Below are positions 1-64,000 of a DNA stretch of 64,000 nucleotides, in pieces. The stretch's first letter is position 1, and each line of letters begins with the position of its first letter. The position numbers and the translations under genes are program-made. The DNA comes from Myxococcus fulvus (GTDB taxonomy: Bacteria > Myxococcota > Myxococcia > Myxococcales > Myxococcaceae), in contig NZ_FOIB01000005.1 of NCBI RefSeq assembly GCF_900111765.1, positions 372,001 through 436,000 on the forward strand, in the 5' to 3' direction. The notes under the pieces were generated by a model, which made no database searches, was not told the DNA's origin, and saw only the letters and a program-made list of their open reading frames with translations.

Positions 1-1164
1 ACGGCCATGCTCCTGGCCACCATCCACCGCGCACGAGGTGACGTGACGCTCGCGCTCGAGGCCTATCAGGCGGCGCTGCGCCACGACGCCACCCAGAACG
101 CCACGCGGCTGGACATCGCGGACATGCTGCGTGAAGAGGAACGCTTCGACGAAGCGCTCAACTGGTATCAGGCGGCGCTGAGCCATGACCCGGCCAGCAC
201 CTGGGCGCAGGCCGCCATGGCCGCCCTCCAGTTCCGCGAGCACCCGCAGCGCGACGCCCTGGAGCGCCTGCTGTCGGTGGCGGACACGATGCCGGGCCCC
301 TCGCGCGAGAGCCGGCTCGTGGCCTCCAGCACGCGTGAGCTCACGCCGTGGGTGGACTACCTGCCCCAGCGAATCGACGCGGGCATCCACGCCCTGCGGC
401 AGATGAGCCTCCAGCCTCCCGCGGCGTCAGGGAACACACCGCCGAAGGTGAAGCTCTCCACCCAGTGGCTCGAAGCGCCCAGCGTCCAGTTGGCGTGGGA
501 GCTCCATCGCGAGTGGCGCGGCTTTCCCTGCGTCGTCGACGTCGTCGTCCAGCAGGTGCAGCGGCCCGACCCGCGCCAGCCCATCGAGCCGGTGGAGTTC
601 ACGCTGTGGAGCTACACGGACACACGGCCGAGCCGCGCGGTCACGCCACCTCCCGAGGAGGTGGGCACGGCGCTCGCGGAGCTGGCCAGCGTGCCCTTCC
701 AGCGCGAGGACTGGTGGCGTGAGGCGGCACGGACGTCCCGCGCGTTGAGCGCCCACGAGCCCGAGGCCATCGCCCGGGCCATGGTGCATCCACCGCCGCC
801 GCGAGGAAGCCACTCCACCTGGGCGTGGCTGCAGCGCATCCAGCTGGCCAGTGCCTTCGTCATCGCGACCCGCGAGGAAGCCTGGCTCGACTCACGGCGA
901 CGCACGCTCCTGCTCGCCCTGGCGAAGGGCCCCATGGACTGGACGGTGGAGGCCGCGCTCGTGACGCTGGCCCACGTGGCACGCACGACGCCCGAGGCCC
1001 GCGCCGAGGTCCGCGCCCTCTTCCAGTCCCTGGACCAGCACACCCAGGACTACGCCAGCTACGAGTACGCCCTGCTCTGCGCCTGGCTCCAGTTGCCCGA
1101 GCTGTCCGACGTCGAGCGCGCGGGCCTGGAGGAGCGCCGCAGGCACATCGAGTCCCAGGTCTGA
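1..1164 (+). CDS. TPR-repeat protein, 5' end outside window
   Basis: The frame is open to the left edge (codons for Thr-Ala precede the first Met at base 7), so the gene is truncated and its start is not visible. The first ~65 residues contain two TPR-like helix pairs, seen as 'ALEAYQAALRHD' and 'ALNWYQAALSHDP', the pattern of a protein-protein interaction scaffold. The remaining ~300 residues are Trp- and Arg-rich and match no family I recognise. No signal peptide or membrane segment is visible in the part present. It converges on the putative immunity gene that ends at 1205, with 40 bases between them. The frame and strand are certain; the function is unknown beyond the TPR region. Confidence 0.8.
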   Translation, partial: TAMLLATIHRARGDVTLALEAYQAALRHDATQNATRLDIADMLREEERFDEALNWYQAALSHDPASTWAQAAMAALQFREHPQRDALERLLSVADTMPGPSRESRLVASSTRELTPWVDYLPQRIDAGIHALRQMSLQPPAASGNTPPKVKLSTQWLEAPSVQLAWELHREWRGFPCVVDVVVQQVQRPDPRQPIEPVEFTLWSYTDTRPSRAVTPPPEEVGTALAELASVPFQREDWWREAARTSRALSAHEPEAIARAMVHPPPPRGSHSTWAWLQRIQLASAFVIATREEAWLDSRRRTLLLALAKGPMDWTVEAALVTLAHVARTTPEARAEVRALFQSLDQHTQDYASYEYALLCAWLQLPELSDVERAGLEERRRHIESQV

Positions 1165-1204
1165 CCCCTGCGTGCCAGACTGGCTCGCGGAGACAACCCG
1201 CGGG

Positions 1205-2383
1205 TCAGGTGGCGAAGCCCAAGGCGGTGTCGATGACCCATCGACACGTGTCCACATCGGCCGCGGTCGCCACCAGGGTATCGGCCTCACTCCCCCACTG
1301 CACCTTCAGCTTCTGCTGCCGCGCGGCCGCCTTCAGCGCGTCCTCGAGGTCCCCATTGTCATCGAAGTCCAGCTCGCATTCCCCCACCACGTCGTACTCC
1401 ACGCGGTACTTGGGCGTGCCCCGCTTGGGCCGGGTGACGAGGATGGGAACGTCCCGGTGCATCTCCGCCAACGAGGGAGCCCCCTCACGGATGAACGTCA
1501 CGGGAGGGTCGAACAGACAGCTCACTTCCCGATGGCCGACGGCCCAATCGATCCACCGTTGCCGGAACTCCGGGTACGCCCCGATGCGCAGTCGCTTCAG
1601 CTTCTGAAGCCCAGCCACCACCTCCGGCCCGAAGGGCACATGTGCCCCGATGGTCAGCTCGCTCAGCGTTCGCGCAGAGCCCGCCAGCCCTTCCTTGAGG
1701 TCACCGGCATCCGCGACACAGGTGACATAGGCCGTCTCGAAGCGCTGGGCCTTCAAATTCGCGAGTCCCATCAGCACGGGGACGTCCACCTGGAGATGTG
1801 AAATCTCCATGTGCTTCAGCGCCCGAGCGTTCCATGGCTGTTCCTCGTCCCAATCAAACCAGAGCTTCTCCGCTGAGACACTCCCCAGAAGAGCAGGGAT
1901 CCACTCCGGATCGATCCAGCGGGCCTCCAGCTCCTCGAGGACCAGGGCGGGTTGCAACACTTTGCGTCCTTCAGAGCCGCATTTGTTGAACGCAAGCCTC
2001 GTCACGGGCGAGCCCCGCACCTTCTCGAGCCCGACGATGTTCTTGACCTCGCTCACCCGGATACGCGGGGGCGATTGCTGGACATACTCGCCGAGATCGA
2101 CACGGTCCTTCTTGGAGATGAACTGCCACTCGGGCTGCTCGGGCACCTGAGGAGGGCGGGACTCAGAGGCCGTCGCCGCGGAGGCTCGCAGCTCCTTCAG
2201 GTGAGGTGGGGCGCGCTGCAGGAGTTCCTTGTCCGACAGCCTGGGATACACGATGCGCGCAAGCGCGAGATACTCCTCCAGCGTCGCGCCGTCGAACGCA
2301 TGCCTTCCACCGCCTTGGCCATAGGTCGTCTCGTAATAGGCGCGGAGGACATGGGGTCGCACCCTTTCCAGCACGGCGGTCAT
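1205..2383 (-). CDS. Putative immunity protein for the Rhs toxin
   Basis: This 392-residue protein has no recognised domain. The ATG at 2383 is chosen because it overlaps the rhs stop codon as ATGA (2380-2383), which indicates translational coupling; an in-frame Met 9 codons upstream would lie inside rhs. The middle (about residues 130-270) has an irregular leucine-rich pattern with phrases such as 'LKHMEISHLQVDVPVLMGL' and 'LKRLRIG', suggesting a repeat-built scaffold. No signal peptide or membrane segment is seen, so it is probably cytoplasmic. Immunity genes for Rhs toxins usually sit directly downstream of the toxin tip, which is the only basis for the proposed role. It could instead be an unrelated accessory protein. 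Confidence 0.55.
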   Translation of the reverse strand: MTAVLERVRPHVLRAYYETTYGQGGGRHAFDGATLEEYLALARIVYPRLSDKELLQRAPPHLKELRASAATASESRPPQVPEQPEWQFISKKDRVDLGEYVQQSPPRIRVSEVKNIVGLEKVRGSPVTRLAFNKCGSEGRKVLQPALVLEELEARWIDPEWIPALLGSVSAEKLWFDWDEEQPWNARALKHMEISHLQVDVPVLMGLANLKAQRFETAYVTCVADAGDLKEGLAGSARTLSELTIGAHVPFGPEVVAGLQKLKRLRIGAYPEFRQRWIDWAVGHREVSCLFDPPVTFIREGAPSLAEMHRDVPILVTRPKRGTPKYRVEYDVVGECELDFDDNGDLEDALKAAARQQKLKVQWGSEADTLVATAADVDTCRWVIDTALGFAT

Positions 2384-5300
2384 TTGCACCCTTTCTTCCC
2401 ATGGGCCCATTCATCACGAGAGAGCGTTGACAGCTCGCTGGCATTCGTCACGCCCGAGCGAGTCAGGTGGGTCCGTCCCGCTTGCATGAACCCTCGCTTC
2501 CGCGGATGCCTGGGGTCGACTCCTCGAATGTTGTTGCCTCGGACATTGCCGCCGTTCGTGCCCCGTCGGCCAATCGCCGTCGTCTTTCCGCCGGGGCCAC
2601 CCGATTGGATGCCCAACTGCTCGATGCCCCGGACCGTGCTCCCGCCCGTCCCCCTGGGAGTGATGGGCTCCAAGCTATCCGAGCCTGGCACGAACCTCAC
2701 ATTCTTCTTCCCCACCGTCCCGGAGTGCCGACGCGCGACGCCTTCGGGCGTGTCGTTGTCACTCGCGCGGCCGTAGTAGTACGGGTCTCCATTCGCATCA
2801 ACGAGGCGGTAATTCCAATCAAACGCCAGCGGGTCATCGAAGAGGACCGGATCCAGCGCGTATCCGTAGAGGGCCATGCCTCCCAGCACGCCCATTCGAT
2901 CTGGAGAGAGATAGCGGCCATTCGCTGGCTCGAAGTACCGGCTGCGGTTGTACGACAGCCCCGTCTCTTCATCCCAGTACTGTCCCGGCCACCGGAAAGG
3001 ACAGTCCGAGGGCGCGCCCACCTCGTAGGAGGGCTCTCCCCAGATGTCCAGGCGCATGCTCCAGACGCAGCGCCCCTCTTCATACATCTCCGTGGCCGTG
3101 CCGAGATGGTCGGTGGCGACGTCCCACCGGCGACCGTCCTTCTCCTTCGCGAAGGGAGCAAAAGATGCTGGCTCGAAGTACCACGTCGTCAAGCCGACAT
3201 CGTCCGAGAGCTCGTGCACCAGGGTGTGGCCGTCCCAGATGAAGCGGACCTCTCGCTCCACCGTCTCACTCCCGTCTTCGCCTGGACGCACCAATGTCTT
3301 GCACGTGCGTCGAGCGAAGGCGTCATACTCGAAGCGCACATGGAGCCCGTCCGGACGCTCCACCTCGGAGAGCATGCCGGAGCCATTCCAGCGGTAGTGC
3401 CAGCGGCTGCCGCCCGCCTCCACCCTCTCCGTCAGGTTGCCATCCTCGTCATGGAAGTACCGGGCGCCCTCCGCCTCCTCGAGCCGGCCCCCGCTCGCAT
3501 AGCGCCTGTCACTCCCGGACGGGGTCCGAAAGACATTGCCCACCGGGTCCATGGCACGATGGAGGGTGCCTCGGGGCGTCACCTGGGCGACGAGGCGTCC
3601 TTGAGCATCATGCACGTAGCCGGTGGGACCCCGCTGGCTATCGATGAGGGCGGCGATCTGATCCTCTCCGCGCCACTGGTAGGTGCGTGAGTCCAACGGC
3701 CGTTGGGGCGCGCCCGCGGTGTGGCGCGTGATGCGCCGTCCCACGAAGCGTCCCGCCACATCCCGCTGCCACTCCACGCGGACGCCTCCTGGCAACAGAC
3801 GCGCCATCTCCAACCCGACGACGTCTCTCTCGAAGCACACCACGGAGGGCGTGGCGTCCAGCGAGGAGCCGCCGTAGTGCAGGGCAGCCACTTCACCCGA
3901 GCCTCCCCGCACCACGGACAAATGGCCGCCCAGGGTGGTCTCCATGAGGACGCGCTCGCCTTGGAGGTCGAAGCGGGAGCTGACGGCGTCCTCCCCTTGC
4001 ACCTCGCGCACCACCCGGCCCAAGGCGTCCCGCTCGAAGCGGACGATGGACACCTCGTTCTTCGCCAGGAGCAGGGCCCCATCGGGCCGGTAGGTGAACT
4101 CCGCGGCAGTCCCATCCGAATGCTGCTGGGCGAGCAAGCGGCCCACGGCGTCATACGTGAACTGGGAGCTGCGGCCACTCGGCAGCACCCGCTTCGTCAC
4201 CCTGCCCAGTTCGTCATGCTGGTAGGAACGCGTTCTGCCATCGAAGCCGGTTTCATCCTGAAGCTGCCCGCTGGCGTTGAAGGTGAACGTGTGGACCTCG
4301 CCAGCTTCGTTGATGATGCTCGTCAGCTGGCCCTCTGTGTCGTAGCCAAAGCGCAGCCGGGCATCCGCCTCTTCGCGCACCACGACCTTGTGGAAGTGCC
4401 CGTAGCGGTAACGGATGTGCCGGGTCGAGTCTCGTGACTCCAGCATGTTGCCCTGCGCGTCATAGGCCCACTCCCGTACCACCCCCGAGGGCAGCTCCAC
4501 CTGGAGCAACTGTCCGAGGACGTCATACTTCAACCGGGTGAGCGCGCCTCGTGGGTCCTTCACCTGCACCACGCGGCCATGCCCGTCGTATTCGTACTCG
4601 GTCGTGGCGCCAGTCGGGGCTCGGTTCAGGATGACGTTCTTCTGAGCGTCATGCTCCAGCGTGGTGCGCCCCTCACCCGGAGCATCCGCCCAGACCAGGA
4701 CCCCACCCCGCCATCCCCAACGCTCCCACTCACCGGTGGGCGTCACCAGCTCGGTGAGGTGCCCCTCCAGGTCGTAGGACCACTCCCAGGTGGACCCCAC
4801 CACGTTCGTGGCCTGGACCGGGAGGTTCCGCGGGTCGTACTTGATCTGGACCGTCGCCCCATCGGCGGGCGTGACGCTCACGATGTTGCCCCGCTTGTCA
4901 TACGCCATCGCGAGCGAGTGGCCGAGCGCGTCCGTCTCCCGCGCCAGCAAGCCACAGTCCTCGTCGTACTCGTGCCGCGTCACCGCGCCGTGCGGGTCCA
5001 CGACCTTCACCACCATGCCCAGCGCGTCCAGCTCGTAGACGGAGACGGCCCCCAGGCTGTCCTCCACGATCGTCCTCCGGTTCTGGAGGTCGTAGGAGAG
5101 GACATGGTCGTAGATGCCACCGTCGCCCCAGGTGCGGACACAGCGGGCCATCGCCCCCAGTCCATCATATTGGAAGTAGAAGTTGAGCCCGGCGCGATCC
5201 CGCTCCTGGACCAGGAGGTGGCCCTGGTACTCGAACCGCCAGGAGTGCCCCGCCGCGTCCACCACGCTCACCAGGTCCCCGCTGTCGCTGTAGTCGTACG

Positions 5301-6558
5301 AGAGGTGGCGAGAGAAGCCCGTTCCCCGCGCGGAGGGAAGCTTCACCTCGCGCAGTTGTCCCCGCTCGTCGTGCGTGAAGCCGATCATCCGACCACCACA
5401 GTCCCGCACCCATTCGAGCTGTCCCTGGGCGTTGTACGTCAGCTGGATGGAGTGGTGCGCATCCCGGCTGCGGATGTTCAGCAACCTGGCGCGGCGCGTG
5501 TCTCCTCCTGGAACACGAGCAAACTCACGCACGACCCCATCCGCGGATTCCACCTCCCAGCGGAAGTGCCCCAGCGCCCGCAGCGTCAGCCGGTTGGTGG
5601 GATCTTCGATGGACTGCCCTCCCCGGATGACGCGCCCGGGAAGGCGGTCCGTGGGGAACTCTATCTCCCGCCCATCTTCGGCGAGCAGAACCACCTTGTC
5701 GGGCTCCAACCACACCTGTTGATTCAGGGAGTGGCTCCACCCATGCCCGAGTGGCCCGTGACGCCAGGACAAGGAGGAGGAGTAGACGCGCTCGAAGACC
5801 AGCGGCAGCGGCCCTGGCAGTTCGAAGTCGATGTTGTCCGTGAACACGCGCCCGGTGGCCACATCGACCGGGTGACCTGTCACGAAACACACCGCACGCT
5901 TGAGCCGATCACGAAACCGCTCGGGGGCAATCCTGTCGACGGCATCTCGCAGCGCGCCACTGACCCGCGCCCATCGCCCGCTATTGCGCTGGCCAGCCCT
6001 CAACGCCCGGAACAACCGTGCACCGCCACGCGCGGCGGCCCTCAGCAGCCGCATGGCCCCCAACATCACGAGGCGCATCGCGATGCCCTGGAGGTCCGGA
6101 ACCGGTGGACGAATCGTCAATACGGGCCGGCCCTTGGGGATGGCCAACACCACGCTGGTGGGAAGCCGCACCGGGTCGCTGCAGCTCATGGCGATCTCGC
6201 CCAGCCGGACCCCCAGGCTTCCGGCGAGCTTGACATCATGACTGCCGAAAAACAGCTCCGCGTCGTTGCCTGGCAGTCCCTTTGCGAAGGCCACGCCTGG
6301 AACGGGCAGGTGGGGCATCGTCATCAGGTTGGTGACGTTCGTCCCGGCGTTGGTCACAGGCAAGGAGTTGACCATCACCAGACCGGGACCACCGCCCGTC
6401 GCCATTCCAATGGCGGCCCCGACGGCCAGCCCCACCGGGTCGAACACCCACCCGACGAAAGGCATGGGCACGGGGGTCGGCACCGGCGCTGGCATGGGCA
6501 CCAGAACGATATGGATGTCGAGTCCGACGACTGGATCGAAGAAGGAGCTTTGGAGCAT
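2380..6558 (-). CDS. Rhs/YD-repeat type VI effector with GIY-YIG-like toxin tip
   Basis: This is a 1392-residue polymorphic toxin. The start is the ATG at 6558, five bases past the stop of the preceding gene; the frame is open further upstream but would overlap that gene. Residues 1-135 form a hydrophobic Pro/Gly-rich module of the PAAR-like DUF4150 kind, which would dock on a VgrG tip. From about residue 226 ('CFVTGHPVDVATG') to 1246 lie the YD repeats that build an Rhs cocoon, ending in the usual core terminus 'YLSPDRMGVLGG...DPLAF'. The last 146 residues are the variable tip. Within it, GDPYYYGR (1257-1264), RRH (~1276), GIEQ (Glu ~1313) and GNNIRG (~1342) appear in the order of the GIY-YIG/URI nuclease motifs. 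A DNase toxin is therefore inferred, not proven. It lies directly below vgrG and a TPR gene, with a coupled putative immunity gene after it. Confidence 0.88.
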   Translation of the reverse strand: MLQSSFFDPVVGLDIHIVLVPMPAPVPTPVPMPFVGWVFDPVGLAVGAAIGMATGGGPGLVMVNSLPVTNAGTNVTNLMTMPHLPVPGVAFAKGLPGNDAELFFGSHDVKLAGSLGVRLGEIAMSCSDPVRLPTSVVLAIPKGRPVLTIRPPVPDLQGIAMRLVMLGAMRLLRAAARGGARLFRALRAGQRNSGRWARVSGALRDAVDRIAPERFRDRLKRAVCFVTGHPVDVATGRVFTDNIDFELPGPLPLVFERVYSSSLSWRHGPLGHGWSHSLNQQVWLEPDKVVLLAEDGREIEFPTDRLPGRVIRGGQSIEDPTNRLTLRALGHFRWEVESADGVVREFARVPGGDTRRARLLNIRSRDAHHSIQLTYNAQGQLEWVRDCGGRMIGFTHDERGQLREVKLPSARGTGFSRHLSYDYSDSGDLVSVVDAAGHSWRFEYQGHLLVQERDRAGLNFYFQYDGLGAMARCVRTWGDGGIYDHVLSYDLQNRRTIVEDSLGAVSVYELDALGMVVKVVDPHGAVTRHEYDEDCGLLARETDALGHSLAMAYDKRGNIVSVTPADGATVQIKYDPRNLPVQATNVVGSTWEWSYDLEGHLTELVTPTGEWERWGWRGGVLVWADAPGEGRTTLEHDAQKNVILNRAPTGATTEYEYDGHGRVVQVKDPRGALTRLKYDVLGQLLQVELPSGVVREWAYDAQGNMLESRDSTRHIRYRYGHFHKVVVREEADARLRFGYDTEGQLTSIINEAGEVHTFTFNASGQLQDETGFDGRTRSYQHDELGRVTKRVLPSGRSSQFTYDAVGRLLAQQHSDGTAAEFTYRPDGALLLAKNEVSIVRFERDALGRVVREVQGEDAVSSRFDLQGERVLMETTLGGHLSVVRGGSGEVAALHYGGSSLDATPSVVCFERDVVGLEMARLLPGGVRVEWQRDVAGRFVGRRITRHTAGAPQRPLDSRTYQWRGEDQIAALIDSQRGPTGYVHDAQGRLVAQVTPRGTLHRAMDPVGNVFRTPSGSDRRYASGGRLEEAEGARYFHDEDGNLTERVEAGGSRWHYRWNGSGMLSEVERPDGLHVRFEYDAFARRTCKTLVRPGEDGSETVEREVRFIWDGHTLVHELSDDVGLTTWYFEPASFAPFAKEKDGRRWDVATDHLGTATEMYEEGRCVWSMRLDIWGEPSYEVGAPSDCPFRWPGQYWDEETGLSYNRSRYFEPANGRYLSPDRMGVLGGMALYGYALDPVLFDDPLAFDWNYRLVDANGDPYYYGRASDNDTPEGVARRHSGTVGKKNVRFVPGSDSLEPITPRGTGGSTVRGIEQLGIQSGGPGGKTTAIGRRGTNGGNVRGNNIRGVDPRHPRKRGFMQAGRTHLTRSGVTNASELSTLSRDEWAHGKKGCK

Positions 6559-6563
6559 GGACG

Positions 6564-7982
6564 TCAGGCCTCCTGGACGAGGCGGACGGGTGGCGCCTCC
6601 AAGGTCACGGCTTGCGCTTCGAGTGACTCCGCCTGGACCTTGAGACCGTGTTTGCGGCAAAGGGCCGCGAGCTGACGAGCGACCTCTGGAGCGGAGGAGA
6701 CCGGGCCCTCGGCCCGTGGAACCAGGTCCGCGGCATCGAGTGCCTTCCGCCAAGCGGCAGTGGCCTCCGCGACCTTTCCGCCCCCCGCGAGGACCTGGCC
6801 ACACATCCGGTAGCCTTCAATGGCGAGGATGGGCTGGGAAGCAGCCAATCCCAGCCGGCCAGCTTCCGCATAGGCAAGGGCCGCATCCTCGGTGCGCTGA
6901 AGCACCAGGAGCGTGGATGCCGTGGAGAGCTGGGCCTGGACGGCCAGCTCCGCCAACTGATGCGCCTCGGCCCGCTTGCGTGCGTCACGGAAGACTCCCA
7001 ATGCCTGGGAGGCCTGATTCGATTGAAGCACGTAGCCCCCCAGCACCAGCTCCAGGGTGACAGCCTCGCGGTTCAGCCCCGCGCCAAGACACAGGTCCCG
7101 AACCTCGCGCTGGATCTGGATGGCCTGGACGGCCTGGCCCTCCCGCATGCAATGAGCCGCGGAGAGTATCTTGAGGCGCAGCGTCTGCTGGAAGCCCGGC
7201 TCGAGCAGGGCTGGAGCCATCTTCAGCTCCCGAGCCAGTTCCTCGCGCCGGGTGTCGGACATGGGCGGCGAAGCATTCGCTCGAGGCGGGGGATGGACCC
7301 GTGGCCCCGCGGCCCCCACGACCTGCGCGCCCGAGGCTCCCTCGGGAGCAGCAGCCATGCCCGAAAGCAGCTGCGCCATGTCTTCACGCAGATGCTTCTC
7401 GTCGGGCCTGGCATCCACCTGAAAGGCCTCTTTCGCGAGCGCCATGGCCAGGGCTCCGCCGTGGGGCCCATCCGCCTCCACGACGATGAGGCGCGCCTTT
7501 CGCAATTCCTTGCGGGTCAGCAGGACCTTCAGCTCGGAGACCCACCGCTCGGCCTCCCGGACCTCCACGGGAGCCAGCACCAACACGACGCCATCGAAGG
7601 GAGGAGCGCGGAAGCGCCGCAACGCCTCGGAGAGCTCCAGACAGAAGAGCACCAGGCCCCGCTGTCCATTCACCTGGGGCCAGATCTCCGGCAGGGACAG
7701 GCCCTGCCCTTCCTTGGCCAACGCGGCGCGCAGCTCTTCGTAGTCCGAGCGCAGCTCCTCCGCGCGCCCTTCCCACTCGTCCACGCCATCCCAGGTTGGG
7801 GTCTCCAGGACGAAGAAGGGAGAGTGATTGCGTCCATGGTGCTCCCCTGCCGCGATGTGCTCCAGCACCGCGAGCCGCAACGAGGGCTCCGTGACGACGT
7901 GCAGAAGCCTCACCTCCGGAGCAATGATGAACTGCTGCACTGCCTTCACCACCCGCATCAGCGGTTGCGCCAGCGAGTCCAT
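6564..7982 (-). CDS. TPR-containing accessory protein of the vgrG-rhs island
   Basis: This 472-residue protein lies between vgrG (18 bases away) and rhs (5 bases away), so the three genes are almost certainly one transcript. The N-terminal ~190 residues are alpha/beta with 'RGLVLFCLELSEAL' and 'DGVVLVLAPVEVREAERW', resembling a nucleotide-independent Rossmann-like or STAND-adjacent domain; no P-loop is present. A Pro/Ala-rich linker (~205-235) leads to a C-terminal helical TPR array (~250-450), for example 'ALAYAEAGRLGLAASQPILAIEGYRMCGQ'. Such proteins beside vgrG often act as adaptors or chaperones that load an effector on the spike. That role is inferred from position; I do not recognise a named adaptor family (no DUF4123 or DUF1795 signature). 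Confidence 0.8.
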   Translation of the reverse strand: MDSLAQPLMRVVKAVQQFIIAPEVRLLHVVTEPSLRLAVLEHIAAGEHHGRNHSPFFVLETPTWDGVDEWEGRAEELRSDYEELRAALAKEGQGLSLPEIWPQVNGQRGLVLFCLELSEALRRFRAPPFDGVVLVLAPVEVREAERWVSELKVLLTRKELRKARLIVVEADGPHGGALAMALAKEAFQVDARPDEKHLREDMAQLLSGMAAAPEGASGAQVVGAAGPRVHPPPRANASPPMSDTRREELARELKMAPALLEPGFQQTLRLKILSAAHCMREGQAVQAIQIQREVRDLCLGAGLNREAVTLELVLGGYVLQSNQASQALGVFRDARKRAEAHQLAELAVQAQLSTASTLLVLQRTEDAALAYAEAGRLGLAASQPILAIEGYRMCGQVLAGGGKVAEATAAWRKALDAADLVPRAEGPVSSAPEVARQLAALCRKHGLKVQAESLEAQAVTLEAPPVRLVQEA

Positions 7983-8000
7983 GTCAACCCTTCCGCGGCG

Positions 8001-10604
8001 CTAGTTGATCTTCACCACTGCACCGGAGATCTCGTGGACGCCTCCAGCCGAGGAGTTGATCTTGTTCCCCGAACTCTCCACTCCCGCGGGAGACAGCTTC
8101 ACGTTGCTTCCATTCGAGCTCAAGCTGACCTCGGTCACACCTGATATCTCGATGATGCCGCTGCTCTTGAGCGAGATGCTCGCGTCACCGCATTGCAGGT
8201 TGAGTTCGCTCGGAGCCGACACATCGATCTTCCCTCCCTCGAGCTTCACGGACGCCCCAGCGCCATTGTGGATCTCGATCACCTTGCCGCTCCCCATGAT
8301 GTCGATCTTGTCCTGGAGGGTGATGCTCACCTCCCCCTGGAGCGCCTTCACCTGCGCGTCGCCCTTCATCTCGTAGACGCCGGTGACGTGGTCCTTCCGG
8401 TAGCCGGTGACGGTGAGGTCGTCATTGCCGTTGATGGTCTCCTGGCGGTTGCCATTGACGGTGAGCTTCTCCTGCGTCTTCACCGTCGCCTCCCGCCCGC
8501 CATCCAAGGTCAGCGTCTCCTTCCCGGTGACCTTCTCCGTGCGGGTGGCCTTGATGGTGATGTCCTCGTCCTTGTCCACCGTCTCCGTCCGCTTGCCCTT
8601 GACGGTGGTCGTCTCGTCCTTGTCCACGGACTTGGTGCGAGTGCCCGTCACCGACATCGACTGATTGCCCCCCACCGTCTCCGACTGCGAGCCATCCACC
8701 GCGTTCGTCTGGTTCGCCTTCACCGACGTGGTGTGGTTGTGCAACACCACCTCGTTGAAGTCCTTCTGCGCGTGCAGGAAGAGCTCCTCGGCGTCCTTGG
8801 CATCCTCGAAGCGCAGCTCGTTGAACCCGTCGCTGTCCTTGGAGCTGGACGTGCGGATGGTGCTGCGCGTCTTGTGCTCGGGCAGCGCATACGGCGGCGT
8901 GTTCTTCCCGTTGTAGACACAGCCCACCACCAGCGGCCGGTCGGGGTCCCCCTCCAGGAAGTCCACCAGCACCTCCATGCCGATGCGAGGCAGGAAGACG
9001 AAGCCCCACCCCAGCCCCGCCCAGGCCTGCGCCACGCGCAGGAAGCAGGAGCTCTTCTCGTCCCGCTTCCCCTGCCGGTCCCAATGGAACTGCACCTTGA
9101 TGCGGCCATGCTCGTCGGTGTGGATCTCCTCGCTGGCCGGCCCCACCACCGTCGCCGTCTGCAAGCCGGCCATCCTCGCGCGCGGACGCCGACGCTCGGG
9201 CCTGAAGGGCACATCCAGGGGGATGCACTCGAACGTGTTGCGATAGCGCTCACGCGGCTCGCCCGGCGCGAGCAACGACAGTGAATCCTGGGTCAGCTCC
9301 TCGGACGCGTCGCCGTGGTGCTCCACCCGGGTGAGCAGGTACCACTGGTCCAGCGCGGCGTGGCCATGTCCCGTCAGCTCGAACATGTAGCCGGGCGTGA
9401 AGCCCGTCACGTAGCCCTCTCCCACGCCCCGCTTGCCCTCGGCCTGGAAGGCCTGACGGCGCAGGAGCTCCTGCTTCTGGGCCGGCTCGTACTTGTATTT
9501 CTTCTCCTTCAGGTCGTACGGCCCCAGCAGCGGCGCGGGGTACTCGTAGGACTCTCGCTCCCGGCCCAGCTCATCCTTGCTCCGGGACTCGCGTGTCAGG
9601 TCGTAGTCGGGGTGCGTCCAGTTGAAGTCCCGCACCACCGTGCTGGTGGTGCGCAGCTGCTGCGAATAGTCGAAGTGGCGAAGACACTCATCCGAGGCGG
9701 TCGCCGCCTCCGGTCCCTTCACCGTGATGGGCGTCCCCATCACCGCCTGACACGCGGGCGACTGCTCGTTCTCCTCGATGAGGACCAGCTCCTCCTTCTC
9801 CCCCGAGTGGTCGAAGTAGAAGACGATGCCCTCCTCCTCCATGAGGCGCTGGACGAACTCCAGGTCCGACTCCCGGTACTGCACGCAGTACTCACGCGGC
9901 AGGTACTCGCGGTTGAGCTCCAACCGGAAGGGCCGCTCGAAGGGCCGCAGCGCCTGGAGGAGCACCTCCTCGAGAATCTCCGGGACGCTCTTCTCCTGGA
10001 AGATGCGCTGGTCCTTGCGCAACGACAGCGACCAGAGCGCGGGCACCACGTGCGCGCGTGCCAGCAGATGCCCCGCCTGGGAGCCCAGATGCTCCACCCG
10101 ATGGACGATGCCGCACAGGCGGCGCGCGCCCGCCTCGTGGGCGATGAGCACCTCCGCGGACGAGCCGAGCAGACCGTCCACGTCCGCGTCCAGGTGCTCA
10201 TTGGCCAGGTCCACCCCACAGGTGTAGACCTCGCTGAGCCCCTCTCGCGCGTGCAAGGCCACCACGCGCCAGCCAGCGCCGGGGGCGGCGCTGGACTGGA
10301 AGGAGAAGCGCACCTTGTCCAAGGGCGGCTGGCCACCGAGAGCCTGGACCAGCCCCGACAAGGCCTCCAACCCACCCACGGCGCCCAGGGCCCCCTGCGC
10401 CACGGCCGCGACCTGCTGGATTCGCTGGAGCTGTTGTGTCGCCTGTTGAACCCCTGGCAGCTGCCGCAGGGCATTCTCCAATGGCTTCACCGCCTGGACG
10501 GGTGGCTCACCAGCTCGAACCTGACGGGCAGCCGTCTCCGCTTCCCGGACTCCCTGCGCTGACTGTCCAACATGGCGCAGCACGTCGTCTGATGAATCCG
10601 ACAC
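8001..10604 (-). CDS. vgrG: VgrG type VI secretion spike protein
   Basis: This 867-residue trimeric spike would carry the Rhs effector out on the T6SS tube. The GTG at 10604 is chosen because GGGGGG sits seven bases upstream; an in-frame ATG at 10619 and the longer frame lack a good ribosome site. The first ~90 residues are an Ala/Gln-rich helical extension absent from minimal VgrGs. The gp27-like part follows, then the gp5 OB-fold, recognised by 'DEHGRIKVQFHWDRQGKRD' and 'GWGFVFLPRIGMEVLVDFLEGDPDRP'. A long beta-helix needle (roughly residues 630-867) is made of short Val/Thr-rich repeats such as 'TVGGNQSMSVTGTRTKSVDK'. It heads the operon vgrG-TPR-rhs-immunity. No T6SS core genes (tssB, tssC, tssH) occur in the window, so this is an orphan effector island. 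Confidence 0.95.
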   Translation of the reverse strand: MSDSSDDVLRHVGQSAQGVREAETAARQVRAGEPPVQAVKPLENALRQLPGVQQATQQLQRIQQVAAVAQGALGAVGGLEALSGLVQALGGQPPLDKVRFSFQSSAAPGAGWRVVALHAREGLSEVYTCGVDLANEHLDADVDGLLGSSAEVLIAHEAGARRLCGIVHRVEHLGSQAGHLLARAHVVPALWSLSLRKDQRIFQEKSVPEILEEVLLQALRPFERPFRLELNREYLPREYCVQYRESDLEFVQRLMEEEGIVFYFDHSGEKEELVLIEENEQSPACQAVMGTPITVKGPEAATASDECLRHFDYSQQLRTTSTVVRDFNWTHPDYDLTRESRSKDELGRERESYEYPAPLLGPYDLKEKKYKYEPAQKQELLRRQAFQAEGKRGVGEGYVTGFTPGYMFELTGHGHAALDQWYLLTRVEHHGDASEELTQDSLSLLAPGEPRERYRNTFECIPLDVPFRPERRRPRARMAGLQTATVVGPASEEIHTDEHGRIKVQFHWDRQGKRDEKSSCFLRVAQAWAGLGWGFVFLPRIGMEVLVDFLEGDPDRPLVVGCVYNGKNTPPYALPEHKTRSTIRTSSSKDSDGFNELRFEDAKDAEELFLHAQKDFNEVVLHNHTTSVKANQTNAVDGSQSETVGGNQSMSVTGTRTKSVDKDETTTVKGKRTETVDKDEDITIKATRTEKVTGKETLTLDGGREATVKTQEKLTVNGNRQETINGNDDLTVTGYRKDHVTGVYEMKGDAQVKALQGEVSITLQDKIDIMGSGKVIEIHNGAGASVKLEGGKIDVSAPSELNLQCGDASISLKSSGIIEISGVTEVSLSSNGSNVKLSPAGVESSGNKINSSAGGVHEISGAVVKIN

Positions 10605-10766
10605 GCGGCATCCCCCCATGGATTTCGAGAGCCTTCTGCATGGGCTGTCATATCGCAGCGGCCGCGGAGGAGAAAGCTGGCGCAAGCATTCGCATGTGAT
10701 TCCCGCGTCCAGCTCACCCGCAAGGGATTGCACCGCGACCGCCGAAGGCCCCCCATGACGGCCGCC

Positions 10767-13250
10767 TCACGGTAGGAACAGCTCCGCCTCCCAGTGGACC
10801 ATCCCGTTGTAGCCATACCCTCCCACCACCAGCACCTTGCCCAAGGGCAGCAACGTGGCCGTGGCGTTCTCGCGAGGCGTCAACACGCCGCTGGTGGGCG
10901 ACCACTGCCCGGTGGCCGGGTCATACAGCTCGCAAGGCGAGAGGTAGAACCGGTCCTCGTGCCCCCCATGGCCCGCCGCGATGAGCACCTTTCCGGAGGG
11001 CAGGAGCGTGGCGGTATGCGCACCGCGCATCTCCACGAAGGACGGGGTCTCGGTCCACGTCCCGGTGACCTCGTCGTAGAGCTCCGCGGTCTTCAGCGAG
11101 CCCTGGCCCAGCTTCGCCATGTAGCCCCCGGCCACCAGCACCTTCCCCGTCGGCAGGAGCGTCGCCGTGTGGCTGCCGCGCCTGGACGCGAGGCTCTTCA
11201 CGGGGGACCACCGCTCCGTCGACGGGTCGTAGACCTCCGCGCTCTGGAGCGGGTCCGCGATGCCCGGCTTGTCTGAATAGCCGCCCGTCACCAGCACCTT
11301 GCCCGAGGCAAGCAGGGTCGCGGTGTGGGCGCTGCGGGCCGTCGTCATCGTGCCGGTGGACGACCAGCGCCCCGTGGCGGGGTCATACAGCACCGACGTG
11401 GCGACGGGGCCCTCGTCCTCGTGACCTCCCGCGACCAGGACCTTGCCCGAGGACAGCCGGGTGGCCGTATGGAGGTCCCGTCCCTTTTCGAGCTGGCCTC
11501 CCGGGAGCCATTGCTCCGTGGCGGGGTCGAAGAGCTCCACTTCCGCCACGTGGCTGCTGTTGTTGTAGCCGCCGACCACCAGGACGCCACCCGACGCCAG
11601 CAAGGTCGCGGTGTGGCCATCACGCGCCACCCGCAGGGGCGGCACCGCGCGCCAGTCCCCCGACGCGGGCTCGTACAGCTCGACAGACGAGAGGTAGACG
11701 GTGGTCTCGTCCACCTTGTTGCTGCCGCCCGCCACCAGGACCCGTCCGCTCGCGAGCAGCGTGGCCGTATGGTTGCCTCGCGGCACGTACAGGTGCTTCG
11801 CGTTCGTCCACGTCTTCGTTCCCGGGTCGTAGACCTCGGCCGAGGCCAGCACACCTCCGGTCCCCACGCCCCCCACCAGCAGCACCCTCCCCTCGTCCAG
11901 CAGGATGGCCGTGTGGTCATGCCGGCCCGCCGCGAGCGGCCTCGTGGGTGACCAGGTCCCCGTCTGCGGGTCGAAGAGCTCCGTCGAGGCGAGCGCCTCG
12001 CCTCCGACACCGAGGCCGCCGGTGATCAACACCTGGCCGGAGCGCAGCAACGTCGCCGTGTGGCCATACCGAGGTGTCGTCAGCGGCGGACCCGGGGTCG
12101 CCACCCGCTTCTCCACGTCGACCAGCACCGTCGAACCCAGGGCTCCTCCGGAATGCCTCCCACCCGTCACCAGCACCCTCCCGGACTCGAGCAACGTCGC
12201 CGCGTGGTCGATGCGGCCCTCCCCCACCGCGTCCACCTGCGTCCAGGTCTCCGTCGCCGAATCAAAGACATCCGCGCTGGTCGGATACCCGCCGCCCTCC
12301 GTCCTGCCGCCCGTCACCAGCACCTTCTTCCCCGCACCCACCACGGTGGCCACGGGGCGGTCGCGGGCCACGGGAGCGCTGACGGTGGTGCTCCACTTCG
12401 GCACCGGGTCGATGCCATCCCCCGGGAAGTAGAGCTCCGAGGTGGTGACCACGGCGCTGTCATCGGAGCCCCCCGTCACCAGCACCTTGCCGCTGTCCAG
12501 GAGGGCCGCGGCGTGGCCCTGGCGCGCCGTCGCGGGACTCAGCGCGGCAGTCCACGTGAAGTCCTGGGTCACCAACTCCGCGCTCTTCAGCGCGCCGCTC
12601 GCGTCGCGGCCGCCCGTCACCAGCACCGTGCCCGAGAACAGCCGCACCGCCGTGTGTCCGACGCGCGCCGTGCCCATCCTCCCGGCCGAAGACCAGCTCT
12701 TGTCCCTGGGGGAATAGCCCTCCGAGACATCGAGCGCGGCGCCCGAGGACTCCCCTCCGGTCACCAGCACCACGCCGGAGTACAGGAGCGTCGCCGTGTG
12801 GCCCGAGCGCGCCGCCGTGAGGCTGCTCGTGCCGTCCATCCGTGGGCACTCCGGAATGCCGATGGCGAAGACCGTCACCTGCGTGGACGCCCCCAGCCTG
12901 CTGCTCGCGGTGAGCGTGACGGTCGCCCCGGAAGAAGCGATGCACTCCGGCGCGGTCCATTCGACCTCCGTCGTCGTGGCCGTGTCGCGAGCCTGGCCCA
13001 GGCTGCCCACGTTCGAGGACCAGGTGAACTGGAGCGGAGCGCCCGCCGGGTCCTTCGCGCCCGCCTGGAGCCGCAGCGTCCCCTTCTTCTCCACGTAGAG
13101 CACCGAGGCCGGCACCTGCTCGAAGGCGGGCGCGCATGCATCTGGATGACGCTGGCACCAGGTCTTCTCGCCCCCGTCGAAGTCGACACAGCCCGCGAGG
13201 AGCCCCAGTGCGCTGGAGAGCAGCGCGATGAGCCACGAGCACGTCTTCAC
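10767..13250 (-). CDS. Kelch-repeat lipoprotein with fourteen blades
   Basis: This is an 827-residue secreted lipoprotein. The GTG at 13250 is chosen because GGAGG lies five bases upstream and it forms a GTGA overlap with the stop of the preceding gene. Residues 1-21 are a lipoprotein signal ending LLAGC (Cys21). An Ig/cadherin-like segment follows (~30-140, 'VEKKGTLRLQAGAKDPAGAP'). The rest consists of kelch repeats, each with the line 'HTATLLxSGxVLVxGG'; I count fourteen, which would fit two seven-bladed beta-propellers. Proteins of this kind are common in myxobacteria and are thought to mediate surface interactions, but no ligand can be read from the sequence. It is coupled to the TPR/membrane protein upstream. 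The DNA itself is repetitive because of the blades. Confidence 0.9.
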   Translation of the reverse strand: MKTCSWLIALLSSALGLLAGCVDFDGGEKTWCQRHPDACAPAFEQVPASVLYVEKKGTLRLQAGAKDPAGAPLQFTWSSNVGSLGQARDTATTTEVEWTAPECIASSGATVTLTASSRLGASTQVTVFAIGIPECPRMDGTSSLTAARSGHTATLLYSGVVLVTGGESSGAALDVSEGYSPRDKSWSSAGRMGTARVGHTAVRLFSGTVLVTGGRDASGALKSAELVTQDFTWTAALSPATARQGHAAALLDSGKVLVTGGSDDSAVVTTSELYFPGDGIDPVPKWSTTVSAPVARDRPVATVVGAGKKVLVTGGRTEGGGYPTSADVFDSATETWTQVDAVGEGRIDHAATLLESGRVLVTGGRHSGGALGSTVLVDVEKRVATPGPPLTTPRYGHTATLLRSGQVLITGGLGVGGEALASTELFDPQTGTWSPTRPLAAGRHDHTAILLDEGRVLLVGGVGTGGVLASAEVYDPGTKTWTNAKHLYVPRGNHTATLLASGRVLVAGGSNKVDETTVYLSSVELYEPASGDWRAVPPLRVARDGHTATLLASGGVLVVGGYNNSSHVAEVELFDPATEQWLPGGQLEKGRDLHTATRLSSGKVLVAGGHEDEGPVATSVLYDPATGRWSSTGTMTTARSAHTATLLASGKVLVTGGYSDKPGIADPLQSAEVYDPSTERWSPVKSLASRRGSHTATLLPTGKVLVAGGYMAKLGQGSLKTAELYDEVTGTWTETPSFVEMRGAHTATLLPSGKVLIAAGHGGHEDRFYLSPCELYDPATGQWSPTSGVLTPRENATATLLPLGKVLVVGGYGYNGMVHWEAELFLP
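10800..12790. repeat. Kelch-blade DNA repeats
   Basis: Fourteen irregular copies of a 120-160 bp unit occur, each holding the codons for H-T-A-T-L-L and V-L-V-x-G-G. They are coding repeats of the kelch lipoprotein gene and could recombine, changing blade number. Confidence 0.75.
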
Positions 13251-14026
13251 GGCCACCTCCCGGAGACGAAGGCCGAGGTGCCATCCGTCCCCAACACCAC
13301 TCCGGGTTCCCGAGGCCGCGACGCTCCACCCCAGAGATACAGCCCCGTGGCCACGCCCAGCCCCACCACGCCCGCGCCGGCGAGCACCGCGCTCACCGTC
13401 TGGAAGGTCCTTCCGCGCGAGGACGTGTCCTTCATCCCGGACATCGTCTCGGGTGCTCCGGACGCCTGGGTCAGCTTGGAGTGCTGCCCCCGCGCCATCA
13501 GCCACGTCACGCCCGAGCCGACCAGCAGCCCTCCCCCCACCGCGCCCGTCAGCCACACCCGCCGAGGTATCGAGGCCCCCGTGCTGGAATCCGAGACCTC
13601 CGCTGTCACCCCTTGCCCGCGCGGCGGCGCCGCCGCGTCCAGCTCACGCCTCACCTGTCCTCGCAGCAACTCGAAGCGCTCGGAGACCTTGGGCGAGACG
13701 GAGAGCGGGAGCTTCGCGTCCGGCTGGAGGAACAGGGCCGCCTTGAACGCCGCGTCGGACGAGGTCGCCTGCCCGAGGTCCGCCAGGATGACGCCCTCGT
13801 AGAGCGACAACAGCGCGTCGTCCGTCTGGCTCTTCGACAGTCGCTTGGCCCGGGAGATCTGCTCCAACGCCTGCTCGTACTCGAGGTCGTTGTAGAGACG
13901 GGTCGCGGCCAGCACATAGGGCCGCACCGTGCCCTGCTCCTGCGCCCTCGCCGGGAGCGCGCTCCCCAACACCAGGCTCATCACCACCACGACAAGAATG
14001 GGACGCGTCCGCACCGAGGTCTTCAT
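13247..14026 (-). CDS. Exported small TPR/membrane protein, coupled to kelch gene
   Basis: This is a 259-residue protein. The ATG at 14026 has GGAG seven bases upstream; an in-frame Met five codons earlier has none. The N-terminus is a signal peptide ending around ALPARAQ. Residues ~30-130 form a tetratricopeptide-like helical module ('YVLAATRLYNDLEYEQALEQ', 'YEGVILADLGQATSSDAAFKAALFLQPDA'), which in myxobacteria typically precedes PEGA-type proteins. Two hydrophobic segments follow (~155-175 and ~210-235). The architecture resembles the PEGA-like protein at 52706-53728. Its stop overlaps the kelch gene start (GTGA), so the two are coexpressed and probably work together at the envelope. No enzymatic motif is seen. 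Confidence 0.82.
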   Translation of the reverse strand: MKTSVRTRPILVVVVMSLVLGSALPARAQEQGTVRPYVLAATRLYNDLEYEQALEQISRAKRLSKSQTDDALLSLYEGVILADLGQATSSDAAFKAALFLQPDAKLPLSVSPKVSERFELLRGQVRRELDAAAPPRGQGVTAEVSDSSTGASIPRRVWLTGAVGGGLLVGSGVTWLMARGQHSKLTQASGAPETMSGMKDTSSRGRTFQTVSAVLAGAGVVGLGVATGLYLWGGASRPREPGVVLGTDGTSAFVSGRWP

Positions 14027-14235
14027 GGGCTCCACGAGCAATCACTCCGTCGTGAAGCCCCAGCTGAAGACAGACACCGGCGCGCTGGCGACAGGGCCTC
14101 GCGAGACTGTCTCCCATCCAACAGAAACCCGGACTCCGGGCTTCCGTGTCTGGAGAAAGCTCGAACCGAGACGGAATGAGCGCCGCCTTGTTGGCACGTC
14201 CTCCGCGAGCAGGTGGACCCCGCGGAGGACGTTGG

Positions 14236-14260
14236 CCCCACCGTGGAGGACACGGTGGGG
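14236..14260 (-). terminator. Possible terminator hairpin after FG-GAP/MopE gene
   Basis: A perfect 10-bp inverted repeat CCCCACCGTG / CACGGTGGGG with a five-base loop lies eight bases past the minus-strand stop at 14268. No T-tract follows, so Rho-independent function is uncertain; an mRNA 3'-stabilising hairpin is equally possible. Confidence 0.4.
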
Positions 14261-14267
14261 GTCGACT

Positions 14268-17200
14268 TCAGGGACGACAGTCGGACGCGTTGTTGTCGCT
14301 GGTGTCCTTGTTGTTGAGGACGAACGGGAACCCACACCCGGCCGGCGAGCCACACGATTCGCGGCCCGCGAGCGGGTTGCCACAACCGTCGCCGTCGCGG
14401 TCCTCGTACCAGATCAACCGCTGGAAGACGCCCGCGCGGGTGTCGTCGCAGTCATCCGGCTCGGTCGCCAGATAGGTGCCCTGCACCAGGACGTTGCCCG
14501 TCGTCGGGTCCACCAGGTTCGTCGGGTTGGTGCACCAGCGCAGCTTGAAGCCAGGGCCCGAGTGGCCGTCCCGGTCCGCGTCGCCATACCAGAGCCGCGT
14601 CCCGCCCGAAGAGGCCGGCAGGTCCGGGTCCACGTCGTTCTTGTCCCCGTCGCAGTCGTTGTCCACCTGGTCGGAGAAGGCCCCCGCCTCGCACAGCTCC
14701 GTCCGGCCCGGGTTCACGCTCGCGTTCGCGTCGTTGCAGTCGCTGGAGTCATCCACATACCCCGCCGGGCGGATGCACCGCTTCAGCGTGTCCGTCTTCA
14801 CACCGTATCCATCCCCGTCCACGTCGCGGTACCAGGCGGTGCCGTTGACGGCGCCCTCCGTGTTCCCGTCGCAGTTGTTGTCCACCTGCGGGCCCGTCAA
14901 CTCGCAGACCTCCGACTGGGCGGGGCTGATGCTGGCGCTGGTGTCATCGCAGTCCGTGCGGTTGTTGACGTAGCCGGGGCCAGGAGACGCGCACGACGCC
15001 ACGGCGCTCACGCCGCCGTTGCCATAGCCATCTCCATCCGCGTCCGGGTACCAGGACCGGGTGGCGATGCCCTCGTCCACCGCGCCATCACAGTCGTTGT
15101 CCAAGGTGTCGCACAGCTCGGGCGCGCCGGGCTTCACCGTGGCGTTGCCGTCATGGCAGTCCACCTTGCTGTTCACGTAGCCCGGGGGCGCGGTGCACGC
15201 GAGGACGCGGAACGTCTCGTTGCTGGTGCCCACGCTGTCGCCATCCGCGTCGGGATACCAGGCGCTCAGCACGCCCTCGTCCACGGTGCCATCGCAGTTG
15301 TTGTCCCGACCGTCGCAGACCTCCGTCGCGCCCGGGCGGACCGCGGAGCGGGAGTCATCACAGTCCTGGTTGTTGGAGACATGGCCCGCCGCCGAGCAGG
15401 CGACGACGACGGCCAGCGGATTGCCGAAGCCGTCCCCATCCGCGTCACGGAAGAAGTTGGACTTCACCCCTTCGTCGGTGTCGAAGTTGCAGTTGTTGTC
15501 GAGACCGTCGCAGACCTCCGCGGCGCCGGGGAACATCCTCGGTCCGTTCGGTCCGGTGTCGTTGCAGTCGTCGCTGACGGCGGAGTAGCCATTGGGACGG
15601 GTGCACGCCAGGGTGGTCGCCGTCGGCACGCCGTGACCGTCGCCATCCACGTCGCGGTAGAAGGTGGTCTGCACGCCCTCGTCCACGGCGCCGTCGCAGT
15701 TGTTGTCCCGGAGGTCGCAGACCTCGCTGGCGCCCGGGTACGTGGTGTTGCGGGTGTCGTCGCAGTCCGTCCTGCTCGCCACATGCTGGGGCGGAGCCGC
15801 GCAGGCCTTCACCGCGGTCGCATCGCTCCGGCCGTGGCCGTCACCGTCGCTGTCCGGATACCAGGACGGCCAGTGGCCCTGGTCGTCGTCGATGGCCCCG
15901 TCGCAGTTGTTGTCCTTGAGGTCGCAGACCTCGGGCGCGCCCTGGTAGATGGAGGCGTCATTGTCCGTCGTGTAGTCGGGGTTCTCGGGCGGCGCGTCAC
16001 ACTCCTGTCGAACGTCGGGGCCGTAGACAATCCAGCCCGAGCTCTCCGGAGGCGCGCAGCGCAGTTGCACCGTGCTGAGATAGACGGCCCTGTCTCCATC
16101 CAGGTCCAGGACCCAGTCCTTGGGATTGAGCGGATTGGCGCCCGGGTCATCCCCCTTCAGCCCGTCACAGTTGTTGTCGATCTCCGACTCCGGCGTGGCC
16201 TCGCAGAGCTCATCGGCGCCGGGGAAGACGGTGCTGAGCGTGTCGTCGCAGTCGCCGTCGGTGAGCGCCCGTCGGCTGCCGGCCGCGGGCTCGCCACACA
16301 CGCGCGAGGAGCCCGTGCTCGTTCCGAACCCGTCACTGTCATTGTCCACGAACCACGTGCGAGGACCGTGGCCGAGTACCAGATAGACGGCGCCCGCGTT
16401 GCTGCTGAACCCAGGCGCGCCGACGGCGAAATCGGCCGAGCCATCCGCGTCCACGTCGCCGAGCGCCACCAGGGACCTGCCCAGCTCGCTGGCCGCCGCG
16501 GGCCCCATGAGCCGACCGCCCGCCGACAGCGAGACGCTCCCCGTGAACCGCGTCGCCGCGCCGTAGACCCCATACACGGCGCCCGTGCTGGCGGTATGGC
16601 CGGGAGCGCCGATGAGGAGGTCCTTGAAGCCATCACCGTTCATGTCACCCGGCGCGAGGACCGCCGCGCCCGCGAGGTCTCCGGTGATGCCCGAGAAGCG
16701 GGGCTGCGCCGCCAGGGAGGACGAGGTCACGCCACTGCCGCCGTAGACGAGGTAGGCCTTGCCCGCGATGGCGCCCGTGGACGGAGCGCCGATGAGCAGG
16801 TCCTCCAATCCATCGCCATCCAGGTCTCCCGCGCTGGCCACCGCCGAGCCCACGAGCTCGTTCGCCACCGTTCCCGTCAGCACGACGTTCGCCGTCGCGA
16901 AGTTCTGCAACCCCGACACCGGACCGAAGAAGACGAAGACCGCACCGGCGTCCGCCACGGCGCCCACGTCATACCGGGGAGCGCCCACCACCAGGTCCTT
17001 GATTCCATCGCCGTTCACATCCACCACGGCCACGGACGTTCCTGCCTGGTAGTTCGTCTGGGTCAGGCCTCCCAGGACCTTGATGGGCGCGGCGGCGAGC
17101 TGCCCGCTCGAGGAGGTCGTCACCGCCCCGCTGAAGGCGTAGATGGCCCCCGTGTCCTGATAGGTCGCGGACGAGTCATAGAAAGGAGCCCCCACGATGA

Positions 17201-17834
17201 CGTCGGGCTGACCATCCCCCGTGATGTCTCCAATCGCGAGCGAGGTGCCCGCCTGCTCCGCGGAGGTCGTCACGCCCCTCCACCGCTGGCTCGTCGTGGT
17301 GAGCGGCCGGTCTCCACCGAAGATGGTGCTGCCATCGACGGGATAGGCAATGCCTTGCGAGGTGCTGAACCCCGGGGCCCCCATGAGCAGGTCGTTCGCC
17401 GGGCCCGTGACGAAGTCTCCCACCGCGACCGCCGCCCCCAACCGATTCGCGGCCACCTCGCCTTCGTAGCGCGTCGAATAGAAGCGGATGTCCAGGAGGT
17501 GCGGCTGGGGAGACCCCAGGGGAACGACGTGGGTGTAGCCCTTCAGCGCCGTCGTGGCACCCGGCGCGCCGATGACGAGTTCGGGGACGCCGTCGCCATT
17601 CAGGTCACCCGCGGCGAGCGACGCGCCCGACCGGGAGCTGGCGGCGCCCGTGAAGCGTCTCGCGAGTGACGTGGGGAGCGCGGTCGCTGCGGAGGGGGTC
17701 CACTTGCAGAGGGGGTCCCCCGGCAACTCCTGCGCCTGGGTCGCGGAGTCCTGGGTCTCGCTCGTCTCCGGCTCGGAACACGCAGCCAGGGCGAGCCCCG
17801 ACAGGAGCAATGCCAATCGTCTATTCACGGCCAT
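14268..17834 (-). CDS. FG-GAP and MopE-type calcium-motif lipoprotein
   Basis: This is an 1188-residue exported lipoprotein; the signal ends LALAAC (Cys19). Residues ~50-530 hold seven FG-GAP repeats with Ca-loop cores such as NGDGVPELVIGAP, TGDGQPDVIVGAP and NGDGIKDLVVGAP, enough for one seven-bladed integrin-like propeller. The C-terminal half is a chain of about nine modules of the MopE metal-binding kind (PF11617). Each combines an aromatic-Asp-rich line such as WYPDADGDGYG, a Cys, 'DCDD' and 'EVCDxxDNNCDGxVDEG'. Family knowledge: these bind calcium or copper and are frequent in Myxococcota surface proteins. The regular Cys pairs suggest disulfides in the envelope. It is probably monocistronic, with a hairpin at 14236-14260 downstream. 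Confidence 0.92.
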   Translation of the reverse strand: MAVNRRLALLLSGLALAACSEPETSETQDSATQAQELPGDPLCKWTPSAATALPTSLARRFTGAASSRSGASLAAGDLNGDGVPELVIGAPGATTALKGYTHVVPLGSPQPHLLDIRFYSTRYEGEVAANRLGAAVAVGDFVTGPANDLLMGAPGFSTSQGIAYPVDGSTIFGGDRPLTTTSQRWRGVTTSAEQAGTSLAIGDITGDGQPDVIVGAPFYDSSATYQDTGAIYAFSGAVTTSSSGQLAAAPIKVLGGLTQTNYQAGTSVAVVDVNGDGIKDLVVGAPRYDVGAVADAGAVFVFFGPVSGLQNFATANVVLTGTVANELVGSAVASAGDLDGDGLEDLLIGAPSTGAIAGKAYLVYGGSGVTSSSLAAQPRFSGITGDLAGAAVLAPGDMNGDGFKDLLIGAPGHTASTGAVYGVYGAATRFTGSVSLSAGGRLMGPAAASELGRSLVALGDVDADGSADFAVGAPGFSSNAGAVYLVLGHGPRTWFVDNDSDGFGTSTGSSRVCGEPAAGSRRALTDGDCDDTLSTVFPGADELCEATPESEIDNNCDGLKGDDPGANPLNPKDWVLDLDGDRAVYLSTVQLRCAPPESSGWIVYGPDVRQECDAPPENPDYTTDNDASIYQGAPEVCDLKDNNCDGAIDDDQGHWPSWYPDSDGDGHGRSDATAVKACAAPPQHVASRTDCDDTRNTTYPGASEVCDLRDNNCDGAVDEGVQTTFYRDVDGDGHGVPTATTLACTRPNGYSAVSDDCNDTGPNGPRMFPGAAEVCDGLDNNCNFDTDEGVKSNFFRDADGDGFGNPLAVVVACSAAGHVSNNQDCDDSRSAVRPGATEVCDGRDNNCDGTVDEGVLSAWYPDADGDSVGTSNETFRVLACTAPPGYVNSKVDCHDGNATVKPGAPELCDTLDNDCDGAVDEGIATRSWYPDADGDGYGNGGVSAVASCASPGPGYVNNRTDCDDTSASISPAQSEVCELTGPQVDNNCDGNTEGAVNGTAWYRDVDGDGYGVKTDTLKRCIRPAGYVDDSSDCNDANASVNPGRTELCEAGAFSDQVDNDCDGDKNDVDPDLPASSGGTRLWYGDADRDGHSGPGFKLRWCTNPTNLVDPTTGNVLVQGTYLATEPDDCDDTRAGVFQRLIWYEDRDGDGCGNPLAGRESCGSPAGCGFPFVLNNKDTSDNNASDCRP

Positions 17835-18173
17835 GCCTTTGGTGGAAGGGCCCCGGGAAAGGGCAAGCGCCTTCTATACGCACACTGAAAGTATGAGCAC
17901 GCAATTTCGCATTTCAATCAATCAGGGCCCATTTCGCTCAGTGGGACTGCACAACTACCATCCACGCCAACCCCTTCGTGCCCACACAGCCAGACCCGGA
18001 CTCCCGGTCACAGGCCATGTCAGGCAAGACCCCAGGGGCGCCGTCGGCGTGTGTCAGGCTTGTCTCGGGCCTGTGATTCCAAGTCCAGACAAGGCTTTGC
18101 GAGTGTCTCCAGGAGGCCCTGAGGGGGTTCAGCTCTACCCCACCCCGGGCCCGCACCGTGCTACGAGGGCCCT
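17835..18173. other. 339-base divergent intergenic region
   Basis: This region lies between the divergent starts of the FG-GAP/MopE lipoprotein gene (minus) and hflX (plus), so it must hold both promoters. I see no convincing -35/-10 pair, RNA structure or intact small ORF. Its first ~80 bases are more A/T-rich than the genes around it. Confidence 0.5.
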
Positions 18174-19643
18174 ATGTCGAAGACGCCGCCCCCCTCCCGC
18201 CCGCCTGTCGTCCTCGTGGGCGTCCAGTTCCCCACCGTGTCGGACACGGAGCACGCCGCGGACCTCGCTGAGCTGAAGCGACTGGTGCACACCCTGGGCT
18301 ACGACGCCGTGGCGACGGTGAGCCAACGCCGGGGCGCGCTCGCCACCGGGACGGTGCTCGGCAAGGGGAAGCTCAAGGACCTGGCCGCGCTCACCGGAGG
18401 CCCGGGCGTCGTGTCGTCGGGCGCGCGCGACAGGACCAGCAAGGCCCGCGCGAAGTGGGAGGCCACCCAGGAGGAAGGCGCCGAGGAGGCCACCCCCGAG
18501 CCCACGGGCGAGGCCCCCGAGGAAGTGGACGCCCCCGTGGAGGAGGACGAGGACTTCGACGCGGAGGACGAGGAGGCGTCTGAGACCGGGCTGGACGCGA
18601 GCGGGCCACGTCCCACGATGGTGGTGGTGGACCACGAGCTGTCGCCCAGCCAGCTTCGCAACCTGGAGAAGGCCACCGGCGTCCCGGTGATGGACCGCAC
18701 CGGCGTCATCGTCGACATCTTCCACCGGCACGCGCGCAGCCACGAGGCCCGCATGCAAGTGGAGATTGCCCGGCTCAGCTACCTGGCGCCCCGGCTCCGG
18801 GAGTCCTCGGGCGGGAGCGAGCGCCAGCAGGGGCGCGGCTCGGGAGACTCCGCGGTGGAGCTGGACCGGCGGAAGATCCGGGACCGGCTCGCGGAGCTGC
18901 GCGCGGGGCTCGCCGCCATCGAGAAGGAGCAGGACCAGCGTCGGTACGCCCGCCGCGAGCAGCTCCGGGTGGCCCTGGTCGGCTACACCAACGCGGGCAA
19001 GTCCTCCCTGATGCGCGCCCTCACCGGCAGCGAGGTCCTGGTCGCCGACCAGCTCTTCGCCACCCTGGACACCACCGTGCGCGCCCTGCATCCGGAGACG
19101 CGCCCCCGCGTGCTCGTGTCGGACACCGTGGGCTTCATCCAGAAGCTGCCGCATGATCTGGTCGCCTCGTTCCGCTCCACCCTGGACGAGGCGCTGGAGG
19201 CGTCGCTGCTTTTGTATGTGGTGGATGCCTCCGACCCGACCTGGCCCTCACAGCTGGAGGTCACCCGGACCGTGCTGCGTGAGATTGGCGCCGACGTGGT
19301 GCCGAGCAAGCTGCTGCTCAACAAGTGCGACCGGCTGGATGAGGCCGCGCGCGACGCCCTGCGCGCCGAATACCCGGACGCGGTGCTGCTGTCCGCCCAC
19401 CGCCTCGAGGACGTCGCCGGCCTGCGTCTGGACATCCTCCGCTTCTTCGAGGCGTCCATGGTGGAGGCCCAGCTGAACATCCCCTACTCGAGCCAGGGAC
19501 GCATCGGCGAGGTGTATGAGCACACCACCGTGCTGGCCGAGGAGTACGACGAGCACGGCCGGAAGCTGCGCGTGCGCGGCCTGCCCGCCGCGATTGCCCG
19601 GCTCACGCGCGCCTTTCCCGTCGAACAGACGGAGCAGGGCTGA
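18174..19643 (+). CDS. hflX: HflX ribosome-associated GTPase
   Basis: This 489-residue member of the HflX family hydrolyses GTP/ATP and splits or rescues stalled 70S ribosomes under stress. The N-terminal HflX domain occupies residues ~10-230 ('GTVLGKGKLKDL', 'MVVVDHELSPSQLRNLE', 'VPVMDRTGVIVDIFHRHA'). It is followed by the helical linker with the 'LDRRKIRDRLAELR' motif and then the G domain: G1 GYTNAGKSS (~269), G3 DTVGF (~317), G4 NKCD (~382), G5 near LLSAH. An acidic Glu/Asp-rich insertion of about 65 residues (~80-145) interrupts the N-terminal domain and is not in the Escherichia coli protein. GAGGG lies six bases before the ATG. It is transcribed alone, divergent from the lipoprotein gene. 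Confidence 0.95.
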   Translation: MSKTPPPSRPPVVLVGVQFPTVSDTEHAADLAELKRLVHTLGYDAVATVSQRRGALATGTVLGKGKLKDLAALTGGPGVVSSGARDRTSKARAKWEATQEEGAEEATPEPTGEAPEEVDAPVEEDEDFDAEDEEASETGLDASGPRPTMVVVDHELSPSQLRNLEKATGVPVMDRTGVIVDIFHRHARSHEARMQVEIARLSYLAPRLRESSGGSERQQGRGSGDSAVELDRRKIRDRLAELRAGLAAIEKEQDQRRYARREQLRVALVGYTNAGKSSLMRALTGSEVLVADQLFATLDTTVRALHPETRPRVLVSDTVGFIQKLPHDLVASFRSTLDEALEASLLLYVVDASDPTWPSQLEVTRTVLREIGADVVPSKLLLNKCDRLDEAARDALRAEYPDAVLLSAHRLEDVAGLRLDILRFFEASMVEAQLNIPYSSQGRIGEVYEHTTVLAEEYDEHGRKLRVRGLPAAIARLTRAFPVEQTEQG

Positions 19644-19788
19644 TTCCCTTCCAGGAAGTCATGACGCTCGGCCGTTGAGAAAACAGGGCAACGATTCAAC
19701 AGACGGCCCTCCGCGGTCATCTGGCGGATGGTTGTCCGTGCATTCCTCTTGTTAGGAATCTCGGGTCTACCTTGAAACGGGGTTCCCA

Positions 19789-21783
19789 ATGTCTCACTGG
19801 AGAAGTGTCGTCGCATTGGTCGCGGGGCTGTGGAGCACCACCTCGCTCGCGGAGGCGCCCGTCTTCCGCGCGGAGCAGGACCGCGCGGGACAGCTTCGCG
19901 ACGAGCGCGGCCGTACGCTCTACGTCGTCGACCTGGAGGAGTCCGCGACGCACGCGTTCCTGGCGAAGTCGGAGCCCCCGGCCGACGGCTTCGACAGCCA
20001 CCACGACGTGCCGACCCGGCACCTGGTCAATGACTTGCGTCTGGCGCACGCCGTCACGCCCACGAACCTCATCAGTCACGTCGGCAAGGGCTTCTCGGCC
20101 TATCTCACCGAGGAGCAGGTGGAGCGGCTGAGCAAGGACCCTCGCGTCAAGCGGCTGACCGAGGACGCGCCCGTGGACTTCAGCGCCGTGTGGACCAACA
20201 CCGGGACGACGACCGTCACCCCCTGGGGCATCCAGGCCATCGGTGGGTCGCAGACGAGCAATGGCTCGCGCACCGTCTATGTGCTCGACACCGGCGTGGC
20301 GTCTCACACGAACCTCCCGTCCCTCGAGCAGCTCGTGGCCGTTCCCGGCAACTCCCCCACGGGCTGCTATCCGCACGCGACGCATGTGGCGGGAATCATC
20401 GGCGCCAGGCCCACGCCCAAGGGCGGAGTGGTGGGCGTCAACAAGGGGGCGCGCATCGTCTCGGTGGCCGTCGGACAGAACGAGCCGGGTGTCGAGACCT
20501 GCTCGTCCGGGGGGAACACCATCGGAATCGGGATGGGGCTGGACCTCGTCTACTCGCGCATCCTCGCCTCCGGCACGGTCGGCATCATCAACATCTCGAT
20601 GAACGGCCCCGACTTCAAGGAGGGCAGGACGCTCGGCGACAAGCTGCGGGTCCTCGCGACACCGAACCCGTCCGTGGGATATCCCGGCGCGTTCATCGCC
20701 CAGTCCGCCGGGAACGACCACCGGGATGCGTGTCAGTATTCCTTCAACACGCCGAGCCCCAGCGACGGAATCATGGTCGTCGGTGCCATCGACAACAACG
20801 CGCAGCCCGTCCAGTTGTTGGCGGGGGTGGACGCCATCCGCAATCAGCCGCTCGCGGGCGATGGCGCGGGCTCGAACTACGGCCGGTGCGTGGAGACGTG
20901 GGCACCCGGCAACGTCATCCGCTCGACGTGGCCCGGGGGCTACACCGACCTGTCCGGTACGTCGATGGCGGCGCCACACGTCGCGGGCCTCGCCTCGTTC
21001 CTCGCGGAGTCACAAGGACTGACGACCCCCGCGCAGATAGAACAGGCGGTCCGGGCGCGCCACGTGACGAACTCCGGCTCCACCGCGACGGTGCCCAACC
21101 TGCAGTTGCAGACCGTCATCTCCGAGCCCACGGTGGCGCTCGGCAACAACGGCCTCGCCGTCCACTTCCAGCAGTACAACAGCGACCCGTTCATCCTGCG
21201 CTATGGCTCGAGCGGCGCTGCGCGCTGCTCCATCAAGACCTATCGGAACAACGTCCTCCAATCCCAGGCCCTCAACCTCTCACCCAACGGCACGGTGCCC
21301 ACCGCTCCGCAGACGCCGGGCCAGTACCGGTGGGTGCTGGAGTGCGCGAACGCCGCCAACACGCGCCTGTCCGCAACCCAGATCACGGCGACCATCGTTC
21401 GGGGCATCACCAAGGTGGTCTGGGTCATCACGAGCACGAGCACGGGCAATGTCCCGCAGGAGTTCTCCGGAGCGAGCACCCGCATCAACACGAACCGGTT
21501 CCACTGGGCCCCCGGCACGATGGTGTCCCAGCGCTATGAGAGCGTGGGCGCCGACTCGTGTGTGGTGACGACCACGGGGCTCAGGAACTTCGGTTGGGAC
21601 ATGACGGAGCTGTGGTCCAGCGGCACCTATTCCCCGTCGCACGACTTCGGGACGCTCTCCCTGGGCAACCCCGCCACGCTGCCGGCGCCCGGGCCCTTCG
21701 ACCTGATTCGCTGGCACGTCCAGTGTTCCAACGCCGAGGGCAGCACCCTGGGCGCCACGATCCACGGCTTCCAGGGTCTCTGA
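19789..21783 (+). CDS. Secreted subtilisin-family (S8) serine protease
   Basis: This 664-residue extracellular protease precursor has a signal peptide at residues 1-21 (cleavage near SLAEA). Residues ~28-125 are an I9-type inhibitor prodomain ('YVVDLEESATHAFLAK', 'GKGFSAYLTEEQVERLSKDPRVKRLTED'). The catalytic triad is complete: Asp167 in VLDTG, His196 in HATHVAG, Ser392 in GTSMAAPHVAG; the oxyanion Asn lies in QSAGNDHRD. The catalytic domain ends near residue 430. The ~230-residue C-terminal extension is beta-rich with pairs of Cys and two similar Ig-like modules ('RYGSSGAARCSIKTYRNN' and 'YESVGADSCVVTTTG'), likely for substrate or surface binding. Predatory myxobacteria secrete many such enzymes. 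The gene stands alone with 145 bases upstream, and it converges on the lipoprotein gene ending at 21847. Confidence 0.93.
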   Translation: MSHWRSVVALVAGLWSTTSLAEAPVFRAEQDRAGQLRDERGRTLYVVDLEESATHAFLAKSEPPADGFDSHHDVPTRHLVNDLRLAHAVTPTNLISHVGKGFSAYLTEEQVERLSKDPRVKRLTEDAPVDFSAVWTNTGTTTVTPWGIQAIGGSQTSNGSRTVYVLDTGVASHTNLPSLEQLVAVPGNSPTGCYPHATHVAGIIGARPTPKGGVVGVNKGARIVSVAVGQNEPGVETCSSGGNTIGIGMGLDLVYSRILASGTVGIINISMNGPDFKEGRTLGDKLRVLATPNPSVGYPGAFIAQSAGNDHRDACQYSFNTPSPSDGIMVVGAIDNNAQPVQLLAGVDAIRNQPLAGDGAGSNYGRCVETWAPGNVIRSTWPGGYTDLSGTSMAAPHVAGLASFLAESQGLTTPAQIEQAVRARHVTNSGSTATVPNLQLQTVISEPTVALGNNGLAVHFQQYNSDPFILRYGSSGAARCSIKTYRNNVLQSQALNLSPNGTVPTAPQTPGQYRWVLECANAANTRLSATQITATIVRGITKVVWVITSTSTGNVPQEFSGASTRINTNRFHWAPGTMVSQRYESVGADSCVVTTTGLRNFGWDMTELWSSGTYSPSHDFGTLSLGNPATLPAPGPFDLIRWHVQCSNAEGSTLGATIHGFQGL

Positions 21784-21803
21784 GGCGAGCACGCACACAG
21801 GAC

Positions 21804-21831
21804 GCCGGGCTTCCCAGGGTGGAGGCCCGGC
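21804..21831. terminator. Weak hairpin between convergent genes
   Basis: GCCGGGC and GCCCGGC form a 7-bp stem with a 14-base loop in the 63-base gap between two convergent genes. No T-run is present on either strand, so termination is only a possibility. Confidence 0.25.
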
Positions 21832-21846
21832 ATCCCAGGCCGCGCA

Positions 21847-22692
21847 TTACTTCACGCAGTTGCCCCAGCCGCGCTTGCCGTTCATGACGGACATCTCCCA
21901 GTAGCGCGTGCCCGAGTTGTAGTCGACGCTCACGCCATCGGTGAAGCTGTTGTCATCGAACTTCCCGCCCACGCCGGAGAGCGCGCACGCGACGCCGCCC
22001 GGGTTGTACGCCAGGTTCTGCGTGAAGCCGCCCGGGTCCCCGGCGATCCACAGCCAGCCGCCATGGTCCTCGGGCACGTTGACGCAGACGGCGCGGCCGC
22101 CGCCGGCGCCCGACAGGTTGCCCCCCAGGTACCAGTTGATGCCGTCATTCCACACGCGCACGTAGTCGGAGTTCGACGTGAAGCCGCCGGACGCCGTCAC
22201 CTGCGTGAGGAAGCACCGCCGCGAAGCCGTCACGGCGCCGAGCAGCCTGGCCGCCTGGCCCTGGGCCCAGGACATCTCCGTCGTCCGACCGGCCGATGTG
22301 TAGATGCACTGCACGCCCACGCCCAGCGCCTTGCTGTTGTTGTGGCTCACGAAGAGGATGTAGTCGCCCGCGGACTGGAGCACGCCACCGGTGGCCCAGC
22401 GGCCCGCCACGGCGGGCTTCAGGTTGCCTTGCAACCCGGAGAGGAAGCACGTCCGGTTCGTCATGCTGCCGATGTTGGTGGACGTGTAGCCGTTGGCCGA
22501 GGTCCCCCACCAGTAGGCGTTCTCGACGCCGACGGCCTGGGTGGCCTCGCCCGTCTGTTCCGCGGGAACCTCCGCCACGGGCGCGGCGGCGCCTTCGGAG
22601 CCCAGGTCCTCCTGCTCCACGCCGCAGCCCACCGCGAAGGCCGCCAGAGGCATGGCCAGACACCAGCGCTTCATCACAGTCATTTGGTTCAT
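21847..22692 (-). CDS. Lipoprotein of unknown function, two related halves
   Basis: This is a 281-residue protein. The start at 22692 (GGGACG just upstream) gives a lipoprotein signal ending AVGC (Cys23); later in-frame Mets at 22683 and 22674 are possible. After a Glu/Ala-rich linker the mature part has two similar halves. The first begins 'AYWWGTSANGY' with 'NRTCFLSGLQGNLKP'; the second has 'SRRCFLTQVTASGGFTSNSDYVRVW' and 'YLGGNLSGAGGGRAVCVNV'. A paired-Cys, Trp- and Gly-rich pattern of this kind suggests a beta-sandwich or lectin-like fold. I do not recognise the family. It is monocistronic, converges on the subtilisin gene, and carries three palindromes about 140-205 bases upstream of its start. 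Confidence 0.8.
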   Translation of the reverse strand: MNQMTVMKRWCLAMPLAAFAVGCGVEQEDLGSEGAAAPVAEVPAEQTGEATQAVGVENAYWWGTSANGYTSTNIGSMTNRTCFLSGLQGNLKPAVAGRWATGGVLQSAGDYILFVSHNNSKALGVGVQCIYTSAGRTTEMSWAQGQAARLLGAVTASRRCFLTQVTASGGFTSNSDYVRVWNDGINWYLGGNLSGAGGGRAVCVNVPEDHGGWLWIAGDPGGFTQNLAYNPGGVACALSGVGGKFDDNSFTDGVSVDYNSGTRYWEMSVMNGKRGWGNCVK

Positions 22693-22829
22693 CGTCCCAA
22701 CCCTTTCCAGAGAGACTTCGGAACGCTCCTCGCGTGACGCCACGGGATGCGGCGCAGCGGGACAGAGCGGGTTGGCCCTTGAGCAATGGGGATGCCAGCA
22801 GGCGCTCCCTCGGAGCGCCTTCGTCTTCT

Positions 22830-22896
22830 GGCAAGCGTTGCCGTGAATGCGTGCGGCTGGGGCGGCAAGGCTCGCCGGGGCACGGCAAGGATTGCC
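22830..22896. promoter_or_regulatory. Three GGCAA-N3-TTGCC palindromes, candidate operator cluster
   Basis: The copies lie at 22830-22842 (GGCAAGCGTTGCC, perfect), 22864-22876 (GGCAAGGCTCGCC, one mismatch) and 22884-22896 (GGCAAGGATTGCC, perfect), 34 and 20 bases apart. They sit between the kinase gene ending at 22935 and the minus-strand lipoprotein gene starting at 22692, so they are upstream of the latter. Repeated 13-mers with dyad symmetry fit binding sites for a dimeric regulator. They could also be small repeat elements. Confidence 0.45.
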
Positions 22897-22934
22897 AGCC
22901 GGCCCAGGCAGGTCTTCCGAACTCCCGGCCCGAG

Positions 22935-23948
22935 CTAGAAGCGCGTGAAATCAATCTGCAGGACGGGGGTGTCCGCTTCGATGTCGCGCTTGAACCGCCC
23001 CCACCGGTCGAGCGTGCTCTCGTCGAGCACGGCCGGGTCCCGATACTGGTGGAACAGCGCGTAGTTCATCGAGCGCTGGAGCGCGAGCAGGTCCGGCACG
23101 GCCGCGAGCCACTCGGCATCCATCCGTCGGTGCTCCCGATACCCTTCCAGGAACGGCCCCAGGAACGCGCTGACCGCCGCGTCGCGCGCATCCCGCTCCT
23201 CGCCTCGCGCGATGTAGAAGAGGAGCACCGCGATGTCCTTGACGAACCAGGCGTACTCGCTGTTGTCGAAGTCGAACGCGGTGATCTTCCCCTCGGCGAA
23301 GCAGAAGTTGTGCATGTGGAGATCGGCGTGGATCAGCCCGTAGCTCTCCGGCGTTCGCGGCAGTTGGTTCAGTCTCGCGATGATCGCCGCGGTGCGCTCG
23401 CGAACGAGCTTCTCCTCGGGGGGCGCGAACCGGTCGATGTCGACCACGTCGTACTCATGCCATTCCTGGCGCTTGAGCTTGGGGCTCGAGGGCACGTAGG
23501 TCTGGGCGCGGTTGTGGAGCCGCGCGAACAGCCGCCCCAGGTCGCGGAACAGGGGCGGCTTCCAGTAGCGCTCCTTGAGCGGAGGCGCGTCGTCGAAGAC
23601 GATGCCGGGCGCGCGCTCGAATGCGGTGGCGACGAAGTAGCTGCCGGGCTCGCGGTCTTCGATGCGCTCCACGAACTGCCCCGAATCGGAGAGGACCGGC
23701 GAGGCGATGGGGATGCGCGCGGCGGCCAGGTAGCGAACGAACTCCACCTCCCCCAACGTGTAGTCGATGGTTCGCCGCGTGCTGTGCGAGATGCGCAGGA
23801 TGAGGCTCTCGCCGTCGTCGTTCTCCGCCTCGTAGACGAAGTTCTCGAAGGCCGTCAGCTCGGTGAGCTGCTCGGGCGACAGGCCATACCGGCGCGCGGC
23901 CTCATCGCGAATCGGTTCATGGAAGCGGCGGACGAGCTCTGGATGCAT
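22935..23948 (-). CDS. Aminoglycoside phosphotransferase-fold small-molecule or peptide kinase
   Basis: This 337-residue protein has the APH/choline-kinase fold. The Brenner-type catalytic motif is intact: 'LIHADLHMHNF' near residue 208, followed by the metal-binding 'ITAFDFDNSEYAW' near 224. The N-lobe Lys region is 'ESLILRISHS'. Family knowledge: such enzymes phosphorylate aminoglycosides, homoserine, amino-sugars or other hydroxyl acceptors with ATP. The acceptor cannot be read here. It is the last gene of the six-gene exporter operon, with only 8 bases between it and the 582-residue gene, so a role in modifying the exported peptide or its maturation partner, or in self-protection, is inferred. 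No signal peptide is present; it is cytoplasmic. Confidence 0.82.
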   Translation of the reverse strand: MHPELVRRFHEPIRDEAARRYGLSPEQLTELTAFENFVYEAENDDGESLILRISHSTRRTIDYTLGEVEFVRYLAAARIPIASPVLSDSGQFVERIEDREPGSYFVATAFERAPGIVFDDAPPLKERYWKPPLFRDLGRLFARLHNRAQTYVPSSPKLKRQEWHEYDVVDIDRFAPPEEKLVRERTAAIIARLNQLPRTPESYGLIHADLHMHNFCFAEGKITAFDFDNSEYAWFVKDIAVLLFYIARGEERDARDAAVSAFLGPFLEGYREHRRMDAEWLAAVPDLLALQRSMNYALFHQYRDPAVLDESTLDRWGRFKRDIEADTPVLQIDFTRF

Positions 23949-23956
23949 CGAATCCT

Positions 23957-25705
23957 CTAGTCCTTCAACGTGAGGCTGCTCTCACCGTGGCTCAGCACGG
24001 TCGAGGCAGCGTGGCTGGTGACCGAGACGCCCAGGCCCCGCGCGAGGGTCTCCGCCATCGGGGGGCCATTGCGCGGCCGCGTGAACGCAGCCAGGTCCGC
24101 GCCGGTCAGCGGGTGATTCGCGCGCCGGAGCCGCTGGTTCAGCATCGCCTGCTCGCGCTCGACGACGCGCAGACACCGACGCTCGAGGGCGAACGCGCTG
24201 GCGGCGACGCCAGCGACCTCACCGCACAGGGGCTCCGCCACGGCCTTGTCTCCCGGCAGCCCGTGCGCGAAGAACTCTGCCAGCCTCCGCTGGCTCGTGG
24301 CCTGCTCGGTGGGGTCCAGAGCCGCCAGCTCGTCCAGCGAGGTGCCCTGAAGTGCGCCGGGGAAGGCCTCACCGAGGCGCGCGAACAACCAGCGGCTGAG
24401 CTTGATCTCCCGCTGGTAGGTCTCGACCAGGGGGAAGTCGTCGCGGAGCAGCGGGTAGCGCGCGACGTCGATGGGCGCCTCCACGAACTCCTGCAGCGCG
24501 GTGCGCGGGAGGTGTCCGGCGAACGCCGCCCGGAGCCGCTCGTGGAGCAGCCCCTGGCTCGCCCCGAGGAAGCGGACCACCGACTCGACGCGCTGCCCGA
24601 GCAGGCCGTAATCGAGCGCGGCGTCGAGATCTCCGAGGCGCGCCGCGATATCGGGCTGGACATCGATGGGGGCCGGGGTCGCGCCGGTCATCACCTGCAT
24701 GTACTCGTTGATCAGCGCCGGCGGCCCGGCGCACACGCCGTGCGGACCATGGAAGACCGCGTGGCGCTCGGCGTAGTCCATGATGGTCTGCGCGGTGACG
24801 GGCTGCTCGGGGGCCTCGCGCACCAAATCATTGGTGACCAGGCGGACGCCGTCGATCAACCGGAACATGGCCGACAGCCCGCTGTCGAGCTCCCCGTTCC
24901 GCGCCGGGTCGACGCCCCGCACCAGCACGTACCCGACCGACGCGAGCGTGCAGACGACCTGCATGTGGAGCTCGCCCGCGGTGAGCACGCCCGGGGTCCG
25001 GGGCGGCATGCGCGCGAGGAAGGCCCGGCGGAACTGCTCGGTCAGCGAGAGCAGCTCCGGCCACTGCCGCGCCATGGCCTTCATCGCGGTCACGTTCATC
25101 GGGAGCTCGCTCTGGTAGCGGCTCCCCGCGTAGTGGCACTGCTTGCGCACGGTGGGCAGGTCGAGGAACAAGGTGCGCGGTGCGACGTTGTTCTCACCCA
25201 CCTGCCGGCCATCCGCGTCCAGCGCCGGATGCGCCACGCGGTAGACCGGCACGACCACCTCGAGGTTCGACAGCTCGAAGGCCCGTCCGAACGCCTGTTC
25301 GGTCAGCACGGGGCAGCGATTGTCGTGGCCACCGAACGTGAGCGGCTCACGCCCGGCGGGCACATCCCCCAACCGCTCGGGATAGGACACCGCGGTGCGT
25401 CCGGTGGGTGCCTCCGAGACCCGCCTCAGCACCCGCTGCTCCATCAACATCTCGAGCAGGTCCCGGATCTTCTCCCAGGAGTGGGGCGCGCCATCAGACC
25501 ACGCCATGGCGTCGGAGGCCTGGAACTGCTCGACCTGGAGCAGCTTCTCCCCCAGGGGCGCGATGTCCGGCTCGTCGAAGATGAGCTCCACCTCGCCATA
25601 GAAGAGGTGCAGGACCTTCTGGCCATCGCCTGCGTCGAGCCGGTCGTGCGTGAGCCTCTTTCGATTGGGAATGTAGAGCAACTCATCCGCTTGCAGTTGT
25701 GCCAT
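23957..25705 (-). CDS. Unrecognised 582-residue protein of peptide-export operon
   Basis: I do not recognise this protein. The N-terminal ~100 residues ('LHLFYGEVELIFDEPDI...IRDLLEMLMEQRVLRRV') have the strand-helix-helix pattern of a small winged-helix domain such as a RiPP recognition element, but this is a by-eye impression. The centre (~115-330) contains several Cys and His ('GGHDNRCPVLT', 'KQCHYAG', 'LHMQVVCTLASVGYVLVRG', 'HAVFHGPHGVCAGPP') that could bind a metal or be catalytic. The C-terminal ~230 residues are helical and Leu/Ala/Arg-rich. It has no signal peptide or membrane segment. It lies between a TolC-like gene (6 bases) and a kinase gene (8 bases) in the exporter operon, so it is the most likely modifying enzyme or maturase of the cluster. 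Confidence 0.78.
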   Translation of the reverse strand: MAQLQADELLYIPNRKRLTHDRLDAGDGQKVLHLFYGEVELIFDEPDIAPLGEKLLQVEQFQASDAMAWSDGAPHSWEKIRDLLEMLMEQRVLRRVSEAPTGRTAVSYPERLGDVPAGREPLTFGGHDNRCPVLTEQAFGRAFELSNLEVVVPVYRVAHPALDADGRQVGENNVAPRTLFLDLPTVRKQCHYAGSRYQSELPMNVTAMKAMARQWPELLSLTEQFRRAFLARMPPRTPGVLTAGELHMQVVCTLASVGYVLVRGVDPARNGELDSGLSAMFRLIDGVRLVTNDLVREAPEQPVTAQTIMDYAERHAVFHGPHGVCAGPPALINEYMQVMTGATPAPIDVQPDIAARLGDLDAALDYGLLGQRVESVVRFLGASQGLLHERLRAAFAGHLPRTALQEFVEAPIDVARYPLLRDDFPLVETYQREIKLSRWLFARLGEAFPGALQGTSLDELAALDPTEQATSQRRLAEFFAHGLPGDKAVAEPLCGEVAGVAASAFALERRCLRVVEREQAMLNQRLRRANHPLTGADLAAFTRPRNGPPMAETLARGLGVSVTSHAASTVLSHGESSLTLKD

Positions 25706-25711
25706 GGCTTC

Positions 25712-27205
25712 TCACTCCCGATTCAGTGTGACGTCGCGCGACCAGGTGCCGCCGAGCGAACGATAGACCGCGACGCGATGGTTGAGCAGCAGCCGCTGTG
25801 CTTGAAGACTCGCGCGCTCCAGCCCGACCAGGTTCGTCAGGGCGGAGAGCACCGTCAGATAGTCCGAGCGCCCCTGCTCGAAGAGCCGCCTGGCCTCGTC
25901 CAGGAGCTGCTGCCCGAGCAGGACCTGCGCCCGCAGGGCGCGCAGGCTCGTCGCCCCGGTCTCCTCCTGGACCACGGCATCCTGCACCCGTCCGATCGCG
26001 GTGTTCAGCGCGAGCTGGTATTGGACGTGGCGACGGTGGAGCTGGATGGGCAGGCGCTTGTGCTCGGTGAATCGCCTTCCATCGAACAGGGCCCACGTCA
26101 GGTTCACCCCGACGACGGACTGGTGGAGGATCGGCTCCGAGAGACCGACCTTCGCGGCGCCCACGCTGCCCACCAGCTGGATTGTCGGCAGCCAGCTCGC
26201 CCGGTTCGCGTTGATGCGGTGCTCCACCTCGGCGACGCGCAGCTCCTGGAGCCGCATCTCCGGCGTGTTCGCGTTCAGGTCTCCTGGCGTTCCGAGCTTG
26301 GGCGGAGGCGGGAGGTCGGGGAGCTGTCGCTCGAGTGGAACGATGTCGTCCGTTGGGTCGGGGACCCGGCCCAGCAGCGCCTTCAGCTCCGAGTTCAAGA
26401 GCGCGTTGCGGGCGGAGATCAACGGCACCTGCGCTTCGAGGTTCAGCAGCAGCTGCTCCTGCTGCAGCACCGCGAGCCGGGGCGTGAGGTGCTGTTCGAA
26501 CCGCGCTTGAATCAGCCGGAGCAGCTCTTTGTTGTAGTCGATCTGCCGCTGCGTGAGGTCCCGGAGCGCGCGGGCCTCGAGGATGTCGAACCAGAGCTGG
26601 GTGAGCCGCATCGCCATGTCCTGGACGCGGGCCTCGGTGAGCTGCCGCTGCTGCTCGGCGAAGTTCAATCCCGCGCTCCGCTGCGCGGCGAGGTTTCCGA
26701 ACAGGTCGACCTGGTAGGTCAGGCCGACATCGGCGGTGGCGATGGTGTATTTGGCCTGGGTCGCCGGCGCGGGCGGGACGATGGTGACGACATGACTCAG
26801 CCCCGCCGGGTTGAGGATGCCGACCTGGAGCGGGTACCACCAGCCTTGCGGCACGTTGGGGTCGAGCTGGTTCTCGTAGATCAGATCCCGCACGTCGTGC
26901 AGGACCAGGCTGTTGCCGAAGCACTCCCGGATGGCCGCGTCGAGCGCCGGGTCGGCGAACGCCGACCACCAGACCTCGTCCTGGGGGACGTGCTCGGCGG
27001 GCCGCGCGGGCCCGCCCTCCTTCGACGGCCCCGGGCTCGGAACCTCGCCCTCGGGTGCGGTGGACGGTGCGGGCGGCCCGGTGCGCGGCTCGACGGCGGT
27101 CGAGTAGCTGCTCGGCGCCGGAGGCGGTGTGACGACGACGGGACGGACCAGCCCACAACCGGAGCAGGTCGTCGCGAGGAGAACGAGCGTGAGTCGAAGT
27201 CTCAT
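25712..27205 (-). CDS. TolC/NodT-type outer-membrane efflux lipoprotein
   Basis: This 497-residue outer-membrane factor has a lipoprotein signal (Cys17 in TTCSGC) followed by a Pro-rich stretch, then two OEP halves rich in long amphipathic helices: 'QQRQLTEARVQDMAMRLTQL', 'LRDLTQRQIDYNKELLRLIQ', 'HRRHVQYQLALNTAIGRVQD' and 'LEQGRSDYLTVLSALTNL'-like segments. It forms the outer-membrane exit duct of a tripartite exporter with the HlyD protein and the ABC transporters of the same operon. Its ATG overlaps the stop of the second ABC gene (ATGA at 27202-27205). Length and repeats are normal for the family. A dedicated TolC gene inside a microcin-type operon indicates that the product leaves the cell. 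Confidence 0.9.
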   Translation of the reverse strand: MRLRLTLVLLATTCSGCGLVRPVVVTPPPAPSSYSTAVEPRTGPPAPSTAPEGEVPSPGPSKEGGPARPAEHVPQDEVWWSAFADPALDAAIRECFGNSLVLHDVRDLIYENQLDPNVPQGWWYPLQVGILNPAGLSHVVTIVPPAPATQAKYTIATADVGLTYQVDLFGNLAAQRSAGLNFAEQQRQLTEARVQDMAMRLTQLWFDILEARALRDLTQRQIDYNKELLRLIQARFEQHLTPRLAVLQQEQLLLNLEAQVPLISARNALLNSELKALLGRVPDPTDDIVPLERQLPDLPPPPKLGTPGDLNANTPEMRLQELRVAEVEHRINANRASWLPTIQLVGSVGAAKVGLSEPILHQSVVGVNLTWALFDGRRFTEHKRLPIQLHRRHVQYQLALNTAIGRVQDAVVQEETGATSLRALRAQVLLGQQLLDEARRLFEQGRSDYLTVLSALTNLVGLERASLQAQRLLLNHRVAVYRSLGGTWSRDVTLNRE

Positions 27206-29313
27206 GGGTGGCTGACGACCACGAGGGCTTTCGCGTGGTTGAGGACGCAGCGCTGCGCGACCCGCATGGTCTCGGGGTCGAGGGAGGCGAAGCTCTCATC
27301 GAGGATGACCAGCTCCACCCCCTGCAACAGCGTGCGCGCGATGTAGAGCCGGCTCTTCTCGCCGTGCGAGAGCTGCCAGCCGGTCTCGCCGATCATCTCA
27401 TCGAGGCCGGCGGGCATCTTGGCGATCAGCTCGTCCAGCCCCAGCTCCTTGCACAGCGCGGCGGCCTTGGCCCGCAGCTCGGGCGAGGTCGGCCACTCGC
27501 GCCCGAGCAGCAGATTGTACGCGAAGCTGCCGGACAGGACGTGGTTCTCGTGGAACTGCGGCGCGGCGGTGATGCGCTTGCGCCAGCCCGAGGAGCCGAA
27601 CGTCGCGCGATCCAGCGCGTGCAGCAGCATCACCCCGCCCTGCGGCGACCTCAGGCCCGTGAGCAGCGACACCAGCGTCGACTTGCCACCACCCGATGGG
27701 CCCTCCAGCAGGATGCGGTCGTCCCGCGCGATCTGGAACGAGCAGTTCTCGAGCACCGGCCGGGTGCGCGCGTCGTGCCGGAAGGTCAGGCCCCGCGCCT
27801 CGATGAGGGTCCCGCTGTCGGCGTCGGTGGGCTTGCCGCCCTCCAGTTCGAGCGGGACCTTCGATTCGAGCTCCGGGCGGCCCACCGCGAGCAACAGGTC
27901 GCGGATCTGCTCGAACGACACCGCCGCCTGGGAGACCTGCTGGAAGTAGACGGCGACCTCGTCGAAGGCCCGCAGCGCGAGCAGGATGCCGCCCACGGAC
28001 ACCGCCAGCGCGCTGGCATTGGCCGTACCGGTGCTGAACGCCGGCAGCAAGGTCAACAGCGCGAGCACCAACCAGCCGTCGCGCAGCAGCGCGGTCAGTT
28101 GCATGGTCCGGCGGTCCATGACCTTCGAGACCTCGGAGTAGGAGCTCAAGCGGACGTCTTCGCCATCATGCCAGCGCTCCAGGGGGAGCTGAGCCAGCCG
28201 CGTTCGATGGCCGAGCATGCGCTCGAGCAGGTCGTGGGTGATTTCGACGCGCGAGCTCGACCACGCCCGCTGGACGCCATAGTGCCGGCGCGCGAGGACG
28301 AACGCGACCACGACCCACAGGACGAGCACCACCGTCTGGGGCCACCCTCCCGCCCCGAGCACCAGGATGACGCCCGCCATGACCAGGTCGACGAGCGACA
28401 ACACCGCGAGCAGGGCGCCGCCGACCGCGAGCTGCTCGACGACCTCAGCCTCGGCGACGCGGCCGAAGTGGCGGCCGATGCCGTCGAGCCGCACCTCGTC
28501 GGGGGTCAGCTTGAGGGTTCCCGCCAGGAGCTGCTGCTTGAGCAGCGTTCCGAGCCGGATCGAGAACACGCCCTGCCACCACACCTCGAGCATGCGCAGC
28601 GGAATCGCGCAGGCGATGACGGCGATCCACCCCAGGAACCAGCCGGTCTCGAGGCGGGCCTGGAGCGCGGCGCGACCGAGCAGCCAGAACGAGCCGGCCA
28701 GCACCAGCGAGAGCAGCGTGTGGCTCACGAGGATGCCGGCGACGAGCGACGGGATGTCGCCGAGCAGCGTCCGCCGGCTCGCGGTGCGCCGGGGGCGCAT
28801 GATCCACCCGGTGCGAAGCTGCGCCTGACCGAGCCGCTGCAGCAGCATCTTCGAGCGGGCGTGCTCGCGCGCGCGGGGCGACATCTCCACGCCGGCGAGC
28901 AGCTGGTCCACCTCGGCGACGGTGGCCTCCTGCTCTTCGCGCAGGAGCGCGAGCGCGCTCTTCTTCGGAACCAGGACCGCCGTGGCGTCGCGCGCGAGCA
29001 GGCGCAGCTTCCCGCGCCGCGTCCCCAGCAGCACCAGATAGGACGGGACGCCGTCTCGCCGGACCTGGAGGATGCAGGGCGCGGCGCGGTCCAGGACGTC
29101 GGGCAGCTCGTGGTAGAGCGGCGTGATCGGCTCCAGCTCCACGCCGAGTCGATCTCCGAGCGCGAACATCCAGACCCGGCTCGGCTCGACGGCCGCCGCG
29201 GGTGGAGAGATCTCGCCCCCGGCCCGGCCATAGCCTTGCCGCTGCGCCAGTTGCTCCAGCGCGTCGGGCAGTCGCTCGACCGGCCACAACAGGTCGGAGT
29301 GAGGGCGCGTCAT
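27202..29313 (-). CDS. NHLM-type second ABC transporter (permease/ATPase)
   Basis: This is a 703-residue half-transporter. The start is the ATG at 29313, overlapping the preceding stop as ATGA; the open frame upstream is inside that gene. Residues 1-150 form a degenerate peptidase-like or docking domain ('SYLVLLGTRRGKLRLLAR') without a catalytic Cys. A membrane domain follows (~180-460), with at least five hydrophobic spans such as 'SHTLLSLVLAGSFWLLGRA'. The ATPase has Walker A GPSGGGKST (~534), a signature line LSHGEKSR and Walker B ELVILDESFASLD (~660). The order HlyD, peptidase-ABC, non-peptidase ABC matches the NHLM bacteriocin exporter triplet (TIGR03794/03796/03797 as known families). 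It probably pairs with the C39 ABC protein as a heterodimer. Confidence 0.88.
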   Translation of the reverse strand: MTRPHSDLLWPVERLPDALEQLAQRQGYGRAGGEISPPAAAVEPSRVWMFALGDRLGVELEPITPLYHELPDVLDRAAPCILQVRRDGVPSYLVLLGTRRGKLRLLARDATAVLVPKKSALALLREEQEATVAEVDQLLAGVEMSPRAREHARSKMLLQRLGQAQLRTGWIMRPRRTASRRTLLGDIPSLVAGILVSHTLLSLVLAGSFWLLGRAALQARLETGWFLGWIAVIACAIPLRMLEVWWQGVFSIRLGTLLKQQLLAGTLKLTPDEVRLDGIGRHFGRVAEAEVVEQLAVGGALLAVLSLVDLVMAGVILVLGAGGWPQTVVLVLWVVVAFVLARRHYGVQRAWSSSRVEITHDLLERMLGHRTRLAQLPLERWHDGEDVRLSSYSEVSKVMDRRTMQLTALLRDGWLVLALLTLLPAFSTGTANASALAVSVGGILLALRAFDEVAVYFQQVSQAAVSFEQIRDLLLAVGRPELESKVPLELEGGKPTDADSGTLIEARGLTFRHDARTRPVLENCSFQIARDDRILLEGPSGGGKSTLVSLLTGLRSPQGGVMLLHALDRATFGSSGWRKRITAAPQFHENHVLSGSFAYNLLLGREWPTSPELRAKAAALCKELGLDELIAKMPAGLDEMIGETGWQLSHGEKSRLYIARTLLQGVELVILDESFASLDPETMRVAQRCVLNHAKALVVVSHP

Positions 29314-32039
29314 CCCACCACCTTCAACCCGCCCGCGGCGGGCTCCGCGGCCGGCTTCTCCACGGGCTTCGGCGCCGGCTTCTCCACCAGCTGGCCTCCC
29401 GACAGCCACCAATGGCGCCAGTTCCCTCCGCCCCAGAGCAGCGTGCGATTCTCCTGGTCGGCGCGAAGGAGCACGGAGTACCGCGACTCCTTGTTCGCGA
29501 GCAGCTCCTTCGGCGACCCGTTCTCGAGGATCCGACCGTTCTCGACCACGAGCACGCGATCGAACTCCTGGGTGTGCTCGACATCGTGGGTGACACAGAG
29601 GAGCGTGATGTCCGCCCAGAGCCGCCGGGACTCGGCGAGCAGCCGCGCGCGCCGGTCGCGATCCAGCCCGCGAAAGGGCTCGTCGAGGATGGCCAGACGC
29701 ACGCCGGAGCGCAGCATCGCGCGCGCCAGACGCACGCGCTGCCCCTGGCCGCCCGAGACCAGCCCTCCGCCCTCGCCCAGCGACGTCTGCAGCCCGTCTG
29801 GCAGCGCCTCGAGGATGTCGAGCATCTCGGCGCCCTTGAGCGCCCCCGACAGTGCCCAGCCGTGCGAGCCGTCGTTGCCGTACCGGAGGTTGTCGAGGAG
29901 GCTCTGGTTCCAGAGGCTGATCGCCGGGTCCACCCAGGCCGAGGTGCGCCGCAGCCGCTCGATGGCGGCCTGGTCGAGCACCTGCCCGTCGACCCGGATC
30001 TCACCGCGCGCCGGCCGGAGCCAGCCGAGCAGCAGGCCGACCAGCGTCGACTTGCCTGCTCCAGAGACACCGACCACGGCCACGTGCTCGCCAGGGGCGA
30101 TGTTCAAGGACACCTTGTCGAGGATGGTGTGACCGCCGCCCTTCACGCGGACCTTCTCCATCACGATCGACACGCCGCTCGCGGCGGCCGCGGGCGCGAC
30201 AGGCGCCTGCACCGGCGTCTCCGGGCGGGCCTGCGGCTCCTTGATGTCGCCGATGACGTCGAGGAGCCGGCGGACCCGGTTCATCGCATTCGGGAACGCG
30301 CGGCTCAGCACCATCAGCCGCTGGCCGAGGATGGGGAAGCGCAGCGCCCAATAGACGACCAACAACACCAGCGAAGCCCGGCTCGTGCCCGCGAGGTACG
30401 AATAGACGAGCAGCATGACGAGGCCGTAGCTCACCAGCATCAGCACGCCCTCGAACCCGACCGACAGCGTCTGGAGCCAGTAGCGCGCCTGGGTCCAGCT
30501 GACGAGCAAGGTCTCCTGCGCGCGGCGCAGCGACCGCTCGGCGCCGTGGATCCGGATGGGCGTGAGCCCGACGAGCGCGTTCAGGGTGAAGCCGCTGAGC
30601 GCGCCCGAGTGCATCTGCACACGCAGGTCGGGCTCGAAGAGCAGCTTCTGCGCGACCAGGGGCACCAGCAGCGTGACCGCCGCGAGCGCGAGCACGGTGA
30701 GCCAGGCGTAGGGCGCGGCCCAGATGAGCGCGACGGTGATGCTCGCGACCTCGAGCGACAGGATCAACGCCTGCGAGAGCAGGAGCGGCAGCGACCGCAT
30801 CGCCTGGATGTTGTGCGTGCGAGACGCCATGTCGGAGGCGAGCCGGCTCTGGAAATAGCGGTCCTCCATCTCCGGGAGCTTCTCGAAGTACGCCTTGCGC
30901 AGCCGCACCTCGAGCCGGCGGCCGATGCCGAGCAACCCCAAGGAGATGGGGATCTGGATGAGCATGAAGCAGAGCGCGACGCCCGCGAGGACGGCCATGC
31001 CCGTCGCGCGCTGCGCGAACGTGCCCAGGTCGCGCCCCAGGTCGAGCACGCCCCGGAGCATCAGCGCTTGCAGGATCCTCCCGAAGGTGGCGAACACCAG
31101 CCCCACCGCGATGAGGCCCGGGACGACCCACGAATCCTCGCCTCGCAGGCGGAGCAGCGTTCGCGCCGGGCTCACCTGCTTGGCGACCAGCTCCGTCGCC
31201 AGGTCGCTGGCGAGCACGGCCCTCGGCGCGTCTTCGCCTTCGCGCGGAGCCTCGCGCCAACCGCGAATCCGCATCAGCACCGCGCCGGTCATCGACAGCT
31301 CGCCGTCCACCTCCGGGTTGGGGCGAGCGGACCAATAGACCGCGGGGATGGGCACATCGCCGGAGGCATCCTTCGCCATCATGGATTGCAGCAGACCCGC
31401 CGCCGTCCGGCCTCGTCGGACGGCGCCCGCGCGAATCATCGCTTCGGACGCCCGGCACGCGGCGTCGAGCCTGGCGATCGACAGATACCCGGGGTCCTCG
31501 AGCGCCCGGGCCACGAGCGCCCGCGCATCCGTCGCCCCCAGGTCCAGCAGGCGGCGCTCGAACGTGGCGACCGCCTCCTCGGACCCGGCCCATTCGCGCC
31601 AGCCGGCCTCCGGAACGGACGTGGTGTGCTGGTACAGGTGGCTCAGCAGCGTCGAAATCCGGGTCCAGTGACGGCCCGCCGCCGGGTCCATGACCTGGAT
31701 GAACGGACCGACGCGATTCCACAGCACCACGAAGTGCGGCCGTCCTCCCGCGCTGAGCGTGACGATGATGGCGGGAAGCGCCTTGGCCTCGGGCACCACC
31801 ACGTGGTCGAGCGGAAGCATCACCTGCTCGGAGTCGAGCCCGAGCTGGTTCGCGACTTCATCCAGGGTGACGATCGAAGTGCCGTCGACGTCCGTCTGAC
31901 ACACTTCACGGAGGACGCGATAGTTGAGCTCGGCGCCCATCCCCGCGAACAGGCTCTTGAGTGATGCGGGGCCGCAATCCGTCGCCGAGATCTGGATCAC
32001 CTCGGGGATGATTGAGCTCCGCCGCCTGGGAGGAGTCAT
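29310..32039 (-). CDS. C39-peptidase ABC transporter (NHLM/bacteriocin type)
   Basis: This 909-residue fusion cleaves Gly-Gly leaders and exports the product. The C39 domain at residues 1-140 has an intact catalytic set: Gln16, Cys22 in TDCGPAS, His102 in RPHFVVLW, Asp118 in MDPAAG. A ~150-residue linker, a six-span membrane domain (~300-590) and an ATPase follow, the last with Walker A VSGAGKST, signature VSGGQGQR and Walker B LAILDEPFRGLD. The last ~50 residues are a Pro/Ala/Lys tail not required by the family. It is the second gene of the operon, two bases after hlyD and overlapping the next ABC gene. Because the peptidase is intact, the operon must have a Gly-Gly precursor somewhere; none of usual size is nearby. 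Confidence 0.92.
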   Translation of the reverse strand: MTPPRRRSSIIPEVIQISATDCGPASLKSLFAGMGAELNYRVLREVCQTDVDGTSIVTLDEVANQLGLDSEQVMLPLDHVVVPEAKALPAIIVTLSAGGRPHFVVLWNRVGPFIQVMDPAAGRHWTRISTLLSHLYQHTTSVPEAGWREWAGSEEAVATFERRLLDLGATDARALVARALEDPGYLSIARLDAACRASEAMIRAGAVRRGRTAAGLLQSMMAKDASGDVPIPAVYWSARPNPEVDGELSMTGAVLMRIRGWREAPREGEDAPRAVLASDLATELVAKQVSPARTLLRLRGEDSWVVPGLIAVGLVFATFGRILQALMLRGVLDLGRDLGTFAQRATGMAVLAGVALCFMLIQIPISLGLLGIGRRLEVRLRKAYFEKLPEMEDRYFQSRLASDMASRTHNIQAMRSLPLLLSQALILSLEVASITVALIWAAPYAWLTVLALAAVTLLVPLVAQKLLFEPDLRVQMHSGALSGFTLNALVGLTPIRIHGAERSLRRAQETLLVSWTQARYWLQTLSVGFEGVLMLVSYGLVMLLVYSYLAGTSRASLVLLVVYWALRFPILGQRLMVLSRAFPNAMNRVRRLLDVIGDIKEPQARPETPVQAPVAPAAAASGVSIVMEKVRVKGGGHTILDKVSLNIAPGEHVAVVGVSGAGKSTLVGLLLGWLRPARGEIRVDGQVLDQAAIERLRRTSAWVDPAISLWNQSLLDNLRYGNDGSHGWALSGALKGAEMLDILEALPDGLQTSLGEGGGLVSGGQGQRVRLARAMLRSGVRLAILDEPFRGLDRDRRARLLAESRRLWADITLLCVTHDVEHTQEFDRVLVVENGRILENGSPKELLANKESRYSVLLRADQENRTLLWGGGNWRHWWLSGGQLVEKPAPKPVEKPAAEPAAGGLKVVG

Positions 32040-32041
32040 GG

Positions 32042-33259
32042 TCAGCGGGCCTCGGCTTCGGGCCTGAACACAGTCACAGGCGGTTCATCAGGCTGCGGGT
32101 TCCATTCGCCGACCGACCGCATCAGCAGCGCGACAGGCGACGCCTGCGCGACCTCGACCTCCACCGTCAGGGTCATGCCGTGGCGAAGCTGGATGCGGGG
32201 GTCCTCCGGCGGCGCGAACTTGAGCTCGACGCGCACCGTACCAGGAATGGCCTCGGGCGTGGCCGTCTGACCGGGCTCGGTCCCGACGGCCGTCACCCTG
32301 GCGGGGACCGTCCCGTAGATGGTCATCGGGTAGCCGTCGAGCTTGAGGCGCGCCGTTTGACCGGGCTGAATCAATCCGACGACCTCCTTCGGGAATCGGG
32401 CGCGCACCCGCACCTCGGCATCGCTCGCGACGATGGTGCCGACCCGCTGCCCGTCGGCGATGAACGCCCCCGAGCCGAGCTCCGCCACGTCGACCAGGTG
32501 GCCCGTGGCCGGCGCCCGATAGAGCTTCCGGTCAATCTGGTACTCGAGGCGGTCGATGGCGCCCTGGAGCTCCCGGATGCGCCCCTCGGCGCCCAGCGCC
32601 TCGCGCTCGAGCTCCAGCAGCTGCGCGGCGAGGGCTTGACGGCGCACGTTCTGCTCGCGCCGCAGTCGGGTGAGCGCCAGGCTCTGCGCCGTCTTCGCGG
32701 AGCGGAGCGCGTCGACATCGGTCGTGCGCTCGAGCTTCTCCATCTCCGAGACCGCGCCCGTCGGGCTCTTGAGGGCCAGCTCCGCGCGCTCCACCGCGAG
32801 CCGATGCCTGGGCGCCAGCTCCTGCTCCCGCTCCAATGCCTCCTTGATGGCGACCTCGTCCACCCCCGCCGTCAAAGCCGCCTCGTCTCGCTTGTTGGTG
32901 ATCTGCTGGCGGATGATGGCGAGTTCCTTCTCGGTCGCGGCGAGGGTCGCCTGGCTCCGCTCGAGTTCGAGGCGCTCGGCCCGTGCGTCGAACTCGATGA
33001 GCAGGTCGCCTTCCTTGACCGTCTGGTCGAGCTTGAGCAACGAGCGCACGACCTTGCCCGCACTGGGCGGCTCGATGCGATGGACGGCGTTGTGTGGCTC
33101 GATCCGGGCCTGTGAGCTGGCCTTGACGAGCGGCACCTTGGCGAACAGTGACCACGCGACGAGCCCGCCGGCACACAACACCATCAGAGCGACGAACACG
33201 AGGCGCGTGTCCGACTCGTAGTTCAGGGAACGAAGGGTCCGCTCGAAGGGATATGCCAT
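32042..33259 (-). CDS. HlyD-family membrane fusion protein, first gene of exporter operon
   Basis: This 405-residue periplasmic adaptor has a single membrane anchor at ~21-42 ('LVFVALMVLCAGGLVAWSLFA'). The lipoyl half-motif 'GKVVRSLLKLDQTVKEGDLLIEFD' follows, then a long coiled coil (~95-230) and the second lipoyl/beta-barrel part 'APATGHLVDVAELGSGAFIADGQRV' and 'VGLIQPGQTARLKLDGYPM'. This order matches the NHLM-type secretion protein. It bridges the two ABC transporters to the TolC-like lipoprotein of the same operon. The ATG at 33259 has GAGG about seven bases upstream, and a TTGACA hexamer on the minus strand lies 37-42 bases above it (33296-33301), consistent with this being the first gene of the transcript. 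Confidence 0.9.
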   Translation of the reverse strand: MAYPFERTLRSLNYESDTRLVFVALMVLCAGGLVAWSLFAKVPLVKASSQARIEPHNAVHRIEPPSAGKVVRSLLKLDQTVKEGDLLIEFDARAERLELERSQATLAATEKELAIIRQQITNKRDEAALTAGVDEVAIKEALEREQELAPRHRLAVERAELALKSPTGAVSEMEKLERTTDVDALRSAKTAQSLALTRLRREQNVRRQALAAQLLELEREALGAEGRIRELQGAIDRLEYQIDRKLYRAPATGHLVDVAELGSGAFIADGQRVGTIVASDAEVRVRARFPKEVVGLIQPGQTARLKLDGYPMTIYGTVPARVTAVGTEPGQTATPEAIPGTVRVELKFAPPEDPRIQLRHGMTLTVEVEVAQASPVALLMRSVGEWNPQPDEPPVTVFRPEAEAR

Positions 33260-33295
33260 GGTCCTCGAACCAAAGTCGCCTTAATGGTCGCGCCG

Positions 33296-33301
33296 TGTCA
33301 A
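33296..33301 (-). promoter_or_regulatory. TTGACA hexamer, possible -35 of the exporter operon
   Basis: A perfect minus-strand TTGACA lies 37-42 bases upstream of the hlyD start codon. No matching -10 is obvious at 16-18 bases, so the promoter is tentative. Confidence 0.3.
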
Positions 33302-33386
33302 CACCTCGGCGCAGCTGGATGATGCCCTCTCCCTCTGACTGAATACAGGCACCTCGATGCGACACGGGCGCTCGTTCACATCGCCG

Positions 33387-33423
33387 CAATGCGTCGCACA
33401 TTGATCGCTTGTTCGATTTGACA
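33387..33423 (+). promoter_or_regulatory. Operator-like palindrome and -35 hexamer before the 14-codon ORF
   Basis: CAATGCGTCGCACATTG (33387-33403) is an interrupted palindrome with five paired outer bases and a further inner pair. Fourteen bases later comes a perfect plus-strand TTGACA (33418-33423), 46 bases before the ATG of the 14-codon ORF. A -10 at standard spacing is poor (TACACT occurs 12 bases downstream). Together with the minus-strand TTGACA this region looks like a regulated divergent promoter. Confidence 0.4.
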
Positions 33424-33468
33424 TCCAGACACGATTACACTTAGCGTTCGTCTTGAAAGGAGGCACAC

Positions 33469-33513
33469 ATGAAGATCAAGATCCACGTCCGCGGCGGCCC
33501 CAAGGCTCGCTAA
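33469..33513 (+). CDS. 14-codon peptide gene, candidate minimal precursor of the C39 exporter
   Basis: The ORF encodes MKIKIHVRGGPKAR and ends in TAA. Three sequence facts support translation. AAAGGAGG at 33456-33463, a near-perfect anti-SD match, stands five bases before the ATG. A 14-bp intrinsic terminator at 33575-33616 follows. A TTGACA lies upstream. The transcript would be under 200 bases and carry nothing else. Residues 9-10 are Gly-Gly, the site class cut by C39 peptidases, and the gene is divergent to a C39 ABC exporter operon that has no other precursor. Cleavage there would leave only PKAR. It may be a tiny RiPP or signal precursor, or a regulatory micro-ORF. The high Lys/Arg/His content is notable. 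Function is inference. Confidence 0.6.
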   Translation: MKIKIHVRGGPKAR

Positions 33514-33574
33514 GTAGTGAGTTGTCTTGACGCCGGATGTCTCGGCGGGTCGTACCTCATTTCAAGATCGTCCG

Positions 33575-33616
33575 AGAGGGGTTGATGGGGATTATTCCAT
33601 CAGCCCCTCTTTTTTT
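33575..33616 (+). terminator. Strong intrinsic terminator after the 14-codon ORF
   Basis: A 14-bp stem (33575-33588 with 33597-33610, one G-U pair), an eight-base loop and seven consecutive T make a textbook Rho-independent terminator 61 bases past the TAA. Such clear terminators are uncommon in this GC-rich window, so it marks a discrete short transcription unit. Confidence 0.85.
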
Positions 33617-34005
33617 ATTTCTGGCGACGTCTTCAAGCCGGGCGATACCTCAATCCCAACCTTGCGCGTCGGGCGGGCTTGCCCGCCATGTTTCTCTGTT
33701 CCACTGTGTGTCGCACCAGCATTGATGAGCAAATCGGCCTGATTGAGCTGGTTTCGCCCCCACTTCTGGCGTGTAGAGGCGGGGGCGCGGTGCAGAGGCC
33801 TACCCGAGAAGTACAGCCACCCCTCCGAAGCGATGCTCCGGGGCGTTCTCGAGGCACCTTGACGCCCTCGTAGAACTTCTTCGCTGTCACCGGAACCACG
33901 CATCCGTCAGAGCCGAAGCCCCGAGCCTGGAGTCTCAGGGTCGCGCCCAGGGCCTGCGCGTCCACGGACGGGTCCTGGAGCGGGCCCGGCATACCGGTCT
34001 CACGT
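33592..34005 (-). pseudogene. Possible decayed coding sequence, minus strand
   Basis: Two protein-like stretches occur in different minus-strand frames. 'DPSVDAQALGATLRLQARGF' continues into 'CVVPVTAKKFYEGVKV' (about 33985-33850). Further on, 'LNQADLLINAGATHSGTEK' runs into a tail ending at the TAA at 33592. Neither is a full gene, and a frameshift or rearrangement would be needed to join them. Family not recognised. The stop lies inside the terminator stem, and the whole may be chance. Confidence 0.25.
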
Positions 34006-34123
34006 TCTCTCGGAGCCCAGCCGTCATGACCTGAGACCCGGAGCGAAGGAGGCCCTCCGCCATGAGCCCGGACCGCCAGTCCGCCCGGGGCCGTCCCTTC
34101 CGAGCCGCCCTGCGTCGAAGTCC
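34006..34123. other. Intergenic sequence before the tRNA promoter
   Basis: I see no gene or structured element in this stretch. It separates the possibly decayed sequence from the tRNA promoter. Confidence 0.4.
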
Positions 34124-34152
34124 TTGCGGCGACGTCCTTGTCCCGCTATACG
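34124..34152 (+). promoter_or_regulatory. Promoter of the tRNA gene
   Basis: TTGCGG (34124-34129), a 17-base spacer and TATACG (34147-34152) form a housekeeping-type promoter 13 bases before the tRNA. The match is 3/6 and 4/6, with ideal spacing and position. Confidence 0.6.
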
Positions 34153-34165
34153 GGCGTCACTTTGT

Positions 34166-34239
34166 GGCCAGGTAGCTCACCTGGTTAGAGCGGCGGTCTC
34201 ATAATCCGCAGGTAGTCGGTTCAAGTCCGACCCTGGCCA
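34166..34239 (+). tRNA. tRNA with CAU anticodon (Met, possibly Ile2)
   Basis: The cloverleaf is complete: acceptor GGCCAGG with CCTGGCC, D arm GCTC/GAGC, anticodon arm GCGGT-CTCATAA-TCCGC with a T-T at the last pair, a five-base variable loop and T arm GTCGG-TTCAAGT-CCGAC. The discriminator is A and CCA is not encoded. The anticodon is CAT. The sequence resembles elongator tRNA-Met; a lysidine-modified tRNA-Ile2 has the same anticodon and is not excluded by eye. It is flanked by two peptide-biosynthesis loci. Confidence 0.93.
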
Positions 34240-34242
34240 CTG

Positions 34243-34279
34243 CCCCGGAGTCACTTTCCCAAGTGATTCCGGGGTTTTT
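34243..34279 (+). terminator. Intrinsic terminator of the tRNA gene
   Basis: A 14-bp stem (34243-34256 with 34261-34274, one G-U pair), a four-base loop and TTTTT start four bases after the tRNA. It is a clear Rho-independent terminator. Confidence 0.88.
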
Positions 34280-35186
34280 ATTTTCCGGGCTCCCCGCTCC
34301 TCCCGCCCCTCCCCCGCGCCGCCAGGCCCTGGCCGGCCTCCTGCGGAGGGAGCTGGGTGGACGCCAACGCCCGCGGCACCCCCAAAGACCTCCACTCCAC
34401 CAGGGACACCCCGGCGCCCCCTGGGCGTGGGGTCAAGCGGCCCCTCGTCCTGCGGCCACCGCGCCGCGTGGGCATGCCCCAAGAGCCCCCGCCTGGAACG
34501 GCCGCGCCGGCCGACACGCACCGTCCGACTTCCCGCCTGGGCGCGAGGTCGGAGCGCACGCGTCGGGGTCACCCGCGGTGCACCCATGTCCCCGGGCCTG
34601 GAGCTCCAGCGCACAGGACTCTACGGACGGCCGACGGGCGTGCATCGAAGGTTGCCGGGTCGAATCACCACCTCGCTGTCCGCCACCAGCACCGCCGTCG
34701 CGGGAGGCGCGGCCACCAGCGCCCCCATCGGGCGACGACTCATCGGTTCTTCGACAGGGTGCTCCAACCCGGAACCCCGCTGGATGATGTTCGACCGCTG
34801 GCTCCTGAACATGGCAACCATCTGGGACGGGCATCCTGCGGTTGCGGGTTCTGCCCGCGCTGTCTGATCAACGCTCCAGCGACGCTTGATTGTCATCGTC
34901 GTCGTGGATGAGCGGCGCATTCAAAGCGTCGTAGAGACAGCGGATGGCCGCATGGCTCCGTCCAGGTGCCCCTCCTGCCAACTCCAACACACCGCGTTGC
35001 ACGGCGGGCACCGCCTGGAGTCATTCATCACTCATGTGTCCTGGGATTGGCTCATTTCATACCCAGCCATTCCTGCCATCATCCGGGACAATTCGGCCGC
35101 CATTAAATCACAATCACCCGGCTGGCCCTGCTCGTCACCCGCGCGATAGCCTTCAGGCCCCGGCCTTCCTTCCCCCTCGGACCTCC
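34280..35186. other. 907-base region between tRNA and lanKC, no intact gene
   Basis: Several open frames cross this region on both strands but none has a convincing start, ribosome site or domain. On the minus strand at 34868-35000 a protein-like tail reads 'AAIRCLYDALNAPLIHDDDD' and ends TGA, with a stop immediately upstream of it, so it may be a gene fragment. The last 150 bases are lower in GC (for example CATTAAATC near 35100) and probably hold the lanKC promoter, but no -35/-10 pair is clear. Confidence 0.4.
34868..35000 (-). pseudogene. Possible gene fragment (C-terminal tail)
   Basis: About 43 codons read 'RGVLELAGGAPGRSHAAIR' and continue to 'NQASLER' before TGA at 34868-34870. Composition and helical pattern look coding, but no start codon with a ribosome site is present and an in-frame stop lies just upstream. 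Family unknown. Its position beside a tRNA suggests leftover mobile or accessory DNA. Confidence 0.25.
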
Positions 35187-37868
35187 ATGTTCCTCACGTT
35201 CCTTTCGCCCGAGTATTACGAGACGCTGGAGCGACACCGGCCGTCCGCCGAGTACCTCGACCTGGTCAAGCCACACCTGGACGCCGGCTGGAAGGTCATT
35301 CCAGGCGGGTACTGGACCCGCTGCTGGCCCAAGGAGGGGCACCTCGCGCACGGCTGGAAGATCCACCTCGCCGCGTCCAACGAGACCGCGGTGGAGCTCC
35401 TCCAGCGCACCCTCCCCCTGCTCACGCAAGCCCGGGTCAGCTTCAAGTTCTGCGCGGATCCAGCCATCCTGCGGCTGTCCTTGAACAAGAACGCGCCCAG
35501 GACGGGCGCGGGCAAGTTCGTCACCATCTACCCGGAGAACGAGGAGCATTTCCTCTCGCTCGCCGAGTCGCTCCACCAGGCCACCGAGGGCCTCTGGGGC
35601 CCCTTCCTCCTGACGGACCGACCCTACAAGGGCAGCAAGGTCGTCTTCTATCGCTATGGCACCCATCTGGCGGAGGCGCGCCTCAACCTGCGCGGCGAGC
35701 GTGTCCCAGGAATGACGGGCCCCGACGGTTCGTGGATGGATGACCACCGCAAACCCCACTTCTTCCTGCCCAAGTGGGCCAAGGATCCGCTCTCCGGCTG
35801 GCGCATCCGCGAGCAGGCCCCCTCCAGCGGAGACGTCCGACTCAACCAGCGCTATCGCATCGAGCGGGCGCTCAAGTTCAACGCCTCGGGCGGCATCTAC
35901 CAGGCCCTCGACACGAAGACAGGACAGACGGTGATCCTCCGCGAGGCGCGCCCGCTCACCAGCGGCTCGCCCGAGCGCGACGAGGGCTTCATCCTCCTGG
36001 AGAAGGAGGCGCGCATCCTCCAGAGGCTCGAGTCCACGGGATATACGCCGCGCTTCGTCGAGCTGTTCAAACATTGGGAACACCTGTTCCTCGTCCAGGA
36101 GAAGATCGAGGCGGAGTCCCTCTGGGGTTATGCCATCGGCTTCAGCCGCGGCTCCTCGGACCTGCGTCCCCGGGACTTCTTCTCACGCGTCCGGGACACG
36201 ATGACCCAGCTGGCCACCGCGCTGAAAGTCATCCACGCACGCGGCATCGTGATGCGAGACCTGACGCGCAACAACATCCTCTTCACCTCCGAGCGGCGCC
36301 TGCGCTTCATCGACCTGGAGTTCGCCTTCGAGCTGGACGGGGACACGCCCTTCACGCGCAGCTGGACGGATGGCCACAGCTCCCCTCAACAACGCCGCTG
36401 GGAGCGCCCCGCCCCCAGCGATGACTGGTACACCCTGGGCGCCATCCTCATCGACCAGATTGCCTTCCTCGCGCCGGGACTGGATCTGAACCGGGAGGGA
36501 ACCCTCCGCTCGTTCCGCCAGACGCTGGAGGACTACCACCTGCCGCTCAAGCTCCACGAGCTCGCGCTCGGACTCCTCGAGCCCGACGCCTCGCGGCGAT
36601 GGGACCTGGACCGCGTCCTGGCCGTGCTGGGTGACATCCCCGAGCCGACCCATGACACGCCCATCGTCCCCATCGGCGGCACCACGCCGCCCGCCCCCCC
36701 ACCGGCGCCCACGCTCGACGTCGAGCTGGACCTCACCCTCGCGGGCATCGAGCGCTTCATCGTCTCCAAGACCGACGACACGCGCGATGACCGCCTCTGG
36801 CCGGACCGCGGCGGCAGCTTCAGCACCAATCCCCTCAACCTCGAATTCGGAGCCGCGGGCATCGCGGCCTTCCTCCACCGCAGGCCCGGCGGTGTCCCGA
36901 CCGCCGCCGTCGAGTGGATGAAGCGCCAGCTCCCACGTCACCGCTGCCCCCCCGGCCTCTTCCAGGGCCTCGCCGGGACAGCCCTCGTGCTGCAAGAGCT
37001 CGGCTGCACCGAACAGGCCCGGGCCGCCATGGACGAAGCGGCGAGCTCCTCCCTGCTCCACCAGGAGTTCGACCTCTTCTGGGGAGATTCGGGCTGGGGC
37101 CTCGCCAACCTCCACTTCTGGCGAAGGACGGGAGAGGAGCAATACCTGACGCGCGCGCTCGAGGTGGCGGAGTTCCTCCAGCGCACGAAGCAGGAGTCCA
37201 GCCAGGGCGTCTGCTGGAGCAGCCCGACCGAGACGCCCCTCGGCCTCTTCCATGGCCAGTCCGGCCCGGCCCTCTTCCTGACCTACCTCTCGCTGGCCAG
37301 GCCGAAGGAGGGCTTCCTGGAGCTGGCCGTCAAGGCGCTCGACTTCGAGGTGGCCCACTGTCAGTACAGCGGCGACGTCCTGCTCTGGTATCCCCACACC
37401 GCCGCTGGCAACGGGCAGCCCAAATCCCCTCACATGCGCCATGGAACGGCGGGGGTCGGCAGCGCCTTGCTGAGAGCCCATGTCGCGACAGGTGAGCCTC
37501 GCCTCCTGCGCCTCGCGGACCAGTGCGCCAATACCGTCAGGGACCGCCACACCAACAAGCTCTGGCTCAACTATGGCTTGTCAGGTTACGGAGAGTTCCT
37601 GGTGGACATGCATCGCCTGCTCGGCGACGAGCGCTACCTCCACTGGGCCTGCTTCCTGTCGGAGGCAATCATGGCGCATCGCATCCAGAAGGAGGAAGGC
37701 ATTGCCTTCCCCGCCGACAGCCTGCTGCGCATCAGCTGTGACCTCGGCGGTGGCATGGCGGGCATCGGTCTGTTCCTCCATCGGCTCCGCAACCCCCGGG
37801 AGCCACACTTCCTCTTCAATGACGAACTGCTCGGCCTCAATGCCATCCGAGGTCAATCCACACCCTGA
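35187..37868 (+). CDS. Class III lanthipeptide synthetase LanKC (lyase-kinase-cyclase)
   Basis: This 893-residue three-domain enzyme phosphorylates Ser/Thr of a precursor, eliminates phosphate and cyclises with Cys to (methyl)lanthionine or labionin. The N-terminal lyase domain (~1-210) starts 'MFLTFLSPEYYETLERHRPS'. The kinase domain (~220-475) has a Gly-loop 'FNASGGIYQALD', catalytic 'GIVMRDLTRNNILF' (~355) and metal line 'FIDLEFAFEL' (~377) in place of DFG. After a Pro-rich linker, the LanC-like domain (~500-893) has 'GLFHGQSG' (~685), 'MRHGTAGVG' (~750) and 'SCDLGGGMAGIGL' (~851). The full Cys-Cys-His zinc set of class I/II/IV cyclases is absent, as in class III. The start at 35187 gives a normal length; the open upstream frame has no domain. 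The precursor follows 126 bases later. Confidence 0.9.
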   Translation: MFLTFLSPEYYETLERHRPSAEYLDLVKPHLDAGWKVIPGGYWTRCWPKEGHLAHGWKIHLAASNETAVELLQRTLPLLTQARVSFKFCADPAILRLSLNKNAPRTGAGKFVTIYPENEEHFLSLAESLHQATEGLWGPFLLTDRPYKGSKVVFYRYGTHLAEARLNLRGERVPGMTGPDGSWMDDHRKPHFFLPKWAKDPLSGWRIREQAPSSGDVRLNQRYRIERALKFNASGGIYQALDTKTGQTVILREARPLTSGSPERDEGFILLEKEARILQRLESTGYTPRFVELFKHWEHLFLVQEKIEAESLWGYAIGFSRGSSDLRPRDFFSRVRDTMTQLATALKVIHARGIVMRDLTRNNILFTSERRLRFIDLEFAFELDGDTPFTRSWTDGHSSPQQRRWERPAPSDDWYTLGAILIDQIAFLAPGLDLNREGTLRSFRQTLEDYHLPLKLHELALGLLEPDASRRWDLDRVLAVLGDIPEPTHDTPIVPIGGTTPPAPPPAPTLDVELDLTLAGIERFIVSKTDDTRDDRLWPDRGGSFSTNPLNLEFGAAGIAAFLHRRPGGVPTAAVEWMKRQLPRHRCPPGLFQGLAGTALVLQELGCTEQARAAMDEAASSSLLHQEFDLFWGDSGWGLANLHFWRRTGEEQYLTRALEVAEFLQRTKQESSQGVCWSSPTETPLGLFHGQSGPALFLTYLSLARPKEGFLELAVKALDFEVAHCQYSGDVLLWYPHTAAGNGQPKSPHMRHGTAGVGSALLRAHVATGEPRLLRLADQCANTVRDRHTNKLWLNYGLSGYGEFLVDMHRLLGDERYLHWACFLSEAIMAHRIQKEEGIAFPADSLLRISCDLGGGMAGIGLFLHRLRNPREPHFLFNDELLGLNAIRGQSTP

Positions 37869-37937
37869 AAAACATACCCAGTGAGTAAATCGCGACTAAC
37901 GAAGAAATCACCAACTTCTGATTGTCGTTTGATTTAA

Positions 37938-37968
37938 GCTCGAGGTGACGGATTCCCATCCGTCGAGC
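37938..37968 (+). promoter_or_regulatory. Hairpin in the 5' region of the lanthipeptide precursor
   Basis: GCTC/GAGC and GACGGAT/ATCCGTC form an 11-bp stem with a five-base bulge (GAGGT) and a TCCC loop, 26 bases before the precursor ATG. The DNA just before it (37869-37937) is A/T-rich for this genome and could hold a promoter. A role in setting the precursor-to-enzyme ratio is conceivable. Confidence 0.4.
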
Positions 37969-37994
37969 ACCCACCCGAAACGCCGAGGATGCCC

Positions 37995-38195
37995 ATGAGC
38001 AACAAGCCCACGCATGTCGATGTCGAGCTCAATGACGCGCAGCTGGACCAGGTTGTCGGTGGCCAGGAAGTCCTCTCCCTCCAGATGATGGACGTGGGAC
38101 AGGCCGAGGTTCCCAACTGTGTGTCGTCCGTCAGCTGCAACTCCTCCGCGAGCTGTGAGTCCAGCGCGAGCGCCGTCGTCTCCGCCGCCACCTAG
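37995..38195 (+). CDS. Class III lanthipeptide precursor with threefold C-x-S-S-x-S core
   Basis: This is a 66-residue precursor. The ATG at 37995 is chosen because GAGG lies six bases upstream; an ATG at 37989 touches the GAGG. The leader reads 'VDVELNDAQLDQVVGG', a classical double-glycine leader ending at residue 23. It is followed by 'EVLSLQMMD', whose L-x-L-Q matches the LanKC-binding motif of class III leaders. The C-terminal core has three exact hexads, CVSSVS, CNSSAS and CESSAS, then AVVSAAT. Ser and Cys are the ring-forming residues. The gene follows lanKC on the same strand, and a C39 transporter operon converges on it. The core does not show the usual labionin spacing S-x2-S-x3-C, so ring topology is open. 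Confidence 0.85.
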   Translation: MSNKPTHVDVELNDAQLDQVVGGQEVLSLQMMDVGQAEVPNCVSSVSCNSSASCESSASAVVSAAT

Positions 38196-38202
38196 TCGTC
38201 TT

Positions 38203-38237
38203 CCACGGAGGGCGGCCCGTCGGCTCGCCCTCCGTGG
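38203..38237. terminator. Bidirectional terminator between precursor and transporter genes
   Basis: A perfect 12-bp stem CCACGGAGGGCG / CGCCCTCCGTGG with an 11-base loop sits in the 67-base gap between convergent genes. TCTTCTT follows on the plus strand. It probably ends both transcripts. Confidence 0.65.
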
Positions 38238-38262
38238 TCTTCTTGCAAGGACGCGCCAGGAG

Positions 38263-40500
38263 TCAGCCGGCCTTCGCCAGCGGCTCCGCGCTCTCCATCT
38301 GGGCCCGGATGAGCCGGGCATAGACGCCGCCCTTCGCGAGCAGCTCCTCGTGGCGTCCCAGCTCGGCCACGCGTCCGCCGTCCATCACCACGATGAGGTC
38401 CGCGTTGCGGACGGTGCTCAGCCGGTGGGCGATGACGATGCGCGTGCATTGCAAACCCGCCAGCGCCTGCTGCACCTGGCTCTCGGTGATGGCATCCAGG
38501 GCGCTGGTGGCCTCGTCCAGCAGCAGCACCGCCGGGCGGTGCACGAGCGCCCGCGCCAATGCCAGCCGCTGACGCTGCCCGCCCGACAATGACAGCCCCC
38601 GGTCCACCAGCAGCGTGTCGTACTGCATGGGCATGGCCAGGATGTCGTCGTGGATGTGCGCCAGCTTCGCCGCCTCCACCACGCGCTCCAATGGCAGACC
38701 GGGGCTGCTCAGGGTGATGTTGTCGCGCAGGGAGTAGCCGAAGAACGACGGGTCCTGGAGGACGATTCCCATCTGCGAGCGCACCGAGCGCAGCTCCAGA
38801 TGGCCCAGGTCCACGCCGTCGTACACCACGCGTCCGGACGTGGGCAGGTAGAGCCCCAGCAGCAGGTTGGCCAGCGTCGACTTGCCCGCGCCCGAGCGCC
38901 CCACGAGCGCCACCATCTGTCCGGGCTCGACGCGCAGTGACACGTCCTGCACCACCAGGGGCGAGTTGGCGCTGTAGCGGAAGGACACCGTGTCCAGCTC
39001 GATGGCGCCCTTGAGCTCCACGGTGGCCCCGGGCTTGTCCGCCGGCTGCTCGACGGGCGCCTCCAGCACGTCGTTGATGCGCTCCAGGTAGCTGCCCAGC
39101 AGCTGCACCTGCCCCGCGGCGCCAATCAGGTTCGACATGGGCAGGAGCATGGTCCCCGCCAGGGCGCTGAGGCTGAGCATCTCACCGAGCGTCAGCGTCC
39201 CCTCGAGCACCTGATAGGTGCCCACGCACATCAGCACCAGCGGCGAGGCCAGGCGCAGCGCGCCCGTCAGAGAGTCCACCCACAACGCCAGGCGTCCGCG
39301 CTGCAAGGTGACGTTCTGGACGTCCACGAAGAGGTGCGAGTAGGCCTCCACCGCGCGCCGCTCCGCCCCGAAGGACTTGAGCGTCTGCATCCCCGTGAGC
39401 ATGCCGATTTGATAGCTCTGGTTCTTGGCGTCCAGCTCCAGGCTCTGGGACATCAGGCTGCGACGGCGCTCCCGCGTGAGCAGGAACAGCAGGAGCTGGA
39501 GCAGCCCTATCGCCAGCACCACCAGCCCCATCCAGGTGCTCGTCAGGAAGAGGATGCCGAAGAAGAGCAGCACCAGCGTCCCATCCAGCAGGGTGGTGAG
39601 CGCGGTGGAGGAGAGGATTTCGCGGACGATGGTCTGGGTGCTCATCCGCATCATCAGGTCGCCGGCGGGGCGCAGCTGGAAGAAGGCGAACGTCAGGTCC
39701 ACCAGGTGGTCCAGGAACCCGAGCGTCATGCCGCTGTCGATGCGCGTGCGCAACTCGAGCAGCAGGTGCCCCCGCAGCAGCGAGGCGACCAGGTTGAACC
39801 CCACCAGCGTCGCCAGGGACAGGAGCAACACCCAGAGCAGCTGGTAGTCCCCTCGGGGCACCACGCGGTCCACCACCATGCCGGTGAGCATGGGCACGGC
39901 GAGGGCGAACAACTGGAGCACCGCCGACAGCGCGACGATGCGCCACAGCGTGTCCGACTGGCGCAGCAACGGCAGGACGTAGCGGAAGACGCCCGTGCGC
40001 CGGGAGCGCAGCTGCTCGAAGTCCTCGGAGGGCTCGAAGATGAGCACCACGCCGGTGAAGTGGCGGCTGAAGCTCTCCAGCGAGACGAGCCGCCGCCCCT
40101 GGGAGGGGTCCACGATGCGGACCTGCCCGCCGACCCGCCCCTCGAAGACCACGTAGTGATTGAAGTCCCAATGGAGGATGCAGGCCTGGGGCAGGTACTC
40201 CAGGCGGTCCAGCTCCAGCGTGATGGCGCGGCCCCGCAGGCCCAGCCGCCGCCCCGCGTCCAGCAGCATGCGCGCGGAGACCCCGTCGCGGCCCGGCCCC
40301 GTCACCTCGCGCACCTGGTCGAGCGTCATCTCCCGGCCGTGGTAGCCCAGCACCATGGCCAGACACGCCGCGCCACAATCCGTGGCGGACAGCTGACGAA
40401 TCTCCGGGATGCCTCGCAGCCGCTGCCGCAGCCGCTGGAGCGCCGGGAAGCGCCGCGTCCATCCCTGCCCGTACCCCCGGGGGGTCTCTTCACTCGTCAT
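38263..40500 (-). CDS. C39-peptidase ABC transporter (lanthipeptide LanT-like)
   Basis: This 745-residue protein has an intact N-terminal C39 peptidase: Gln36, Cys42 in TDCGAAC, His115 in FNHYVVFE, Asp131 in IVDPSQG. A six-span membrane domain (~190-470) is followed by an ATPase with Walker A GRSGAGKST, signature LSGGQRQR and Walker B VLLLDEATSALD. It should cut the precursor after its VVGG site and export it. It is the last gene of a three-gene minus-strand operon and its ATG overlaps the HlyD gene stop by eleven bases. Use of a C39 exporter with a class III synthetase is unusual; class III loci more often rely on separate proteases. Confidence 0.93.
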   Translation of the reverse strand: MTSEETPRGYGQGWTRRFPALQRLRQRLRGIPEIRQLSATDCGAACLAMVLGYHGREMTLDQVREVTGPGRDGVSARMLLDAGRRLGLRGRAITLELDRLEYLPQACILHWDFNHYVVFEGRVGGQVRIVDPSQGRRLVSLESFSRHFTGVVLIFEPSEDFEQLRSRRTGVFRYVLPLLRQSDTLWRIVALSAVLQLFALAVPMLTGMVVDRVVPRGDYQLLWVLLLSLATLVGFNLVASLLRGHLLLELRTRIDSGMTLGFLDHLVDLTFAFFQLRPAGDLMMRMSTQTIVREILSSTALTTLLDGTLVLLFFGILFLTSTWMGLVVLAIGLLQLLLFLLTRERRRSLMSQSLELDAKNQSYQIGMLTGMQTLKSFGAERRAVEAYSHLFVDVQNVTLQRGRLALWVDSLTGALRLASPLVLMCVGTYQVLEGTLTLGEMLSLSALAGTMLLPMSNLIGAAGQVQLLGSYLERINDVLEAPVEQPADKPGATVELKGAIELDTVSFRYSANSPLVVQDVSLRVEPGQMVALVGRSGAGKSTLANLLLGLYLPTSGRVVYDGVDLGHLELRSVRSQMGIVLQDPSFFGYSLRDNITLSSPGLPLERVVEAAKLAHIHDDILAMPMQYDTLLVDRGLSLSGGQRQRLALARALVHRPAVLLLDEATSALDAITESQVQQALAGLQCTRIVIAHRLSTVRNADLIVVMDGGRVAELGRHEELLAKGGVYARLIRAQMESAEPLAKAG

Positions 40501-41434
40501 GCGGCAGGAGCACCTTGAGCCCTGGAATCAGGGTCACGAAAATGGGTTCGGCGCGCACCGCGGCCTGGGCTCGCGCGGGCATCCCGTCGAAGTAGCCCAG
40601 CATCCGCCCGTTGACGGCGAAGGTGCGCGAGGGGATGGCGGCGCGCACCAGGACGATGGGCCCCGTGGTCTCGACGGTGTCCGCCAGCCCCGGGCCCAGA
40701 TAGCGCTGGAGCTCCGCGGGACCGATGAGCTGCTCGCCCACCGAGTCGATGACGAGCTCCCGGTAGTCATACCGGAAGCCGTCCAGCTCCACCCGCAGGG
40801 ACATGCCCGGACGCAGGAAGGGGCGGTAGTAGCCCGGCAGGAACGCCAGCAGGTACGCGGAGGAGTCATCCTCCACGAGCGAGGCCACCGGCGCCCCCGC
40901 CTCGGTGTACTGCCCCGGCTGGATTCGCAGGTCCCCCACCACGCCCGCCATGGGCGCCTTCAAGGCCCGCGAGGACAGCCGGGCCTGCGCCAGCTCGCGC
41001 TCCGCGCGCAGCGACGTGAGCGCCTGACGCGCGGACTGGTCGCTCAGGTCGCGCATGTAGCGCACCAGCAGCAGGTCCATCTCGTGCTCGATGCGCGAGA
41101 GCGCGGAGTGCTCCTCGTCGGCCTGGAAGGTCACCAACGTCTGCCCCGCCTCGACGCGCTGGCCCGGCTGGACATCCACCGTGGCCACCACGCCGGCGAC
41201 CTGCGCCATGACGTCCCGCCGGCGCTCCACCCGCACCAGCGCGGGCCCCTCGGCGTACTCGGACACGGTGCCCACCACGCACAGCAGGACGCCCAGGGCC
41301 AACATGCCCATGAGGACCCAGTACGTCCACCGCGTCCAGCCGGGGGCCAGGAGGAGCACGTCCCCCTCCTGCCTGCGGTGCTGCTGGTAGTACTCCAGCG
41401 CCTCCTTGCGGAATATCGAGGGCTTGCCGGTCAC
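40490..41434 (-). CDS. HlyD-family adaptor of the lanthipeptide exporter
   Basis: This 314-residue adaptor has one membrane anchor (~35-57, 'WTYWVLMGMLALGVLLCVVG'), a first lipoyl half 'AGVVATVDVQPGQRVEAGQTLV', a short helical hairpin (~105-160) and a second lipoyl half 'APMAGVVGDLRIQPGQYTEAGAPV', then a beta-barrel ('FLRPGMSLRVELDGF'). The N-terminal cytoplasmic tail and this architecture match bacteriocin secretion accessory proteins. It overlaps the C39 ABC gene by eleven bases and follows the other HlyD-like gene by 40 bases. The coiled-coil hairpin is short, which suggests that it contacts a partner adaptor rather than reaching TolC alone. Confidence 0.88.
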   Translation of the reverse strand: MTGKPSIFRKEALEYYQQHRRQEGDVLLLAPGWTRWTYWVLMGMLALGVLLCVVGTVSEYAEGPALVRVERRRDVMAQVAGVVATVDVQPGQRVEAGQTLVTFQADEEHSALSRIEHEMDLLLVRYMRDLSDQSARQALTSLRAERELAQARLSSRALKAPMAGVVGDLRIQPGQYTEAGAPVASLVEDDSSAYLLAFLPGYYRPFLRPGMSLRVELDGFRYDYRELVIDSVGEQLIGPAELQRYLGPGLADTVETTGPIVLVRAAIPSRTFAVNGRMLGYFDGMPARAQAAVRAEPIFVTLIPGLKVLLPHDE

Positions 41435-41474
41435 GTCGCGTGCTCCATCCTCGAAGGGGATTGACGAAGCAAGA

Positions 41475-42407
41475 CTAGGGAGACTCCGCTCGGGGCGAAT
41501 CGCTGGTGGGGCTCACCCTCACCGCCGTCCCCATGAGGGCGGATGAGTCCTCGGGGCGCTCGAGGTCCGCGAGCGCGAACACCATCCGCGTGGCCACGTC
41601 CACCTCCGGCGCCACCTGCGTGACGCGGCCCCGCAGCGTCAGGCCGCGCTCCGCCACGTCCACACGCACCACCTGCCCCACCTGCAGCGCGCCCGGTTCG
41701 TGCGCGGGCCTGGCGAAGCGGACCTGGAGCTTGCCCTGGCGCAGCAGGTGGACGAGCGGCGCGCCCGCCTTCACCAGCGACGAGGGGTGCACGAAGCGCC
41801 CGGCGACCACCCCATCGAACGGCGCGCGAAGCGTGGACTCCGCGACCTTCTGGCGCAGCTGCGCGACGCGCACCTCCTGCTCCTGGACCTTCGCGCGCGC
41901 CACGTCCGACTTCGCCAGCTCCATCCGCGCCTCGTAGCGCGCCGTGGAGATCTCCTCCTCGGAGATGGCCATGAGGCGCAGCTGCTCCGGAGAGTCCCTG
42001 CGCTTGAGGCGCTCCTCCGCGCGCGCATGCGCCAGCAGGGTGACCTCCAGCTCCGCGCGCAGCGACAGCAGCTCCGCCTCCGCGATGGCCAGCTCCTCGC
42101 GCAGGTCCCGCGCATCCATCTGGACCAGGGCGTCACCCTGACGCACCATGACGCCCACCTGGACCTTCACGCTCTCCACGCGCCCGTCCTGCCGGGCCGC
42201 CACATCGACGGACTCCTCCGCGATGAGCACCCCCAGCCAGCCCTGCCACCGCGCCCCGCCGCGAGGCCCCGCCGCGGGCGCCTCCACCAGGCCCCTCGTC
42301 GAGGGAGCGTCCAGCTGGGAGGACAATCGCTGGCGCAGGGCCACCATCCCGCTCACGAGCGCGACGGCCACCAACCCCACCCCTGCGATGAGCGCGCGGA
42401 ACCGCAT
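41475..42407 (-). CDS. Second HlyD/RND-type periplasmic adaptor
   Basis: This 310-residue protein has an N-terminal anchor or uncleaved signal (~5-25, 'LIAGVGLVAVALVSGMVAL'). A lipoyl half 'QDGRVESVKVQVGVMVRQGDAL' is followed by a hairpin of ~100 residues and 'LRAPFDGVVAGRFVHPSSLVKAGAP', then a beta-barrel ending 'VAERGLTLRGRVTQVAPEVD'. The membrane-proximal part is like RND adaptors. It heads the minus-strand operon whose other genes are a HlyD adaptor and a C39 ABC transporter. Two different adaptors with one ABC transporter and no TolC gene suggest that an outer-membrane duct from elsewhere is used. No strong ribosome site is seen before the ATG at 42407. Confidence 0.87.
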   Translation of the reverse strand: MRFRALIAGVGLVAVALVSGMVALRQRLSSQLDAPSTRGLVEAPAAGPRGGARWQGWLGVLIAEESVDVAARQDGRVESVKVQVGVMVRQGDALVQMDARDLREELAIAEAELLSLRAELEVTLLAHARAEERLKRRDSPEQLRLMAISEEEISTARYEARMELAKSDVARAKVQEQEVRVAQLRQKVAESTLRAPFDGVVAGRFVHPSSLVKAGAPLVHLLRQGKLQVRFARPAHEPGALQVGQVVRVDVAERGLTLRGRVTQVAPEVDVATRMVFALADLERPEDSSALMGTAVRVSPTSDSPRAESP

Positions 42408-42504
42408 ACCGCAACACCATATCTCAAACAGCGCTTCCCACTATAGCCACGGAAAGCCTGTCAGCACCGACCCATGCGAAGGTCAGCCCGGCCCCGCTGG
42501 CGCC

Positions 42505-42534
42505 GGACGCCGCCCCGCGCAAGGGGCGGCGTCC
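42505..42534 (-). terminator. Hairpin after the 460-residue lipoprotein gene
   Basis: A perfect 12-bp stem GGACGCCGCCCC / GGGGCGGCGTCC with a six-base loop lies 11 bases beyond the minus-strand stop. There is no T-run, so it may work with Rho or as a stabiliser. Confidence 0.5.
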
Positions 42535-42544
42535 CCTGCCTGGA

Positions 42545-43927
42545 CTACGAGTCGTAACCCGTGTACCCGCGCAGCACGACGACCTTGCGGCTGGCCGGGT
42601 AGTACAGCACCGCGAACTGGTTGAACTCGTGGCAGTTGTGGCATGGCACCTCCTGGGTGCCCAGCCACGCCTGCACCTCACCGCCGCCGGTGAACGCGTC
42701 GATGGCGGCCAGGAGCGCCGCGCCGTCACCATAGTAGTTCGTGCTCAGCAGGATGCTGTTCGCCAGGCCCGCGCGGTGGGTCACCGTGCCGGCCTCGAAC
42801 GTCGGGATGTCCCGGTACCCCGGCCACTGGAGCGCGTCGTAGGCTGCGCGCAGGCTCGCGGCCGGCTGCGAGCAGCGGGGCGTGGTGTACGCGGAGATGG
42901 AGTCCAGCCCGTGCCACGCGCCGTTGTTGGAGCCGTCGTTCCACGCATCCCGCGCCGCCTCCAGCGCCGAGGCGTCGATCTCCGTCAATGCGAACGGCGT
43001 GCTCGGCGTCTCGTCACAGATGTTCGTCACGTACTGGCACCGCGACACCTGGCGGTAGGAGCCACACAGCCCGAAGTCCAGCGTCCCCGCCGGCTGCGCG
43101 TGGATGCAGTCATACACCGCCGGCAGACACCCGGGCGTCGGCCAGACCTCGTACGGGTCCCCCGTCGTCACCGCCAGGCTCGTCACCCTCGGCACCAGGC
43201 GCGCCGTCTTCTGCGACACCGCCTGCCCGCCCTGAATCACGTTGAAGGCGAGCGGAATCGTCGTCGGGTCCATCGCCTGCTCCACCGCGGAGTAGGACCA
43301 GTCCAGCTTGAAGGTGTCCGCGTCCACGCGCGACACCTGCGGAATCCCATCCGGCCCCGTCACCAGGAGCCCGTCCGCCAGCACGTCCGCGCGGCCCCGG
43401 TACACCAGGCTGCTGATGGGGTGCTTCACGTAGACGGGGTCCACCTTCTCGTCGATCCACACCGGCGACGTGCCCCGGAAGTCGAAGAAGCGCGGGTACA
43501 CCTCGATGCGCGCCGTGTACTGCGTGGGCGTGCCCGTGAAGGTGTTCACCGTGATGAACAGCGGCAGCCCGGAGAGGATGGAGTTCAGCTCGTGCCCCAC
43601 CGGCAGCACCACCTCGAAGCGGCGCTCGCTGATGATGTTCGCCGTGCCGAAGGCGTCATCCGGCACGAAGCTGAACACGTACTGCAGATACCGGTTCGCC
43701 GTCGCCTTCAACACCAGCGAGCGCACCCCGTTGCGCGTCTCGAACGTGCCCATCGTCTCGAAGCTCAGCTCCAAGGACGCCTCGGACGCGGAGATGCGCG
43801 TCGCCGTCGCCTCCGCCTCGGACACCGCCAGCTCCTGCTCGAGCGCCGGCGCTCCAGCCGAATCCATACAGCCCGCCGCTCCAGACAACGCCAGACATGC
43901 AATCAATACCTTGCGAAGACGCATCAT
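42545..43927 (-). CDS. Lipoprotein with C-terminal CHNCH domain, long paralogue
   Basis: This is a 460-residue lipoprotein (signal ends SGAAGC, Cys20). Residues ~35-290 are beta-rich and of no recognised family. The C-terminal ~170 residues ('STPFALTEIDASALEAARDAW' onward) are homologous to the whole mature part of the neighbouring 185-residue protein. Both end with the same 35-residue block containing EVPCHNCHEF (Cys429 to His433 here) and GYTGYDS. CHNCH formally fits the CxxCH haem-c motif, but a single site without other cytochrome features may instead bind a metal. Six further Cys lie in ~280-340. It follows its paralogue by about 170 bases on the same strand, each with its own hairpin. 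Confidence 0.85.
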   Translation of the reverse strand: MMRLRKVLIACLALSGAAGCMDSAGAPALEQELAVSEAEATATRISASEASLELSFETMGTFETRNGVRSLVLKATANRYLQYVFSFVPDDAFGTANIISERRFEVVLPVGHELNSILSGLPLFITVNTFTGTPTQYTARIEVYPRFFDFRGTSPVWIDEKVDPVYVKHPISSLVYRGRADVLADGLLVTGPDGIPQVSRVDADTFKLDWSYSAVEQAMDPTTIPLAFNVIQGGQAVSQKTARLVPRVTSLAVTTGDPYEVWPTPGCLPAVYDCIHAQPAGTLDFGLCGSYRQVSRCQYVTNICDETPSTPFALTEIDASALEAARDAWNDGSNNGAWHGLDSISAYTTPRCSQPAASLRAAYDALQWPGYRDIPTFEAGTVTHRAGLANSILLSTNYYGDGAALLAAIDAFTGGGEVQAWLGTQEVPCHNCHEFNQFAVLYYPASRKVVVLRGYTGYDS

Positions 43928-44046
43928 TCCGCTCCAGGTGAGTTACTCGGGTAAAATCACAATAACGTGAGCACCCGGCCGCATGACGTGTCAATCCCGT
44001 CACAGCGGTGCGGGCCCCGGACAGACCTGGGCTGATACATGAAATG

Positions 44047-44082
44047 AAAAAGGCGCCGGCCCCAGGACAGGGGACCGGCGCC
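44047..44082 (-). terminator. Intrinsic terminator of the short CHNCH paralogue
   Basis: On the minus strand an 8-bp plus 4-bp stem (GGCGCCGG-T-CCCC / GGGG-CCGGCGCC), a six-base loop and TTTTT follow the stop at 44099 by 16 bases. It is a good Rho-independent terminator. Confidence 0.8.
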
Positions 44083-44098
44083 CGGGGACGACGAGACG

Positions 44099-44656
44099 TC
44101 AGGAGTCGTAGCCGGTGTAGCCCTGCAGCACGACGACCTTGCGGCTGGCCGGGTAGTACAGCACCGCGAACTGGTTGAACTCATGGCAGTTGTGGCACGG
44201 CACCTCCTGCGTCGACAGCCACGCCTGCACGGTGCCACCGCCCGCGAAGGCGTCGATGGCCGCCAGCAGCGCCAGCCCGTTGCCGTAGTAGTTCGACGTC
44301 AAGAGGATGCTCTGCGACAGGCCGGCCCGGTTGGTGAACGTCCCATCCTCGGCGGAGGGGAAGCCCTGGTTCTGCCACGCCAGCTCCTCCATCACCGCCT
44401 GGATGGTGGTGGGCGTGGTGGGACACTGGGGCGCGATGTACGCGGTAATCGGATGCAGGTAGTGCCACGCGCCGCTGTTGGAACCCAGGTTCCACGTCGC
44501 GCGAGCGGGCTCCAGTGATGAGGCATTGATGGACGTCAGCGAGAACGGCACCGGCGTACACGCCTTGGCCACCGTCGCGACTTCCCGACCGCCCTCCGCG
44601 AAGGCGGAGAAAGAAAACACAGCGACCACCGCAACCATCAGACGACGGAAGTTCAT
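44099..44656 (-). CDS. Exported CHNCH-domain protein, short paralogue
   Basis: This is a 185-residue exported protein. The ATG at 44656 (GGAG seven bases upstream) gives a signal peptide 'MNFRRLMVAVVAVFSFSAFA'; the longer frame starts inside non-coding DNA. The mature part aligns with the last ~170 residues of the 460-residue lipoprotein, with 'NNGAWHGL'/'NSGAWHYL', 'NRAGLSQSILLTSNYYGNG' and the shared end containing CHNCH (Cys154-His158). The last ~130 bases of both genes are about 90% identical, which points to recent duplication or gene conversion. Family and function are not recognised; localisation is probably periplasmic or secreted. Confidence 0.85.
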   Translation of the reverse strand: MNFRRLMVAVVAVFSFSAFAEGGREVATVAKACTPVPFSLTSINASSLEPARATWNLGSNSGAWHYLHPITAYIAPQCPTTPTTIQAVMEELAWQNQGFPSAEDGTFTNRAGLSQSILLTSNYYGNGLALLAAIDAFAGGGTVQAWLSTQEVPCHNCHEFNQFAVLYYPASRKVVVLQGYTGYDS

Positions 44657-44835
44657 CAGTGTGCTCCAGGTGAGGAAGGCGCGGATTAGCACACCAATTT
44701 GAGAACCCGGCTAACAAAGGTGTCACTTCCACCCCTCGGGGGCCGGGCCGTTTTGTTGACGAGTCCCCGGACCACCCTCCTAATGCCCGGACACGTCAGT
44801 AGCGGCCTGTAGCAGTCCCCCCGGGAGGAACCCCC

Positions 44836-45093
44836 ATGCAGGATGGAAGCGCCAGCCCCCTGAGCCCCGAGCTTGCCCCGTCACCGGGCGCCACGGAGAC
44901 GCCCGTCGACGCGCGGGGCCCCGAGGCCGACATCGTCTCCACCCACGTCCTGGTCCCCGAGGAGCAGGTGCAGAAGCTGCGCGAGCTGGCGCGGCGCACC
45001 CGCATCCACCAGAGCGAGTACCTGCGCGAGGCGGTGGAGGATTTGCTCGGCAAGTACGGCCGCGGCGCCGCCAAGCCCGAGGGCCAGTCGTGA
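44836..45093 (+). CDS. Ribbon-helix-helix (CopG/Arc-type) DNA-binding protein
   Basis: This 85-residue protein has a strong ribosome site (GGGAGGA) eight bases before the ATG. The first ~33 residues are disordered and Pro/Ala-rich. Residues ~35-72 form the RHH fold: a beta strand 'STHVLVP' followed by helices 'EEQVQKLRELARRTRI' and 'HQSEYLREAVEDLLGKY'. Such dimers bind operator DNA; many are antitoxins or autoregulators. A 56-codon ORF overlaps its stop as GTGA, suggesting a coupled partner. The target is unknown. Confidence 0.85.
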   Translation: MQDGSASPLSPELAPSPGATETPVDARGPEADIVSTHVLVPEEQVQKLRELARRTRIHQSEYLREAVEDLLGKYGRGAAKPEGQS

Positions 45094-45260
45094 GCATGCT
45101 CGCCCAGCGAGGCGCCTCCCCGCGTCTGGGCGAGCCCCTGCCCGTCCTGCGACGCCGCGAGTGGGACGGAGCCTTCCGCCTGCCCCGCCCGCGGCCCGCC
45201 TCCGAGCGCCCCTCCTCCATCCGCGACGCCATCATCCGCTGGTTGGACCAGGAGCTGTAG
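45090..45260 (+). CDS. Small ORF coupled to the RHH gene
   Basis: This is a 56-residue Arg/Pro-rich peptide starting at GTG 45090, which overlaps the RHH stop (GTGA); an ATG at 45096 is the alternative. The C-terminus 'SSIRDAIIRWLDQEL' is a clear amphipathic helix. The overlap and helix suggest that it is real and made with the RHH protein, perhaps as a binding partner. It does not resemble a known toxin such as RelE or ParE. Confidence 0.45.
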   Translation: MSMLAQRGASPRLGEPLPVLRRREWDGAFRLPRPRPASERPSSIRDAIIRWLDQEL

Positions 45261-45318
45261 GCCCTCCTCCCACGCGAACCCTGGAGAGCATCGCCACGCG
45301 CGGGCTAGGCTTCGGGCC

Positions 45319-45780
45319 ATGCGCACTGTCCTGCTCGTCGCCGCCCTCGCCGCCTCCGGCTGTGCCGGCCCTGGCGGCTTCCAGAAGCTCTACCCCGGCA
45401 TGACGTCCCGGGAGGTCGTCGAGGCCATGGGCCAGGGGCCCACCCGCGCCCACGAGTTCCCCGACCGGTCCTCCGCCTGGTACTACGGCGACGACCAGTG
45501 CGTGTTGATGCGCGAGGACAAGCTCGTCGCCAAGTCGACCACGCGCGAGCGCACCGCCGTCGACACGCCCATCGTCTCCATCCGTGACACCGCGAAGGCC
45601 GTGTGCGCGCCGGAGGGCTACGCCACCGAGACGCGCGGCGAGCAGCGCATCGACACGCCCTTCGGCAGCTTCAAGGGCTCGCTCGGCTCGACGAAGGCGC
45701 CGAGGAAGACGGCGCCTCCGGCCGAGAACAGCGACACCGCGCCGAGCGCCGACACGCAGCCCGACGCCCCCCCGTACTGA
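45319..45780 (+). CDS. BamE/SmpA-like small lipoprotein
   Basis: This is a 153-residue lipoprotein (Cys15 in ALAASGCAG). Residues ~22-75 ('FQKLYPGMTSREVVEAMGQGPTRAHEFPD...AWYYGDDQCVLMREDKLVAK') follow the SmpA/OmlA-BamE pattern, a small alpha/beta domain with 'GMTxxEVxxxMGxP' and a 'WYYG' strand. The C-terminal ~50 residues are Pro/Thr/Asp-rich and disordered. The domain occurs in outer-membrane assembly proteins and in unrelated envelope lipoproteins, so a Bam role is not implied. The gene is single and converges on the membrane protein gene ending at 45788. Confidence 0.82.
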   Translation: MRTVLLVAALAASGCAGPGGFQKLYPGMTSREVVEAMGQGPTRAHEFPDRSSAWYYGDDQCVLMREDKLVAKSTTRERTAVDTPIVSIRDTAKAVCAPEGYATETRGEQRIDTPFGSFKGSLGSTKAPRKTAPPAENSDTAPSADTQPDAPPY

Positions 45781-45787
45781 GCGGGCG

Positions 45788-46852
45788 TCACGCGCTGGGG
45801 GCCGCCGCCTCGCCTTCCTTCTCCAGCTTGCCCGCGATGTCCTTGAAGGACATGTGGCCCAGCGACATGAGGATGAGGCCCAGGCCCACCGTCTGCGCCG
45901 TCTGCGCCATCCACAGCACGTTGGCGTACGCGAGCCCGCCGGCGTTCACCACGGTGGCGGGCAGGAAGAGGCTCAGGCCCACCTTGCACGCCGCCTGGAA
46001 GGTGCCGACCATGCCCGGCGCCGCCGGAATCATCAGCCCCACCACCAGCACGCACAGCACCACGTACGCCTGGAAGAGCGACAGCTCCATGGGCTGACAC
46101 GCGGTGCCGGCCGCCACGCCCGAGCAGTCGAAGGCGTTGGCGAGCAGCATCATCCCGAAGCCGTTGAGGCCCCAGTAGCCCACGGTGCAGAGGAAGAAGA
46201 TGACCACCTGCTTCGCGTCTGGCAGCTGCCGCATGGCGCCCACGAAGGTGTCGACGATGTCCGCCACCTTGTCGGCGAGCCCCGGCGCGAAGCGGCCCAC
46301 CGTCGCGCGCACCAGGCGCACGGTGCGCTCCTGCTGCCACAGGCCGAACAGCAGGAAGAGCAGCCCGCCGCCGAACACCGCGAACATCAGCCACGAGCCC
46401 AGCTTGACGTAGCGCACCTCGGGCGTCTCGGTGGGCACGAAGAAGAGCAGCACCCGCATGGACGCGGCGACGAAGAGGCCGTCGACGATGCGCTCGAGCA
46501 CCACGGACGTCATGGCGGCGCTGCGGCGGATGGAGCTGCGCTGGGCGATGAGGAAGGGCCGGGCGAACTCGCCCAGGCGGAAGGGCAGCACCAGCAGCAT
46601 CATGAAGCCGATGGCGGAGGCCTCGTTGAGCTTGCGGAAGGGCACCCGCTCCAGGCCCGACAAGAGGCTGCCCCAGCGCAGCGTGCGGAAGACGTGGATG
46701 CCCAGCAGGCAACCGAAGTACGGCAGCAACCAGATGTAGTTGGCCGACTTGAGGCTGGTGAGCTGCGTCCCCCAGTCCGTGTCCCGGAAGGCCCACCAGA
46801 GGAAGACGAGGGTGACGAGCAGGCTGGCTGCGAGCTTGACGGCGCGTTTCAC
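45788..46852 (-). CDS. UPF0104/flippase-like membrane protein (LPG synthase TM type)
   Basis: This 354-residue integral membrane protein has about eight spans, beginning 'AASLLVTLVFLWWAF' and including 'ASAIGFMMLLVLPFRLGEFARPFLIA' and 'LVVGLMIPAAPGMVGTFQAACKVGL'. The motifs 'LPFRLGEFARPFLIA', 'RIVDGLFV' and 'PAAPGMVGTFQ' are typical of the lysylphosphatidylglycerol-synthase transmembrane family, which flip or move lipids across the inner membrane. The soluble aminoacyl-transferase part of MprF is absent, so it is a stand-alone flippase-like protein. It lies 17 bases below the CpsB-like gene on the same strand, which suggests a polysaccharide or glycolipid context. Confidence 0.88.
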   Translation of the reverse strand: MKRAVKLAASLLVTLVFLWWAFRDTDWGTQLTSLKSANYIWLLPYFGCLLGIHVFRTLRWGSLLSGLERVPFRKLNEASAIGFMMLLVLPFRLGEFARPFLIAQRSSIRRSAAMTSVVLERIVDGLFVAASMRVLLFFVPTETPEVRYVKLGSWLMFAVFGGGLLFLLFGLWQQERTVRLVRATVGRFAPGLADKVADIVDTFVGAMRQLPDAKQVVIFFLCTVGYWGLNGFGMMLLANAFDCSGVAAGTACQPMELSLFQAYVVLCVLVVGLMIPAAPGMVGTFQAACKVGLSLFLPATVVNAGGLAYANVLWMAQTAQTVGLGLILMSLGHMSFKDIAGKLEKEGEAAAPSA

Positions 46853-46869
46853 GGCGGCCGGGTATACCG

Positions 46870-47601
46870 TCAGTCCTGGTCGGACTCCAGTGACTCTCCG
46901 GCCAGCAGGCGGGAGGGGTTGTCCCGCAGGAGCCGGCTGGCCGTCTGTTCCCCCACCCGGCCGACGAGCTCCGCCAGCGAGCGCCCCAGCCAGTCCCGGG
47001 CCCCCACCGGGCCGTGCAGGTCCGTGGCGGCGACGGCGTAGAGGCCCTCGTCCAGGAAGGCGCGGGCGAGCTTCTTCGCCGTGGGGCCATAGCGTCCGAT
47101 GAGCGCCCCCACGTCGAGCTGGAGCCGGGCGCCGGTGCGCACGGCCTCGGCGGCGCGCCCCTTGCGCTCGAACTCCACGCAGCGCTCGGGATGGGCGATG
47201 AGCGGCACCACGCCCTTGGTGCGGATGCGGAACAGGATGTCCGGCAGCGCGGGCACGGGCGCGGTGTAGGGCAGCTCCACCAGCGTCACCCTCCCCGCCC
47301 CCAGCATGCGCGCGGCGGGCGTGCCCAGGGCGCGCAGGAAGGCGTCGTCCAGCACGTTCTCCGCGTTGCGGCCGAGCGTCAGGGGGATGCGCTCGCGCGC
47401 GAGCGCGGCCGTCAGCTCGCCGAGGCGCGCCTCCACCACGTCCACGGGGGCGTACTCGGGCCGGGCGTGGGGGCTGGGCGCGACGGTGGAGAAGCCCAGG
47501 TCGACCAGCGCCCGCGCCATCTCCAGCGCGTCCTCCAGCGTGCGCGCGCCGTCATCCACGCCGGGCAGCAGGTGGCAGTGCAGGTCGACGTAGCCCTTCA
47601 C
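46870..47601 (-). CDS. PHP-domain tyrosine phosphatase, CpsB/Wzb-like
   Basis: This 243-residue enzyme has a PHP fold. Motif I 'YVDLHCHLLPGVDDG' (residues 4-18), 'APSPHARPEYAP' (~42), the region 'GRNAENVLDD', 'PLIAHPERC' (~153) and 'ATDLHGP' (~210) supply the His/Asp/Glu ligands of a metal cluster. Family knowledge: CpsB/YwqE-type enzymes dephosphorylate tyrosine kinases that control capsule or exopolysaccharide export. It is coupled to yacG (its ATG at 47601 overlaps the yacG stop) and is followed by the flippase-like gene. The kinase partner is not in the window. Confidence 0.88.
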   Translation of the reverse strand: MKGYVDLHCHLLPGVDDGARTLEDALEMARALVDLGFSTVAPSPHARPEYAPVDVVEARLGELTAALARERIPLTLGRNAENVLDDAFLRALGTPAARMLGAGRVTLVELPYTAPVPALPDILFRIRTKGVVPLIAHPERCVEFERKGRAAEAVRTGARLQLDVGALIGRYGPTAKKLARAFLDEGLYAVAATDLHGPVGARDWLGRSLAELVGRVGEQTASRLLRDNPSRLLAGESLESDQD

Positions 47602-47807
47602 GCATCCTCGCGCTGGCGGTCGGGATGGCTTCCGGGCGGCAGCTCGTCCTCCGACTCATCGGACTGGCGGTCGGGCATGCGGTACTCCTCCCCCAACCAC
47701 TTGCCCAGGTCCACCGCGCGGCAGCGGCGCGAGCAGAACGGGAACGCGGTGTTCTCGGGACGGGGAGGAACGGGCTTCTTGCAGATGGGACAGGAGAGGG
47801 GGCTCAT
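47598..47807 (-). CDS. yacG: DNA gyrase inhibitor YacG, zinc protein
   Basis: This is a 69-residue protein. A four-Cys zinc site is complete: CPIC at residues 6-9 and CSRRC at ~25-29, followed by 'RAVDLGKWLGEEYRMP', the family signature. The acidic/hydrophilic C-terminus is as in other YacG proteins. In Escherichia coli it binds GyrB and inhibits gyrase. The overlap (ATGA) with the PHP phosphatase gene indicates coupling, an unusual partner since yacG more often lies with coaE. Confidence 0.9.
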   Translation of the reverse strand: MSPLSCPICKKPVPPRPENTAFPFCSRRCRAVDLGKWLGEEYRMPDRQSDESEDELPPGSHPDRQREDA

Positions 47808-47892
47808 GAGGGACCTGCCTTCTTAGATAAGCCTTGACGCTCTCGTGGGCCAGGACGTTTCGTGCCCGCCCGCCAGCAGGAGGAGGCCCGCC

Positions 47893-48882
47893 ATGAAGGT
47901 CATCCGCATCACCACGCCCGGAGGCCCCGAGGTCCTCGCCGAGGACGAGCGCCCCGAGCCCATCCCCGGCCCCGGTGAGCTGCGCGTGCGCGTGCGCGCC
48001 ACCGCCCTCAATCGCGCGGACCTGCTCCAGATTCGCGGGCTCTACCCCGCCCCGCCGGACGTGGCGCCGGACGTCCCGGGCCTCGAGTACGCGGGCGAGG
48101 TGGTGGCGGTGGGCCCGCGCACGCACCGCTTCAAGGTCGGAGACCGGGTGATGGGGCTGGTGGGCGGCGGCGCGTGGTCCGACCTGCTGCTCGTCCACGA
48201 GCGGGAGACGCTGCCGATGCCGGAGGGCATGGACTTCACGGACGCCGCGGCGCTGCCGGAGGCGTACCTCACCGCGTACGACGCGCTGGTGCTCCAGGGG
48301 GGACTCAAGCCGGGCGAGACGGTGCTGGTGCACGCGGTGGCCAGCGGCGTGGGCTCGGCGGCGGCGCTGCTCTGTCAGGCCACGGGCGCGCGCGTGGTGG
48401 GCACCGGGCGCAGCGCGGCGAAGCTGTCCCGCGCCTCCGAGTGGGGCGTGAAGCACACGCTCGTGTGCGAGTCCTCGCCGCCGCGCTTCGCGGACCCGGT
48501 GCGTGCCCTCACGCAAGGCAAGGGCGCGGACCTGTGCCTGGACCTGGTGGGCGGGGACTACGTGCCCGAGTCCATGCAGGCCCTGGCGACGAAGGGCCGG
48601 ATGATGCTCGTGGGCCTGGTGGCCGGCGCGAGCACGGAGGTCAACCTGGGCCTGTGGCTCACCCGGCGCTTGAGCATCACCGGCACCGTGCTGCGCAGCC
48701 GGCCGCTCGAGGAGAAGATGGCCCTGGTCCAGAGCGCGGAGCGGCACCTGTTGCCGCTGTTCCGCTCGGGCGCGCTCGGCCCCGTGGTGGACGCGGTGCT
48801 GCCCCGGGCCGAGCTCGCCCAGGGCCTGGAGCGCATGGCGCGCAACGACTCGGTGGGCAAGCTGGTGGTGCGCTGGGATTAA
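47893..48882 (+). CDS. NAD(P)H quinone oxidoreductase (zeta-crystallin/PIG3-like MDR)
   Basis: This 329-residue medium-chain reductase starts at ATG 47893 with AGGAGG six bases upstream. The GroES-like domain is at ~1-120 ('ALNRADLLQIRGLYP', 'VPGLEYAGEVVAVGP', 'KVGDRVMGLVGGGAWSD') and the Rossmann domain at ~120-270 ('VLVHAVASGVGSAAALLCQ', 'VVGTGRS', 'DLCLDLVGGDYV'). The catalytic zinc ligands of alcohol dehydrogenases are missing, as in quinone reductases. It uses NADPH, from the Ser/Arg after the Gly-rich loop. The LNRADLLQIRG motif is closest to the PIG3 subgroup. It is monocistronic and divergent from the yacG operon. Confidence 0.92.
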   Translation: MKVIRITTPGGPEVLAEDERPEPIPGPGELRVRVRATALNRADLLQIRGLYPAPPDVAPDVPGLEYAGEVVAVGPRTHRFKVGDRVMGLVGGGAWSDLLLVHERETLPMPEGMDFTDAAALPEAYLTAYDALVLQGGLKPGETVLVHAVASGVGSAAALLCQATGARVVGTGRSAAKLSRASEWGVKHTLVCESSPPRFADPVRALTQGKGADLCLDLVGGDYVPESMQALATKGRMMLVGLVAGASTEVNLGLWLTRRLSITGTVLRSRPLEEKMALVQSAERHLLPLFRSGALGPVVDAVLPRAELAQGLERMARNDSVGKLVVRWD

Positions 48883-49412
48883 TCCCAGCCATACCAGAGC
48901 TTCTGGCGTGAGTCGTACGAGTACTTCCAGAAGACGATGGTGTAGCAGGTGATGGCGAACGAGCCGTCCTCGCGACGGTGGTAGCCGGTGTCCGTGGCGA
49001 ACGGAGAGTCCGAGCCTTCGGGCTCGGGCCCATCACACGTGGGCACCTGCGCAATCCACTCGGGCACCAGCACCTTCACGGACTCGGGATAGGCGCCCTT
49101 GCTGGAGTGATAGGACTCCAGCGCCGCGATGAGCGGAGCGAACCGCATCTCCATCTGGTCGAAGCGCCAGGACGTGCCGCGCGTCAGCCCCAGATAGGAC
49201 AGCACGAGGCCCGCGAGCATCCAGGCCAGGGACAGGAAGTTCACCTTCCTGCGCACCGGGAGCACCGCCAGCACCAGCGTGACGAGCACCAGCGCGGCCC
49301 CCGCCAGCATCACGAGCGGCACCGCCAGCGCCGCCGTGAACGACAGATATCCCAACACCGTCATCAACGCCGCCCCCAGGAGCGACAGCAGGGGCACCAG
49401 CCATTTCGCCAT
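48879..49412 (-). CDS. Membrane protein of unknown function
   Basis: This is a 177-residue protein; the ATG at 49412 is chosen because it directly precedes a hydrophobic N-terminus. Three membrane spans occupy ~4-85 ('LVPLLSLLGAALMTVLGYLS', 'VPLVMLAGAALVLVTLVLAV', 'LSLAWMLAGLVLSYLGL'). The C-terminal ~90 residues are soluble with Tyr/Ser-rich strands ('LIAALESYHSSKGAYPESVKVL', 'YHRREDGSFAITCYT'), recalling type II pseudopilin-like C-termini (GspG/PilE) where 'ALESYHSSKGAYP' is the alpha-C to beta transition. It has no conventional prepilin leader. Its last four bases overlap the end of the oxidoreductase gene (48879-48882), convergent. Confidence 0.75.
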   Translation of the reverse strand: MAKWLVPLLSLLGAALMTVLGYLSFTAALAVPLVMLAGAALVLVTLVLAVLPVRRKVNFLSLAWMLAGLVLSYLGLTRGTSWRFDQMEMRFAPLIAALESYHSSKGAYPESVKVLVPEWIAQVPTCDGPEPEGSDSPFATDTGYHRREDGSFAITCYTIVFWKYSYDSRQKLWYGWD

Positions 49413-49865
49413 GGCGTGACGATAGCAGGTGGATGGACTCCGAGCGTCCTCGAACCGACAGCGCCCCTGGACTCCGGGCCCGGGGAGCGCTGACGGATTG
49501 CCGACTTCCCACGCACTGAGCGGCGCCGGGGTGGTCCAGGACCGCACGCGCAAGTGTCTGCGTGGTTTGGGCCCGGCGCCCATCAAATGACAGACGCCTG
49601 CCCTCGCGTTCACATAGGCAAGCAGACGGGTCTGCTCAAGATTGGCAACGAGAGCTTTCTCCGGAAAGTCCGACTCCCGAGTCCCCCCACGCTCTCGCCC
49701 AGGCTGGCGTCAGTCACCCCCGCGAGCAGGGGCGGTCGCAGCGGCCGCCTCCCTGTCGCGCCAGCCTCTGTATCCGCGACCCCGATGAACGGCCCGCACC
49801 CTTCGCGGTGGCGCGGGCCGCGCGTGCTTCCCAGAGGTGTCCCCTCGCCTCGACGAGTGCAGACC
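49413..49865. other. 453-base divergent intergenic region before the kinase operon
   Basis: The kinase frame stays open upstream to 49554 but the added residues are Pro/Arg-rich with no domain and no ribosome site, so I treat it as non-coding. The region must contain the promoters of the membrane protein gene and the kinase-nSTAND operon. No clear -35/-10 or structure is seen. Confidence 0.45.
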
Positions 49866-52697
<2,832 letters not shown>

Positions 52698-52705
52698 GGC
52701 GCGCC

Positions 52706-53728
52706 ATGTCGGGGATGCGAAGCTGGGGCTCGCGAGGACGCGGGCTGGCCGTGGTGGTGGTGTCGCTGTGGGGGGTGCTGGCGCAGGCGCAGCGGCTGGA
52801 TTCGCCGCTGGAGGTCGGCGGGAATCGCCCGTGGGCGCAGGGGGTGCCTCGGGACGAGCAGCAGGCGGCGCAGGCGCTCTTCCTGGAGGGGAACGAGCGG
52901 CTGCGGGAGTCGGTCTTCGTGGAGGCCAGCCGGAGCTATCGGCGGGCGCTGCGACACTGGAACCATCCGGCGATTCATTACAACCTGGCGCTGGCGTTGA
53001 TGAACCTGGACCAGCCGATCGAGGTGCACAAGCACCTGGAGTCGGCGCTGGGTCACGGGGCGGACCCGCTGGATTCGAACCGGTACGAGCATGCGCGCTC
53101 GTACAAGGCGCTGCTCGAGAAGCAGTTGGCGTGGGTGGACGTCCGGTGTGACGAGCGGGGGGCCATCGTCACACTGAATGGACAGCCGCTGTTCACGGGA
53201 CCGGGGAGGTATCAGGGACTCATCCGGCCCGGGATGCACAGCGTGATTGCGTTCAAGGACGGGTATCTGCCGACGGAGAAGCGTCAGGCCTTGATGCCCG
53301 GGGAGAGGACGAAGCTCGAGCTGGATTTGTACACGGAGGAGGAGGTCATCCGGTACCGGCGACGGTGGTCCGCGTGGGTGCCGTGGACCGTGCTGGGGGC
53401 GGGATTGGTGGCGGCGGGTGGGGGTGGGTGGATGCACTGGAAGGCCAATGACGCCTTCGGGAAGTTCGATGCGGGCATCAAGGATCCGAAGGGAGTCAAT
53501 CTCACGCCCGACTTGAAGAGCCTTCACAAAGATGGCGCCAACTTCCGCGCCGCGGCCTATGGCGCGTACGCGCTGGGAGGGGCCGCAGCCATCACCGGAA
53601 CCGTGCTGCTCTATCTCAACCGGCAGCGGTCTTATCGACTTACGGCAGAGGAACTCGCGCCTTCCCTGGTCATCGCTCCCTCCGTGGGCTCCGAATTCCA
53701 GGGCGCCGTGGGGACCATTCGTTTTTGA
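52706..53728 (+). CDS. Exported TPR and PEGA-like membrane protein
   Basis: This is a 340-residue protein, eight bases after the kinase gene. It has a signal peptide (residues ~1-29, ending AQAQ). A TPR pair follows at ~50-120 ('AQALFLEGNERLRESVFVEA' and 'AIHYNLALALMNLDQPIEV'), then a PEGA-like beta domain at ~145-210 ('VRCDERGAIVTLNGQPLFTGPGRYQG...KDGYLPTEKRQALMPGE') and two membrane spans (~222-245 and ~280-305). The same architecture occurs at 13247-14026 in this window. It is likely a partner of the kinase-nSTAND protein at the envelope. No enzyme motif is seen. Confidence 0.85.
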   Translation: MSGMRSWGSRGRGLAVVVVSLWGVLAQAQRLDSPLEVGGNRPWAQGVPRDEQQAAQALFLEGNERLRESVFVEASRSYRRALRHWNHPAIHYNLALALMNLDQPIEVHKHLESALGHGADPLDSNRYEHARSYKALLEKQLAWVDVRCDERGAIVTLNGQPLFTGPGRYQGLIRPGMHSVIAFKDGYLPTEKRQALMPGERTKLELDLYTEEEVIRYRRRWSAWVPWTVLGAGLVAAGGGGWMHWKANDAFGKFDAGIKDPKGVNLTPDLKSLHKDGANFRAAAYGAYALGGAAAITGTVLLYLNRQRSYRLTAEELAPSLVIAPSVGSEFQGAVGTIRF

Positions 53729-53739
53729 AGAGGTGCGAC

Positions 53740-55050
53740 GTGTACTCGACTCCAATCCTCAAGAACATCTCACTTGCCCTCATTGTCGCGGGAATGACCG
53801 CCTGCATCGAATCCAAGAGTACGGACTGCGGGGATGGCTTCATGTGCCCTGCGGGCACGAAATGCGCCGCCGGAAAGAACCAGTGCATCGTTGGTGACTG
53901 CGGCGACAGCTTCACACAGACATCCACGGGCGAAGAGTGCGACGACGGCAACATCGACTCCGATGACGGGTGCAGCAGCACCTGCAAGATCGAGCGCTGT
54001 GGAGACCAATTCACCTCCGCACTCAGGAACGAGGTTTGTGACGACGGAAATACGAATAGCGGAGATGGCTGCAGCAGTGACTGCCAGTCCAAGGAAGAGT
54101 GCGGAAACGGGATTCGTGACGTCGGCGAAGAATGCGACGATGGAAACAATTCGGATAACGACGATTGTCTCACCACGTGCCTACTCGCCCGCTGCGGTGA
54201 CGGATTCACCCACCTCCACGGGACTGGCCGCGAAGCCTGTGATGATGGTCCCCACCTCGACGGTCCCTGTCGCTCCGATTGCCGCTCACTCAAGAAGTGT
54301 GGAAATGCCTTGGTGGACCCAGGCGAGGAATGCGACGACGGCAATGACATCGACACCGATGCATGCCCTCGCACCTGCAAGAATGCATTTTGCGGAGACG
54401 GCTTCGTCCTGGATTCAAAAGAACATCGCGAGGAATGCGATGATGGCAATACGAGCGCATGTGGTTCATGCAATGCGACCTGCACCCAGAAGCAGGAGCC
54501 TGCCCGCGCCCAGGGTTCCATCCAGGTCGACCTGGCCGACGGCGGCAGCATCCAGGACGGAGAAATCCTCATCGTTGGCGATGGAGTCAGGCGCTGCATC
54601 TTCGAGTTCGACAGGGACGACAAGATCATCGACACACACATCGGATTGAAGACCGCCACCCCGGACAGTGGGGCGAACGTGGTCGAGGCCATTCATGTCG
54701 CGCTGCTCTACGCGAGGGACAACGTCATCGACCCGGACTGCCGCGCCTCCGACGCAGGGAGCTTCGCGTCTCATCCCGGACTGCGCATGAACTTCCATCT
54801 GGAGGATGGAGGAACGCGCCTGAGCCTGACCCATCTCGACTTGGGCCCGCAGGGCAACCAACCCATCATCGAGTCCGTGGAGAACCCCGGCTTCACCGTG
54901 ACGTCCCTGAGCGGAGGAACAGGCATGGACTGCCCGGCCGGCACGGGGTGCACCGACGACCGCGACTGCGACCCGGTCGATGGCCGTCACGAGTGCCTGA
55001 AGGACGACGACCAACCCGTCGGCCGCTGTGGCCGCAGAGGCGCCCCCTAA
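53740..55050 (+). CDS. Myxobacterial cysteine-rich repeat (DUF4215-type) lipoprotein
   Basis: This is a 436-residue lipoprotein. The GTG at 53740 is chosen because AAGAGG lies six bases upstream; a TTG at 53725 overlapping the previous stop is the alternative. The signal ends VAGMTAC. At least six repeats of 'CGDGxxxxxEECDDGNxxxxDGCSxxC' follow (~40-250), the disulfide repeat typical of myxobacteria. The C-terminal ~180 residues ('AQGSIQVDLADGGSIQDGEI' onward) are a separate beta-rich domain of no known family. Codon choice is less GC-biased than in the neighbours (GATGATGG, GAAATACGAATAG stretches). It is third in the kinase operon. The MYXO-CTERM sorting tail is absent. Confidence 0.85.
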   Translation: MYSTPILKNISLALIVAGMTACIESKSTDCGDGFMCPAGTKCAAGKNQCIVGDCGDSFTQTSTGEECDDGNIDSDDGCSSTCKIERCGDQFTSALRNEVCDDGNTNSGDGCSSDCQSKEECGNGIRDVGEECDDGNNSDNDDCLTTCLLARCGDGFTHLHGTGREACDDGPHLDGPCRSDCRSLKKCGNALVDPGEECDDGNDIDTDACPRTCKNAFCGDGFVLDSKEHREECDDGNTSACGSCNATCTQKQEPARAQGSIQVDLADGGSIQDGEILIVGDGVRRCIFEFDRDDKIIDTHIGLKTATPDSGANVVEAIHVALLYARDNVIDPDCRASDAGSFASHPGLRMNFHLEDGGTRLSLTHLDLGPQGNQPIIESVENPGFTVTSLSGGTGMDCPAGTGCTDDRDCDPVDGRHECLKDDDQPVGRCGRRGAP

Positions 55051-55093
55051 CGGACAGTTGCGCCCAGTCCCGGGGTCCGTATCCTCCGCCGCC

Positions 55094-56131
55094 ATGGCCA
55101 CCCACTTCGACCCCAGCGCAGCGGCGCAGCCGGGCTCCGGCGTCTTCGGACTCCCCCACTCTCCCGACGAGGCACACGTCGTCCTCATCCCCGTGCCCTT
55201 CGAGGCCACCACCAGCTACGGCGGTGGTACCTCCGAGGGCCCCGCCGCCGTCCTCGACGCCAGCCGCCAGGTGGACCTCTTCGACGTGGAGACCGGCCGC
55301 CCCTACGAGCGCGGCATCGCCATGCTCCCCGAATCCCAGGAGCTGCGCGACTGGAACACCCAGGCCAAGGAGCGCGCCCAGGTCGTCATCGAGGCCGGCG
55401 GCATCCACTCCGGTGAAGCCGAGCTCCTCGCCGCCGCCAAGGACGTCAACGCCCTCTGCGACCAGATGAACGAGCTGGTCTACCGCACCACCCAGCACTG
55501 GCTCGACCAGGGCAAACGCGTCGCCGCCGTCGGCGGAGACCACTCCATCTCCTACGGCATCATCCGCGCCCACGCCGAGAAGTACCCCGGCCTCGGCGTG
55601 CTCCACCTGGACGCCCACGCCGACCTGCGCGTCGCCTACGAGGGCTTCACCTGGTCCCACGCCTCCATCATGTACAACGTCGCCGAGCGCATCCCCGGCG
55701 TGAAGACGCTCGTCCAGGTCGGCCTGCGCGACATGAGCCAGGAGGAGCACCGCTACATCGAGGACTCCAACGGCCGCGTCCACGGCTTCTTCGACGCCGC
55801 CCTCCAGAACAAGCGCTTCGACGGCGTGCCCTGGAACCGCCAGGTCGATGAGATGGTCGCCCTGCTCCCCCAGCAGGTCTACCTGTCCTTCGACATCGAC
55901 GGCCTGGACCCCGTCCTCTGCCCCCACACCGGCACCCCCGTCCCCGGCGGACTGTCCTTCCCCGAGGCCGTGGCCCTCATCGCCGGCGTCGTCCGCTCCG
56001 GCCGCACCATCGTCGGCTTCGACCTGACCGAAGTGGCCCCCGACCCCGAGGGCAGCGAGTGGGACGGCAACGTCGGCGCCCGCCTGCTCTACAAGATGAT
56101 TGGCTGGATGCTGAAGTCCCAGAAGGCCTGA
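55094..56131 (+). CDS. speB: Ureohydrolase (agmatinase/arginase family)
   Basis: This 345-residue enzyme hydrolyses a guanidino compound to urea and an amine. The metal-binding motifs are complete: GGDHS (~154), DAHADLR (~177-183) and DIDGLDP (~274). The remaining active-site lines ('HASIMYNVAERI', 'GGLSFPEAVALIAGV', 'FDLTEVAPDPE') are normal. The loops are agmatinase-like rather than arginase-like, so putrescine formation from agmatine is likely, but guanidinobutyrase or similar activity cannot be excluded. The ATG at 55094 is taken as the start. It is transcribed alone, close behind the cysteine-rich lipoprotein gene, and converges with the response regulator. Confidence 0.88.
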   Translation: MATHFDPSAAAQPGSGVFGLPHSPDEAHVVLIPVPFEATTSYGGGTSEGPAAVLDASRQVDLFDVETGRPYERGIAMLPESQELRDWNTQAKERAQVVIEAGGIHSGEAELLAAAKDVNALCDQMNELVYRTTQHWLDQGKRVAAVGGDHSISYGIIRAHAEKYPGLGVLHLDAHADLRVAYEGFTWSHASIMYNVAERIPGVKTLVQVGLRDMSQEEHRYIEDSNGRVHGFFDAALQNKRFDGVPWNRQVDEMVALLPQQVYLSFDIDGLDPVLCPHTGTPVPGGLSFPEAVALIAGVVRSGRTIVGFDLTEVAPDPEGSEWDGNVGARLLYKMIGWMLKSQKA

Positions 56132-56134
56132 GCT

Positions 56135-56761
56135 TCAGCTCACCCCGCCCTTCGGCAATCGCACGCCGAAGGGCACGCTTCGCACCACCGAGGGCTCCAC
56201 TCCCGGCGCCGCCCCCTGCTGGCGCGCCAGCTCCGTCGCCACCGACGCCATCGACTCGAGCTGCGCGCGCAACACCTCCAGCGCCGCCAGGTCCACCGAC
56301 GGCCCCGCCTCCAGCCGCCGCAGTTGCCGCCGCGCCTCGTCCAGTGGCCCCTGCAGCGCCCTGGCCGCCCACGCCCCCAACGGCAGCCCCACCCCCACCG
56401 CCGCCCCCTTCGGCGCATCCACCAGCGACTTGTGGATGAGCGCCTCGAAGTCGGTGATTTCGAACGGCTTGTGCAGGAACGCGTCCGCCTCCGGCGCGCC
56501 CTGCGGCAACACCGCGCTCAGCAGGATGACGGGGACGCCGTGCAGGTCCACGTCGCGCTTGAGCCGGCGGCAGAGCTCCACCCCACTCAGGCGCGGCATC
56601 ATGTGGTCCGTCACCACCAGATGTGGGCGACGCGTCCGGGCCAGGGCCAGGGCCTCCTCGCCGTCGCGAGCCTTCACCACATCGTGACCCAGGTCCTCGA
56701 CCACCTGACTGAGGACCTCCAGCACCGCGGGCTCATCATCCGCGACCAGGACCAGACTCAT
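56135..56761 (-). CDS. Response regulator with a helical C-terminal extension
   Basis: This is a 208-residue protein; the ATG at 56761 gives a normal receiver start. The REC domain at ~1-120 has all key residues: acidic pair Asp8/Asp9, phospho-acceptor Asp52 in VVTDHMMP, Ser82 and Lys98 in LHKPF. The remaining ~85 residues are Ala/Leu/Arg-rich helices ('ARRQLRRLEAG', 'LRAQLESMASVATELARQQ') with no DNA-binding motif, so it is a phosphorylation-dependent adaptor rather than a transcription factor. No cognate kinase is adjacent; the hybrid kinase at 60600-62522 is a possible partner. It is divergent from the htrA gene, 244 bases away. Confidence 0.88.
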   Translation of the reverse strand: MSLVLVADDEPAVLEVLSQVVEDLGHDVVKARDGEEALALARTRRPHLVVTDHMMPRLSGVELCRRLKRDVDLHGVPVILLSAVLPQGAPEADAFLHKPFEITDFEALIHKSLVDAPKGAAVGVGLPLGAWAARALQGPLDEARRQLRRLEAGPSVDLAALEVLRAQLESMASVATELARQQGAAPGVEPSVVRSVPFGVRLPKGGVS

Positions 56762-57005
56762 GCTTCCGCTCCTCCGCACCAGCGTGGCCCCCAAGCCACG
56801 CCGCCAGGACTTCGGCCTGCCCCTTGGATGAAGCGAGAATCCTCGGGGAACAGCCACCACCCGGAGATGCAATCGTTCACGGACGTGCGGAGTGGTTTAT
56901 GAAAGGCGACGCACCGCCTCCAGCGAATCGTGGGAATGACGCCGGCTTCCCGACAGTCCACCTGTCCTTCGCCGGACAATCCGCTGGAGGCCCACGGAGG
57001 GTGAC

Positions 57006-58358
57006 ATGAAGGGTGGAGTCATGAGGTGGGCAACCGTGCTGGTGGCGCTCGTCGCCACGGGAAGCGCGAGCGCGGACCTGGCCCGGCGGCGAGACGCCGT
57101 CGTGGAGGTCGTCCAGAAGGTCTCACCGGCCGTCGTCTACATCGGCACCGAGCAGGAGGTGGAGGCACGCTTCCGTCGCCGCTCCCCGCTGGAGGAGTTC
57201 TTCGGCGGCTTCGGGGGTGAGCGAGGCGAGCGCGGGCGCCAGAGGATTCAAGGCCTGGGCAGCGGCGTCATCATCGACCCGACGGGCATCATCGTCACCA
57301 ACGACCACGTCATCCGGGGCGCGTCCACCATCCACGTGGTGCTCGCGGATGGGCGCTCGCTGGACGCGGAGGTCATCGGCAGCGACGCCAACAACGACCT
57401 GGCCGTGCTCAAGGTGACGACGAAGGAGCCGCTGCCCATCGCCAAGCTGGGCATCAGCTCCGACCTCATGATTGGCGAGACGGTGGTCGCCATCGGCAGC
57501 CCGTTCGGACTGAGCAAGACGGTGACGGCGGGCGTGGTGTCCGCCACCGGCCGCACCTTCCGCGCGGACAACCGCGTGTACAACGACTTCGTGCAGACGG
57601 ACGCGGCCATCAACCCCGGCAACTCGGGCGGACCGCTGCTCAACGTGGACGGCGAAATCATCGGCATCAACACCGCCATCTTCGGCGGCGGCGCGCAGGG
57701 CATCGGCTTCGCCATCCCCGCCGACAAGGTGCGCCGCATCGTCGACGAGCTCACCCGCTTCGGGAAGCTGCGCCCGGCGTGGGTGGGGATGGATGCGGTG
57801 GACCTGACGCCGCGCGCGGCAAGGCAGCTCGGGTGGGACCGCTCCTACGGCGCGCTGGTGACGGCCGTGGAGGACGGCAGCCCCGCGGCCCAGGCCGGCG
57901 TGCGGCGCGGTGACATCGTCGCGGAGCTGGGCGGCTCGCGCATCCAGGACGCCGAGGACTTCGACACCCGCGTGCGCGGCTACCCGGCCCGCTCCGCCTT
58001 CGCGCTCGTGCTGTTCCGTGAAGGCGCCTCGCGCACCGTCCAGGTCACCCCCTCCGAGTTCCCTGGCCGAATGGTGGAGTCCCTCGCCTGGGACAGGCTG
58101 GGACTCCGGGTGAAGGAGAACCGGGGCGTGCTGACGTTGTCGGGCGTGAGAGGGGGCTCGGCGGCCGCGGAGGTGGGGCTGGAGCCCGGGGACGTCATCC
58201 TCCGGGTGAACAACCAGCCGGTGACGACGGCGGATGCCTTCAAGGAGGCCCTGCTCACGGCGCGTCGGGGACGTAGCGTGCTGTTGCTCGTGAGACGGGG
58301 CCGCTACGGCTATCACATCACCCTGCCCTTCGAGCAGGACACGGGGCAGAGCCTGTAG
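57006..58358 (+). CDS. HtrA/DegP-family periplasmic serine protease
   Basis: This is a 450-residue protease-chaperone. The ATG at 57006 has GGAGG five bases upstream. The signal peptide ends near SASAD (~24). The trypsin-like domain at ~30-250 has a complete triad: His101 in TNDHVI, Asp131 in NNDLAVL, Ser207 in NPGNSGGPL. Two PDZ domains follow (~265-350 'GSPAAQAGVRRGDIVAELGG' and ~365-445 'GGSAAAEVGLEPGDVILRVN'). It degrades or refolds misfolded envelope proteins, as for DegP/DegQ. The loop around residues 50-75 ('FRRRSPLEEFFGGF') is the typical family insertion. It is monocistronic. Confidence 0.93.
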   Translation: MKGGVMRWATVLVALVATGSASADLARRRDAVVEVVQKVSPAVVYIGTEQEVEARFRRRSPLEEFFGGFGGERGERGRQRIQGLGSGVIIDPTGIIVTNDHVIRGASTIHVVLADGRSLDAEVIGSDANNDLAVLKVTTKEPLPIAKLGISSDLMIGETVVAIGSPFGLSKTVTAGVVSATGRTFRADNRVYNDFVQTDAAINPGNSGGPLLNVDGEIIGINTAIFGGGAQGIGFAIPADKVRRIVDELTRFGKLRPAWVGMDAVDLTPRAARQLGWDRSYGALVTAVEDGSPAAQAGVRRGDIVAELGGSRIQDAEDFDTRVRGYPARSAFALVLFREGASRTVQVTPSEFPGRMVESLAWDRLGLRVKENRGVLTLSGVRGGSAAAEVGLEPGDVILRVNNQPVTTADAFKEALLTARRGRSVLLLVRRGRYGYHITLPFEQDTGQSL

Positions 58359-58436
58359 GGTTGCCCACCGAACGAGCGTGGGTTCGGGTTCCTCGGATTT
58401 CGAAGGGCGCGCATCTCGCACTAGCATGCGTGCCCC

Positions 58437-60512
58437 ATGAGCACCGTGCGCTACCTGTCCCTTGGACCCTTGCTCGCCGGGGCGGGCTCCCGAGCCTTCC
58501 TGGGGCTCGCCCTGGAAGATGGATTGCCTCCTCGCCCCGTCGTCCTCATCTGGGCGCCCCAGGAGGTGGTCCAGAGCCCCGAGCTGACGGCGAAGCTGAC
58601 GCGTGAGACGAGCCGCGCGCTCGTCTTCGAACACCCGAACATCCTCCGCGTCCACAGCCTCGCGGCTCAGGACGGCGGGCTGGCCCGCGTCACGGAGTTC
58701 GCCGACGGCGAGCCCCTGCGCCGCGTGCTGGAGGCGAGCCCGCGCCTGCCTCCGCCCCTGGCCGCGCTGGTGGCGGCCGACGCGGCCACGGGCCTGCACT
58801 ACGCGCACATGGCCGGCAACGACGACGGCACGCCGCTGGTGCACGGCGACGTGCGGCCGGAGACGTTGATGGTCTCCTTCAGCGGCCTGACGAAGGTGAC
58901 GGGCTACGGCGCGCTGAGCGTGGCCCCGCGTGAGCGAGACGGCAAGCGCGTGAAGAACCGCCGCGCGTACAGCGCTCCCGAGCAGCTGCTCGGCGGACGC
59001 GAGGCGGTCAACGTCCAGTCGGACGTGTTCCTGTTGGGGCTCGTGCTGCACGAGTGCCTCTCCGGGAAGATGCCCTTCAAGGACAACGCGGACCCGGACA
59101 AGGCGACGCTCACGCGCACGCTGCCGACGATGTCGCAGGACGTGCCGCTGAAGCTGGACGCGGTGGTGCGCAAGGCGACGGCGAAGCGCGCGTATGACCG
59201 GTACGCCTCCGCGCACGCCTTCCGTGAGGCCATCGTCGAGGCCGTGGGCACGCTGCCCGCGCACACGCTGCTCGCCGACTACCTGGCCAAGCTCTTCCCG
59301 CCGGAGAACGAGGCTCGCGCGGCGCGGCGCCGGGTCATCGACGCGGGCATCGCGGACGTGCTGCAGAAGACGGGCGTTCCGCCCCCGGCCGTGGCGGAGT
59401 TCCTCGCCACCGGCGTCCTGCCCGCCTCCATCATCCCGAAGGTCTGGCCGGCGATGCAGGGCCAGCTGTCCATCCTGGCCGCCGTGTCGGGGGGGAGCAG
59501 CGAGGTGCAGATCGCCGAGCCCTCCTCCGCGCAGGTGGCGAAGGAGCCCGCGAGCACGCCCTCGACGAGCGCGGCCCAGGCCGTGAGCACGGAGGGCACG
59601 GCGTCGGCTCCGGCGAGCACTGCTTCACCGGCCGCCGCGGAGGCCACGGGCAGCTCGCCCACGGTCAGCACGGCCGCCGAAGCCACGGGCAGCACGGCCG
59701 TGGCCGCGAAGACCTCCGAGCCCACGGGCAGCACGGCCGTGGTAGCGAAGACCCCCGAGAGCACGGGCAGCGCGCCCATCGTCGGAGCGACGTCGCATCA
59801 GCCGGCGGTGACCAGCGCGCAGGGCTCGTCGCCCCAGCCCGTGACGGCCACTCCAGCGGGCCCCGTACCTCCTCCGAGCGCGGCGGCGCCGAAGAAGTCC
59901 TCGCGCGGCTGGCTCGCCATCGTGGGTATCGGCTCCGCGCTGGCGCTCGCGGGCGCGGCGGTCATCGTCAAGCGGCTGCCCACGCAAGTGGAGGCCTCGC
60001 TGGAGGACGCAGGCCCCGCCACCGTCGCGCAGGCGGCAGTGGACGGCGACGCGGGGACCGATGCGGGAACGGATGCGGGAGCCCAGGCCATCGCGATGGG
60101 CTACCTGGACCTCACCGTCGACCCGCGCGTGGATGTGTCCTATCCGGGCGGCTTCCTCGGGCGCACGCCGCTGAGCGTGTCGCTTCCGGCGGGACGTCAC
60201 GTGTTCACGCTGACCAACGCGGTGCTCGGCATCCAGCTGTCGCGCACGTTCACCATCCCCGCGAACGGGCGCAACGCGCAGCAGCTCTATTTGAACAAGG
60301 CCTTCCTCAACGTGCGTGCGCCGAAGGACGCCATCGTCACCCTCGATGGACGGCTCATCGGCGCCGCGCCTGTCGAGGAGCAGGACGTCTACGAGGGCAC
60401 GCACCAGCTCCTCGTCATCGCGAACGGTGCGCGGTGGCAGAAGACCTTCAAGGTCGAGCCCGGCCAGCGCATCTCGTTCGACGTCGACTTCGAGGCGCCG
60501 CCCGAGGAGTGA
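58437..60512 (+). CDS. Pseudokinase with repeat linker, membrane span and PEGA-like tail
   Basis: This 691-residue protein contains a Hanks-kinase fold (~1-280) that appears inactive: the ATP-binding Lys line reads 'VVLIWAPQEVV', the catalytic loop is 'LVHGDVRPETLM' (HGD, not HRD, and no Asn) and DFG is replaced by 'VTGYGAL'. APE-like 'YSAPEQLLGG' and later helices are retained. A linker (~355-490) includes four tandem 13-residue units rich in Thr/Ser/Ala (~402-453). A transmembrane span follows ('WLAIVGIGSALALAGAAVIV', ~495-515). The C-terminal ~150 residues form two PEGA-like domains ('GYLDLTVDPRVDVSYPGG', 'FLNVRAPKDAIVTLDGRLIG'). It likely senses or scaffolds at the envelope instead of phosphorylating. 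Confidence 0.87.
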   Translation: MSTVRYLSLGPLLAGAGSRAFLGLALEDGLPPRPVVLIWAPQEVVQSPELTAKLTRETSRALVFEHPNILRVHSLAAQDGGLARVTEFADGEPLRRVLEASPRLPPPLAALVAADAATGLHYAHMAGNDDGTPLVHGDVRPETLMVSFSGLTKVTGYGALSVAPRERDGKRVKNRRAYSAPEQLLGGREAVNVQSDVFLLGLVLHECLSGKMPFKDNADPDKATLTRTLPTMSQDVPLKLDAVVRKATAKRAYDRYASAHAFREAIVEAVGTLPAHTLLADYLAKLFPPENEARAARRRVIDAGIADVLQKTGVPPPAVAEFLATGVLPASIIPKVWPAMQGQLSILAAVSGGSSEVQIAEPSSAQVAKEPASTPSTSAAQAVSTEGTASAPASTASPAAAEATGSSPTVSTAAEATGSTAVAAKTSEPTGSTAVVAKTPESTGSAPIVGATSHQPAVTSAQGSSPQPVTATPAGPVPPPSAAAPKKSSRGWLAIVGIGSALALAGAAVIVKRLPTQVEASLEDAGPATVAQAAVDGDAGTDAGTDAGAQAIAMGYLDLTVDPRVDVSYPGGFLGRTPLSVSLPAGRHVFTLTNAVLGIQLSRTFTIPANGRNAQQLYLNKAFLNVRAPKDAIVTLDGRLIGAAPVEEQDVYEGTHQLLVIANGARWQKTFKVEPGQRISFDVDFEAPPEE
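59640..59795 (+). repeat. Four tandem 39-bp repeats inside the pseudokinase gene
   Basis: Units at 59640, 59679, 59718 and 59757 encode 13 residues each, beginning E-x-T-G-S. The middle two are nearly identical at the DNA level, indicating recent slippage or duplication. They extend a flexible linker before the membrane span. Confidence 0.8.
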
Positions 60513-60599
60513 TTCACCCGAGGTCCCCACCGAAGCCGGGCGCCGACAGCTCGGGCGCACGGCGAATCGGTGGGGGCATCGCGATGCAGGCCACGCCGC

Positions 60600-62522
60600 T
60601 CACGACCTGCCGAGACGCGGCTCCAGCTTCAGCAACTCCATGATGCGGTGGGCATCCACGGGGCGGGCCACGTAGTCGCTCGCGCCGGCGGCGAGGCAGC
60701 GCCCCCGCTCCTCGTCGGTCAGCAGCGACGTGACGACCACGATGGGCAGCGCTCCGAAGCGCGCGTCCTTCCGCATCGTCCGCAGGACGTCGTAGCCCTC
60801 GTCCGTCATGGGCACGAGCAGCAGCACCCCATCCACCTCGGGCGAGTCCCACAGGACGCGCAGGGCCTCCCCCATGTTCTCCGCGTGGAAGCTCTCCAGC
60901 CCTCGCGACTCGAGGACGCTGATGAGCGAGAACACCTCGCGGATGTTGTCGTCCACGACGAGCACCCGGTGCCGCGTGGGCCGCTCCAGCAAGGCCTCCT
61001 GGCGCAGCAGCGCCTCACGCATGTCCACGGACTCCCACCCAGCCCCGGCCGACTCCGCCTCCTCCCGCGCGAACCCGGCGAGGTCCGTCGCCGACAACTC
61101 CATCGCCTCCAGCTGAAGGGGCGAGCCAACGCCCCGCGCGACCGCCGCGTCCCGCCCCCCGGCCTCCGCCCCCACATAGACATCCGGAAGGTAGAGCGTG
61201 AACGTACTGCCGCGCCCCAGCTCACTGGCGACCTGCAGCTCTCCGCCCAACAGGCGCGCCAGCTCCCGGCTGATGGACAGGCCCAGCCCCGTGCCGCCGT
61301 ACTTGCGGCCCGTGTCCGCCTCCGCCTGCTGGAACGCCTCGAAGATGCGCTGCAGCTTGTCCTGCGGGATGCCGATTCCCGAGTCCACCACGCTGAACGC
61401 CAGCACCTCCTCGGCGCGATTGAGCACGTCGCTCTCGAAGTGGAACAGGCCCTTCGCCACCGGCGCGACGCGGAGCTCCACCCGCCCCACGTCCGTGAAC
61501 TTGAACGCGTTCGACAGCAGGTTTCGCAGCACCTGCCGCAGCCGCATCGAGTCGGTCCGCAGCGACCGGGGCAGCCCTCCCGACAGCACCACCCCGAAGC
61601 TCAACCGCTTCTGGTCCGCGACATGCTCGAAGTCGCGCTCGATGAGCGACTTCACCTCCGCCAGGGGGAGCTCCTCCGCGACGACCTCCAGCTTCCCCGC
61701 CTCCACCTTCGACAGGTCCAGCAGGTCGTTGATGAGGTCCAGCAGGTCCACGCCCGAGGCGTGAATGGTCCGGGCGTACTCCGCCTCGCGCGGCCCCAGC
61801 CGATGGTCCGAGTCCTCCGAGAGGAGCTTCGCCAGGATGAGCAGGCTGTTGAGCGGCGTGCGCAGCTCGTGGCTGATGTTCGCCAGGAACTCGCTCTTGT
61901 GACGCGACGCCACCGCGAGCTTCTCCGTGAAGCTCATGTTGTCCGTCAGGTCCTTCCACACGCCCGAGACGCCCGTCTCCGTGCTCGCCCCCTCCACGCC
62001 CACCTGCCGGGCCACCCGGTTCACCTCCCGCGCGAAGTCCGTGAGCCGCTCCACCATCGTGTTGACGATGGTCTTCAGCTCCAACGACTCGCCCCGGACG
62101 TCCACCTCCAGCGTCTGCGTCAGGTCTCCACGCGCCACCGCGCCGCTGACGCGGATGAGGTCGCGCACCTGCACGGTGAAGCTGCTGGCGAGCACATTCA
62201 CGCCATCCACCAACTGCCGCCACGCACCCGAGGCATCCGGCACCTCGACCAGGCTCCCCAGCCGCCCCTCCACGCCCACCTCGCGGGAGACGCGGGTCAC
62301 CTCACGTGTGAGCAGAAGGAAGCGCTCGGCCCCGGCGTTGAACGTCTCCGCGATGCGGTCCAACAACGGATGCGTCCCCGACGCGGGCACGCGCCGCGAG
62401 AAGTCACCCTGGTGGGCGGCCTCCATCGCGGCCAGGAGCGCGCGCAGCTGCGCCTGGTCGCTCCCCGTCTTGTGGTTGCCATCGTCTTCCAAGCCTTGCT
62501 CCCGAGACGCCGCACCCGTCAT
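60600..62522 (-). CDS. Soluble hybrid histidine kinase with degenerate receiver
   Basis: This is a 640-residue protein. No membrane segment is seen. Residues ~25-190 hold HAMP-like coiled units with a duplicated 'xVxRVxRxVGVEG' motif ('TRVSREVGVEGRLGSL', 'NRVARQVGVEGASTE'), typical of cytosolic multi-HAMP kinases. HisKA follows at ~205-275 ('FLANISHELRTPLNSLL', with the phospho-His) and HATPase at ~315-430 (N box 'RNLLSNAFKFT', G1 'VDSGIGIP', G2 'KYGGTGLGLSIS'). The C-terminal receiver (~515-635) keeps VVDDN and VVVTS but has 'VDGVLLLVPMTDE' where the phospho-acceptor Asp should be and Arg for the conserved Lys ('VARPVD'), so it is a pseudo-receiver. It lies beside the MshEN-domain gene. Confidence 0.88.
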   Translation of the reverse strand: MTGAASREQGLEDDGNHKTGSDQAQLRALLAAMEAAHQGDFSRRVPASGTHPLLDRIAETFNAGAERFLLLTREVTRVSREVGVEGRLGSLVEVPDASGAWRQLVDGVNVLASSFTVQVRDLIRVSGAVARGDLTQTLEVDVRGESLELKTIVNTMVERLTDFAREVNRVARQVGVEGASTETGVSGVWKDLTDNMSFTEKLAVASRHKSEFLANISHELRTPLNSLLILAKLLSEDSDHRLGPREAEYARTIHASGVDLLDLINDLLDLSKVEAGKLEVVAEELPLAEVKSLIERDFEHVADQKRLSFGVVLSGGLPRSLRTDSMRLRQVLRNLLSNAFKFTDVGRVELRVAPVAKGLFHFESDVLNRAEEVLAFSVVDSGIGIPQDKLQRIFEAFQQAEADTGRKYGGTGLGLSISRELARLLGGELQVASELGRGSTFTLYLPDVYVGAEAGGRDAAVARGVGSPLQLEAMELSATDLAGFAREEAESAGAGWESVDMREALLRQEALLERPTRHRVLVVDDNIREVFSLISVLESRGLESFHAENMGEALRVLWDSPEVDGVLLLVPMTDEGYDVLRTMRKDARFGALPIVVVTSLLTDEERGRCLAAGASDYVARPVDAHRIMELLKLEPRLGRS

Positions 62523-62605
62523 GCCGACGCGGCGCGCGCCCTCTCACGACGCCATCTCGCGGCGACCACGAACACACGCCGCGGTCTCGCTCATCCCGCG
62601 CGACG

Positions 62606-63979
62606 CTACGCGCTCTTGCGACGGCGCATCATCGCCTCGTACGAGCGGCCCACGCTCTGCGAGAGGATCATCAACTCGCCCACGTCCGGCGGCGTGAGCT
62701 GGTCCGGCCCGTTGTCCACGTAGAGCAGGTGCACGACCTTGCCCCGCACCAGCAGCGGGAGGATGACCGCCGTCGTCGGGAAGCCCCCGCCCAGCAGCTT
62801 GTAGAACACGGCCATCGCCGCGTCCCGGCGCACCGGGCCCACGTAGTGCGAGCGCGTGTCGCGCACCAATCGGAACGTGCTCTGCTCGCGAAGCGCCACG
62901 CCGATGCGCCGCACCGCCGACTCGCGCACGCCGGAGCCCATCCCGTGCCAGCCCGTCACCAGGCTGCCCTGCACCGACAGCAGCAGGTTGCGCCGCCACT
63001 TGCCCATCGCGAAGCGCAGCACCGTGCGCGCCACGTCCTCGCGGTCCAGGCTGCGCGACAGCTCCGCCTGCGCCTCCGCGAAGGACAGCGGCGTCGGCGG
63101 CGGCGCGGGAGGCGGCGGCGTCGGCGGCGCCACGGCCACGGGAGGCTGCGCAACCGGCGGCCTGGGAGGCATCTGCGCCACCTGCATCGGAGGCTGCGCC
63201 ACCGGCACGCCCACCTGAGCCGGAGGCGGCGCCACCGGCACGCCCACCTGCATCGGAGGCCGCGCCACGGGAGGCTGCGCCATCTGCACGGGAGGCGGCG
63301 CCACGGGGCGCTGCGGCGGCGCCACGGGCATCGGCGGCGCCTCGAGCACCTCGACGCCGGTGATGACCTCCTCCTCGCCGACCTCGATGTCGACGTCGCC
63401 GTCGGCGCCACCGCGCAGGGCCTGGGCGTAGAGGGACTGGAACTCCTCCTCGCTCATCAGGTCGGGCGGCTTCTCACGCGACTTCGTGAGCTCGACCTCC
63501 TCCCGCGAGCCGGGCTTGGGGCGCGGCCGCACCGCGTTCATGTCGATGGCCCGGAGGGGCCGGAACGCCTTGCTGTAGCGGCGCAGCAGCTGGTTCATCC
63601 GGAACTCGGGGATGACCACCGGCACCACGCGCTTGCCCGTCTTGAACGCAATCGCGTCCAGCGTCGTGAAGTCGTGCGGGTTGACGACCGCGACGCTCAG
63701 CCGCGTCGCGTCCACCCGCATGGGCAACAGCTCCTTGTCGTCCGCCTGGTTGGGCGGCACCAGCTCCAGCGCCTTCGGGTCCGGCACCATCTCGCCGGAG
63801 GCGAACGCGGCGTTGTGCAGCGCGCCCAGCGTCTTCGCCAGGTCCTGCTCGGACAACAGGCCCAGCTCCACCAGGTTCGTCCCGAGCCGACCGCCGTGCA
63901 CCACCTGGGCCTCGAGCGCCTCCTCGAGTCCCTCGGCGGTGACGAGGCCTTCCTTCAGGAGCTGTTCACCCAGGCGCAT
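62606..63979 (-). CDS. MshEN-domain protein with Pro-rich repeat linker and GAF-like C-terminus
   Basis: This is a 457-residue protein. Residues 1-145 form a GspE/PilB N-terminal (MshEN) module ('RLGEQLLKEGLVTAEGLEEAL', 'LGTNLVELGLLSEQDLAKTLG'), a domain that can bind cyclic-di-GMP in other proteins. No ATPase follows. Residues ~205-300 are a Pro/Val/Gln linker of tandem motifs 'QVGVPVAPPPA'. The C-terminal ~150 residues ('LDREDVARTVLRFAMGKWRR...VAVFYKLLGGGFPTTAVILP') resemble a GAF-type fold. The ATG at 63979 lies 22 bases from the window edge and no ribosome site is visible, so an upstream start is not excluded. It may link second-messenger sensing to gliding or secretion; this is inference. 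Confidence 0.82.
   Translation of the reverse strand: MRLGEQLLKEGLVTAEGLEEALEAQVVHGGRLGTNLVELGLLSEQDLAKTLGALHNAAFASGEMVPDPKALELVPPNQADDKELLPMRVDATRLSVAVVNPHDFTTLDAIAFKTGKRVVPVVIPEFRMNQLLRRYSKAFRPLRAIDMNAVRPRPKPGSREEVELTKSREKPPDLMSEEEFQSLYAQALRGGADGDVDIEVGEEEVITGVEVLEAPPMPVAPPQRPVAPPPVQMAQPPVARPPMQVGVPVAPPPAQVGVPVAQPPMQVAQMPPRPPVAQPPVAVAPPTPPPPAPPPTPLSFAEAQAELSRSLDREDVARTVLRFAMGKWRRNLLLSVQGSLVTGWHGMGSGVRESAVRRIGVALREQSTFRLVRDTRSHYVGPVRRDAAMAVFYKLLGGGFPTTAVILPLLVRGKVVHLLYVDNGPDQLTPPDVGELMILSQSVGRSYEAMMRRRKSA
63189..63254. repeat. Two near-perfect 33-bp tandem repeats in the Pro-rich linker
   Basis: Units 63189-63221 and 63222-63254 differ at only a few positions, and more degenerate copies flank them (about 63080-63340). 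They encode the Pro-Val-Gly-Gln linker of the MshEN-domain protein. Confidence 0.7.
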
Positions 63980-64000
63980 GTCGGGCTTGTAGCCGCGCCC

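Follow-up and report, generated by a model that had tools for sequence, protein, structure and literature searches.

Can a gene of only 14 codons supply the substrate of a dedicated peptide exporter? The question arises from a 64,000-nucleotide stretch of Myxococcus fulvus DNA (contig NZ_FOIB01000005.1, positions 372,001 to 436,000; hereafter the window), in which a very small open reading frame (ORF) stands divergent to an operon encoding a C39 peptidase-ABC protein. We put a probability of roughly 0.8 on the reading that this ORF specifies a RiPP-like precursor, the leader of which is read by a 582-residue protein of no known family (U582) and then by the C39 peptidase, with cleavage after Gly10 and export of the product. 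Within this reading the RRE function, the modification, the cleavage site, export and the biological role are all inferred; there are no expression or product data.

The 14-codon gene and the operon opposite

On direct reading, the ORF runs from an ATG at 33469 to a TAA stop at 33511-33513 and encodes MKIKIHVRGGPKAR; five bases (cacac) separate the ATG from the ribosome binding site AAAGGAGG, both as the initial annotation had it (Table 1). That annotation had further described a TTGACA and a palindrome upstream, of which only the former could be confirmed. A promoter scan with strict settings calls no promoter at the ORF, and conservation in relatives offers no more than a weak hint that TTGACA-N18-TAGCGT serves as one. 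The block CATCGCCGCAATGCG between the two divergent genes is, by inference, a possible operator. Downstream, the intrinsic terminator that had been claimed was found; its stem is kept in all nine aligned loci described below, the T tail is weaker in the relatives, and the scanned region holds three terminator-like sites, against 0.4 +/- 0.6 in shuffles. No further gene fits between the ORF and the terminator when the region is read directly, in agreement with the claim that the transcript holds nothing else.

Table 1. Features of the small gene and of the divergent operon, in window coordinates (a slash marks the boundary between leader and core, here and in the text).
Feature	Position	Strand	Remarks
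15-nt block CATCGCCGCAATGCG	33379..33393	.	between two divergent genes; invariant in 9/9 aligned loci
Putative promoter TTGACA-N18-TAGCGT	33418..33447	+	TTGACA at 33418-33423; largely kept in relatives
Ribosome binding site AAAGGAGG	33456..33463	+	in 27/27 orthologous copies listed
Precursor gene, MKIKIHVRGG/PKAR and stop	33469..33513	+	leader 1-10; core 11-14 inferred
Intrinsic terminator	33574..33619	+	17-pair stem 33574-33611 and T-rich tail
HlyD-family adaptor of exporter, 405 aa	32042..33259	-	Pfam/NCBIfam
C39 peptidase-ABC exporter, 909 aa	29310..32039	-	Cys, His, Asp align with PCAT1
Second ABC protein	27202..29412	-	no C39 match; start possibly 29313
TolC-like outer membrane channel, 497 aa	25712..27205	-	Pfam/NCBIfam
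U582, candidate maturase, 582 aa	23957..25705	-	no known family
U582 residues 1-103, putative RRE-like winged-helix domain	25397..25705	-	low-confidence model
APH-fold kinase, 337 aa	22935..23948	-	Pfam

The operon is made up as had been described, of genes for an HlyD adaptor, the C39-ABC protein, a second ABC protein, a TolC-like channel, the unrecognised 582-residue protein and a kinase of APH fold. The Peptidase_C39 domain (Pfam, 53.9 bits) is fused to an ABC transporter, and its Cys, His and Asp are all aligned to counterparts in PCAT1 that we take to be catalytic. The second ABC protein may start at the ATG at 29313, since four of eight orthologue alignments begin at residue 34. The kinase occurs in all eight orthologous loci and in a locus from another family of the order (G028), and was not found in 19 other loci compared. 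Neither a P450 (Pfam) nor a ThiF domain (Pfam and NCBIfam) was detected in the six operon proteins scanned. The best NCBIfam match of the C39-ABC protein is NHLM ABC1. Membership of the NHLM/NHLP exporters was considered and rejected on scores of 194 bits against a cut-off of 853 (ABC1), 93 against 709 (ABC2) and 40 against 156 (HlyD), and the earlier label 'NHLM-like' must be regarded as loose.

Elsewhere in the window, a tRNA-Met gene (CAT) lies at 34166-34240, between the small gene and a class III lanthionine synthetase gene (LanKC, 34944-37868; 597 bits against a cut-off of 575). Downstream of LanKC, at 38263-42407, are a second C39-ABC gene and two HlyD-like genes, the latter recognised by eye, and the proteins encoded at 42545-43927 and 44099-44692 have in common a C-terminal stretch with PCHNCHEFNQFAVLYYPASRKVVVL and GYTGYDS. 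A fragment resembling the 42545-43927 protein was seen by eye at the edge of another exporter locus (L211).

Conservation of the ORF, its leader family and its exporter

Using U582 as a query against genome contigs, we recovered eight orthologous operons: seven come from records bearing the name Myxococcus or Corallococcus, one from a record labelled Comamonas. Their upstream regions were aligned with that of the window. The ORF, the ribosome binding site and the hairpin are present at all nine loci; the hlyD-adjacent copy has 15 codons at three of them, and similarity among the aligned loci falls past the stop codon. The record labelled Comamonas (Comamonas sp. KCTC 72670) contains a Myxococcus-type operon with a U582 that is 91% identical, and is possibly misnamed or contaminated.

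A whole-genome scan of 195 Myxococcota genomes for MKIK-x-H-x-R-GGP, with the reversed pattern as control, found the pattern in 23, which are precisely the genomes that have a U582 orthologue (at least 87% identity), and in 0/172 of the others; the reversed control gave 0. The ORF is divergent to the operon in all 23 genomes, and its loss from a relative's operon, one of the outcomes that the initial annotation had named as refuting its proposal, was seen in none of them. The 27 copies, two of them in each of four genomes, comprise 15 distinct 42-mers, in which six of the 42 columns are variable (by codon position, 1/0/5). Five of these columns are silent third positions, and the sixth, I5/L, is the only one to alter a residue of the 14-codon peptide; the stop occupies codon 15 in 23 copies and, after an extra A or S, codon 16 in the other four. 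Conservation at synonymous sites had been suggested as a check; the variation proves to be nearly all synonymous, and on this comparative evidence the ORF is conserved as a coding sequence. In one genome (L007) a second intact ORF adjoins pieces of a second, broken hlyD, one covering residues 2-67 and the next, directly adjacent and in another frame, residues 68-142, as if the peptide copy and not the adaptor copy had been retained. A core that hardly varies over three genera is, we infer, more in keeping with a conserved signal or a cofactor-like metabolite than with a fast-evolving antibiotic.

The peptide, which had seemed isolated, is instead one of a large family. The search for similar short ORFs that had been proposed for homologous operons succeeded in G028, where the gene order hlyD-C39ABC-ABC2-tolC-U582-APH is kept and four ORFs ahead of hlyD, on the same strand, encode MKIQTNVKAG/LTKIR, MKIQTNVRAG/VLVKGR, MKIQTNVKAG/MKIR and MKIQTNVRAG/LIAVKGR. 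They have the leader M-K-I-[KQ]-x-x-V-[RK]-[GA]-G in common, and K-x-R closes their cores as it closes PKAR. The same leader, followed by longer and diverse cores, recurs at loci with U582 paralogues (33-37% identity), for instance in MKIKTKVRGG/PRGCGPGGISIWYDEV; the ORFs there often stand in tandem. Counted over all fetched loci, the distinct contexts number 142 and the distinct peptides, which are 14-44 residues long, 110; GGAG, GAGG or AGGA lies at most 14 nt upstream in 137 of the contexts. Conservation at leader positions that the search expression fixes follows from the search itself, which is not so at positions 5, 6, 11 and 12; position 5 is T in 99 of the 110 peptides and position 11 P in 86. 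Exactly one Cys is found in the cores of 92 peptides, none in 18 and more in 0. The leader expression finds no second such ORF in the window.

Several features of the searches bound these counts. The leader patterns were widened to take in MQIK and MLIK ORFs and I at position 7 (three genomes), and the widest was run on 16 genomes only; whole-genome searching was limited to Myxococcota, apart from the U582 queries against genome contigs, viral contigs and plasmids; and the family counts do not represent independent events, because many of the genomes are close relatives. None of ten precursors tested matches NCBIfam, and none rises above a Pfam cut-off. In two genomes (L192 at 6016, L193 at 5745) MKVKTHIRGG or MKVKTNIRGG is followed by the same core, FNPQPDPPG, and these leader ORFs lie far from the U582 genes of their own genomes. 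No paper matching the leader strings or FNPQPDPPG was found, and broader queries returned no title or abstract start naming the leader family; subscription literature was barely covered, so both results are weak evidence.

Among the matches listed, all 48 full-length U582 loci have a leader ORF within about 8 kb, including each of the 25 that are non-orthologous (G028 among them). U582 does not stand beside every family member, as two genomes illustrate. G008, a distant member, has seven leader ORFs, with HlyD, C39-ABC and second ABC genes about 6 kb from one of them, and yielded no U582 match in a search of its genome. G138 has 27 leader-pattern matches, 19 of them on other contigs or more than 10 kb from its two U582 genes, which suggests that precursors in this genome (loci L121-L128, L191, L196 and L197) act in trans.

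An exporter subfamily was defined by the segment of the C39 domain plus an insert (310 aa, E <= 1e-20; the weakest match listed has 194 bits) and is present in 40 of the 195 genomes. These include all 31 genomes that are positive for the common-leader pattern (reversed control, 0), namely 30 with a full-length U582 and G008; the pattern is found in 0/155 genomes without the subfamily (Fisher p 2.9e-28), and nine genomes have the subfamily and lack the pattern. As judged from gene content, the association of the leader ORF with the exporter subfamily and with U582 is strict.

Precursors of 44-64 residues are encoded at nine of 13 sister exporter loci, and the motif that closes their leaders is similar, approximately [VIM]-x-[TS]-x-[VI]-[KR]-[AG]-G. 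The leader ends are GKLNIKTAVRAG or GKLTIKTAVRAG ahead of cores such as LATGFDCIYFARNAPFAPEHV at five loci; the remaining precursors are FNVEVKSGIKAG/RGGAVLVAEPA (one locus), FPVQVKSGVKAG/AFTFPTGP... (two loci) and TRMQTGVRAG/PVDEGCIFFARNAPFAA (one locus, found by eye and outside the search expression). No motif-bearing precursor was found at the other four (L204, L205, L210 and L212), the last three of which reach contig ends. The neighbours at L206 include an esterase, a JmjC_2 protein and a protein whose matches to AurF and desaturase are weak and fall short of the curated cut-offs; those at L213 include an FMN reductase as well as an FGE-sulfatase protein. Since the leader motifs are alike and the neighbours differ, exporter and leader motif look constant and the maturation genes appear to vary; and since nine of the 13 loci have the similar leader end, the 14-codon gene looks like a leader stripped to an exporter tag, a minimal form of the leader-end motif of the sister precursors. 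FGE-sulfatase-like proteins (L213, 5419-6386, and L215, 11143-12167; Pfam covering the L213 proteins alone) lie beside 44- and 56-residue precursors, and a different RiPP chemistry is possible at these two loci.

The candidate maturase U582

U582 has no usable match in Pfam, NCBIfam, PHROGs or a PDB sequence profile, and none of its relatives was found on viral contigs; a plasmid search with a paralogue as the query gave a single 27% match, from Burkholderia arboris, over residues 166-438 of the query. A full-length structure predicted from nine close sequences has a mean pLDDT of 39.1 and is usable only over about residues 1-100, and residues 1-106 modelled alone reached a confidence of 51.9. 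In Foldseek, the full model has RRE-bearing chains among its first matches, none at E <= 0.001, and the separate N-terminal model gave chance-level results, with an RRE at rank 5 (E 2.8). VIA comparisons, again on a low-confidence model, align the N-terminus with the winged helices of MINA53 and NO66 at Z 8.0-10.2 (MINA53, 10.2) and with RRE-bearing chains at 7.6 (ThcOx), 7.2 (McbBCD), 6.7 (TbiB1 with leader), 6.5 (MccB, over U582 residues 8-100), 6.3 (PbtF), 6.2 (TruD) and 5.5 (lasso B1). VIA warns that Z under 8 can mean merely a common arrangement. Because of this ambiguity and of the poor model, the RRE reading is no more than a lead, and we say only that the N-terminus may be RRE-like. 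No sequence match between it and PqqD or a known RRE was found, and the ORFs of 20 PqqD loci miss its profile.

The C-terminal remainder occurs without the N-terminal domain at two myxobacterial loci and on one Burkholderia plasmid. Short homologues (L086, L090 and L139) have AMP-binding or NRPS genes and a Cupin_8 protein as neighbours, with no leader ORF near them in the stretches examined; this comparison leaves out the third myxobacterial one (G124). Our inference is that U582 is a tailoring enzyme that gained a leader-binding domain. G092 gave a weak match to U582 that shares its frame with the C-terminal part of a JmjC-type protein, close to the exporter of that genome; it was not confirmed by profile A4, and the same profile matches the C-terminal part of a 460-aa ORF in G156 (E 3.6e-11) that has no Pfam match. 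Per genome, no more than six candidates were scored for U582 and no more than eleven for the exporter, and further paralogues of both may exist.

A proposed pathway and its rivals

In the pathway we propose, two proteins in turn would read the ten-residue leader of the translated peptide, a segment of strand-like alternation that closes with Gly-Gly. The first is probably U582, which would recognise the leader through its RRE-like N-terminal domain and modify the few residues of the core; the second is the dedicated exporter, whose C39 domain would cut after Gly10, so that a possibly modified PKAR would leave through the ABC-HlyD-TolC conduit. A cut at this site finds support in nine of the 13 sister loci, where a motif similar to the present one closes the longer leaders ahead of the position at which C39 should cut. 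The inference with which the initial annotation closed, that the operon matures and exports a very small peptide, is strengthened by the 23/23 co-occurrence, the G028 ORFs and the sister leader ends, with cleavage, and modification by U582, still inferred. The 110 distinct peptides fulfil one criterion for a RiPP, a genetically encoded precursor with a conserved leader and a variable core. The chemistry of the window-type core may differ from that of its relatives, because it lacks the single Cys present in 92 of them.

Several known systems are comparable in part. The PCAT/C39 double-glycine peptides (ComC, class II lanthipeptides) likewise have a C39-ABC exporter, a double-glycine-type leader end and several precursors with one leader and diverse cores, and the criterion of a Peptidase_C39 domain with Cys, His and Asp fused to an ABC transporter is met here. 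The leaders differ: those described in a review have a helical motif with hydrophobic residues at -15, -12, -7 and -4 and a GG, GA or GS end (PMC10885120), whereas the present leader counts ten residues from Met and places its hydrophobic residues at -4 and -8, in the alternation expected of a strand. It has V or I at -4 and the Gly-Gly, but K or Q at -7 and no position -12, and the leader criterion is not met. NHLM/NHLP systems resemble the operon in having C39-ABC, second ABC and HlyD proteins, but a 14-residue precursor is too short for a nitrile-hydratase- or Nif11-like leader. Microcin C has a very short gene, with a seven-residue precursor that bears a C-terminal nucleotide (PMC6495379), and its MccB is among the chains that align with U582; MccB is ThiF-like, however, and no ThiF domain was detected in the six operon proteins. 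Biarylitides and myxarylin, which are described as having a five-residue precursor and a P450 and as occurring also in myxobacteria (PMC13417212, PMC12951456), share the tiny precursor gene and differ in the P450, missing from the same six proteins. The RRE-containing RiPP proteins ThcOx, McbBCD, TbiB1, PbtF and TruD have a winged-helix-like domain, in several cases N-terminal to the catalytic part; the fold match of U582 to them rests on a low-confidence model only, and its remainder is without a usable model.

The peptide could instead be an unmodified, ComC-like signal, secreted as a plain tetrapeptide once C39 has cut after Gly10, with U582 doing something else. A core near-invariant across three genera would suit such a signal, as would G008, with its leader ORFs and exporter and no U582 match, but all 48 full-length U582 loci among the matches listed sit with leader ORFs, and none was found near the short homologues that lack the N-terminal domain, within the stretches examined; we regard this explanation as unlikely. 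Also rather improbable, in our estimation, is a scaffold, in which enzymes would add to or build on the C-terminal K-x-R, as in microcin C, with a small molecule as the product. The absence from the operon proteins of ThiF or another known adding enzyme (Pfam, NCBIfam) weighs against it; the cores of four to seven residues ending in K-x-R (in G028 and in the window type, where four of 27 copies have one extra residue) and a kinase-fold gene confined, among the loci compared, to the window/G028 subtype speak in its favour.

That the ORF is a bystander, and the real substrate of the exporter a conventional precursor encoded elsewhere, was among the refutations foreseen in the initial annotation. 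Some sister exporters do have precursors of 44-64 residues; those longer leaders, however, close with a motif resembling the one in the 14-codon ORF, and with no second leader-bearing ORF found in the window we think this very improbable. A regulatory RNA or leader ORF, the translation product of which is not the point, would agree with the orientation of the transcript, divergent to the operon, and with the conserved hairpin at its end, but it is scarcely credible in the face of codon-wise conservation, a ribosome binding site, variable cores on a constant leader, multiple copies, G028 ORFs on the same strand as the operon and the lack of a further gene before the terminator.

The RiPP-like precursor remains the reading that we prefer. 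We also favour, by a slight balance of judgement, a broader proposal: a new RiPP-like superfamily of the Myxococcota, with one exporter subfamily, a leader cut to about ten exporter-read residues, a new class of RRE-fused maturase and, in the present case, a modified conserved tetrapeptide. If this is true, products of only four residues would be encodable in 14 codons, and up to 27 such genes would occur per genome, many of them far from maturase genes. The leader motif is an immediate search key, the family probes the minimum length of a C39 leader, and U582 together with the exporter makes a candidate enzyme-exporter pair that is compact and of unknown chemistry. Gene callers readily overlook genes of 14-44 codons, and a whole class of peptide products may therefore be invisible in sequenced genomes. 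The leader family is large and apparently unrecognised so far, pointing to many undiscovered small natural products.
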